Shown one piece after another: positions 1-64,000 of a stretch of 64,000 bases of DNA. Each line of letters starts with the position of its first letter. Positions within the stretch are counted from its first letter, which is position 1. The stretch covers positions 21,245,741 to 21,309,740 of the forward strand of contig NC_049992.1 of NCBI RefSeq assembly GCF_000003815.2, given 5' to 3'. This DNA is from Branchiostoma floridae. Lineage: Eukaryota > Chordata > Leptocardii > Amphioxiformes > Branchiostomatidae. Both the position numbers and the translations under genes were made by a program. Below the pieces are notes generated by a model. It did not search any database. It saw nothing but the letters and a program-made list of their open reading frames with translations, and had not been told where the DNA came from.

Positions 1-23
1 TAAGGCTGAACTAAATTTTGTAA

Positions 24-63
24 GGTTATTCCGGGTTATTCCGGGTTATTCCGGGTTATTCCG
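24..63. repeat. 10-bp tandem repeat, four units
   Basis: The unit GGTTATTCCG is repeated four times without a mismatch. No gene is visible around it; the first 880 bases of the window hold only small repeats. Confidence 0.9.
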
Positions 64-250
64 CTAAATACCCGGACCCGTCAACGCTATCGCAAAATGA
101 ACCGTGCGATTTAACGACAACTCCTCAAATGTTACATGACCAGTGTTTTACTGCAAATCAAGAAACATTTTCCTTTCCTAGACTTTGCTAATGAGCGCTG
201 CAATGTTTTCTGTACGAGTAGAGGTCATGGATAAACAGTATTCTTACAAC

Positions 251-366
251 GTTTATTTGAAGGGCTAAGAAGGGCTGAGAATTGTCGTAAAAACGCACGG
301 TACATTGCGTTTATTTGAAGGGCTGAGAAGGGCTGAGAATTGTCGTAAAAACGCACGGTACATTTT
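251..366. repeat. 58-bp direct duplication
   Basis: A block starting GTTTATTTGAAGGGCT and running through GTCGTAAAAACGCACGGTAC occurs at 251 and again at 309, nearly identical. Inside each block AGGGCTGAGA/AGGGCTAAGA is itself doubled. It looks like a recent local tandem duplication in intergenic DNA. Confidence 0.85.
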
Positions 367-415
367 GCGACCATAGCAGACCCATCCAAGGACGAACCAT
401 TAAACCGGGCACAAA

Positions 416-439
416 GCCGGGCGCCTTCGGCGCCCCGGC
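416..439. other. GC-rich hairpin with TTC-type loop
   Basis: GCCGGGCGCC pairs with GGCGCCCCGGC across a short TTC loop. This is a very stable stem in otherwise AT-rich intergenic DNA, and its role is unknown. It lies beyond the likely 3' end of the minus-strand G-beta gene. Confidence 0.5.
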
Positions 440-898
440 AAAAACATGTAGAAACCATCATCTTGCTGCAGCAACAATTTGGTCAGCTATATGCCCGGCA
501 TATTGGACATCTCGGTACTGTGCGCAGATTGGCCAGTGTCCAGATTAGAAGATCAGAATATTTACAGGCGGATCAGTACTGAATCTGGCCACTCAAAAAA
601 AGCAGAGGAGTTTCTACCACACGGATTCACCTCTGCTGTAGGAGTATGGTCATGCTGTGCTTCCGATCTTCTTTTCAAGTAAAAATGAAAAGATGTGACT
701 TTGAGGACTTACAATGAAATTGGTGTCATACTATCAAGTTAAGACATCTATGTATTCCCACACATGGATATTTACTGCTCTTCCCACATCTGTACAGTAC
801 CATTTTTCTGCCATCTTTACATCAGCTCTCACCCTCATCCTAAGACTGACTGAAGACATCTAAATTGAGGAACAGCTTCATTCAAAGACGACCTGGCT

Positions 899-904
899 TT
901 TATT
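899..904 (-). terminator. Polyadenylation signal, G-beta gene
   Basis: TTTATT on the plus strand reads AATAAA on the minus strand, about 1.5 kb downstream of the G-beta stop codon. It is a plausible end of the 3' UTR, with cleavage expected near 870-890. No transcript evidence is available. Confidence 0.4.
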
Positions 905-2297
905 GAACATGTCAAATTACACAATACAAATACCCTCCAGTTATACATCATCTCACAATCCAGTCCTCCAGTAAAATTGGCTTTTCATAAATAAGGTCAT
1001 TTCTTGAAAACACTGATGAAAAAAATCATCACTGATTACAGACATATTTTCCATGCTTTGTATTTTCTTTTTTTAAATACACGTTATTAATGATAATAAG
1101 GAGTCAAAGGTGAACATAAGAGGAATGGTGCATACATCTTCAAAACGCAAAGATGTTCGTTAAACAGGACTTTCCACAGGCACATATACAAAATATCCTA
1201 CATGCGACATATACAATAGATCTGCAAGAATCCATATTCTTTTACGACTCTACTTAAGCCGGTAGTATACATCCATTAGGAATTAGAGTAGTAATTGTAA
1301 TCACAGAAAAGGGAGATTTTTCATGCTATCTACTGCTATTAGGTGCACAAATCGAATCCTCAGGAATGAATAAACCACTACAAGTCAAAGACACTCTAGA
1401 CAGTATATACCAAATTCTTGAGATTGGTGTGGAAATTGGTGTTTTCCTTGCTGATTAATTATCTTTTTCTGCCTTTCATACACAGAGCAGTGTCTACTGG
1501 AATGGCAGTTCATGGTACAAGCAAAGTAAAAAGGACATTTTTTTATCAGCTTGAGTGGAAAAAACTTATTCTGTACACCAGACACATGCACGGACTGTAG
1601 CATTGCCACAGACACGAGTTGTAGCTTACTCACACTGGCTTGGGAAACCATGGGTTCACACACAATTGTGGAGAGAAGTTACACAATAAATAGTTCAAGT
1701 TCCTCCCTCTGATGCAGTGCATTTGTTAAGTGCAAAATCTTCACAGTAACAAGGACAACAGTTCTGTCCTCCATCTAAATCCATTAGAGCTCAGTAAAAG
1801 CTATACCTATAGTAATTAAATCAGGGCACAGGAACTAACGTTAATGGATTTTTCTCTTGGCATGGCAATGCATTACTTTACACCTTTGTACTGGATACAA
1901 TTGTCTCCATCATATTGGCATCAGATGCACATTTTGATGCAATTCAGCTAAATACAAATTTTCTCCTGCCATTTCTATTACACATTCCAAATGGGTACAT
2001 CCTGCAGTTCTGGAAAAAGCTTCTTACAACCTAGCCTTGGTCCCAAACGAAATCAAAGTCCTTACATGTTGGAACACACATCTGACATTCAGGGGGAAGG
2101 GGAGAGAGACACTTTTCGAGTCTTGCACACTTGCGCGCTACATACATGCTAACGACAACAGATAAGGACACGTCCCTCTCTACTATGCTACGGTCTCAAG
2201 GACTTGTTTGGCTGGCATTCCACCAAGAAAATTGTGATTTGGGCAACTCTAGAGGCTCTCAACAGATTCTTGGCGAATATGAAATCTCAAGGCAGGG

Positions 2298-2397
2298 NNN
2301 NNNNNNNNNNNNNNNNNNNNNNNNNNNNNNNNNNNNNNNNNNNNNNNNNNNNNNNNNNNNNNNNNNNNNNNNNNNNNNNNNNNNNNNNNNNNNNNNN
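2298..2397. other. Assembly gap (100 N)
   Basis: A run of exactly 100 N, the usual placeholder for a gap of unknown size. It lies just 3' of the G-beta stop codon, so it affects the 3' UTR and not the coding sequence. Confidence 0.98.
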
Positions 2398-2426
2398 TTT
2401 GAAGAGGAGGGGTACGTGGTGACTCC

Positions 2427-12589
<10,163 letters not shown>

Positions 12590-12896
12590 GGACACTGGAC
12601 CAAAACCCACAAAATATGCAAAAGTTCTGGCTCCTGAAACAAAGCAAGAAATGCTTAGGTTACGCAAGCTAACATAATGGTCTTGAGGATGAACTAGTGG
12701 CAGAAGATAGAAAGTAACAGTAGAAGAACCACATTGGCAGTTTGGCACAGTACCCAACCCTAGCAGAAGGAGAAGATTAGGATAAAGCACAACAGAAAAG
12801 GTTTATGTTTTTGGTAGCGTTCGTAGGGAATACACGTTCATTCAGTCGTTTGCTATTGGGGTAGGTACTCTTTAATAAAACTTGAATAGTCTTAGG

Positions 12897-13085
12897 CCCC
12901 ATTCATGATGCCAAAAATGAAACAGTTCTATCAATTAGGCAAGCTGAAATGGATTAGTTTTGGCATCATGAACGCTCCAAAACGGATCTGAAACGTTTTT
13001 TTCGGAACCTCTTCGGGAGGTGGTTCTGGAACAGTTTCTAGGTTATCCGGAATTGTGAATTTTCATCATGAACGCAAAAGCACTT
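12897..13085. repeat. Short inverted-repeat element (CATTCATGATG family)
   Basis: The left part GGCCCCATTCATGATGCC recurs in inverted form as GGCATCATGAACGC and TTTTCATCATGAACGC. The same left end occurs at 25024. No coding capacity. It lies upstream of the first coding exon of the G-beta gene. Confidence 0.5.
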
Positions 13086-13099
13086 GTGGGTCCTTTGTG

Positions 13100-15470
13100 G
13101 TGGGCCAGTGAAACGTGACACCCAACCATACTTTGCAAGGATCATGTGTGAACTGCTTTCTTCTCAGTCCACTGGCCCACATACAAAATGTTACAAAAAA
13201 TAGTAGAAAATGGTATTCTTCAAGCAGAGGTTGAGTCGTGGGAATAAAGTAGTCATAGTAGTCAGGAAATTTACCTCTACTACAGAATGGAATGGAACAA
13301 GCCTTTTAAATCTAATCATTTTGATTTATAACTAAGTGCTAAGTTTGCAATGGGAGTTAGGAGTTTCTGCCAGTGTGCCGCGGGTGTTTCTTGTCTGCCA
13401 GTTGGAGCAAACACCCTCCCCATAAAATCGGTTGTGGCTCAGTGAAACTTGCGTGTTAAAAACCTGCGCGTTAAAATATGCAAATTGGCTGATTCCCTCG
13501 GGATTTGAAAACTTTTTTGCTGTTTTAACCTTAAAAGCTTGAAGATGATAACACAAAATAAAATCAAGTATCATATTGTTGCATTCTAGAGTACAATATC
13601 CCTTTCTGTAAATATTCCAGGAGTTTTAACGTGATTTCTAAATGTTAAGTTTTAACGCGGAACAAAGTTGACATTTACATGTGAAACAATCTGCTTGAGA
13701 AAAGATGACATGAAGCTTGTAGAATGGAGAAAAGCCTCAATTCAAGCAGTTATATTTTACAATACAAAGCCTCACATTAGTAATTTTTCCAATTGTGTCA
13801 AATTTTGATCTTCTGGATATGCAAATTAACCTATTCCCAAGGGACCCAAAAATTAGGGGCTTTTCAAACCAAAAATTCAGGTAACAGATGGAAAATCATA
13901 TAAAGGGATCGCATTTTTCTGACTAAGAATTTATCAATGCACAACTTAATTTTTTAATGCGCAGCCTTTTAACGCGCGCACAGATTTTGAACGCGCAGAA
14001 AACCCGTTCCCATCTTACTTGGTGAAAAAATTAGTGGGTACTGAAATCATGTGCAACTTATTGCCCATGATTAACATTTTCTCCATAGTGGCCACATTTC
14101 TCCAGTCCCTTGAGTGTCGGCTATAGACAAATTTGTATATGATTTTGTTCCTCTTCTGGTGTGGGTTTGAAAGTCTCGATGCCGCTAAAAAGACGAAATT
14201 TGCAGAGAAAAACAAGTAAAAAAGTAAGATGTGGACATTCATTGCTTCACCAGAAGCATGGGTGAGCAGTAAAAAAGAAACACCTTTTATGTCTGCACAA
14301 AATATGTAATTAAGCCATGAAAATATTTCAAATCTGTTCCCATTACTCAACCAAGTTATTTTGACCAATGAAATGTTGAAAGGTTTGAATGTAGAGTACA
14401 GCAACAGCATACATGGCATTTTGACCTACTTTACAGTGGACACTACCAATGACATGACCTCGTGGACGCCTTGTTCGTTTTTCTCTCGACACTAAATACG
14501 CAGATTTTACCAGGATTTCCCGGCAGTTATCATGAAAAGTAGATTTCACTACACCCTTGATACATCGTCTTTAGCAACATTTTGGTCACCAGAAAACAAG
14601 CTGATTTTACCGGGATTTCCTGGGAGATATCATCAAAAGTCAATGTCACTACAGCTACACCCTTCAAAATGCCGCCATCCTCTTCGGCAATATTTTGGTC
14701 ACATGCGGATACGGAAGTGGTCGCCTTTTGTCTATGGGGGAAAATTTTGGGACCATCAAAAAGCGGTTGTCTTGAGATGATGTTCATCTAGTGCAATTGG
14801 TCATAAGACCAAATTTGACTGTACAAAAAAAATAAACTTTAATTTAAAGATATTAACTAGCCCGTAAGACAGGATAAGTGGGGGTGGGCTTCATGTTTTA
14901 TTTACGTGCCGGGGTGCGACCCCACACCTGCATGTAATGTAGAATTGGTATCCTCATGAATTTCAGTTTTACCTTGTAATTGTATCTCTAGTACTTTAGA
15001 AGGCCACAGGAAAGACTTACTACCTTTCTAAATTCTTTTCTGACAATTTTTTTCTTCTCCCCTTCGGAAAGATCCTGCATGCCTTTCTAGTTATAGAATA
15101 AACTTGTTAGGATTTTTTATTTCTTTATTTAAAAAAAAAAATTATTTTCACTTATTTTTTATTGCTGTTGATGTGACACAAAGATAAAACAGTATGTAGA
15201 ATAGCATAGTAATTATTATACATTCTTGATAATTTATGAGGCAACTTTGTAATTTTCTGGATAAAATAGTAAAAGTCTATGTATGTAGATTTTTTGAAAG
15301 CTAGTGAATTATAGGTGTTGCAACTTCAGATGTGCAACCTAACTTTTGCCCCAGGTTGTACTGTGCAACCTGGCTCAAAGTATTTCGCACACTGGATGTT
15401 ACAAATTGGTACCACTTGTTGAACTATGGCTATGGGACCGGTGAGGTGAGGTGTTGAACATCTTCCCCTC
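13100..15470. other. Intronic DNA without recognised gene
   Basis: This part of the 5' intron of the G-beta gene has no supported exon. It contains degenerate blocks with ACGCGC/GCGCGTTAAAA motifs (13440-13990). It also has two head-to-tail copies, about 100 bp apart, of a module reading GATTTTACC(A/G)GGATTTCC (14502-14705). That module recurs inverted at 16790-16840 and again at 30700. Confidence 0.5.
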
Positions 15471-15474
15471 AAGA

Positions 15475-15918
15475 AAGGGGTGGGTACCAGTACAGAAACT
15501 TCAGGTCCAGGTCTGGTTCAGGACCAGAGGATCAGGTCCAGGTCCGGACCTGAACCTGGACCCGATTCAGTATGTGAAAACTTGTGAATAGACAAAACTA
15601 AAAACAATGGTTCATTTCGCTACAAAGAAATCTGTTTTGTGGAGTATTCGACTACCACTGGCCTTTTAAACCCTAAAAGGCTACTAGTAACTGCCCCTCT
15701 ACGATTGGCTGTAAACCTTGGAATAAACAACTATAGACCTTACCATTTACGCTACTTTGCTCTTGTTATTTTCTTCGACCGGTAAGCCCAAAAACGTGTG
15801 AATGCCTGATCATATATCCGGTCCGGTCAACCGAATTTTGTCAGGTCCGGTTTTTTCGAACCGGTCCAATAAGAAAAAACGGTTTTGTACCAGTACACTG
15901 TACCGGTACCCACCCCTA
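15475..15918. mobile_element. Non-autonomous hAT-like element with 8-bp target duplication (444 bp)
   Basis: The ends AAGGGGTGGGTACC and GGTACCCACCCCTA are inverted repeats flanked by identical CCTCAAGA (15467-15474 and 15919-15926). The interior is closely related to the copy at 40222-40663 along its whole length: TCAGGTCCAGGTC blocks near the left end and GGTCCGGTTTTTTCGAACCG near the right end. No coding capacity. Confidence 0.9.
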
Positions 15919-16688
15919 CCTCAAGATAATAACACTGTCTGGCAATAGTAGCACTTATGAAGTACAAGTGGCAACAAAAATCATTTCAATTACAATCCTT
16001 CATCATAGCCTATCATATCCACATTCACCAGTACATACTACATAGATCAGTGCAGGTTAGCCACAGGTAGATACCAGAAACATCCACATGGCAGGTGATA
16101 TTGGACCATGAATGGGTATGCCCTTGTGAAGTACATACTGCATCTGATCAGCGTTTCCGCCAGAGGGCCGTCCACCTGTCCAATGACGGCCTCATTTCAT
16201 TTTGGGTGCCTTGGACGCAAATAGAATAGACATACTAAAAAACATTGCACCCCACATCTTTGCCAAGATCTGTATGAAGTCGAGAAATGTAAACTTGAGT
16301 TTTGTGTTTTTGTTTATATTGAAGCTACAGGCTTGGGGATGCCGTCCCAATCTGAAAACCACACAGTTTGTTTTGCTATTGTTATGATTGTTGATGATGT
16401 GTGTCGGCACCCTTTTCACATACAATAATTCATTGAAACTCATTAAAAACCTGTTTTTTAAGGTCTCAGTTCAGCGAATTTACCTGGCCCTGCCGCTATG
16501 ACCCAGACATTTTGAAAACCTGGCGGTACTCATAAAATATTGGTCGACCTCGGTATAAGAGTGTATTAATACTACATGTTATAGGTAGAAAATAAAACAT
16601 CACACTAACTTTTTCAAAGGATGTTTATGACAGTCTCGGTTTTCATAGAAAACCAAAACACGCTAATCAGAAGCTACAGGCCGGCCAG

Positions 16689-17565
16689 TAGTGGTGCGTA
16701 CCGAAGCTCTCATTCCGGTTCAGGTGCGGACTCGAGTCATAAAAAATGTTGCCCAAGATGACTGCATCATTTTCAAAGGTGTAGCAACATTGATTTTTAA
16801 TGATAACTGTCGGGAAATCACGGTAAAATACGGTCTTTGCGGCTTGTGTTTTGACGGCCCAAAATTTCAAAATGGCACTTGCGAGGTCAATACGGGTCAG
16901 TAGGATAGCCTACTTAAATGCGGGTAGAAGTGATGCGTGCGGTTTTAATATACTCTACATCTAACCTTACAAATTAATCCTAAGTTTATTACAGAAGTAA
17001 GGGAAACAAATACAAAATAAATATATGACTTCATAACATTTTTTAAAATAAAAGGTGTCCATGTTTCTTTTTAACAAACTGCTCTCCCATGCTTTCAGTG
17101 AAGTAGCCCGACTTTACCTTCAAAACGTCAACAAGCGCGAGTGATTTGTTTTAACTTGTTTTTCTCGGGAAATTTCTCAATTTTCAGAAGCTATAGGACT
17201 TTAAGACCCATACCAGGAAATAAACAAAACCACAGACGTTATTTTCATGGGTAATATTACCAAAGTGAACCAGTCATTTTTGCCGCGTTGCCGGATTTTG
17301 AAGAAGGTTCCCGTGGCGCGAACATGTGCTAATGGCCCGATTTTGGTGATAGGACAATCTATTTTCGAAAACAGTTATTTTTGGGCCCGTTGGCTGCGGT
17401 TGATAAAGTAACATAGGTATCTAGCATTGTTTTAGATAATATTAGTATACAACAAGAAAGACATGTAAAAAAAAAGGTTTTCGACATTCCGGTTTTAACC
17501 AACCGGACTTGATCCAAAACTATAGCAAGTCCAATTCCGATTCGGTGTACCGGTACGCACCACTA
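16689..17565. mobile_element. hAT-like element, longer relative (877 bp)
   Basis: The inverted ends are TAGTGGTGCGTACC and GGTACGCACCACTA. The flanks CCGGCCAG (16681-16688) and CCAGCCAG (17566-17573) differ at one base, as in an older 8-bp target duplication. The interior differs from the 440-bp copies and includes a GTCGGGAAATCACGGTAAAAT module also seen at 14.5 kb. No transposase recognised. Confidence 0.75.
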
Positions 17566-17749
17566 CCAGCCAGGTATCCCCGACCAATTTTTTCAAGTTC
17601 GCTATCGCTGACATGGCGGAAGAATAACTCGTTCACATAAGAGATGGTAGAGGTAACAACAAGCAAAATTTTGCTTCCTTGTGATATGAGTTTTGAGTCC
17701 GACAAATAATCTCCCCTACAAGGGCAGAAAGAATCTGTTTCTTAATACA

Positions 17750-17990
17750 ACTCTAACTGCATATGACCAAGTTTGAATGTAGAAACTGAAAAATGACTAT
17801 CAACTCTCCTCTACGTCGCTCATGCTATTTTCTTGGACTAAATAGCTTCAAAACACATGAATACCTGCTGCCGTAATGCGGGTATAATCTGTTCATTTTC
17901 TTATTGGTCCAACATCCTATCCAATGAATTTTTCAGGACCGTTTTTCTGGACCGCTTCAACAAGAAAAATGTATCGATACCCACCCCCTA
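17750..17990. repeat. Right-end fragment of the hAT-like family
   Basis: The sequence follows the right half of the 40222-40663 element (CTCCTCTACGTCGCTC..., ATTGGTCCAACATCC, TTTTCAGGACCG, ending GATACCCACCCCCTA) but the left terminus is missing. Confidence 0.6.
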
Positions 17991-18304
17991 ACAAGTGCTA
18001 TTTTTTTAAGGTCCAAGAACCATTTCTTGACAAATCAAAACCTCCTTACAGTTGTCATGTTTTTTCTTGTGACAGTTAAATTTAATTTCCGCGGTTTTCG
18101 CGACAGGTTCCCAGGTGGACGGCCTCTCAGCTGAGGTCTGGCAGAAACGCTGCACTGCGTGTTGTATGGCATACAAATAAAAACACTACAATAAGAATCT
18201 TCCGTACACTGTGGGCTGGCCCATGGACAGATCATTGAATATTATGGCACTTCAAAATAGACTCAAGCCAAGCTGATGGTGGTGAAAAAAATCAATTAAT
18301 AAAG

Positions 18305-18754
18305 CAGGGCTCGAACTTCATTTCTGACATTAGATGCACTGGTGAACCTAACCTAAAAAATTCTTCATATAAACTTTTAACTTATAAACTAGATAGACAT
18401 ACTACATAAAATGACAGTTCCAGCTGAAGAAAATATACAAAAACAGAAGGTTGTCAATGGAATATCATTGGAAAATTACAATAATAATGTAATTTCTGTT
18501 CTATCTATTATGTTTCTAAAGAAATATTAATTGCTGTTTTTTCTGGTATCAGCATCAAAATTTTACTTACAAAGTTTAAAACAGCCTAAAATTAAATGAC
18601 AGCAAATTATCATCTTTCTAACACTTAGATGTCAAGAATATGGTATATACTAGTACACTTTGATATCATTGCATACTTAAACCAGTGCACATGAAAAAAA
18701 ATTGGTGCACAGCTCTAATTTTGGGTGCACATGCACTCAGTATTTTGAGCCCTG
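18305..18754. mobile_element. CAGGGCTCGAA-family element
   Basis: It starts CAGGGCTCGAAC and ends TATTTTGAGCCCTG, an inverted pair, with GGTGCAC motifs inside. It is the same family as 46973-47331, with which it shares TTATCATCTTTCTAACACTT. CAGGG-type ends suggest hAT, but no target duplication could be read. No ORF. Confidence 0.65.
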
Positions 18755-20097
18755 TAAAGGCTCACTAAGTTTAAAAAGAATATCTAACACGTCCTGACTT
18801 AACATGAGCTATTAATATAATCTCTCCTAGATAAATGTCTGGAAGGATCTTGCTCCCGAAAACAATCAAACCAGCTTTAGTCATGTATTCTAAGCTGGTA
18901 ACATTTTTTGCCAGTACCTGTTCCTGGACTAAATATTCACCTTGAACCTCAGCCAGTAGGTACTCTCTCTGGTTAACGAGGCTATATAAATTGAAACAAA
19001 ACATGAAAGACACAATATTTTGTTATAAAATATAGCTTAATGCCACTTTTTGGTTATGCCCTGAAAAATTCCATGCGTTTCACACAAAAAAATCTTTTCA
19101 GCTCTCTGGCTGCAAAAAATAAGAAAAAAAGTGGGCGGATTACCAGCACTAGCAATGCATTTCAATTTTGTCCTGACTTGTTTTGGTAGTAAATTTGCAC
19201 ACATGGTTATCTAGGATGAACAAACCTGCCCAAGACATGGACTACAACTTCTCCCATCAAAGCTGCCTGCTGACAGTAGTTACATCAACACCATTCGGGA
19301 TTCCTCTTACGTCCCACATGTATTTGTCAAAAGACTTCCTTGCAAAAGTTCAAATGGATATGCATGCGTCTACAACTAAAATATAAATTCGTACCGACAG
19401 AACTGACACTTGACAGATTTAACGCAACCATAACTTATAACAGCATATCTAAAACATTTTAAAAACAGCATTTGAAGCAATTTTCCGATAAACATTGTAA
19501 CGTTTCCCGATTGTGACAAAGAAGCGGACGCAAAATTATGGAAACTCAGACTCCAACATCAGACGCCGCCATTTTGATTTGCAAACGTTCGCCAACACAT
19601 AATTTCTTACCTTCTTGTCTTGCCTATCCAATACAACACACAAAGTCGTATTTTACAACAACATGCGAGAAAATCATGCGAACAACATTCACCGAATCTA
19701 ACTGTGGTTGAAGGGAATAAGAAAGATCAGCTCCAATCTTACAGAAATCCGCTTGTTTTCGCCGGGAAATAGCAGAGGTAGTTTTGGCAAGATGGCAGCC
19801 ACCCTACATGCATTGATTTCTCATCATACTATATTCATAGTGCCTGTCATGTACCTCGCTGTCACAAATTAAGCCTACCCCTACATCCAAATGAATATCA
19901 TCGTCAAATGTGGCGTAGAAATGATATCTAGGACGGAAGATCTTAATGTTCCCTTCAAAAGATCAGTGGGTGCCCACCCTTACCTAAATACACAAACCAG
20001 TATCGCTTCGGAAACTTCAATGCTTCATCGTGCCGAAAAAGAGTCAGATTTCACAAAACACGTACCGGTCTTTATATTTTCTGATAAATTTACTTAC

Positions 20098-20270
20098 CTC
20101 ACTATGCACCGAAGATATTGAAATCTTCACTTAGGCTGAAATAATCCAAAATCTCTGGGAGAAAGTGTCGTAATTCGTGGGTTTGTTCTGATGTTCTGCA
20201 GGTCAGGCTGATTTTGGGTGCGGTGCCCCTGCGCTCACAGACCTGCAGCCCCGACAACACCGCACACACA
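20098..20270 (-). other. GNB1: Candidate non-coding first exon of the G-beta gene
   Basis: Reading the minus strand, GTGAG|GTAAGTA at 20098/20097 is an excellent splice donor just downstream of the NRF1-like site. A non-coding exon is required because the first coding exon has an acceptor 44 bases upstream of its ATG. The upper boundary is a guess; another candidate donor lies near 19612. Confidence 0.3.
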
Positions 20271-20274
20271 CGTC

Positions 20275-20286
20275 TGCGCACGCGCA
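20275..20286. promoter_or_regulatory. NRF1-like site
   Basis: TGCGCACGCGCA matches the NRF1 consensus YGCGCAYGCGCR. It lies between the two divergent genes and about 470 bases upstream of the PLOD start codon. Confidence 0.5.
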
Positions 20287-20748
20287 AATTACAACAGCTT
20301 TTATCCTAATCACCTGCAAAAATGGTCCAAATTCACCCAGTTTATCCCAAACATAACACAACTCTACAGTGTCAAGATTTTTACTTAAAAAAATTTTCTT
20401 TCTTTAGGAAGGCAGGACCAGACAGATGTTTTTCCTTAGATGTTGACCAATCAGGGCAAAAACACTGGCTACGTTTCTGGCTTTTACGATATTCATCATG
20501 GCTCTGATATTTAGAATAGAACATAAGAAAAATATTCATTAACAAATATAAAAACGACATTTAGACTTCCTAAGCATATTTTTGATATTAAAATACCAAG
20601 AAAAATGAAGTAAGCCAGGTATGCATACTTTTTACTTAAAATCCAAAGCCCAAAAAAGGATTATTGCAGGGGTGATGTACGTAAGCTGGAAGAGCCGCAC
20701 GTCCCTAACAGGCTATATGCAGACGACAAATCCTGAACGCTGGCAAAG

Positions 20749-20845
20749 ATGGCGGCAAGACGAGATTCGTCTATTCTAGCGGGACTGGCTTGTGCCGTAT
20801 TCATCCTTTTATGCTCAGTATCAGAAGTCAGTAGTAATCGGGAAG
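20749..20845 (+). CDS. PLOD3: PLOD exon 1: signal peptide
   Basis: ATG at 20749 is followed by basic residues AARRD and a hydrophobic stretch rich in Leu, Ala, Val, Phe and Ile ending near SEVSSNRE, a classic secretory signal. The exon ends GAAG|GTAAGC in phase 1. The start codon lies inside AAGATGGCGGC, a YY1-type motif often found over start codons. The next exon is 5.2 kb away. Confidence 0.85.
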
Positions 20846-23800
20846 GTAAGCATATTTCATTTTCGAGAAAGTTTCAGTGTATTGGTCAATCATGTAGATA
20901 TTCGACCGGGAAAGGACATGCATAATAAGTCGCGTCGTCCGTGTACTGGACCCGGTCGAATCGCTTCAAATTATGAAAACTTTCTAGTAATGTTGCAAAC
21001 TTATGTTTGCAATATGTCCAAGTGTTCCACTTTTGTACGATTGATTTATTTTGTCAGCTTAAATGATGTAGAATAAAAAAAATCGGCACAGGAGACAGAA
21101 AAGTCTAACAAAGCACAACTCAACTGTCTAGACGTAAACTTCCGCTCGCCTTTTAGGGTTCTAGACAACAACAAACACTTTAAAAAGGAAACAAAAAAGT
21201 TCAGAAAAAAGTTCTTATTTTCAAAAGATTTTGATCTTGAAAGATATTGTGACCAACGGCATATGAGTTACTTGGTAGATAAACGCCAGAGGTCCTCTTC
21301 TTGTGTGATGTGAAATATAATTTGAATAGGTTTGTGTCTTGCAAAGTTGTGCTATCTGTAAACAAAGCCAAGGACATTATTGGTAAAGCTGGAAAATCAT
21401 CCGCCAAACTTGTAAGACGTTTTGCTCAGATGTACGGCGTATTTTAAGGCTTCCCCTATAAGCATTACTCGAACCTTCGATTGCCAGCTCCAGTCTGCAC
21501 ATGTATGTGTGCACGTCAAAAGACAAGCAGTCTGGAACACATTAGCATGACGATTCTGGGATGATACAGCTGGTCACGTAGGCCGCTTCCCAGTATGGTG
21601 CCATTCACCATAGTCAAACTAGTGGAACATCGTGCACAAAACGATCTTCATCAAATTCTTTCTTACTGTAATTAATGGCATTTTCTAACTCAAATGAATT
21701 CTTGAAATAATCCATTTAATGTTCTTTTTGTAGAGAGAATTTTTAATTTTTTGTTGTTGTTGACCCTTTAAACTGCCAAACCCGGATATATCCGGCACAC
21801 ATAAACATGCCACGTGTGCCGCACCCGGATATACCCGGGATAGCGTATTCCCCTGAAATAGCAGCTTTGCGCGCGCGTAGCGCACGAACCCCGGAAGTTA
21901 GGGACTTTAGCCTTGTTCGGGGGTTTCTTTTTGGAAGTCAGCAGCCAACCCTGGCACTTACAGCATTTTACAGAGCTGAAACTCTGGCAGTTTAAGGGGG
22001 GCCCCCAAGCCCTTTTTCGTAGAGCGTAATCAGCGGTTTTAATTCTACGTACTCCATAGCGGGACCGCTCGAATTCAACGTAGAGCGTAATCGATGCATT
22101 TTGCATCCGGCGATATTGGCTCCTTTAATTTAACATATTACGTAGAAGCTAACCGGATTTTACCGTAAAACGTAATTCATTTGAATTGTTCGTAAAGCAT
22201 AATCAAAATTTCATTAAACTTAACTAGTCTACCGGCAAAGTTTACCTGTGAAAATGCATGAAATTGCGTTTCAAAGGGTCCAGATTTCAAAATTTCGCCA
22301 GACCTTCCTTGCGATTGGGTCACCCCTTCGGCAGTGGACATGCTGAATATATGTTGCAGGACCGTCGCCTCCCAACTAGTAGAAATTTCTTTACCGAACT
22401 TAGCTAAGTAAACAAGCAAAATGTGCAGGAAATGGCATTTGAGAGGGTCAAGATTTCAAATTTTTCTCTGGGCGGGCCTTGGCCTCTGTCCGACTGCTTG
22501 TGCCTCTGGCGCTCACGAATCTCCAGCGCTCGTCGCCCTCAAAAACTTCTCTCTGACAGAAATGTCATTAGTATGATTGAGCATATAGTCTGCCAGCAAA
22601 ATTTGTCCCTCAAAATGCAGGAAATGGTGTTTCAGAGGGTACAAATTTTAAAATTTTCCCGTACGTACCAGTTCGTGCTTTCACTAGTTTCAGCACTCGA
22701 AATCTGAAAATGATGTTTGGGGGCGTTGTCCTCAACAGCTTAAAGCTAAAACCATGTGAATTTCTAATTGAAATGCCATTCAACTTAGCTTAGTCTGTGA
22801 GCATAATTTGCCCTTCAAAATGCAGAAAATAGTGTTTCAGAGGGTCAAGATTTCACAATAATCCCCGGGGAGCATGCCCCCGGACACCCCTAGGATTGTC
22901 GCGCCTTCGCTTTCGATGCTACAAGTGCTGAAAATTACGTCACATAAAAGATTTGCTGTCGCCACCTCTGGCCAGCAAAACGGGCGCTTTTATATCGTCT
23001 AGAAAAGTAAAGTTTGAATCTTGTTGATGGAATTATGAGTTCAAGTTGTTAGATCTCCTCTTCACGTGTTCTGCCGTCGGCTGAATTCAGCCAAAAGACG
23101 ATAAAGGTTTGCATAGTGCATTTGGAAACTTCGTAATTTAGCATAGAGCGTAATGAAGCATCCATAATTTAGCGTAGTACGTAGCCGGCCCTCCGGAATT
23201 TAGCGTAGAGCGTTGTCGGTACCCCCCCTTGGGGGCCCTCTTTCAGTGCACTTGGGACACGCTTGCGGCATTGCAGGGTTCGATAACGCAGATGTACCTT
23301 AACCCTCTTAACACTGCATAAAATTTTTTATGTATTCCAGAACACTAGCTATAATTCCAGACTCTACAGTAGTCAACGGGTACTTTGTGTGTATTATTTT
23401 TGCAGCTCTAAATTAGTCTAATGTAAAGAGTAGACTAGGAAAACTATGTATTTTTGGAAAGCTCACAAGTTGAACTCTACAATAAAAGTAGAATGAATAT
23501 TTTGCCATCTATCTGAGGACAGCAACTGTCATAAAAAGTACCCAGACACATTTGCAAAAGTTCTGAAAAAAGAGTTTCAACTTTCAAGTAAGGGGCAGAG
23601 ATGGCCAGGGGCAAAAATGCTTGTCAATTATCATGAAACTCTACAGAAATACTCAACAATATGTATACAATGCATTTATGCTGTTACAATAACTGAAAAC
23701 TAAATCTGAAAGCATAATTTTACATATGTTCTGTGTTTATATACAAGCTTTCACCACCAAACAAATGAGCCCCCCTCCCCACCCCTTATACATTGCCTAT

Positions 23801-26800
23801 TCCAGTGCTAAGAAAATACTGGAAAATGATAGCCAATTATTTTCTGGCAAGTTCTCCTTCTATCAGTGAGTGAAATAAAGTCATTGAGCTTAAGGCTTCA
23901 CGGAACATAGAGGTGCCCCCGCGAAACCTAGAGGTGCCGCAAGCAAATCCCGAGGTGCCGGTTGCAGGCGCAACGTTTTTTTGAAACTTGAATAATAACA
24001 CAAGTGGCAAGATGCCCCCACCATGCCATCAACATCATCAAGGTTATATTTTGCCTATTTTTCACCAGGCATCAAAAGTTTACATCCTTTTATCACTGAA
24101 AACCTATTTTGGATGCAATTCTAGTCATTTTACAGTGTTTTTTTTAATTGAGTTACAACACTGCGATTTCCACAAAGCTTAACTTGTATCCGTATTCAAT
24201 TTGATTATTATTCAAATTGTGTGTTAATTTGTTAATACATGTACGATGTAGCTTCGCACTGAAAAAATTTGAATTTGAAAAACACCATGCCTTATGTGCG
24301 CTGTTTAGCTGACCACAACTACATCAGCTGCAGAAAACATTGCCATTCTATTTGGGATAGTTTGAACTTAGTGGTAGATTTAGTAATCGTCCAGGAAGCC
24401 AGGACGACAGATTGAGCAGGCTGTCCAGTCTTCCTTCTTCACTCCCCTAACTGCATATGAACTGGGGTCTAAGCTTACTGGCTGCTAATCTCCAAGCAGA
24501 TCTGCTTGGAGATCTGCTATGTGTGAACAACAAGAACCCAATCCAGCTGCGGCAATCACAGTCATGTCCCGTGTTTGCATAAGACACAGGGCCATGCTTT
24601 TGAGTCTTTTCACTGTCAAACTTTAGTTTCCCGCTCACAACATCCTTTCTGTCAACTAAATCTCCTCCTAGTCCTACACTTTGTACTTGATGTTCAGATA
24701 CTATTATATATGAGCTTTTAAGGTTGGTGACACTTTGAACAGATTTTATGTTTAGAATTTAGTTTTTCCCAGAGCTGGTGGGAGCTTATAAGTTATATCA
24801 AGTTGGACCAAATACCAAAATTTTTATTTGACCATGTGACCATGACCGGGTTAATATGCAAACTAAGCCTGTTTCATGCCACATGTCTCTTCATACTGGA
24901 GTCTTGATTGGCATGAGGTGGTTTGCGATTTAGCCAGCTTCAATGTGACTTCCAGCATTCAGACAAAGCCACATTATGCTCACCTCAGTGTTTTCGCCTC
25001 AGAATCTGATTTGCACTTGACTTAGGACCCATTCATGATGCAAAAAATGAAACAGTTCTATCAGTTAGGCCATGTTGATTTGATTATATGGATGACATCC
25101 TCCGGGAACTCCAAAACTGATGCGAGCGAGCGATTAAACAAAAAGTTTGGCCAAAAAAAAAAGTTGCCTTCAGTATGAAATCAAAGTGGCCAGGAAGGTT
25201 GAACATAGGACTAAACACACATAGTATGGTATACCAACAGTTAGGTGTAGGGTCGACCAGTACATCATACGGGTGCAAAACATTTTTTTCTTCTTGGACC
25301 AATCCGAAAAAAACAGACCTGAAAAAAAACCCAGATGAACAGGTTTCGCCAATTACAAAATGGATACACTATGTCGGCAGCCATTTGGGGTCTAACCGGG
25401 GGCCAAGACAAGAAGACAACAAGAGCGAAGTCAAGTAGAGTTTATAGTCAATTGCACCAAGTTTCTACAGTCAAAGGTACAGAGACAGTTAGCCTTTATA
25501 AGTTTATTACATGGAGATGGGATTTTAAAATGCAGTGGAAGTCCAATAATCTACCAAACAGATTCCTTTGTAGCACCTTTGTCTCTGATGTTTTTACATA
25601 TGATTTACTATCCATACTTTGTAAATTTCAGTTTCATTAATTTTCGTTTTACACATGATTTGATATATGATTTGACCTCTGACCTCCACCCCATCTCTTG
25701 ACATATTGATTTTGACCTTGGAACGTTTTCGACTTGAGTATGGACACTGATTATGTTTTGACGCACCGGTTTTATGTTTTCTGTACTGTATGTTGTCCCT
25801 GGGTGTTCAAAGTTTGACTGATTGTTACCACGTTTTTGTCCTGTATGTTATCTACATGTATGTTTGATGGGCCCCCTTGGAAATCAACTATGCACTGTTG
25901 TAGGGGCTACCCATCTGTTTCAAGATGAGATAAATAAAAAAATTAAATTACAAATTACACTGCATGAGAATTTATTTCTACATAGCATTCATTATTTTCC
26001 ACATTTTTCTTTCAGGAAGGAAGTTTGTTACTTTCACTGTTGCAACTGATGAGACTGATGGCTTCAAGAGGTTTATGAGATCAGCAGATAAGTATAATAT
26101 TCAAGTGCAGGTAAGAACGTTACGTTTTATATATTCCCTTTTACTTAATGACATTTGGATCTGATGCTGTCCTGACAAATNNNNNNNNNNNNNNNNNNNN
26201 NNNNNNNNNNNNNNNNNNNNNNNNNNNNNNNNNNNNNNNNNNNNNNNNNNNNNNNNNNNNNNNNNNNNNNNNNNNNNNNNTCCCCAATCTGGCACCAGGT
26301 GTTGGGAATGCACCAGGAATGGCTGGGGGGAGATGTCCAGAACAATATTGGCGGAGGGCAGAAAGTTTTGCTGCTGAAGGAGGCCCTGAAGAAGTACAAA
26401 GATGACAAGGACCTCGTCATCATGTTTTCTGACAGGTTGGTGGTTTTATTCCAATATTGTACCTAGTCATAATTTATTTGAAAATTTTACTATCGACTCG
26501 TGGCTAAATTTTATTATCGACTCGTGGTAAACTGCTAGACAAAAATCTGATGCCCTAATGGGCATTGTGCTTAGTCTAGAAAATTGCTTACAAGTTGACA
26601 ATGTGACTTGTTTTGTTTCAGTTACGATGTGATCATCACTGCAGAAAAGGAGGAGATTTTGCGAAAGTTTGATGACTTCAATGCCAGAGTAGTGTTTGGA
26701 GCTGAGGGCTTTTGCTGGCCTGACAGAACCCTTGCGGTAAATAACAAGAGTCTCTTGACCTCATACCTCCATTAAATATTTAGTCCATACTGAATTGTAT

Positions 26801-28419
26801 TTGTTTGTTATGTATCATCGAAAGTTTTGCCAAAGTGTTCAAGATAGGGCCAATCCTGAATCACAGACAATACAGTCAAACCTGGTGGACCGACCACCTC
26901 TGTATGACGACAAACTGGCCACCACGACTGCTGACGCAAGCATTAACAACTGGATGTCGTGTTCACTATGACATCACGGACATATAATGTTCTGTTGAAC
27001 AGTTCAAACTGCCATGTAATGCGTAGGTTTGCCAATGTAATGCGTAGGTTTGCCAATGTAATGATCAAGATGTGATGGTATGTCAATTAAGCTTAGAAGG
27101 GAAAACCTGGGAAAATATATGGTCCAGCTGAAGTTAGATCAATGACATTTCTTGGCATTTGAAAAGTTGATTCTCAGCTAGATTAGTAACTTGTTGTTTT
27201 CTTCTTTTTCTTAAGGACCTCTACCCGGAAGTACGACTCGGTAAACCATATCTCAATTCTGGAGGTGAGTTTTCCTCAACATTCTTCTTTGTTCCTGAAG
27301 ACAAATGCAGGTTATGGTACAGTTTAACCTTTGTTGAAAACCTTGTCAACCCGCGCTGTGTGCAAGTCCACAGGTCAGTCTGATTCCCAGGGTTTGAAAA
27401 ATTCATGGTTGGTTAGGGGACTGGTGAGGTGGATTGACTGTACAAGGTTAAAATGTATGTCAGGGTATAGGAGAATTCTTGTACACAACCAGGTTAAACT
27501 TACTTGCTTAGGTTTCGCTATCTGTCAGACACCTTCCTCAGACCTTCTGACTGGAGTTCTGCTTCTCACCGCTATATGTAGCAGAAACGTAAGCAAGTAA
27601 GTTTAACCTGGTTGTGTACAAGAATTTTCCTATATCCTATATTCTACCAACCTGATGAAATTATTTTCGGATGTATGTCAAACAAGTTTTTATCAAGGTT
27701 GTTGCACTGCTTTTGCACTCATTTTAAACATGTTCAAAACGTGTGGAAAACGGGGCATGGGACGTTATTTGAAGTCTGTACTGGTTTGGTTGTAATGTCT
27801 ATTTTCTCTTCCAGGCTTCATTGGTTACGCTTCGGAACTTTACCAGATAGTGAGTCATACATCTATCCAGAACCAGCATGATGATCAGCTCTACTACACC
27901 AGGATCTTCCTCAACCCTGAACTGAGAGTAAGTGGTGCCATTGTCACAATAGATCAAACTTACTTCACTTCACTTCACTTTATTTATTTTACCAGGAACT
28001 TACAACTTAGACTAGACTGCCTACATGTATGAAAAACTGCCCAATATAGCTCTATTGGTAGGGCCCTTGAAATACTGTAAATGCAGAAATGTTCGCGGTG
28101 GATTAATGTTCGCGGTTTTCGTGGTGACCACTTCACCGCGAACTTAAAACCACCGCGAACATTTTTCTATTATGGTATTAGACTGCAGTCTATGGTGTTA
28201 CCGCAAACTTAAATCCACCACGAAAAGTCCTTTTTCCAGGTACCGCGAAATTAAATCCCCGGGAAATTAAATGCATTTACAGTATTGGGTGCATATGCAT
28301 TGTGCTCCCAAATTTGGAGCTGGGCACCTAATTGTTATTATTACCCTCACCAGAAGATTATGTTTTGAGCATCTTTGTCTGTCTGTGTGTGTGTCACTGT
28401 GTGTGTATGTGTGTGTCAC

Positions 28420-28450
<31 letters not shown>

Positions 28451-28604
28451 TGTGTGTGTGTCTGTGAACAGCATAACTCAAGAAGCCTTGGATGGATCCT
28501 GATGATATTTAGTAGGTGGGTAGGGGTACCCTCACCAGAAGATTATGTTTTGAGCATCTTGGTCTGTCTGTGTGTGTGTCACTGTGTGTGTATGTGTGTG
28601 TCAC

Positions 28605-28635
<31 letters not shown>

Positions 28636-31600
28636 TGTGTGTGTGTCTGTGAACAGCATAACTCAAGAAGCCTTGGATGGATCCTGATGATATTTAGTAG
28701 GTGGGTAGGGGTCAGGAAAACCCTCAAGGTCAAGTTCAATAATGGGCCCCTTAGCGGTTTGCTAAGGTACTGCAGCAAAACTTTCATTTTTCATATCTGG
28801 TGTTCTGGACACGCTGTGGTCATGAGTTTTGAGTGATAGATTGCCCTTGAGGCAGAGAGTAAGTGCTGTGGGTTTGGACCCCTAGCGACTTTTTTGGAAT
28901 TGCAGGCGCCAATTTCCCGTCAAACTTTTGGTGAGAATACTTCGAGAACATGTTGACAGATCCTCATCACTTTCAGTATGCAGATAGCCTAACATATGAC
29001 TTGACTTACATAATGAAATACAAATTATGCAAATCAGCTATTTTGGCTAATTAATGAGGAAAGTTTATAAATCCACCTCAGTCCATGATAGGACTTTCAA
29101 ACCTGTCACATATGTAACAGTGAAAAAGAGGGAAATGTCGATAGATATCAATCATGCAAACATGACCTCATTTGCATGATTAATCATGAAAACGATTACC
29201 TCATTTGCATGATTAATGAGAAAAATTATGCTTGCATAGTGATAAATCATGAGAATGTCATACTTACAATTATGAAGCTTAGGTGAGGACTTTAGGGGAA
29301 CATTATTATACCTAAATCATGCAAATCAGGTAGATACTTACATACCCCTGTAAATGTATTTAAGTTCGCGGGGATTTAATTTCGCGGTATTGGGAGAAAG
29401 GACTTTTCGCGGTGGATTTAAGTTCGCGGTAACACCATAGACTGCAGTCTAATACCACAATAGAAAAATGTTCGCGGTGGTTTTAAGTTCGCGGTGAAGT
29501 GGTCACCGCAAAAACCGCGAACATTAATCCACCGCGAACATTTCTGCATTTACAGTAGTTTATGAGGAATCACTGAAATTGGCCTTCTCTGCTAGAATAA
29601 AACTTTCAGACTTTGGGCTAGTGCCTCTTGGATAGAGAATATGATCAACCAAGACAAACTATGCAAGTCAGGACCTTATTTGCATAATCAATGAAAAGAT
29701 TATGATTACTTCACCCAAAAAGGTTAAAACCATTTGGCAAAGGTATGAGGTTTTACTGTGGCTGCACCAGTGCACCCAAATATTTGTAGGGTTACGTGTG
29801 TAAAGGTACTGTACAGCATATCCGTGTCAGAAAAAGTAGAAGAAGGGACCTAACGACTGTTCTACCTAGGAAGGTGCATATAGGCTAATTACTGGCAATT
29901 ACTGGTTTAAACAATTAAATGTATCTGTGAAAGCATGTGTTGTTTTAGTTTTTGCAATTTGGATGTTTGTTGCCACTCATGTATTGTCCTTTGTTAACTA
30001 TTACAGGAAAAGTTCAAAATGAAACTTGACCATACATCAGAAATCTTCCAGAACATGAATGGTGCAGGAGGTAAGTCCTCACATAAACACATACAATGTC
30101 ATGCCAACATCAAAGTCAGCCCAGGATAGAGGAGATCAAGTAAACTACTGTTCCATGTATCAAAGTCAATTTTAGTTTTCAATATACTGTGACATACATG
30201 TACATTAGGTATGTAGTCAGTCAAGGGCTCTGTCTTGAAATAATATCAATAGCCAGGAGTAGGATTCCACCTACTAAAGAAATGACTGTTGCCTGAGGGC
30301 ACATGAAGAATTCCAACAGCAGACAAAAGTGCAAAATTCCGCCAAAAGACAGAATGGGGGAACGCTGGCTAGAACATTGCTATAAAAGTATAAGTTGTTA
30401 TTTTGCATGTAAATTTGACAGATTGCTGGTAAATTTTTTGCTAACTTGTAACTTTGCATGTAACCAAAAAAAGTATTTCAAAGCCTGGCTTTTTTAACCA
30501 CATTTCATGAAGCACTGCCTGCTTTGAGTGGCATCTCTGTTGTCTTGCACCTCATGTTGTTTTCATTCCATTTTGGTGAAAAAAAGCAAAGCGGTGAATC
30601 CGTGAACCAAGGAAATAAATTGGTGTGACCTAAAAGACCTGTATGACCTCACGGGTGCCTTTTTCTTCAGTATCTTGCCGACCCTGGACCAAACCTAAGA
30701 CGAACCGGACAATTTTACTGTAATCATCATGAAAAATCCTTGCCGCCACACCCTTCAAAGTTAGGAGATAGTCTTCGCCACATTTTGGAGACATCTTTTT
30801 TAATCGGATAGAAAAAATTCAATTAGATTTGATATTTTATCCACTTTGTTTTTTAAGTGTGAATGAGGTTTTACATGTGCGTTGCCCTGTTGCCTGTGAT
30901 GACATGTCTGTCCTTCTGTCTCATTTTCAGCTGACCTGACCCTGAAGTTTGATGATGACAAGACCAGGTTAAGGAACAGAGTATACAACACAGAACCTTG
31001 CATCATCCATGGAAATGGACCACAAAAGGTAAAGGACACAGCCAAGCCATCTTACTGCATGTGTGATGAGTACACATTATTCAAACAAATTAGGACCTAC
31101 ATGTAGTAAAGCTTGTCATGTAGTGACCATATCTGTAACTTTCTGTAACCTACATACATTGTTTTGGGGTTGTCAATTTCATACCACATGTATTGCTATG
31201 TATACTGGCATTAGTGAAAACTACTTAAGGAGCTAGAGTTCTACCAGAGTCCTGGACTATATGATGTGCCTATCCCAGCACTGGTGATGGTGTGAGGTTC
31301 AGGTTCCTGTTTAGTTGCAACATCTCTGCTTTGTGTTGGACCCACCTGAAAATGATGAAATTGTAATTATATAGGTCAAAAATGTGCTAAAGTTATTTTT
31401 GTTCTTTTCCTCAAGTTGGTGCTAAATCATATTGGGAACTATGTTGCTGATAGCTGGTCCTTTGATGAATGCCACAGTTGCAAGGAAAATACTTTCAGCT
31501 TGAAGACGTACAAGGTAGGATAAAAATGTTCTAATCACATGTAGTTATCTCATCAATGGGATAAATGATTTTAGGATGTGTCATACGTAAAAACCCGACT

Positions 31601-34600
31601 CTTCTTGCAATCACACGATATTTCCCTCACCTTTGTTTTCCAAACATCTGACCTGAATGAATGTGTATATCAATATTTTTGTTATCATACAGGAGTTTCA
31701 TGTGTTCATTAAAATCTTTTAGCTTACTCATTTGTGATACCAGATTCCAATTTACACAAGGGCCTACGTAATTTAAGTATTGGCTTGGTCTGAGTTTAAA
31801 CTGAAGAAGGAATGTTTGAAAAAATGAAAGACAGGTATATTATGAAACGTAATAGTATATTTTTAAAGACCCCTTTACTGCATACAATATTAGATGGCCT
31901 TTCAGCTGGACCAAGTGATTTCTAATCTTCCCTCCCTGATCCCCAGCATTGACAGTGATATCTTGTTTGTTCCAGAGAGATGACTACCCTGTTGTTGTGA
32001 TAGGACTGTTTATTGAGCAGCCTACCCCATTTGTTCCTGAATTCTTGAACAAGATCTACAACTTGGACTATCCCAAGAACAAGATTGTGCTGTTCATTCA
32101 CAACCATGTAAGATACCGGTAACATGAGCAAGTGTAGGATTTAAACCTGGGATCTACAGCTAATACACCCAGCTATAACAGTACAGGCTGCAAAATAGGC
32201 TTCAAATTTCGTAAAACGTCCCGCAGAATTCTGCATGATTTTATGCAACCTTTCGCAGTGTGTTCTGCAAAATTACACAGTGCTTTCCGTGAGAGTCAGG
32301 TGCCTTACACAAATTGCTACCCCGGAATTTTGCAAAACTTATGCAGAAACACGCCACTTTGATATGCAGACCACCTTGGGGGTGGGCGGAGATATTATCA
32401 CACCCAATTTTGTTACCTTTCCTATGAAGCCAGTGCACCAAAGGCGGAATCGTCGTATCCTTCGGAATGGGCTAGTCTATTCTCAGTACTCTACTAACCT
32501 CTACCTTTTGTAGTCATGTACCAAGTTCAATGAAAGTAACCCAAAATCTAGCAAAGTAATCCAAACCTAGCATTTGGCTAAGGTTGCTTGCTTGTCAACC
32601 TGGCTATAAGGTGTACTTGTATTTTGAACCCAGCATATACATGTAAGATAAAGAATTTCTTGGTCAATTTTGACTTTGTGTATTGAATAAAGACTTGTAT
32701 TTAAGTTTGTCATTAGATGAATACATGTAGCCAATATATATCTGTTTTCAGATACATTTAGTGATACTGTTTTGACATTTGATTGACATAATGAGATGAA
32801 ATGATTGGTATTTCAGGAGGAACACCATGCAGGTGATGTGCAGGAGTTTGTGAAGAACTATGGTGGGGACTACAAGGCAGTGCGAGAAGTCACCCCCAGT
32901 ATGAACATGAACCAGTGGTACGCCAGGAAACAGGGCCTGTAAGTTACACAGTATCAACACACATCTACACACAGCTGACAAAAAACAACTTGTTTTACCT
33001 TTATCTTAGGCCATGTTGATTTGATTATATGGATGACATCGTCTGGAAACCCCAAAACTGATGCAAGCCCGTGAATAAAAAAAAGTTGCCTTCAATATGA
33101 AACCTTAATGGTCAGGAAGGTTGAACATAGTACTAAACACACATAGTATGGTAAACCAACAGTTAGGTGTAGGGACCGGTACATCGTATCCATACAAACC
33201 CATTTTTTCTTCTTCTTGGACTGGTCTGAAAAAAACACCTGAAAAAAATCAATGGAACGGATTTCACCAATTAGAAAATGAACACACTATATTGGCAGGC
33301 ATTTGGGGGCTTACTGGCCCAACAAAATAACAAGAAAAGTCGAGTAGAGTTTAAATAGTCATTTGGACTCATTCTTATAGTCAAAGGTACACAGGCAGCT
33401 GGGCCCCATTCGTACTAACTAAGCTTGCCAAATCGTATTTAGAGCCAAGACCACCAAAGCAGTATTCTTGTGGCTCAGTATGAACGCTCAAAGTCACATT
33501 GAAGCCGGCTAAACCGTGAAACACCTCTTACAGGTAGTTTTGATGTGGCACAGGCGACTCACGGTTCTAGTATGAACACAAATGTGGCGTGAACCCGGCC
33601 TTTATCTTGTTACCCGTACGGGGGAATCCTGTCTCAACTATGATGTCATAGGACTAGAGACCAACTGCCTACGTCACACCTGCAATGGCTTAGTCCCTTA
33701 AAGTGCTCCACTTTGTACAGTAGTTTGTATCCATACAGCTGAACATGGGCTGGGTTTGATTAGGTAAAAATCAGACTCACTTGTCTTAATTTATAACATT
33801 TATAGGCATCTGACATTCTATGATTTAAATTCACTAGCTGACATTTTTGTTCTATCAAGATCTGAGTGCATCGGTGTCAAGTGTGACTACTACTTATCAG
33901 TGGATGCTGATGTACAGATTACCAACCCCAAGACTCTACAGATCCTGATACAGCAGAACAGGTGAGACAAGTTCAGTTGTTAAGTACGTTATGTTAACAC
34001 AGATTATAGTCGAAAGTCATACTAGATATTCTTTTTCACAACCAGTAGGTACTTACTGTGGCGTTAGTGTGGCGTAACTGGTAGAGCGTCCGAAAGGTTC
34101 TGAGTTCAATACCCACCACACCCTGACATTGTGCCCTTGGGAAAGGCACTTTACACGACTTTCCCTGACGATAGAGTGACATCCACCGCCTCTTTGGCTA
34201 ATCTGTCTAATTGTGTGCCCGAAAACACACTGCAGATTTGGTGCGCCAATGTACCAACATCTGCACATTGGTCTCCCACCAAACCGTTAACTTTGGCTTA
34301 TGCTTCGATGTCTCTTCAGACACCTTCCTCAGAGGGTGTTCTGCTTCTCGCAAGTAAGTAGCCGATGTAGTTGGCGCTTTTGTTGTTTTGGCTGTATATG
34401 ACCTTGGCCCCCTTCCAGTCAACCATGCAATTGTTCCTGGCAATGTGGGTTGATTTTCTTGCCGCAAAAGCGCCACGTACATCGGCTACTTATAGCAGCG
34501 AGAAGCAGAACTCCAGTCAGAAGCTCTGAGGAAGTAGTCTGAGAGACATTGAAACGTAAGCAAGTAAGTTTAATTTTGGTTGTGTACAAGAATTCTCATA

Positions 34601-37600
34601 TATCCTATATTCTACCAACCTGATGAAATTATTTTTGGAAGAATATTGTGAAAAAATCCCCCCAGACCCTCTGGACAAAAAGGAGGAGTGGTACAGTTGT
34701 ATTTAGAAGTAGAACCCAAGATACACATTGATGCGTCTGAGATGTGTTAATGATAACAGTTTTCCTCTGACTGAGACACATCTTCCAGTGTTTTTCTAGT
34801 TGATTTTCCTCCTCACACCTGAACTATTGTGTTACAGATCTGTCATTGCTCCCATGGCTACCAAGTATGGTAAGCTGTGGAGTAACTTCTGGGGTGCCAT
34901 TGGTGATGATGGCTTTTATGCAAGATCGGACGACTACATTGACATTGTGCAGGGCACCAAAAAGTAAGGAGTAGGTCATATTTGACCTTTGTGATAAAAG
35001 GAAGGAACAAATTGTTCAATGAATAAGTCAATAAAGATTTCAATATGCATTAATATGATATCATCCATGACGTCATTGACATATTATATTAAGGTCATGG
35101 TTCAGAGTTTTTGTGATGATTCAGGGGCGATTTGAATGTCGATAAGTGATAGCACTTCTCAAAACATCTCAGAACCGGAACCTTAAATCAGCATGGCCGC
35201 CTGTGCAACATGACTGCTCCACAACTGGGGGTCAAAGACCCTTAGGTCATTCACTTCACCTCGCCAAAATGGCTCCAAAAAAGTCATTTTGAAGTGGTCT
35301 TTGCTGTTTATTATACATTGTTTGCACAAATATTCAAAGCACCCCTCTACCTAACTTCAGGTCATTTGGTTGTAACACCAAGGTACCAAGGGGCAAGATA
35401 TGCATTTTTGAGTTAGAATGGCCTGAAAACTTCAGTAAAGTCATTTTAAAGGCAAAAAATTAAAAGGGTAACTGGGTATTGGCCTACTTTACCGTTGTGC
35501 TAAATTTCAGGTCATTTGGCCCAGAAATGACAGTGATGAATGGATTTGAAGATCTTACAGGAGAAGGAGAAGAAACATCAGGAAAAGCAAGATATTTCAA
35601 CCCATGCATGTACCTGTGATATGGTTGAAATATGATTAGTGCTGCAGTGCTGTTTAACATTGTCCCCTATTTTTTCAGAGGTGTGTGGAATGTGCCGTAC
35701 ATAAACAATGTGTACCTTATCCATGGAAGTTTGCTTCAGCAGCCGAAGACCATGCCAAATTTTATTGTGGGTCAGCTAGATGCAGATATGGCCTTCTGTG
35801 CAAGCTTAAGAGAAAAGGTCAGTTTAACTAGATTTAGAATTATATGTTCTCTAATTTTTTAAAAATGGTTGTAACTTGTAGAAAGAAATTGGTTTACTTT
35901 TTAATTTAACCATGCACGGCATTGAACAAGAGTGTCAAGCTAATTATTACCTTTACCGTTAATGTGATATAACCTTTTTTTTAATCTTGATTTTGATTAT
36001 TGACTTGTTGACTTGCACAATTGATACTGTTAATGCATTTAAGTTCACGGTGATTTAATTTTGCGGTAGGGGGGAACAGAATTTTTCACGGTGGTTTTAA
36101 GTTTGCGGTAGCACCATAGACCACAGTCTAATACCATTTTGGAAAAATGTTCGTGGTGGTTTTAAGTTTGCGGTGATGTGATCACCGCGAAAACCGCGAA
36201 CATGAATCCACCGCGAACATTTCTGCATTTACAGCATCTTGTATTAGTTGCCTTTCGTTTTGATTGTAAGATATGGCTCTAAATCTGATAAGAAAAAAGT
36301 ATGGGGGTGGGTGAAAAAGTAGGGTATGTGTTGGTAAAGAATACATATCCTTGTTTGATTTCCTCTCAGTTCAAAGTACTCCACTGGAACATGTAGTAAC
36401 CATATTATAGTAGTTTTGTTTTCATGCGGAGGGGTCATTTTTTGAAATGGTGGTGGGATTGTGTAAAATTTGTCTGTTCAGTTTTGTTACTAATATTTTA
36501 CTGTTCTAGAGGTTCTATATCAAACAATATTCTCAGGAAATGTGATATTTAGTAGACTTGTCAAAATGGGTTTGATTTTATTTTCTTGAGTAGAGTACAC
36601 ATATCAATGTTCACAGTGTGTTCTGTACCAAATAAAGTTATCTGTTTGTTTCTTGTTTGGTCACTTTTTGGGATATATCCATTTCTTTGCTTGTTTACCC
36701 AGGGTATCTTCATGTATGTAACCAATATGGATACTTTTGGTCGGCTGACAACAACAACAAGCTACAGCACAGAGCACCTCCATCCAGATATGTGGCAGAT
36801 GTACGACAACAGACCTGTGAGTATGTCACATGTACCGTACATGTGTACTGCACTTCTGACTTTTAGCAGAAGTTTATTTCACTGAACAGTGTAGTTTGGT
36901 CACAGTTTACACATTTGTAATTAAAAAAAAAAGAATGATATCCTGTTTGTAATTTTTAACAAGTTGTGTTGACAGAAAAAATGTTACCATTTTGGGTCGA
37001 ATTACATGTACCTTCTATATCAGAGAAATCCCTGAAATGGAGAATGTGATTTTTGCGACAATGTCTCCAGTCGGGGAATGAAAAGAATAATGGCCATTAA
37101 AAAAAAAAAGATGGTTTTATCAATGTCTTGGTCAGAATGCCTGGATATCTGATACCTGTCTGGAACACCTGGATATCTGAAGTGTGCATGCCTTTGACAT
37201 TTAAGATTCATATGTGAATTTTTTGTTAACAAAGTAATTTAAACATTTACCCCTTTCAGGACTGGGAAGAAAAGTATATTCACGCAGATTTCTACAAGAT
37301 GTTGGACCCTAAAACAGAAGTTGAAATGGTAGGTCTCTGTGTTTCCAGCATCAATGTGTATCACAGTTCAGGAAAGAACGTAAAGCACCCGTTACCTCAT
37401 TCTGTGTTCTTATACCAGATGCATGTCCAGAGCAATCATTCACAGTTGATTGTGGTCATTTATTTCAAATCAGAAAATTATGAAGTGGCTTACCTAAGCA
37501 TAAAATGCAAAAAGGCACTTCCTAAAAAACCTTTGTTCATACCATACTGCAACAGTTTGTTATCTTGACAATAACCTAGAACTAAAGCCACAATTTTTGC

Positions 37601-40600
37601 ACAATCTTAAGGTTTTATCATATATGGAAACTAGAATTATTATATTCTCTGTAATAGAAAGTGTATCCTTGATAATATGCACACCTAAAGCAGGCATGTT
37701 TGGAACCTCGGGGCCTTCTGTTGTGTCACTGTACAAAGGAAATGGTTTATTAGAAGATGTGTAAGTCATGTTAACATAAAACATGTCATGTTTCTACAAA
37801 CTGGAGAGATCTGCTCTGCAATTAAGAGTCATTGCAGGAGCATCCTCACACTCAGGGTTGACATCGCGGCAAAGCCTAACGATATCACCCCTGACAAATC
37901 AGCCAGGGTATTTGGGTATTTGGGGCGCCCTGCTTATGAATATTAATGAGCTTGCCTGATTTCTCGCGGGCCAATCAGCGACCGGATTGCAAGTTTCGAA
38001 CAAACAGCGTACGGCGCGGCGTGTACAAAGATCTGTATTTCTTTGCGTGATGGTAATGTTTTTTTTATCGTATGCTAGGTCGGTACATATATACGGTGAT
38101 GCCGTGGTTACCCTATACCCACAGAACCGACAAATGTTAAATTTGGTACCTGATAAAGACGTCTGGACGCTGAAAGAACGTTACGCCGGTACTGTTATCT
38201 TGCTCTTGAATATTAATGAGTCGCCTTATATGGCGCCTTTCCGAGCTTCAGACAACAAGAAGCGAAACACCCAAATACCCTGGCTGATTTGTCAGGGGTG
38301 ATATCGTTAGGCTTTGCCGCGATGTCAACCCTGAGTGTGAGGGTGTGCAGGAGAAAACCAGGCAAAACCAGGCAGAGGTCGGAAGATGGGGGTCGGCCAA
38401 ATCAACTCAAACTTTTTATGTGGGATAGGTATGGGGAACTATGAACAGCCATATGATTAAAACCCTCCAGCTATTTTTCGTTATGGCGTTCTGGGGCCCC
38501 CCTCTGAGACCCTCTAAAATCAAACTTTTGATGACTGAAAATTACTGAAATTGCAATGGCCATTCTGATACTTCTGATTAAGATATGACAAAAAGTTTTA
38601 TATTCCCATATTTCATGTGTTCTTGAGTTTTACTGATAAAAATTTGAAGATAAAGTATTGAAATTGAGAGGGTGTTACCGGGGGTTACCAGAACCAATGA
38701 AAACACGATTTTCAACTCTCTGAATTTCTGTGATCTTTAAGGGGCTTGTTCTCCGACACCCAGCAATTTAAATGAATGATTTTACCTTTACTGCAGAGAG
38801 GAATATCTACTAATTGAAAATCAAGCGTCGTTTAATTGGGCCATGTATACCACGAGCCGTGAATGGGGGGTCTTTATGGGGATTTTCCAGGTTTTTGACT
38901 ATGTTAAAACAGGTAATAACTGCTCACTACGGGGTAATGGACGGCAACTTTTTGATGTCCCTGTGTAGGATCACTGCTTAATTGTCAAAAATGCTTCATT
39001 GCAAGTAATTATTGGGGCTCTGTATGGGGGATATACGGCTACTTGAAAATGAATTCTGCAGGTTTTACCCGCATTTGGTGCTCTGTAAGTCCTCAAATAG
39101 TACATTCCTTACAGAATCATAATTATCATGTATTTACCATGTGGTACTTGATGAAAGAGGCTCTGCATGGGGGTTAGCAGGTCTCCACGTACATGATATA
39201 CTCAATCGGTCATTGCATCAGAAATCTTTGGTAGAAGCGAGAAGAACTGGGTCAGCAATCTTCTGCGCATACTTTGCATGTGAGATAGGTGGGTTGGTGA
39301 ATTATAAATTAAGAGCCATTGAATTAAAGGTCCCATGTTCTTTTTAGTATGGAGTTATGGATCCCAATGGCTGCAGTAATTACGAAGGGCGATGAAGGCA
39401 AGTACGATGTGGAGTGTTTTGTCCACATTTTCAACAACTGCCGACAGGACTGGCATGGTCAGCTGTCTGTGCTATTCTGCAAAGTGTACTTCAGACCGTC
39501 AAGTCCAAGAATCTTTTACTTATAAAAGTGTTTTTGAGATATTGCAGGGTGTTATCACTGTGTTCCGCTGATTTTGTCTCTGCCAGCGATCGGTCAGAAA
39601 ACTAGCATATCAGTTCTGCGCTTAGACTTCTCAGACCCTCAGGAGGCAAGGACATTTGTGACCGCAAGATAACATCAATGAAGAGTCACATAAGACGGTA
39701 TGTCAATGAAAAACATGATGTCTTGACCTCTGAAGACATGAAAGAAGTGTGGAGGGTCCCATGGGGGTATAGAGGACTATAGAATTTCGGTGGCACAAAC
39801 AGCAAGCTAAGAGCAGTGCAAGGCAAAAATGGGAAGATGTCAAGTAATAGAACAATTCTTGTTTGCAACTGATTGAGACATACTAGTACGAGTCTGGAGA
39901 GCCTTTGGTGTTGGGGTTGGAGAAGTAGTGAACTTTGCCACAGTGCCACAGATACATGACCTTCCAACCCTGACACAGCACCGTTTGGTACGCGTCACCC
40001 CACAGTCACAAACGAGTCACATCACAACATCGGCAGTTGGTCAAAGTCAGCGCTGTTCTGCTGCCCTGAGCCAGGATGTGTGACAGCCTTCAGCTCAGCC
40101 AACAAGCTAGAAGACGTTGGAGAACACTTTAAAGAACTAGAGCGGAAGTCCAGCGTTACATACATTGTACAACAGAATACACAAGCAGTGGGCTTGAGCT
40201 GTGACTGGAATAGCTCATGGCTAGGGGTGGGTATCGGTACGGAAAATTCAGCTCCAGGTCTGGCTCAGGTCCAGAGGATCAGGTCTAGGTTTGGACCTGA
40301 ACCTGGACCTGATTCATTATGTGAAAACTTGTGAATGTACGATACGCAAAACAATGGTCCATTTTGCTGAAAAAAATCTTTATTGTGTAGTATTCGACTC
40401 CCACTGGTGTTGTAAAAATCCTACAAGGGTAACTACCTCTGTATGATTGACTGTAAAAGTTGGTAAAATTACTATAGAGTGTACTCTGCTTCGCTCTTTT
40501 TTATTTGCCTTGACCGATAACCCCGAAAACGTGTGAATACCTGATCATGTAATCAGTTCATTTTCCAATCGGTCCAACATCCGGTCTACCAAATTTTTTC

Positions 40601-43600
40601 AGGTCCGGTTTTTCTGGACCGGTTCAATGAGAAAAAACGGTTTTGTACCGGTACCCAGCCCTACTCATGGCCCTGGCCTAGCCTCACAGTCACAAGGAGA
40701 AGAATCCGGATTGGGCGTCCTACCAAGTTGTCAATGACGGCTGGGCAATCCGGACTAGGAAAGGCCGCCAACGGATGTCAGACAAGATGAAAACTTAGGC
40801 CTATCTGACTGACATTTTCAATCGGGGGGCTACGTCTGGGCAGAAAGCTGGTGCTGTGCAAGTGGCCCACGAGATGTGCACAGCACGTTAGGGAATCTGA
40901 TGGCAAGCGGTTGTTCCAGCCCAGCGAGTGGCACACAGCCAAGCAGATTACAAGCTATTACAGACTTTCAGCAGCACAAAGACAGCAAGAAAGCACAGAA
41001 TTTCTGGTCACCGACATGGAAGCGATAGATGAGGAAAGTGAGTGGCAGGCGCCGCAAAAGACAGTGTATACTTTAATTCTAAGTATTGGCTACAGTCATC
41101 CTGTCATGTTTGAAGACATAAACTTGTGCAAACTCAGGCTAAAACTAAAGGTCTCAAATCAATAAAGCTAAAGCAACTAAAGTGCATAATCAGAACATTT
41201 CTATCTACCCATTACAGGTTCTACTCTTTTATACAGGCATTAGAGAACATCCTATCCACATGTGCAAGTTGATTTTTTTTGTAATTTGACAAAGTAATTT
41301 GTCGTATAGGTCTCATGTCAACAACGAACACCTGTCTGCTCTTGGTTGGAAAGACCTTGCCTCACGTCGTAAATTGCACCTTCTACAAACTGTCTATAAG
41401 TCAATATATAACCTGTTACCTGTGTATCTTAACATATTTAGCAGAACATCAGAATCCCATAGCTATTCCACCAGACATAGTTTAAACCAGTCGTTGAGGA
41501 TTCCGAAGGTTAAACTAGAATCTGGGAAACGAACATTTGCATATAGAGGTGCAGAAAGCTGGAATGCACTCCCACTAACTGTGAAAACTGCTCCATCTAC
41601 ACAAACATTCAAAACACTGTGCAAGAACGTTGTGTGACCTCTGACCTCCACCCCCCCTTAATGACTTGGAACGGAAAAGGATGTGGTTTTGTTTTTGTAA
41701 TTATGTAAATATTGTATTGTATTGTATGTATTGTTATTTGTTTATGTATCCAGGGCCTCCATGAAAAACAGTGTCAGCCACTGATCGGAGCATACCCTGG
41801 TTAAAGAAAACAGAAATAAATAAATAAATAAATAAAGTTTTGTAACATGATTTTTACAACTGTATAGAAACTCTGTACCAAACATGTGAATGTTTTGGCC
41901 TAGCCACAATCGTAATCTCTTACCCTTTGGAGGTAAAAAATTACATCAGACCCAGCTTATTGTACCAGTCCAATAAAACTGAAAGTGTGCATTTGTGAAT
42001 ATACATTTCAACAGTGCGTTTTTAAGTATTTTGCAGACAGTATGCTCCATTGTAATAGGGTTCTATATGTAGGTTTCTCATAAACTTAATGTTTCTAGTC
42101 TGTCCTTATGGTGATGAATAAATGAACAGTCAGGCATACTAACAAACCATTGGTATACTTTTACATATCGTATTTTGTTAATAGCTAAAATTCTTTGTTA
42201 GGGTCATGTTTCTATGTTGAAGATTGCCTATCATAGTATGAGGTCACTCATGTGGCCTGCAGTGCAGTAAATAGTATGTGGAGTATAGAGATAACCCCCA
42301 TGTAGATCATTTTTCCAGTATGTATTACATAGGGAAAGCGCACTTTGTAAGGGACTAATTGACGTCTTAGAGATACTGAGATGTGTAAAAGCAGCTTAAT
42401 TCCATTTCACACATCCTTATATGCCCCATACAGAGTTCAAATGAATAGCAGTAAATAGTTATAGCTTTTTTTGATAGTTAAGAATTGTTCCTATACAGAA
42501 ACACAAATAAATGACATAACTTACCCCATATTGAGCACTTACAGAGCAGCAAATCCGGGTAAAACCAGCATATTTCAAGTGGCCGTATATCCCCCATACA
42601 GAGCCCCAATAATTACTTGCAATTAGCTGAAGCATTTTTGACAATTAAGCAGTGATCCTACACAGGGACACCAAAAAGTTGCCGTCCATTATCCCGTAGT
42701 GAGCAGTTATTACCTGTTTTGACATAGTCAAAAACCTGGAAAATCCCCATAAAGACCCCCCCCTCACGGCTCGTGGTATACATGACCCAATTAAACGACG
42801 CTTGATTTTCAATTAGTAGATATTCCTCTCTGCAGTAAAGGTAAAATCATTCATTTAAATTACTGGGTGTCGGAGAACAAGCCCCTTAAAGATCACAGAA
42901 ATTCAGAGAGTTGAAAATCGTGTTTTCACTGGTTCTGGTAACCCCCTGTAACACCCTCTCAATTTCAATACTTTATCTTCAAATTTTTATCAGTAAAACT
43001 CAAGAACACATGAAATATGGGAATATAAAACTTTTTGTCATATCTTAATCAGAAGTATCAGAATAGCCATTGCAATTTCAGTAATTTTCAGTCATCAAAA
43101 GTTTGATTTTGGAGGGTCTCAGAGGGGGGCCCCAGAACGCCATAACGAAAAATAGCTGGAGGGTTTTAATCATATGGCTGTTCATAGTTCCGCATACCTA
43201 TCCCACATAAAAAGTTTGAGTTGATTTGGCCGACCCCTATCTTCCGACCTCTGCCTGGTTTTCTCCTGCAATGACTCTTAAGCAAGACAAACAAGGCCAC
43301 ACTTCTTACTGGCACGGAATGATGTGATGATGATGCTTCTTTGTCAAATAATTTGAAGTGGCAAGTTTGCTTGAATGGAGGACATCTGTTCATTATCTAT
43401 TTTGGGGGTCATATTCATAACCTGCATCAAAGTGTGCGTCCAATTTTAATGTCAGCCTTCGGTACCCTGTTTCTAATGTGGAACATCTAGCAAGTGTACA
43501 GTTTATTACAGGACGTACTGTAGGATGCCAGGAGTAACTTGTGATGCTATGATAATGCTGTGTAGTCATCTGAAGACAGTTCCATGAAAGAACAGGATGC

Positions 43601-46600
43601 CTAGGCCTAATGGTTCCCTTTTTGTTTCCTCTAGCCATGTCCAGATGTGTACTGGTTCCCAATAGTTACGGAAACTTTCTGTAAGCACCTTGTGGAGGAG
43701 ATGGAGAACTATGGAGAGTGGTCTGCTGGGAAGAATGAGGTTAGTGAACATGTCCACATGACCTGCCAGCTTGCTATATAAGTGTAGAATTGGAATGGAT
43801 TCGGCTTACTTGCAGTGTTACATGTTTGCATGTGTGTCAATGACAATAGACAATAATCAGGGTTCATGCTAGCATACAAAAATGTACATGTCGTTCAGTG
43901 TAGGGGGCCCCTATGCTGTGAGTTGTATCCCCTAGCTACGATTTGAGCCCCTATACTGTGTTTCAACTAGTTTAGCGGCCTTTGTATTGTTTTGTAACAG
44001 AAGAAAAAAGGTTTTGACTTTGATTCATGAAATTCGGCTCTCAAATCCTAGAAATAGTATTTCTAAGGGAAAGGATGTTAATATTAAGTTCAAGGCCTGA
44101 GCATGGGGTTAGGTCCTTTTCATCAACCTTCGACAACCTTGTGTGAAGAAAGTAATGGACACCTATATACAAATTACCCCGGATTCATCCTTGCATAGGC
44201 CCGCTTTAGACTAACAACACTTAGATAGTTGTGTGACTGTTATTGCCTATTGTTGTGGGCAATGATTGTCTTAAGATGGATTCCGAGTCTTTGGGACGAC
44301 TTATGCTGCCTGACATCATAGCGTAGCTCATTAATAGTATGTGATTTCCAGTCCAACCAAACATTCTATACGAAGGAGTAACATTACCGTGTGGAGATGG
44401 GGACAAAAGTAGCCAGCGGGACTTGGCAGGAGGAAACAGTGGACACCGCAGGGTGTTCATGATGAGCTCAGTCCTCTTTTTATATAAAATCCTTGCAAAG
44501 GGTAAATTATGATTCAAGTTGCAGGGGTAGGATGCCCCCAGGCCCCCCAACAATGCTCAAGTCAAACCTATACCACTTGCAATGTGGCTTTGCCACACTA
44601 AGATGCCCCTACGCTGTAAAAAAAACCCTGTTATTGTTAAGAACCCTGATATTAGTGCCTGAAATATCCATCAGTGTGATGAGGACTGCTTGGTCAACTT
44701 TTCTAACTTCTGTGAACAACACTAATTAATTTAACATTTACCTGATGCCATTTCTTCTGATTATTTATGCCATGAATATATATTATGTGTTTTGTACCTG
44801 ACTACTCTTGGTTACACATGAACCTTTACAATGTGTGTGTGTTAGATTTCACCCTACATTCTTTTTCTGCAGCTTTGTTTACTTCTCTTTTATTTCATAG
44901 AACTCCCAGTCGGTGCTTTTTTATTTTGAGTGTACTGAATTTCTTCTTTCCTCCAATAATACTTCAATACACATAGCACCCTAATTACATGTACTCCCGG
45001 GGTATGCGTATACATGTGTATGTAAGGGACCTACTGACCTACAGCGTAACATTTCAAAAGTAACAGAACTGTTACTTTTGAAATGTTCTAACATTACTTC
45101 ATTTAGATGTTGGTGTGCGGTGGTGGACATGGTCACATTTATCCTTTTTTCTCCTGTTTCTTAGTTTGCTGTGGCTTCCTGTAACAGAAGTATTTTCCTT
45201 TCATAGGATCTCCGCCTATCCAGTGGATACGAAAATGTACCAACAGTCGATATTCACATGAATCAAATTGGTTTCGAGCGCGAGTGGCTTCATTTCCTCA
45301 AGGAGTTTGTGACGAAACTACAGGAAAAAGTATATCCTGGGTATTACTCCGAGGTAAGTACATGTGTGAGTGGTTAAAGTGCCACATAAAATCCAGTTTG
45401 TTTTTGCATCAGGACCAGAGGCTGCCATCAGGGTACGAGAATGTGCCTACCGTAGACATCCACATGAGACAGGTTGGGTTTGAAAAGGAGTGGCTGACCA
45501 TCCTGAAGGATTATGTTTGTAAGCTTCAGCTCAAAGTCTTCCCAGGGTACTTCTCCCCGGTGAGTAACACGCTAAAAGTGGAGCATCTTTATCTCCTAAC
45601 CAATGCATTAGGACCCACGACTGACAACGGGGTACGAAAATGTTCCAACGGTGGACATCCATATGAACCAGATAGGATACGAAAACGAGTGGCTTTATTT
45701 CCTGAGGGTATATGTAACTAGGCTGCAGGCAAAGGTCTACCCCGGGTACCTGTCTAGGGTGAGTTCTGATTGCAAACAGTTGCCAGGTAAGTATGCTCTT
45801 CCCATAGCTGTGTAGTCCGCTTTCCAATCAAAGCAGCTCATCCAGTCCACTAGGCAGTGAGGACTACGCTTTGCAACTACCTGTACAGTAAGCTTCACGC
45901 ATGCTTTCACTGTTGTAAGCCATGACGGCTTTGACTGACAGTTTTGACAGTGGGACATGGACAACTCTCCAGGTACAGAAGGTAATGTCCAGGTCATGTC
46001 TGACCATGGATGACATCTGACTCATGATGAAGACTTCGGTACAGATTCTTCCATCAACATTGCTTTTCACATGCTTTAGATTTTTTTATCTACACTTCTT
46101 TTATAGTATTCATGGCATGGTAAGTCATGTTGTTGTCATTCTGTGCTCACAGCACTTGTGTGGGGGTGGGGTTGGTGGGGGCTCATATGTAATTGTACGT
46201 ATTCATAGTCACATCCATATTGGCAAGTAACACCTTCCCGTACTAGATGTTTGTGCCATATTCAATCTCAAAAAAGCTCTGATTGACCATTAAAATTTAA
46301 AGGTCTCTTCAAGAGAGGTGGTCATTTAAGTCGTTGCAGAAGATCAACATTGCTTTCTGCTTAGACATAACAAGCACATGCATTTGTGCACACTCTCTTA
46401 ATTCCACCATCAATATTTTAATGGTTGTTCATCAGGTATGCTGATTCAGAAGTACCTGTTGTTTTGAAGCCAGAGTGATTGTTGAATGTTTTACATTCGT
46501 CATGACTAAGTGTTGATTCTCTTGTCTGTGACACTGTAGGCTCAGGCAATTATGAACTTTGTGGTTCGCTACCATCCACAAGAACAGCCGTTCCTGAGGC

Positions 46601-47574
46601 CCCACCATGACTCATCTACCTTCACCATCAACCTTGCTCTCAACAAAGCTGGCGTGGACTTTGAGGTATGAAGTGTTGTAGACATTTTTCTGTACAAGAT
46701 GCATCCTACCACCTATCAAAAAGACAACCCATCCAGGTTATTGTGGTCCCAGACACACTCATTTATACACACACTTACACTACCGAAAACACAGCCTTTA
46801 GGGCAAAGGTAACTATATTAATAGGCTTGTCTACGGCACTGTAGGTATGGCGATGGTGACTTTTTTTTGTACATCCAGATACATGCTTCTTACTGTGCTC
46901 AGAAGCCATATGCTAGTTGTACGTATGATGATGATAGTTATGAATCAGATGATATATATACAATATATACATCAGGCCTCGAAATTCATTTTTGGAATTA
47001 GGTGCACTGGTGCACCCAGCTTAAAAAATTGGGTGCACCAAAACATTTTTGGGTGCACCACTTAAATTTAAGTAGAATGTCAGAAAATCCTAATAATAAA
47101 ACTTAGTTACAAGCTATCAAATTCTTAAACAAGTACCATGACAGACATTTTTATTATCTTTCTAACACTTTGTAGATGTCAAGAAGAATATGATGTATAC
47201 TAGTATACTTTGATATCTTTACATACATAAGCCTATGAAAATATTTGGGTGCACCCACAGAAAATAATCGGGTGCACAGCTCCAATTTTAGGTGCACCTG
47301 GGTGCACATGCATCCAGTATTTCGAGCCCTGTACATGTATATTATGACTTAGCAATTCTATTTCTAGATATTTTTAGCTTAGAGAACTGAATACCAGGTG
47401 TCTACTGTTTCCTTGCAGGGAGGAGGTTGTCGCTTCCTTCGTTACAACTGCTCCGTAACCAACACAAAAATGGGCTGGTTACTGATGCATCCTGGTCGTC
47501 TGACCCACTATCACGAAGGCCTGCCAACTACAAATGGAACAAGATACATCATGATTTCCTTTGTGGACCCTTAA
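20749..47574 (+). CDS. PLOD3: Procollagen-lysine 2-oxoglutarate 5-dioxygenase (lysyl hydroxylase), complete, 734 aa
   Basis: ER-lumen enzyme that hydroxylates collagen lysines and, in LH3-type members, glycosylates the hydroxylysines. Exons: 20749-20845, 26016-26110, 26299-26435, 26622-26736, 27216-27264, 27815-27927, 30007-30070, 30931-31028, 31416-31514, 31976-32107, 32817-32938, 33860-33961, 34838-34963, 35679-35817, 36703-36816, 37260-37328, 43635-43739, one of 45207-45353 / 45413-45559 / 45612-45758, 46540-46665, 47419-47574. All have GT/AG borders and agreeing phases, totalling 2205 bases, against about 727-738 residues in vertebrates. A signal peptide is followed by the GT domain with D109-S-Y-D112 and H250 (Mn2+ ligands in human LH3: D112, D115, H253). 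The C-terminal dioxygenase has H663, D665, H715 and R725 (human LH3 H667, D669, H719, R729). DSYD and the Cys in GFCWP are LH3-like; LH1 and LH2 differ there. Lancelets may carry a single pre-duplication PLOD, so the symbol is tentative. Confidence 0.95.
21772..21991. mobile_element. Small TTAA-flanked MITE
   Basis: ACTGCCAAACCCGG at the left and ACTCTGGCAGT at the right are inverted ends, each next to TTAA (21768-21771 and 21992-21995). TTAA duplication is used by piggyBac, Kolobok and some Sola transposons. The inside has repeated CCCGGATATA motifs. It abuts another repeat cluster on its right. Confidence 0.6.
21996..23245. repeat. Composite repeat: CGTAGAGCGTAAT blocks around four ~190-bp units
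   Basis: Outer blocks repeat CGTAGAGCGTAATC and variants (22020, 22079, 22141, 22167, 22192 and 23144, 23175, 23204). Inner blocks repeat a unit with AAAATGCAGGAAATGG...TTTCAGAGGGT at about 22230, 22400, 22590 and 22800. The whole is bracketed by GGGGCCCCCAAG and CTTGGGGGCCC. The inner unit also occurs twice at 55280-55610. No protein is recognised; it lies in PLOD intron 1. Confidence 0.7.
23300..25020. other. PLOD intron 1, no recognised gene
   Basis: AT-rich intronic DNA without supported exons. The only structure noted is a perfect 22-bp palindrome at 24489-24510, built from CTCCAAGCAGA and its complement. Confidence 0.5.
25069..25490. repeat. Interspersed repeat, TTAGGCCATGTTGATTTG family, copy 1
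   Basis: It starts AGGCCATGTTGATTTGATT and is collinear with 33009-33396 down to GTCAAAGGTACACAGGCAG-like sequence. The first copy is inserted in or next to a CATTCATGATG element (25024). No ORF shared by both copies. Confidence 0.7.
25636..25945 (+). mobile_element. LINE 3'-UTR fragment
   Basis: TGACCTCTGACCTCCACCCC is shared with the 3' UTR of the CR1-like copy at 41299. A GGGCCCCCTTGGAAATCA...GGGGCTACCC stem is followed by a GATAAATAAA tail. No RT sequence is left. It lies just upstream of PLOD exon 2. Confidence 0.5.
26181..26280. other. Assembly gap (100 N) inside a PLOD intron
   Basis: The gap falls between PLOD exons 2 and 3. The protein reads continuously across that junction in the family alignment (NIQVQ then VLGMHQEW), so no coding sequence appears to be lost. 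Confidence 0.9.
26299..26736 (+). CDS. PLOD3: PLOD exons 3 and 4: glycosyltransferase metal site
   Basis: Exon 3 (26299-26435) has the IGGGQK signature and ends in the codon for Ser110. Exon 4 (26622-26736) continues YDVII, so the DSYD metal motif is split by an intron. Exon 4 also has GFCWP with Cys141, equivalent to Cys144 that matters for LH3 galactosyl/glucosyltransferase activity. This suggests the enzyme can glycosylate hydroxylysine; that remains an inference. Confidence 0.85.
27466..27634. mobile_element. Fold-back element with ~50-bp arms
   Basis: Arms at 27466-27515 and 27584-27634 are reverse complements with about two mismatches (GTACACAACCAGGTTAAAC against its complement). The central loop contains CTTCCTCAGACCTTCTGACT. 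A related right arm and its flank TCCTATATTCTACCAACC recur at 34553-34640. Confidence 0.8.
28073..28284. mobile_element. Palindromic MITE (TACTGTAAATGCA family), copy 2
   Basis: A complete copy of about 212 bp with ends TACTGTAAATGCAGAAATG and GCATTTACAGTA and central TAGACTGCAGTCTA. It has many GTTCGCGGT motifs in alternating orientation, so a single strand can fold into one long hairpin. It lies in a PLOD intron. Confidence 0.9.
28342..28712. repeat. 185-bp tandem duplication containing (GT)n
   Basis: The unit from TACCCTCACCAGAAG through GTGTGTCACTGTG to GATATTTAGTAGGTGGGTAG occurs at 28342 and 28527 almost unchanged. Each unit contains a GT microsatellite with CACTG breaks. Open frames across it are spurious. 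Confidence 0.9.
29345..29557. mobile_element. Palindromic MITE, copy 3 (inverted)
   Basis: It is the reverse orientation of copy 2, complete, with the same TAGACTGCAGTCTA centre and TGCATTTACAGTA end. It lies 1.06 kb from copy 2 in the same PLOD intron, so the two could pair with each other in the pre-mRNA. Confidence 0.9.
30007..31028 (+). CDS. PLOD3: PLOD exons 7 and 8: end of the glycosyltransferase domain
   Basis: Exon 7 (30007-30070) encodes [16 protein letters not shown]. Exon 8 (30931-31028) starts after TTTTCAG and ends with [10 protein letters not shown], where His250 matches the third metal ligand (His253) of human LH3. Phases 0/1 and 1/0 agree. Confidence 0.85.
33009..33396. repeat. 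Interspersed repeat, TTAGGCCATGTTGATTTG family, copy 2
   Basis: Collinear with 25069-25490, including GGTTGAACATAGTACTAAAC and TTAGGTGTAGGG. It is followed by a block starting GGGCCCCATTCGTACTAACT. It lies between PLOD exons 11 and 12. Confidence 0.7.
34058..34200 (+). mobile_element. tRNA-derived SINE, truncated
   Basis: An A-box-like GTGGCGTAACTGGTAGAGC and a B-box-like GGTTCTGAGTTCAATACC are followed by CTTGGGAAAGGCACTTTAC, the same body as the SINE at 5095. The 3' part is missing or replaced by the fold-back element that follows. Confidence 0.65.
34338..34511. repeat. Fold-back repeat with ~45-bp arms
   Basis: GTTCTGCTTCTCG...AGTAGCCGATGTAG...GCGCTTTT (34338-34381) is the reverse complement of AAAAGCGCC...CATCGGCTACT...CGAGAAGCAGAAC (34466-34511), with a few mismatches. 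It is nested in the same repeat that gives the right arm of the 27466 element. Confidence 0.75.
36025..36236. mobile_element. Palindromic MITE, copy 4 (inverted, more diverged)
   Basis: It starts TACTGTTAATGCATTTAAG and ends TTTCTGCATTTACAG. The centre reads TAGACCACAGTCTA, so the palindrome is broken by substitution. Several GCGG motifs are changed to ACGG/TGCGG, consistent with greater age. It lies between PLOD exons 14 and 15. Confidence 0.85.
37841..38345. mobile_element. 505-bp element nested in the left arm, 8-bp target duplication
   Basis: The inverted repeats are about 78 bp long, from CATCCTCACACTCAGGG to CCCTGAGTGTGAGGGTG, and both contain TGATATCGTTAGG-type sequence. The element is flanked by TGCAGGAG on both sides (37833-37840, 38346-38353). 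The right arm of the host element has the empty site. The interior has no transposase. P-like and hAT-like elements make 8-bp duplications. Confidence 0.9.
39604..41060 (+). pseudogene. Decayed ORF of the TTAA element (CDR/zinc-finger type)
   Basis: Conserved-looking blocks survive in shifting frames: [11 protein letters not shown] (39604), then [20 protein letters not shown] and NEKHDV (39645), [13 protein letters not shown] (40053) resembling a C2H2 finger start, [16 protein letters not shown] (40740) and [16 protein letters not shown] (40900s). From memory these resemble uncharacterised transposon-linked proteins found in cnidarians and lancelets; that match was not checked. Stops and frameshifts separate the blocks and an hAT-like element sits in the middle, so it cannot make a protein. 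Confidence 0.55.
40222..40663. mobile_element. Non-autonomous hAT-like element with 8-bp target duplication (442 bp)
   Basis: The ends TAGGGGTGGGTATCGG and GTACCGGTACCCAGCCCTA are flanked by CTCATGGC on both sides (40214-40221, 40664-40671). It is nearly collinear with the copy at 15475-15918. It interrupts the decayed ORF of the surrounding TTAA element, so it is younger. Confidence 0.9.
41299..41840 (+). mobile_element. 5'-truncated CR1-like LINE with (ATAA)n tail
   Basis: The open frame to 41637 encodes a LINE ORF2 C-terminus: [41 protein letters not shown] and [13 protein letters not shown] before the stop. A 3' UTR of about 180 bases ends in AAATAAATAAATAAATAAAG. The RT palm and endonuclease are absent. 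It is inserted inside the TTAA transposon. Confidence 0.85.
43635..43739 (+). CDS. PLOD3: PLOD exon 17
   Basis: It encodes [20 protein letters not shown] followed by [15 protein letters not shown] and ends GAG|GTTAGT in phase 0. It is the constitutive exon immediately upstream of the three alternative 147-bp exons and reads in frame into any of them. Confidence 0.9.
45048..45087. other. Perfect 19-bp inverted repeat upstream of the triplicated exon
   Basis: AACATTTCAAAAGTAACAG is followed by AA and then its exact reverse complement. The hairpin lies 120 bases upstream of the first alternative PLOD exon, in the intron all three isoforms share. It may be a splicing-related structure or a tiny transposon footprint. 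Confidence 0.7.
45207..45353 (+). CDS. PLOD3: PLOD alternative exon 18a (147 bp)
   Basis: Residues 593-641 of the dioxygenase domain, beginning [18 protein letters not shown] and ending KVYPGYYSE. Acceptor TTTCATAG, donor GAG|GTAAGT, phase 0/0. It shares [13 protein letters not shown] and EWL with 18b and 18c but differs along the following helix ([12 protein letters not shown]). This segment directly precedes the exon with the Fe-binding His and Asp, so the choice of exon could tune substrate or sequence preference. Confidence 0.9.
45413..45559 (+). CDS. PLOD3: PLOD alternative exon 18b (147 bp)
   Basis: It begins [18 protein letters not shown] and ends KVFPGYFSP, has the same length and phase as 18a, acceptor GCATCAG and donor CCG|GTGAGT. 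It differs by [18 protein letters not shown] and carries an extra Cys (VCKLQ) absent from 18a and 18c. The intron from 18a is only 59 bases. Confidence 0.9.
45612..45758 (+). CDS. PLOD3: PLOD alternative exon 18c (147 bp)
   Basis: It begins [18 protein letters not shown] and ends KVYPGYLSR, with the same length and phase, acceptor GCATTAG and donor AGG|GTGAGT. It carries [20 protein letters not shown]. The intron from 18b is 52 bases. No stop or frameshift is visible, which argues for maintained function in all three copies. Confidence 0.9.
46540..46665 (+). CDS. PLOD3: PLOD exon 19: Fe(II)-binding HxD
   Basis: It encodes [19 protein letters not shown] with His663 and Asp665, the first two iron ligands of the 2-oxoglutarate dioxygenase, followed by [10 protein letters not shown]. 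It joins in phase 0 to any version of exon 18. Confidence 0.92.
46973..47331. mobile_element. CAGGGCTCGAA-family element, GGGTGCAC-rich
   Basis: It begins CAGGCCTCGAAATTC and ends CCAGTATTTCGAGCCCTG, an inverted pair, and contains many TGGGTGCACC motifs. It lies in the last PLOD intron. Relatives are at 3205-3427, 8960-9300, 11737-11825 and 18305-18754. Confidence 0.75.
47419..47574 (+). CDS. PLOD3: PLOD last exon: third iron ligand and 2-oxoglutarate Arg
   Basis: It begins [12 protein letters not shown] and contains [13 protein letters not shown], where His715 is the third iron ligand, then NGTRY with Arg725, which binds 2-oxoglutarate. It ends SFVDP and TAA, the family's usual C-terminus. 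NCS is a potential N-glycosylation site. Confidence 0.93.
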
Positions 47575-48069
47575 ACCTCCAGCGCAGGCGAGTATTGTAG
47601 CATCATGTAAAACTTCAGACCAGTTTTATGGTGGCTGAACTGCATCTCCTGATATCGCCATTGCATTGTTTACAGTATGTACAAGTAAACCTTGTCAGGT
47701 TTGGTTAATTACATAGTGCCAACTTTTTGTATTTACATATATCTTGCATAGCTGATGTAAATTCATGTGTGAACTGGTCTGTTTGACCTTATTATGTATA
47801 ATTTGGAGATTCATGTCACTACCTGTACTGGCATTTTTTTTAATGCAACTGTCAGCTAACATGGAGCTTTTCATTCCCCTAAAATATACATGTATTTATT
47901 ACACAGCTGCAAAGTTTACTTGTCAGACTTTATTGTACTTAGACATCAGCATGCTTGAAAGTTGTTCTGTGTTCGTAAAATTTACTCCAAAACAGAACCT
48001 TAACTGTGATTTTCAAAACAAAGACACAGATTTTCCACTGTATGGCACCTATTTTTGTCTTTGTTAAGA

Positions 48070-48075
48070 AATAAA
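48070..48075 (+). terminator. Polyadenylation signal of PLOD
   Basis: AATAAA lies 496 bases after the stop codon; a second AATAAA is at about 48241. Either could end the transcript. Confidence 0.5.
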
Positions 48076-48099
48076 CAATTCACTGCTTCTGAAATGTCA

Positions 48100-51000
48100 C
48101 TTTCTGTACATATACTTGTTGCATAGACATGTAGCTTTCCAAAGATCCCCAACAACTGATCCACTGCTGATCGAGTTAAGGGTTCAATCTGCATAAAGTG
48201 ACACCAGGAAGCATTCATTGACAAGGACAAGTACAGTGGAAAATAAATGGAACTTTTTTCTTTTGTTGGAAATCTCATTTAAGGTCCACAATCACCCTCA
48301 AGCAATGTATTACATGTATTTCTTTAGTGATGGTTAAGTTTTTGTCCAAATGGACAACAGATCTTGATACTTGTAACTCTCTTTTTATGCCAAGGACCAA
48401 CAATCATGAATTTTGTAATTCTCTTTGTATCTGTAGTTTTGATATTTAATGTGTTCAGAAGTAAGTGACAAAATGGGATGCCTACATGTATACATGTACA
48501 TGTAATCATAAGAACTTGTCACATGTTGCAGTATTGGAGAGATTGCACGTTATTCTATAGATATAAATATAGACCATATTTTTGTAGTCAAAGGGGATGA
48601 ATCAATTCTCCATACACACAGAATTGATGACATTTGCAAAGTGATATCTGAGTCCTAAGTTTATCTTGTTGACAGAGGGTTTTGACACTTCAAATTCAAA
48701 ATCAATGATATTACAATTCATTTACAGCTGTTGGGGTTCTTTTGCGAATTTCAAAAGGTTGCACTTAAGCTGTTGATCTGTGAGCAATAATGATTCCAAG
48801 GATGGCACTCTACCCCAAGATGTAAAATTGTAGCTATAGTATTCATCATCATTAGTCCTGTAATTAGTCAGTGGTAGTTTTACCGTATGAAATATTATCA
48901 TGTATGTTTGAAAATTCCTTTTCCTTTTTAACATTTGAGCAGTTTGTCAACAGGGTTATTTTAAGTTCATTTTGTAGAGAGAATGCCTTATGGGCTGCTG
49001 TTAGTTTACCTTCTTATATATCTTTATAACCAGCGTGTGGTATCATTGGCATATATAGACTGCATACTTTTAGTCTTGGGAATTAAAATTAATGAGTCTT
49101 GCAAAGTATGTTCTGTTTTTTCATTGCGTTTTATGTCTGTATGTTGTCAGTACATGTAACTCATAATGGGTGGTAGAGGCTGTTGCTTTGAGGCTCCAGA
49201 TTATCAAAGATTTGATTTTTCTACATATAGTAAGGTTCCACAGGATTGAATTGTATTCAAAAAGCCTCTTAAAAACTTTAAATTTATCTGGCAATCCAAA
49301 GGTGTAGTTACAGCATTTGTTGGATCAGAATGGCTATGAGATGTTTCAAAAGAAGACCTGATAGATTTTTATTGACGTTCTTTCCTGAAATCTTTTTTAA
49401 TTGTTGAAATTCAAGCTCACAGTTTTTTCCACAAAACACAAAGGTGACCATCTGAAAGAATGATATGGAGCAGAAGGGAAAATTGTTTCAAATGTTTCCA
49501 TTTTAAGTCAGAAAATAGTGACCCATAGATCATGCAAATTAGATAATTTGCAAAGTAACATTGTAAAAACAAAATTGAAGAAGTTATGGGGTCAAGGAAC
49601 TCAGATTGTGCCACTTGTACCAGTAGAGTGTGTTTTTGAGGGAGGAATGCATGTGATATCATAACATATATATTATTATACAGATAATTTGACGGGTTAT
49701 AGCAGACAGATTCATCTAGATTAAGTGGAACTGACAGTAATTTTCACCAGGCACCGCTATAGAAAGTCACTGAACATTTGGAACGAAAGAAGAGAGAAGA
49801 AATGGGGCAAAAACAATATGTTTCCCCATACTTGAATACAAGCATAATGACAAGACTAGGTAACGATAGAACTTATGGTGCTAGGTATTTGTTTTATTGC
49901 AAATTTCATCTAGTAGTAGTGCTACATGTATCCTTGATAATATGTAGTAATGTATCTGACTGGGCCTTTGCAAGGATTTTCACACCTCCATAGAGGCACA
50001 TCTTGACTAAAGCTTGTAGTATTATATCTCTTTCTATGAATGGATTTCCTTATTTGCTCTTAGCAACAATATAGTGTAAGTTCAAGTTGACCAATGGTTT
50101 TTTCTTACTGCAGCCTCTGTAGGACTGATATTGTTGAATTAAGTACATGTATGACTGGTAACTATCCTTAACCTACATGCAGACAAATGCATCACAACAT
50201 GATGACCTTATTGTTCTCCAGACATGCTCTGGACACATGCTTCACATATACAGGAGTGCTCTAACTAAAGTACATGTAATATTGAAATACATGTACAATA
50301 ATGAACATTGCACTTTTTTTACATATATACCTAGCAAAGCAATGTACATTCAATTAACTATTTGTATTCATATTTATTACTTTATGATAGAATTTTAGGT
50401 GTTATGTTATCTCATTTGTTATACCTTATATCATCTAGTATAGATTGATGCAAAGTTTTGTTTGCAAAGTCTGTGCTCACTCTTCCCGTGTTCTTCATGG
50501 TATGCAGACTATTTCATGCTATAGAATCATATTTTATAATTTTAGATTTTTCATTGAGTTACACATTCACAGTGGATTGCTCCTATTGCTCTGGGATTGA
50601 AAGGCTAGCCTCTCCAATACTGTAAACATTGTAGTCATGGGCAAATCATTGTTACTACGACACCTTGTGAAATAGTGGAAGTCTAGTCACTTTCACTCAT
50701 AATCATTAATTTGTTAGGCCACCAGAATGGAATTCCACATGTAACACTCCTTAAAAATGGCCATTGGATGGCAATAGTGTAGATAAACAAGGTACACAAA
50801 TGAAGAAAATCTCATAACCATACACTATCTCTGATATGAACATTAAATATGCTCTTAGAGCTTTCAAAGGGGCACAGAAGACATGTATTTGAATGATACA
50901 TGTAATAATGCCACTTAGAATAAAACATTTCATTGCAATTGTATCATGGTCAAACACGGCCCCATATACATTCATTACAATTGATAAGAATGTAATGTGA

Positions 51001-51216
51001 TGGGGGGGGGGATAAGTCACCTGACTTGTAATATTTTAAAAAATGAGAACTTGTTTCTAGGTACATTCATGTGAAAATAGGGCCCTGTGATGTGTTAAAT
51101 TAAATCAGGTATTGTGGAAACTACCTGTACTTCAATGTGTATGAGATATGAAAGTCCAGTACAGCATGACAACTGAAATGACCTCCTTTGGTGTCGGTGG
51201 ATTTTTACACAAGTGG
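48100..51216. other. Intergenic region between the convergent PLOD and FN3 genes
   Basis: PLOD ends here from the left and the FN3-domain gene ends here from the right. The interval should hold both 3' UTRs. A minus-strand AATAAA (TTTATT at 50371) could end the FN3 transcript. No further ORF or known repeat was recognised. Confidence 0.5.
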
Positions 51217-54200
51217 TTACAGGTTCTGGGATCCATGGTGAGATCCAGGCGTTCGCGCGAGTTCCTCCTGGGATCCAGTGCGCTTCTTGGACTTCTTGCG
51301 CTTATTGAGCTTCTTTGGATGGAACCTTGGTACTTTAATGCCGCCCTTGCCAAGGTCCTTGTCCCACTTACAGAAGATAGCGCACAGCACGAGCAGGAAG
51401 AGCAAACCTGGAGGAGAACACAACTCTTTTTAATAACCTCTCTGATAACTGCTTTCAATCTGTTTTAAATTGTTTTTAATATATGTAAACAGCAGGAGAA
51501 TTCAGGATTCTTTCAGGAAAGAAATTAGAGTTTGAACCTCCATGAAATATTTAGAGCTTTTGTAGATGTTATATAAATGGTTGCAGACATCCTGTCAACC
51601 ATGCTGGAACCTTACAATGTGAGCCTGGCAGTGAGAAATGGTAAAAACTTCATTCAGACAGCTGACCCCAACACCAGGCTGGAGACCCACAGGGAGAGTT
51701 TAGGTGTGGGACAGACAAACTCCACTTTAAACATGGTCTTGGTTTATAAAATGATCAGGGTTTAAATGTGCATGATTTAAGATGAAGTAATTGATTTATC
51801 AATGCCTCATTAGTCAACGTCATTTGATATCTAGGTTTGTACAATTTTTATCTTGTGATGATGATGAAGCAGCACATAAGTTACATATGATCATAAACTC
51901 AAATACCATATAGCATTTTCTTATTCATTTTGCAAATTAGCCCCAATTTGGGTACTCTAAGCATAGCAGTGCTCACCTCTACCTGACTCTCATTTACTAT
52001 AAATTCTCATGTACAGCTTAGGAACTACAACCATGGTATGATAATATCTCATTGATTATTCAAATTAGATTATAATTTGCATAATCTTAATCCATTCACT
52101 CTAATAAGATTATTTAATAACTGGCCAAGAAAGGTAGACTTTTTGTTTACTTTGAATTTATAGCCATCGATCTGGTTGACTGAACACAGGTTTTATGTTT
52201 CAAATGACTTACTGATATTTTACTGAACTCCTCAGATATTGATGATTCAATATTAATGTGAACATTTTTTGCCACTCAGCATTCATAGGCAACAAACCTT
52301 AAGGGAGTAGCCTAGCTTGGTGGCATCAAATGAACTATCCCTACAACACGGGACCTTACCTATTGCAGAACCTGTACCCAATACGATATACAAGTCATTG
52401 TTCTCATCATCTTCCTCTTGTGTCTCCCATGGTCCAAAATCTTGGTCAAAATTTGCAAGATGCCTCCCAGAGTGCTTAGCTTGACCCTTGACCCCTGCCG
52501 CGGACCACGCACAAGACCCTGTTTAAATCAAATTTTGAAAGGAGTTTCTCATTGGCAAAACAAAAACCAATACATGAAGAAACGTCACACATATTTTCTA
52601 GAATTTCTGGAAACTACTTTTTATGATCATTTTATAAGTAATAAGCTGGGCCTGGGCGTAGCTCGTGGCTAGAAGTCATACTGAGACCAGACCTGCTATG
52701 TCTGTGCTGCAGACTGTCTCAGCTATGACAGTAACTTATGGTGATAAGATATGGAAATAAGTTAGAGCTCGACCTCGTAATTCTTTGTGTTGTGTCTGAG
52801 GATGGATATGTGACTACACCACACTTCTGGGAGTGATGGATTCAAAGCAATAATGTTGTAATGTGTAGTGTGGATGTCAGACTGGTGTAGTGTGGATGTC
52901 AGACTGGTGTAGTGTGGGTGTCAGACTGATGTAGTGTAGATGTCAGACTGGTGTAATGTGGGTGTCAGACTGGTGTAGTGTGGGTGTCAGACTGGTGTAG
53001 CGTGGATGTCAGACTGGTGTAGTGTGGATGTCAGACTGGTGTAGTGAGGATGTCAGACTGGTGTAGTGTGGGTGTCAGACTGATGTAGTGTAGATGTCAG
53101 ACTGGTGTAGTGAGGATGTCAGACTGGTGTAGTGTGGGTGTCAGACTGGTGTAGTGTAGATGTCAGACTGGTGTAGTGAGGATGTCAGACTGGTGTAGTG
53201 TGGGTGTCAGACTGGTGTAGTGTGGGTTTCAGACTGGTGTAGTGTGGGTGTCAGACTGGTGTAGTGTGGATGTCAGACTGGTGTAGTGTGGGTGTCAGAC
53301 TGGTGTAGTGAGGATGTCAGACTGGTGTAGTGTAGATGTCAGACTGGTGTAGTGTGGATGTAAGACTGGTGTAGTGTGGGAATCAGACTGGTGTAGTGTG
53401 GGTTTCAGACTGGTGTAGTGTGGATGTCAGACTGGTGTAGTGTGGGTGTCAGACCGGTGTAGTGAGGATGTCAGACTGGTGTAGTGTAGATGTCAGACTG
53501 GTGTAGTGTGGGTGTCAGACTGGTGTAGTGTGGATGTCAGACTGGTGTAGTGAGGATGTCAGACTGGTGTAGTGTGGGTGTCAGACTGGTGTAGTGTAGA
53601 TGTCAGACTGGTGTAGTGTGGATGTAAGACTGGTGTAGTGTAGATGTCAGACTGGTGTAGTGTGGGTGTCAGACTGGTGTATTGTAGATGTCAGACTGGT
53701 GTAGTGTGGGTGTCAGACTGGTGTAGTGTAGATGTCAGACTGGTGTAGTGAGGATGTCAGACTGGTGTAGTGTAGATGTCAGACTGGTGTTGTGTGGGTG
53801 TCAGACTGATGAAGTGTGGGTGTCAGACTGGTGTATTGTGGGTGTCGGACTTGTGTAGTGTGGGTGTCAGACTGGTGTTGTGTGGATGTCAGACTGATGA
53901 AGTGTGGGTGTCAGACTGGTGTAGTGTGGATGTCAGACTGGTGAAGTGTTGGTGTCAGACTGGTGTAGTGTGGGTGTCAGACTGGTGTAGTGTGGGAGTC
54001 AGACTGGTGTAGTGTATTTTGTTAGACTGAGGTAACGTGGATGTTGGGGTGGTGTAGTGCATTTTGTTAGGTGTAGCATATATGTCAGACTGGTGTAGTG
54101 TGAATGTCAACCTGGTGTAGATTGGTGTAGTGTAGATGTCAGACTGGTGTGGATGTAAATTAGTTCAGTGTGGATGTCAGTCTGGTGTAGTGGGAATGTT

Positions 54201-57200
54201 AGACCGGTGTAGATGTCAGACTAGTGTAGTGTAGATGCGAGACTGATGTAGTGTGGGTGTCAGACTGATGAGGTATATAATGTTATGTGTATGTTACGTG
54301 TATATAACCACCCTCCTTACATGCTATTGGTAACTACAGATAAGTGGGCTATCAGAACAACTTAAGTTCTACTTTTTATATCTAAAGCTAAATATGATTT
54401 TTTTTCCTATCAGACTGGTGTAGACATTTTATTGTTGATAACTTATATTCCTTTTAGTGCATGTGTGTAGAAAATGGTGTATATCTTACCAGCTGCACAG
54501 CCCATGCCTATTTGGATGTACATTTCCTGGTTGTCCTGTGTCTCATCTTTTGTCTGGATCACCACGCACTGCTTCCGTTTGTGAATAACGATAGGAGAGG
54601 ACAGGCCCACTGCACTGTACATGAGCGGCATGACGCACACACGGTATCTGTGGAAATACTGACACAATCAGAATACACAAGGAAGAAACGAGTTTGCAGG
54701 TCAATAGACTTGCTCTGCCCACAGGGTGATTCCTTAGCCGTTGAGGTGATAGCATTGTTCTTTTGAGAATGTAACGTTATGCCGCGCCTGCTGTACCTCC
54801 AAGGTTTGATGTGTTCACCTTTAAGAGGTAATCTTGTGTTGCTGTTACATTGATTCAGCTACACATACAGTGTATCCTCTTTGTGAATAAAAACAATCAA
54901 TATCTATTTGTGTGCATGTGTGTGAATGTGCACTTGCATCTATCTTCAAATATTTTTTTATATAGATATAGATATAACATTATAGGAAGTTGGACCATTT
55001 TGCCTACCTTGTTTTTGGATAGAGTCCTTTGAGTGTATAGCTGCGGAATTCCCCGTAAATATCGCTGGTTCTCACCCTGACTGTCTCACTGTCCATCATC
55101 TCATGTTCTATCCGATAGCCTGGGAAGCTTTCGTTCCCACTGACATCCCAGCGAAGTCGAACAGACGTTGCTGTAATCTGTCGTTGGAAACAAATTAATG
55201 ACATGCCGGTTAATTTACATTCTGATTGACATTCCAGTTTGTTTTATCAGTGGCGGTGTTACAGGGGCCATTAAAGCAATAAGCATAGTCTGCCAGCAAG
55301 ATTTGTCTCTTAAAATACAGAAAATGGTGTTTCATAGGGTCCTGATTTCAAAATTTCCCCAGACCAACCTTGCCTTCGGCGCTCGAAGTAGTGAAAATAT
55401 TTTTTGGGCATCGCCCTCGCTAAAAAGTGTTTTTCTAATAGAATCGCAATTAAACTTAGCTTAGTCTGGCAGCCAAATTTGCTTCTCAAAATGCAGGAAC
55501 TAGCATTCTAGAGGGTCAAGATTTCAACTTTCCCAGGGGGAGCATGCGCACGGCTCCGCATAGGATTGTCGCGCATCCGGCGCTCCATGTGCTTAGAATT
55601 TTGCTAGCAAAAGTCCCCCCCCCCCCATACGAAATTTGCTGCCGCCGCCGCCTCTGTTCATGCATTTTCAGGCATTTTTTCTACGTTTCTGAAGTCTAAT
55701 GGTGGTACCACAACGAGCTTGCCCATGGTACCAGATTATCTTGTTGACGATCGAATGAAGGAAGATCTTTATTTTACATTTTTGCCCCACAGGGCTAGGA
55801 ACAGGTCGCATGATTTAACATGTATTTATATTTCAGCCATACCATAGGTATGGTGAAATATATTGTATTCGTAATGTTTCTTCTTTCTTCTTTCTCCTGT
55901 CAAATCTTCGGAACACGTTATCTCTGTCGTTCCTGGACCGAATGACCTGAAATTTCGCACAAAGGTAGAGTGGGCTAATACCCTTAGACGTTTTTTTCAT
56001 TTTTTTCATATCTGCCTTTAAAATGATTTTATTGAGGTTTTTGGCAATTTTTATGTATATTTTGGCTCCCTGTACCCTGGTATTACAGTCGAATGACCTA
56101 AAATTTGGTAAAGAGATGCTTTAATAATATGCCCACATAGATTCAATAACAGTTTTGGAATATGGTACAAGAAATTGCTTAATTTTGTGACTTTTGGTCA
56201 TTTTTTTTACAAAAAAGGACATTTTTGGCTCCTGTACCCTCGTTTCACAACCAAATGACCTAAATTTTTGTATAGGAGTGCCCTTTACATATGCGCACAT
56301 GGATTCAACAACAATTTGGGCATACAGTACAACAAAATGCTTAATTTTGCGATTTTGTGGCCATTTTTTGTCAAAAATAGGACATTTTTGGCTCCTGTAC
56401 CCCCGTTTCACAACCAAATGACCTGAAATTTGGTAAAGGGGTGCTCTTGATATTTATCCAAATGACCTATGTATAATTTTTGGCATAAACCACTTCAAAA
56501 TGATATATTTTGGGATTTTGTGGTCATTTTCAAATGGCCAGAGAGGTCAATGACCTCAAGGTCGTTGACCCTCCACCTGCAATCTGCACGTGTACATGTC
56601 TATACAAGACCTATTTGGCAACCATTCGTGTAGGCTGATTTAATATTCTGAGTAGGTTACGGCAGCCAATCAGCGAGCCTGTATATATCTGGAAGAGTCC
56701 ATTCCTGCACGGAGGGGTTAATTTTTATTTTTAAATTCATATTTGGACCAATGATTATGTAAAGTCTTTTAGTGGGAGTATTTTTGGACTGGTCTATTTT
56801 GCAATTTTACATGGGATATGATGGAATAGTCCATTCTTGCACGGAGGGGGGCATTTTTACAAAAGGAATAATTTTTGGACTTCCATGACTATGTCAAAGT
56901 CCTATTTTAGAGGATGTATTTTTGCACTGGTCCATTTTACATAGGGGTATCACAGGAAGTGTCCATTCTTGGACGGAGGGGGATTTTTTCAAATTCAGGA
57001 TGGATGGGTGATGATTCAAAATTTTATTTTTAGCAGATTGAAGTGTTTTTAGACTGGTCTATTTTACCTTTTCATGCACGGGGGGACTCTTTTGCTGAGT
57101 CTAATTTTGAACTGGGTTTCTGATTCAAAGGCCATGTTTTCAGCGGGAGCATTTCTAGACTGGTCTATTGTGAAAACTCCAATGGGGTGCACTGAAAGAG

Positions 57201-57816
57201 TCCATTCTTGCACGGGGTATTTTTTTAAGATTGCTTTTTGGACTAAACTGTGCTTAGTAAAAGTGATTTTTAAGCAGAAGTGTTCCGTTTTCACACATGG
57301 GTGATTTTAGAACTGTCTACTGTTGCATGGGGAGGGAGATGGCTGAAATATGCTGTATTTGCTCTCAAGCAAATGTCGGCCTTTCTAGTTATATTTGTGT
57401 CTTTATTTTGGTATTCATTGATGTTCCCGTGACCACCTACCGTATCACACTGGAGCTCTGGGAAGAGCGGCTGAATGATACTTCCACACATGGTGATTTT
57501 GGTGACTAATATTAAATCTTGTGACTGATATTGAGTACAGCCTGCTAATCTGTGTGTCCAGTAAGTATATCTACATCACCACATGGTGTACCTGTGAAGA
57601 GGTCAGGTTCTCCACACGTAGGTTGTTCTTCATCTCCAACTTGTCAGCGCGCGGCTCGGGGGCTGCGTGCGGCGGCGGTTTCTGCGCCCTGTGGCCCTCA
57701 TACCGGCTGATCTGTCTGTGTCTGATGGGGTTGTGGACGATCTCAGAGACCACCAATGTGCAGCAGAAGACGGTACACACAACGCACATAGATATTCGTC
57801 CTACCGAAGCCGGCAT
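51217..57816 (-). CDS. Single-pass membrane protein with one fibronectin type III domain
   Basis: Exons in transcript order: 57592-57816, 55008-55177, 54490-54647, optional 52360-52518, 51217-51407; phases agree (0, 2, 1, 1). Without the optional exon it is 247 residues. The N-terminus has a hydrophobic Cys/Val-rich signal (MCVVCTVFCCTLVVSE). A Pro-rich linker follows, then a FN3 domain from NLRVENLTSS through ATSVRLRWDV, PGYRIEHE, YTLKGLYPKTRYRVCVMPL to QCVVIQTKD. The VCV...QC pair suggests a disulfide, as in FN3 domains of LRR-FN3 cell-surface proteins. Next comes a transmembrane helix split between exons (IQIGMGCAAG + LLFLLVLCAIF), then a strongly basic tail (KKLNKRKKSKKR). It was not assigned to a named family; FNDC-type and LRRN4CL-type proteins have the same layout. 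Confidence 0.8.
52360..52518 (-). CDS. Possible cassette exon of the FN3 protein, duplicating half of the TM segment
   Basis: An open 159-base stretch between acceptor AAACAG (52521-52519 side) and donor ATAG|GTAAGG in phase 1/1; a nearer acceptor at 52494 gives 135 bases, also in frame. It encodes an acidic run (ETQEEDDENND) followed by LYIVLGTGSAIG, which resembles NQEMYIQIGMGCAAG at the end of the preceding exon. Either exon joined to 51217-51407 would complete a transmembrane helix. It may be an alternative exon or a leftover duplicate. Confidence 0.5.
   Translation of the reverse strand, partial: GLVRGPRQGSRVKLSTLGGILQILTKILDHGRHKRKMMRTMTCISYWVQVLQ
52863..54260. repeat. 22-bp minisatellite, about 60 copies
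   Basis: The unit GTGTAGTGTGGGTGTCAGACTG repeats through about 1.4 kb with a limited set of variants (TGTGGGTG, TGTGGATG, TGTAGATG, TGAGGATG), and decays at its right edge. It is in an intron of the FN3 gene, between the optional exon and the third exon. Confidence 0.95.
55280..55615. repeat. Two ~180-bp units shared with the 22.2-kb repeat
   Basis: Units starting TAGTCTGCCAGCAAGATTTG (55288) and TAGTCTGGCAGCC (55466) carry the same ATGCAG...AGGGTC...GATTTCAA core as the cluster at 22230-22930, including GGGGAGCATGC and GGATTGTCGCGC. It lies in an intron of the FN3 gene. Confidence 0.75.
56064..56540. repeat. 163-bp tandem repeat, three units
   Basis: GGCTCC(C)TGTACCC...CAAATGACCT recurs at 56064, 56227 and 56390. 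The units also share GATTCAACAACA and AAATGCTTAATTTTG. It lies in the long first intron of the FN3 gene. Open frames across it on both strands are repeat artefacts. Confidence 0.85.
56690..57300. repeat. Degenerate ~130-bp tandem repeat, about five units
   Basis: AGTCCATTCTTGCACGGAGG and variants occur at about 56694, 56828, 56958, 57069 and 57196. Each is accompanied by TGGACTGGTCTATTTT. It follows the 163-bp repeat directly. Confidence 0.75.
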
Positions 57817-59880
57817 GGTAGCTGTGAACTTATCGTATCCAAATTCTCAGAAGAATTTTTCAGCTTTGTAGCTTCTCCGGTGGTCTTGGTGGCTGCGAAC
57901 ATACATAAAATAACAATATAATTGCGTGGTATGTGCTTACAGGAACAGAATCCAAATCAACTTTGGTCCTCATGATATGCAAAGATATTGATTGTTGTTC
58001 CAACATACATTACAATATCGTCTGTCATAACATTGTTTGACAGGAAGATTTTATACATTGTATGGCTGGAATATTCCGCGGATATGGCAGACTGGTGGCG
58101 ATTTGAGGACGGATGTTGAGACTCAAGTTCAGTCTCCTAGTTATAGTCGGGGACGTTGAAGTTAAGAGAAAGCTGAAGGGGACGTATCGAAACAAAATCG
58201 TATAACGTCACATGGAGGTGGCCGCCGAAATAGTATGCAAAAAATGCCAACAGGTGATTGCACGATGATGACAAACATGAAGATTTACAGTAGTTGGTAA
58301 GGGGAGGTGCCCTGACATGGCATGCTTTGTCACGCGCCAGAACTCATGGCGCTCCATCGCTAGTTGCCAGAGGGATCAAATTTTGATAAATGAATTTTTA
58401 ACACATTCATCTGAACAACATACTTGGATAAAAATACATTTTATACTTCACCCTGTGCGTTACAAGCGATAAACTCTGTGAGATTTTTGTTCCGATTTTG
58501 GTGCTACACTTGACAGTGTGCCGTAACTTGGTGAGCTTGTTTTAATTTTGCTCTCTTCAAAAGTTCATGAATTCAAAATAGACAGAAATGAGAATTCAAT
58601 TCTATAATTTTTTGGCTTCCTTTTGGCGGTAACATTGTGACTGTATGTACTTCTTGTCTCCTGTGAGGAGGGTTGTATCTAGCACAATCCAGCTGATGTT
58701 TTCACGGGAAACGGGCTGAATGCACTGTTTGCGACGAAAATCATTACAAAAAAAAAAAAAAAACACCGCCAACATCAACAAAATATCTTCGACATCTCTC
58801 GATAATATTAAGTTTTATTTTCAGCCTACAGTCAGTACAGCGCGCCTGACATCGGTACGGTATAAATTTATATTCGGTCCAAATTTTTAAAGCATAACGC
58901 AAACTAAACTTATCTTTCACGTTTCATGTAGGGCCCCGCCCCCATATAGAACGCATTGCAAGCTTGTGGGGTCCAAGCAGCTTGCCGGAGACTATTTTGT
59001 ATCTTACACATTTAAATTCACATATTTTTCTACTTCTGTGGTAGCAATAACTGACAAAAAAGTCGGCGCTAGCACGATGCGACTGACCAGAACAGTAGGT
59101 GGAGGGGGCGGCACTGATCGGGTTCGACCGGCCGCTCCTCTCTCGCCGCCGGCGGGCGTTAGGAATTGTCATCTAAGTCAGCACCGTCCACAAACATCCG
59201 CTGATTTTCTGGAGATTTTTGCAAAATTTGTCTATATTTACGCGCCGAGTTTGTCCGTCAACAATGCTGGAAAGCGCAAAATTTAACTTATTCTTATGTT
59301 ATCAACTGACCTTCACGGCGCGAGCTCTGCACCAAGTCGGATACTTAAAAATTTCCTGACTGATTCAAAGCTATATTTTTTAAACATTTGAATAAATATT
59401 GTTGAAAGAAGCCATTTGTTTCCATGGAGATCTCCCAAAGCCGAGAAAGTTCTCCTTTTCCCCAAGCCGAAAAAAAATCCTAGGCCCTCTCCCAGACGAC
59501 CGCCTTCCCCACACTAAATGTCGTCGAGTAAACCCTGTTGACGACCGTCAGAAGTGGAGAACCTTTGTGGACAGACTGCCCCTGTGGCTTGTAGCTATGG
59601 GACCGAGATGATATGATGATGAGAAACCCTGTTTGGAACAAAATGGGATGTTGTGTTCATTATTCAAGATACAGATAAAAAAATTATTAAAAATTCATTC
59701 GGCCCTTCTTGACTTATCCTGTGTCAACTAAATCAGTTTACCCTTCCAGGTAGAAATGCTGGGCTAGACCATGTGAAGGTAACATTCTGTATTTGCTTGC
59801 AAATGTTACCTTTCTATTTATGAGTATACGTAGTTTGACTATTAAATCCGAGTTTTCCGACCTGGGTATGACATAAATGA
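57817..59880. other. Upstream region of the FN3 gene; CpG-rich patch
   Basis: No supported exon. A CpG-rich stretch at 59085-59160 has GGGGGCGGC and GCCGCCGGCGGGCG and could be a promoter. A short open frame ending 59611 (DDRQKWRTFVDRLPLW) resembles the last residues of LINE ORF2 proteins and may be a 3'-end relic with a (TGA)n tail. Confidence 0.4.
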
Positions 59881-60009
59881 AATACAACACGGTGTATTCC
59901 GAACCGCCCTTGGTCATCTCGTGGGTCGGATTTCCCTCCGACCGTCGGTCGATCATACCCGCGGTCGGGCTGGAACCTCGGGTGATACGGAATACACCGT
60001 GTTGTATTC
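59880..60009. mobile_element. Short MITE with AATACAACACGGTGTATTCCG ends
   Basis: AATACAACACGGTGTATTCC at the left is mirrored by GGAATACACCGTGTTGTATT at the right, about 20 bp perfect. The GC-rich core contains CCGACCGTCGGTCG. About 130 bp long, non-coding. Confidence 0.8.
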
Positions 60010-60490
60010 TATATGTCCATTAGTTAGTTATGGCACTTTGTCTGTGTTATCTAGACTACAATCATATATAAGAAATCCGACCTTTGGGCCCCGCCCGGCT
60101 TTTGGACACCTCCGGCTTGACTAAAAAGTGTGAAAATCGACGTTTAACTTTATTCAATCACAACCGATAGGTCTTAAAAAAAGGAAGGGGTATAGAGTTT
60201 ACATTTGTGTGTTAAGGCATCATTTATCATTTTTCATTATTGATGCATGATGTCATACGGAGGTCTCCGAGCTTCTGTCTTGCCCATGAAAGTCATTCTG
60301 CAGAGCAGGCTTTCTGTTGATAAGGCCACACCCGATTTAACCGTATTCAGACCGGGGGGGGGGGGGGGCCTTTTGAAGGCCCGCCCCAACCTTCAATGTC
60401 CTATAACGTCAGAACGCCTTACGCTAAATTTTCCCTAAAATATGTTTGGTAACATTTTTACGAAGTTTGACAAATTTTCCATTTTTTCGT

Positions 60491-60504
60491 GTTGCCATGG
60501 CAAC
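60491..60504. promoter_or_regulatory. Perfect RFX X-box palindrome
   Basis: GTTGCCATGGCAAC is the full palindromic RFX consensus. About 165 bases further is TGATGACGTCATCA, a palindromic CRE. No gene start is visible next to them and they may belong to a repeat, so function is uncertain. Confidence 0.4.
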
Positions 60505-61433
60505 CGTTTGCTTACAGGCAGTTTTGCCAAAAATCACTATTTTTGGTTCTAACAATGTATTTTTCACATTTATTTGCTATATTACTGCTATTTTGTTACA
60601 TGAATAAAATCGTATATTATTTAGCATATCTTTCATAATTATATATATATGCATAAATTATGCTAATTTGATGACGTCATCAGCCCAAAATCCAAGAAAA
60701 TAGGACAGCCGACTCCGAGAAGCAACAAACAGAATTGGCGTGGCCTAATTAGCTAAGGATAAAAAACAATAAATCAAATGTCGTATTTACTCTACGGGGT
60801 AGAGGCTATATTTTTGTCGTTCGTCCGTCAAGTCGACGAGGACCGCTTTTGTCATCTATGTCGTCCATCCTTCAGGTAGTTCCATGCGTTCGCAGGTGTC
60901 TATACAGCCCTATCTTCGCTCTGAAGTGTCTGTTGCAGACTGTATTTGTACACACTAGATGAAATATGACGTTGGCTAAGCAACAAATGTCGTCTCTGAA
61001 GGAACCGTATACAAAAATCATCTGGCAGTTTTATGTTATGACGGATTCTGATAAGCAACACGACAGACTGCCCTGTAAATAAAGAGGATGAACGTTCTAG
61101 CGTTTTCCGTATCGGCCGTCGGTATGCACGTAGGCGAAATTTGATGTGGGTCACCACAGCAGACGTGCCCGGAATGGGAAATCTGACGTGGCCAGCATGC
61201 CTGCATCGCACCCGCGCTCGGGTATGACATAGCTGCCTGCGTGCGCCGCTCACACTGGCGAGTCTTCATTTAGCAAACATGAAGTAACGCATTTGTGTGT
61301 CTGACAGTAATAAAAACAATCCCTACATCGGACAGGAAACGCTTCAGCGAGTTTATTTGTGTCTGCATGAAGAAAACACTAGTCAACTGACCTTGAATGA
61401 CTGATTTAGCGGTCTGAACATAAGTAGTACTGT

Positions 61434-61555
61434 NNNNNNNNNNNNNNNNNNNNNNNNNNNNNNNNNNNNNNNNNNNNNNNNNNNNNNNNNNNNNNNNNNN
61501 NNNNNNNNNNNNNNNNNNNNNNNNNNNNNNNNNNNNNNNNNNNNNNNNNNNNNNN
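61434..61555. other. Assembly gap (122 N)
   Basis: A run of N of non-standard length, so perhaps a size-estimated gap. No gene was recognised on either side. Confidence 0.97.
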
Positions 61556-62555
61556 CTCTGTGATCGGCCAGTAACCACCAAGGACCTAGGAAATGTATAT
61601 AGCACAGTACACCAGGACAGCCGCCTCTGCTGTCATATGTACATCACAGTCCTTAGACGCAACAACAAAAGCTGTGATGACAGTGGAAGGGTTTTGCCTC
61701 CTCCTCGCTTTTCCAAATCATATCAGCTTACTCCGCCCTGTTGTGGCATGCGCAGTAAGACCGTGCCAGCATCTGCCTCACGCCCTTCAGTGTATCACAA
61801 GCTCCGTCTGTGTCTTTGTTCCAAAATACAGTCTACGTGGAGATACGTAATCCAACCATCAACCAAGTAGGTACATGTATTTAGCCCTGTGGGACGAATG
61901 TGTATCGCACGTACATGTATGTAAATTTATAGATATGAAATACTCTGTTAATGTTATGATACAACAATTATCATCCTCTAGAACGGACAAATTACAAGCA
62001 CGGCATGGGTCCATCAGTTAAACACATGACTTTGTTTGGGGGGCGTTATGACGATTTTGCCCGCCATACACGATTGCATTAAACAATCGAAATCCCTGCG
62101 GACCACTCTGGTATGAATCATTAATGAGTAAAGTATGGTTACCATTCCTGTAGCGGCGACGTGCCGGGCAATACCTTATGGAAAATCTTCATTGGCGCAA
62201 CAACAGTACAGGGATTTCCGCAAGGCCCTCTATAATCATAGTACATCTATAGTACATTAGGACTGCAAGGTATATCAAAGTGCACTGTGAACGCTAGTTC
62301 AAGCCAGATTAAAACATTGCAATCATGTTGTTACATCTATAGTTATAGAAGGCCCTGAAGTGCGAATCACACTGCAGATTACAGTTTATAAACGGCCTCT
62401 CATGTATGTACCTTTTTGCACACAGTAAGGACTATCACCTCGTAAGATATGATTGGATTTATCTAGTATATATATGATATGATAAAGTGTATCAAAATAC
62501 TTCGACCAAGCAAAAATGGTAAATAACGTTTCTCACGATATTTTGAGCACTCACT
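61556..62555. other. No recognised gene
   Basis: About 1 kb of unique-looking sequence after the gap. Short open frames exist but none shows a recognisable domain or splice pattern. Confidence 0.5.
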
Positions 62556-62559
62556 CGCG

Positions 62560-62920
62560 CTCACTCACTACGTCGAGTTCTTTCGGAGTCTCTTCTTGAC
62601 TAGTTTCTCCGCACCTTTTTCGTCTTTGTCCTCCAACGTTGCCGGAAGTTGCTGGGGGTTCGTGCCGCTGTCAGCTTTAAACGGTTTGATGTATGTCTTA
62701 TGTGGCCTTCCATGGCTTCTATTTCCATGATTCAGGTTCCACAGTAGAACTTCGCGGTTTGTACACTACTTCGTTTTCTTTATTTTTCAAGCAGTGACCT
62801 ATGAATCGCAGTCTCCTTTGTCGTATTGTTTCGGCAATTGGCGGTAAGTTCTTACATAGCTCACGGTTCGAGGTTCTTTGCCTCCATGAGACATTTAAGC
62901 CATTTCTCAGCATTCTGGAA
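62560..62920 (-). pseudogene. LINE ORF2 C-terminal relic
   Basis: On the minus strand the frame reads MLRNGLNVSWRQRTSNRELC, then PPIAETIRQRRLRFIGHCLK, typical of LINE ORF2 C-termini near the Cys/His region. After a stop and frame change it continues as HGRPHKTYIKPF, the usual GRPxxTYI block. The element is broken and its 5' side is replaced by a tetranucleotide repeat. Confidence 0.7.
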
Positions 62921-63053
62921 TGAATGAATGAATGAATGAATGAATGAATGAATGAATGAATGAATGAATGAATGAATGAATGAATGAATGAATGAATGAA
63001 TGAATGAATGAATGAACGAACGAACGAACGAACGAACGAACGAACGAATGAAT
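62917..63053. repeat. Compound microsatellite (GAAT)n-(GAAC)n
   Basis: About 25 GAAT units are followed by about eight GAAC units and then a GAAT. The switch suggests a C-for-T change that spread through one end of the array. Confidence 0.95.
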
Positions 63054-63248
63054 ATATTGTTACGTATACATTTCTATTTTTCGTTTTCAAAAACAGCCCG
63101 GCCGGGCCCCGGATTGGAAATGTGACGTAGGCCTAAGAGAGATGTGTGTTTTGGTTCTAATATTCTTAAACAATGCTTCTATATATAATTATATTCTTTT
63201 CAATAACTGGACTTAAATGTATCTCATGTAATTCATGACTGGTCACTG

Positions 63249-63449
63249 GTGGAACATAAACAGATACCAAACAAGAAACACCTCCCCATAGCTCTTCAGA
63301 AGCAAAAGGAGGATTTTCGTGCAGCTTTCAACGACGCTCGTGACAAGGGACGGAAGTCCAAGTACAACATCGTCGGAGCGGAAGTGAGGATGCTGGCTGG
63401 TGGCAAGACATTCCAGAGCCCGGACCGGTATTTCCAACACTTTACCTGA
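63249..63449 (+). pseudogene. LINE ORF1-like C-terminus
   Basis: The frame reads LPIALQKQKEDFRAAFNDAR, then DKGRKSKYNIVGAEVRMLAG and KTFQSPDRYF before the stop at 63447-63449. This resembles C-terminal ends of LINE ORF1 proteins (P..LQ..R..L...A...GK). It is on the same strand as, and 230 bases upstream of, an ORF2 start. The upstream part is cut off by a stop at 63204, so it appears 5'-truncated. Confidence 0.5.
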
Positions 63450-63681
63450 ACACTGACTCTTATAAACCTGACTTGCTTTTCTGCCTACTTTTTCGTTAAA
63501 ATTTAAAATATACTTACAATAATGTCGGCCTGAGAGTTATGTGAACTTAACTAACTCGTTTGTAACTTATGGTTATGTGTGAAACTTTATTCATTATTTT
63601 AGTTGTGCGCCTGTCATATCACCCCCTGTTTCAGATCATTCTGCAATGCCGAAGGGTTTCGATGTACCTTTTTCGTAAACT

Positions 63682-64000
63682 ATGTCCTCATTAATATCAT
63701 CTGATTTTCTGCCCGTGAGGTATCCAGGCAAACACAAATCTTTAACATTCATGCATGTCAATGTTAATAGCATAGTAGCAGGTAACAAACTAGATGAGAT
63801 TTCAGTCTTAGCTTCTGGATTTAGTTTAGACGTAATAGCGATCACTGAGTCGTGGCTCAGTGACTCGATTGAGTCACACGAAATCTCACTGGCTAACTTT
63901 CAGTCGCCTCATCGACGAGACCGTAATCGTCATGGTGGCGGGGTCCTTATATATGTTTCAAATCTTATCTCATGTAAGCGACGCAGCGATCTTGAACCTC
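63682..64000 (+). CDS. LINE ORF2 N-terminus, AP endonuclease (runs off the window)
   Basis: Open from ATG at 63682 to the window end. The endonuclease signatures are in order: LTFMHVNVNSI (first Asn), SLDVIAITESWL (catalytic Glu in the ITES/TxT block) and RDRNRHGGGVLIYVS. This is the layout of CR1/L2-type non-LTR retrotransposons. The frame has no stop over 106 codons, so this copy could be relatively intact to the right. Confidence 0.8.
   Translation, partial: MSSLISSDFLPVRYPGKHKSLTFMHVNVNSIVAGNKLDEISVLASGFSLDVIAITESWLSDSIESHEISLANFQSPHRRDRNRHGGGVLIYVSNLISCKRRSDLEP

Follow-up and report, generated by a model that had tools for sequence, protein, structure and literature searches.

Three tandem versions of a catalytic-domain exon, most likely spliced one at a time, in an amphioxus lysyl hydroxylase gene

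A lysyl hydroxylase (PLOD) gene runs along the forward strand of the window (the whole 64,000-nt stretch of Branchiostoma floridae DNA that was analyzed), from at least position 26016 to a stop codon at 47574. Exons e2 to e20 were assembled exon by exon; all borders are AG/GT, the frame is open throughout, and the product comprises 701 residues without the first, signal-peptide exon, which was not located in the window. Joined exons encoding 445 residues matched residues 273 to 715 of the LH3 chain with an E value of 1e-176, and the N-terminal part of the gene was covered by tblastn with an LH3 query sequence; homology to LH3 spans the glycosyltransferase, accessory, and LH domains. In a letter-by-letter alignment to LH3, the HxD...H iron triad, Arg599, Asp597/Asp611/His613, Leu715, and Tyr642 are all present. 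Between e17 and e19 the gene holds three alternative exons, A, B, and C, so that the gene model gives three in-frame products of 701 residues, one with each exon; over its 701 residues, the exon A product shares 96.4% identity with a PLOD from Branchiostoma lanceolatum. The window contains three runs of N, the nearest more than 15 kb from exons A, B, and C. The features are as follows.

26016..37328, + strand: exons e2 to e16, glycosyltransferase and accessory domains (gene assembly; tblastn)
26181-26280: run of N between e2 and e3
43635..43739, + strand: constant exon e17, upstream partner, ending ...GKNE, with Asn at the position of LH3 His595
45207..45353, + strand: alternative exon A, 147 nt, phase 0/0, LH3 597-645, last residue E
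45354..45412, + strand: intron A-B, 59 nt, without a match to the YTNAY branch-site pattern
45413..45559, + strand: alternative exon B, 147 nt, phase 0/0, Cys at LH3 632, Pro at 601, last residue P
45560..45611, + strand: intron B-C, 52 nt, branch-site candidates CTAAC (A at nt 40) and TTTAT (A at nt 32)
45612..45758, + strand: alternative exon C, 147 nt, phase 0/0, Pro at 598, last residue R
46540..46665, + strand: constant exon e19, HxD iron-binding motif, downstream partner
47419..47574, + strand: last coding exon e20, with the Leu715 equivalent, the second iron His, and the stop

Two repeats were also seen in the window. A 635-nt inverted repeat (38364-38998 and 42628-43262; 98% complementary, 3.6 kb apart) sits inside the 6.3-kb intron between e16 and e17 and looks like a recent insertion of a foldback or long-terminal-inverted-repeat transposon. 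A minisatellite at 52863-54267 repeats a 22-bp unit 64 times.

Exons A, B, and C are adjacent, homologous, and equal in length and phase, with intact splice sites: tttcatag/GAT...GAG/gtaagtac for A, tgcatcag/GAC...CCG/gtgagtaa for B, and tgcattag/GAC...AGG/gtgagttc for C. A first-pass annotation of this DNA had described three 147-bp exons of phase 0/0 with AG and GT borders, and its coordinates, lengths, and phases proved exact; the gene model likewise reproduced the introns of 59 and 52 nt between them, a 12-residue block and the motif PGY common to all three, a Cys confined to B (LH3 632), and the HxD exon as the next exon after the triplet. The remaining 18 introns of the model measure 186 to 6306 nt, compared with 59 and 52 nt inside the triplet. 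A 17-base degenerate core of the exon has 3 matches in 64 kb against 0.01 expected, which excludes a chance origin of the triplet. In an nhmmer search of window positions 25001 to 50000, the three full copies were the sole strong matches (E values of 4e-43 to 4e-45); the next best match had an E value of 1.6, and on that basis the presence of extra or relic exon copies elsewhere in the gene was rejected. Two nearby elements were noted. A strong 5' splice-site-like sequence, CCAG/GTAAGTATG, lies at 45785-45794, 28 nt past the exon C donor; splicing there would put the transcript out of frame, so the site may act as a decoy or have a regulatory role. A perfect 19-bp hairpin with a 2-nt loop lies at 45048-45087, about 120 nt 5' of exon A.

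The copies differ from one another at 54 (A and B), 47 (A and C), and 45 (B and C) nucleotides, an identity of 63 to 69%. By codon position (first/second/third) the differences number 10/11/33, 5/11/31, and 10/11/24, respectively, and in the 12-codon block common to the copies all 8, 7, and 6 pairwise differences fall at third positions. dS was 1.94 for B and C and saturated for the other two pairs, with dN between 0.16 and 0.26; 32 to 36 of the 49 residues are identical between copies and 13 to 17 differ. Changes unique to one copy are enriched at third positions (Fisher's P of 5e-7 for A, 0.012 for B, and 0.012 for C). The intron flanks of the copies are 18 to 48% alike over 40 nt, the highest value being that upstream of B and C, and the near-saturated synonymous sites and dissimilar flanks rule out recent duplication or gene conversion. 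On this substitution pattern A, B, and C are old exons under protein-level selection, and the first-pass reading of them, as alternative forms of a single catalytic-domain exon in a lysyl hydroxylase gene, is upheld: all three are intact, old, and constrained.

The sole amphioxus protein among those listed in our searches, B. lanceolatum "isoform X3", carries exon A alone; its exon is identical to A at 46 of 49 residues, to B at 33, and to C at 38. As this exon is the match of A, the duplication should predate the split between B. floridae and B. lanceolatum. Exons B and C were sought in Branchiostoma partial proteins, with none found among the best 120 of 376 rows; no row in that set exceeded 73% identity, and so none comes from Branchiostoma.

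By sequence alignment the exon corresponds to residues 597 to 645 of human LH3, starting exactly at Asp597, and to residues 604 to 652 of the 745-residue B. lanceolatum protein; the numbering 593-641 given in the first-pass annotation rested on that reader's own start and was not confirmed. In LH3, residues 590 to 610 are the capping loop above the active site, a second iron held by Asp597, Asp611, His613, and His595 locks this loop, and Arg599 imitates the lysine substrate; residues 618 to 639 form a helix, the loop at 640 to 650 forms part of the dimer interface, and Phe639 and Tyr642 line a pocket for Leu715 (parts of PMC6082870 and PMC9453210). Asp597, Arg599, Asp611, His613, and Tyr642 are unchanged across A, B, and C. 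Constant exon e17 encodes Asn at residue 595, so that the protein lacks one of the four residues that bind the second iron in LH3. The 18 variable positions comprise 598, 601, and 602 in the loop, 13 within 615 to 639 (strand end and helix), 643, and 645. Variation along the helix had been claimed earlier and holds, but the copies also vary in the capping loop, before GYENVPT.

The last residue of the exon can be compared with viral L230, in which Tyr798 and Tyr801 belong to the pocket and Lys804 is part of the cleft; the K804E change raised the Km for collagen from 2.6 to 9.6 μM, with dimerization kept and activity on a synthetic peptide largely retained (parts of PMC5802723). Tyr798 and Tyr801 align to 639 and 642, which would place Lys804 on 645; the structural mapping to LH3 and L230 is by sequence alignment and counting. 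At this cleft position A has E, B has P, and C has R.

Taken together, the locus is most likely a tandem-duplicated cluster of three exons spliced in a mutually exclusive manner. One 49-codon exon would be picked per mRNA, and each version would supply the capping loop from Asp597, the next strand and helix, the dimer-interface loop, and the cleft residue. The constant Asp597, Arg599, Asp611, His613, and Tyr642 would let every version keep catalysis, and the versions may tune collagen binding or gate opening through the loop prolines (598 in C, 601 in B), the helix surface, and cleft position 645, which is negative, neutral, or positive by version.

Joining of A to B or of B to C would be prevented by introns of 59 and 52 nt that are too tight between 5' splice site and branch point. 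A lower limit of about 50 nt for this distance is given in parts of PMC7969005 and PMC5740500; it was measured in other systems and may not be that of amphioxus. No figure for amphioxus was found in the open-licence literature. Introns of 50 to 60 nt are spliced in some animals. In intron B-C, the better candidate, CTAAC, sets the predicted branch A 40 nt from the donor by a YTNAY scan, a crude method whose only hits in the ordinary intron between e17 and A lay 65 and 3 nt from the acceptor. If the limit of about 50 nt holds in amphioxus, A-B and B-C joining are unlikely on these spacings. The first-pass annotation had suggested that splicing of two copies together may be sterically blocked; the intron lengths would fit this for A with B and B with C, but not for A with C, where donor and acceptor are 258 nt apart. 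Since steric hindrance cannot bar A+C, other control is needed, and because double inclusion stays in frame, frameshift decay cannot remove A+C products; a further regulator or an RNA structure would have to prevent them. RNA pairing was examined in 8 duplex tests with 60 shuffles each, which took in the two inner introns, stretches of 100 nt preceding A or following C, and flanks of 600 nt. The lowest fractions were 1/60 and 2/60, uncorrected; no pairing stood out in these tests, and a docking-selector structure was unsupported.

The exon was then followed through 354 distinct proteins, namely the best 120 rows of each of three protein searches, with 6 rows shared. It is present in 349 of those listed, two exon matches occur in 11, and adjacent distinct copies occur in 9, fractions that are not frequencies in nature because doubled-exon rows tend to rank high. 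All nine are from Pancrustacea, a membership that we take from the organism names, so the arrangement is not confined to amphioxus: these nine predictions hold two tandem copies of the same exon. They come from the ostracod Darwinula, the copepod Tigriopus, the ants Camponotus and Trachymyrmex, the bee Dufourea, the wasp Cotesia, two Timema (P0067 and P0146), and the dragonfly Ladona. Left out of the nine were P0072, a Sinocyclocheilus model with identical copies 91 residues apart, and P0242 from Fasciola, with two LH-domain stretches. The latter, a Fasciola gigantica prediction, repeats LH-domain sequence on either side of a portion of the preceding domain, an arrangement that may reflect a model error or a tandem gene.

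The Pancrustacean copies lie exactly 49 residues apart in 8 of the 9 rows; in the ninth, P0038, they are 34 residues apart because the first copy is cut short. The two copies are 59 to 63% identical (seven pairs compared). Among the proteins listed, the second type of copy occurs alone in four ants (e.g., Linepithema isoform X2), Phymastichus, Leptopilina boulardi, and two further contig proteins, and the first type occurs alone in many insect proteins; one-copy insect exons were typed by eye, except for rows in the tree described below. For P0290, of the second type, 727 codons fit on a contig no longer than 2615 nt, suggestive of a spliced transcript. In Camponotus floridanus, a two-copy model (P0008) occurs beside a protein named isoform X1 with the first copy alone (P0247). 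Exclusive use of the exons in ants is thus supported by annotation, short of proof.

In a tree of 58 hand-chosen rows and 49 columns, 30 of the 55 inner branches stayed open. A, B, and C form one group in the best tree, with weak support (44/85), and the placement of P0341 is weak as well (93/14). Placing B or C with the second copies of arthropods was marginally rejected (AU P of 0.0415 and 0.0237, two tests). Neither a single clade of all second copies (AU P of 0.27) nor one of all Pancrustacean copies (P of 0.235) appears in the best tree, and neither was rejected. These results favor, without proving, separate duplications in amphioxus and Pancrustacea.

Ten copy pairs, three from amphioxus (not independent of one another) and seven from Pancrustacea, were compared position by position with single-copy members of the family. 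The positions that vary between copies are mostly those that vary among single-copy members (r of 0.82); as the differences follow family tolerance, no case is made for selected functional divergence. Position 645 differs in 9 of the 10 pairs, against 7.8 expected from identity-matched single-copy pairs. Selection on its charge was considered and is unsupported, the charge class changing in 9 of 10 copy pairs and in 63% of the identity-matched single-copy pairs. Since position 645 varies family-wide anyway, a functional role for E, P, and R is something that we infer, and an effect of this residue on cleft charge is offered as a testable proposal. More differences than expected were found at 643 (10 against 6.3), 615 (8 against 4.1), 636 (7 against 3.6), and, in arthropods only, 600 (5 against 1.4); fewer were found at 610 (0 against 5.3) and 634 (0 against 5.6). 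All of these values are uncorrected.

The neighboring exon shows a related pattern in fish. Among 240 proteins examined, which come from two of the three protein searches and fall within the 354 listed, 19 carry the HxD exon twice in tandem as two different copies of 42 residues each (P0004-P0007, P0009-P0013, P0015-P0021, P0023, P0204, and P0238). Eighteen of the 19 are from fish, sharks, or rays, and 15 of these are named PLOD1 or PLOD1-like. A single HxD exon occurs in six PLOD1-like rows picked by motif, of the first type in P0121 and P0167 and of the second in P0126, P0131, P0191, and P0198. Fish PLOD1 may possess an exon switch in the iron-binding motif itself.

Several other explanations of the triplet were weighed. 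That it is an assembly artefact has next to no probability: the window does contain three runs of N, and the copies are known from one haplotype, but they are 31 to 37% different, their flanks are dissimilar, and the N runs are distant. Near-saturated synonymous change with most residues kept shows that assembly did not create the triplet. It is very improbable that a single exon works while its two duplicates decay or go unused. The sole listed B. lanceolatum protein, carrying A, would fit that account, but the synonymous divergence, the agreement in 32 to 36 of 49 residues, the third-position enrichment of copy-unique changes, and three intact sets of splice sites all stand against it; age and constraint make dead exons unlikely. 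Hardly more probable is the inclusion of two or three copies together in a longer LH domain. An exon of 147 nt keeps the frame, A+C is sterically possible, the nine Pancrustacean predictions contain both copies in series, and two HxD exons are joined in fish PLOD1 models that bear the name isoform X1. Against this, the inner introns are very short, the sole listed amphioxus protein has one copy, insect proteins with a single copy exist for both types, and a second strand-helix unit in the catalytic domain would presumably be hard to fold.

Two further accounts concern what the choice among the exons means and where the triplet came from. The versions may be spliced exclusively and yet be functionally equivalent, kept by drift or for regulation at the transcript level. 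We regard this as unlikely, if well short of negligible: the differences lie chiefly at family-tolerant positions, and the iron, gate, and pocket residues are constant, but three distinct versions have been retained until synonymous sites neared saturation, the same exon was duplicated in Pancrustacea, and the excess of differences at 643, 615, 600, and 636 and the deficit at 610 and 634, uncorrected as they are, point the other way. Somewhat less probable again is a triplet that descends from a duplication shared with arthropods and did not arise within the amphioxus lineage. In its favor, Pancrustacea double this very exon with the same boundaries, the tree has few columns and many open branches, its amphioxus grouping is weak, and the best tree lacks a clade uniting all Pancrustacean copies, although such a clade was not rejected; the amphioxus grouping, weak as it is, and the marginal rejection of B or C with the second arthropod copies nevertheless speak against a shared origin. 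Mutually exclusive use of three exons in the amphioxus gene is the reading that we retain.

Tandem duplicated exon clusters are a known kind of arrangement; a three-way version in a lysyl hydroxylase was not found among the best-ranked matches in the open-licence literature. The mutually exclusive exons of alpha-tropomyosin are a like case of short donor-to-branch-point spacing. In OGDH, exclusion between exons 4a and 4b is ascribed to a branch point less than about 50 nt from the upstream 5' splice site, the distance being 25 to 41 nt in humans (parts of PMC7969005). OGDH differs in having a pair of exons, mapped branch points, and an intron of 118 to 131 nt in birds and mammals, compared with 52 to 59 nt in amphioxus. 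The nearest functional parallel is P4HA1, whose exons 9a and 9b are mutually exclusive, with inclusion of 9a up in hypoxia (parts of PMC11868403); like amphioxus PLOD, it is a collagen-modifying hydroxylase with a mutually exclusive exon choice. It differs in being another enzyme with another target residue and in having two exons, not three. Within the lysyl hydroxylase family, PLOD2 has one small optional exon, 13A, in place of homologous alternatives, and we take this exon to lie outside the catalytic domain. Splice variation in PLOD2 is nonetheless a likeness within the family: as the first-pass annotation had it, PLOD2 has an optional exon, and 13A is the source of two splice variants, LH2a and LH2b, of which LH2b is linked to telopeptide hydroxylation (parts of PMC6031748). 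Alternative splicing of human PLOD2 is reported to be regulated by RBFOX2 (parts of PMC9666651). The Pancrustacean PLOD pair resembles the amphioxus cluster in that the duplicated unit is the same 49-codon exon, whose boundaries agree in 8 of 9 rows; it differs in having two copies and a probably independent duplication. No description of an exclusive or duplicated catalytic-exon switch in PLOD was found among the best-ranked matches in the open-licence literature, nor one there of an exon switch in an amphioxus lysyl hydroxylase or of recurrent duplication within the LH domain. Two papers that matched on PLOD splicing dealt with LH2/PLOD2 variants, or cited work on them, and did not treat the exon described here; the word "PLOD" is absent from the main text of PMC5740500 and PMC9741552.

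A broader interpretation can be offered tentatively, and we would put its chances somewhat below even: that the LH domain is a recurrent site of exon switching, arising separately in amphioxus with three versions and in Pancrustacea with two, and touching the neighboring exon in fish PLOD1, so that the choice of exon would swap cleft charge and gate behavior and provide several specificities per gene, as PLOD1-3 do in vertebrates. If the amphioxus exons are used one at a time, a single gene would give three enzymes that differ at the presumed collagen-binding site near the active site. Should the three products be made, lysyl hydroxylase specificity could be compared among natural isoforms differing by 13 to 17 residues, located in the capping loop, a single helix, and the collagen cleft. 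Production of all three would also suggest that animals diversified the modification of collagen lysines through duplicated exons in addition to duplicated genes.
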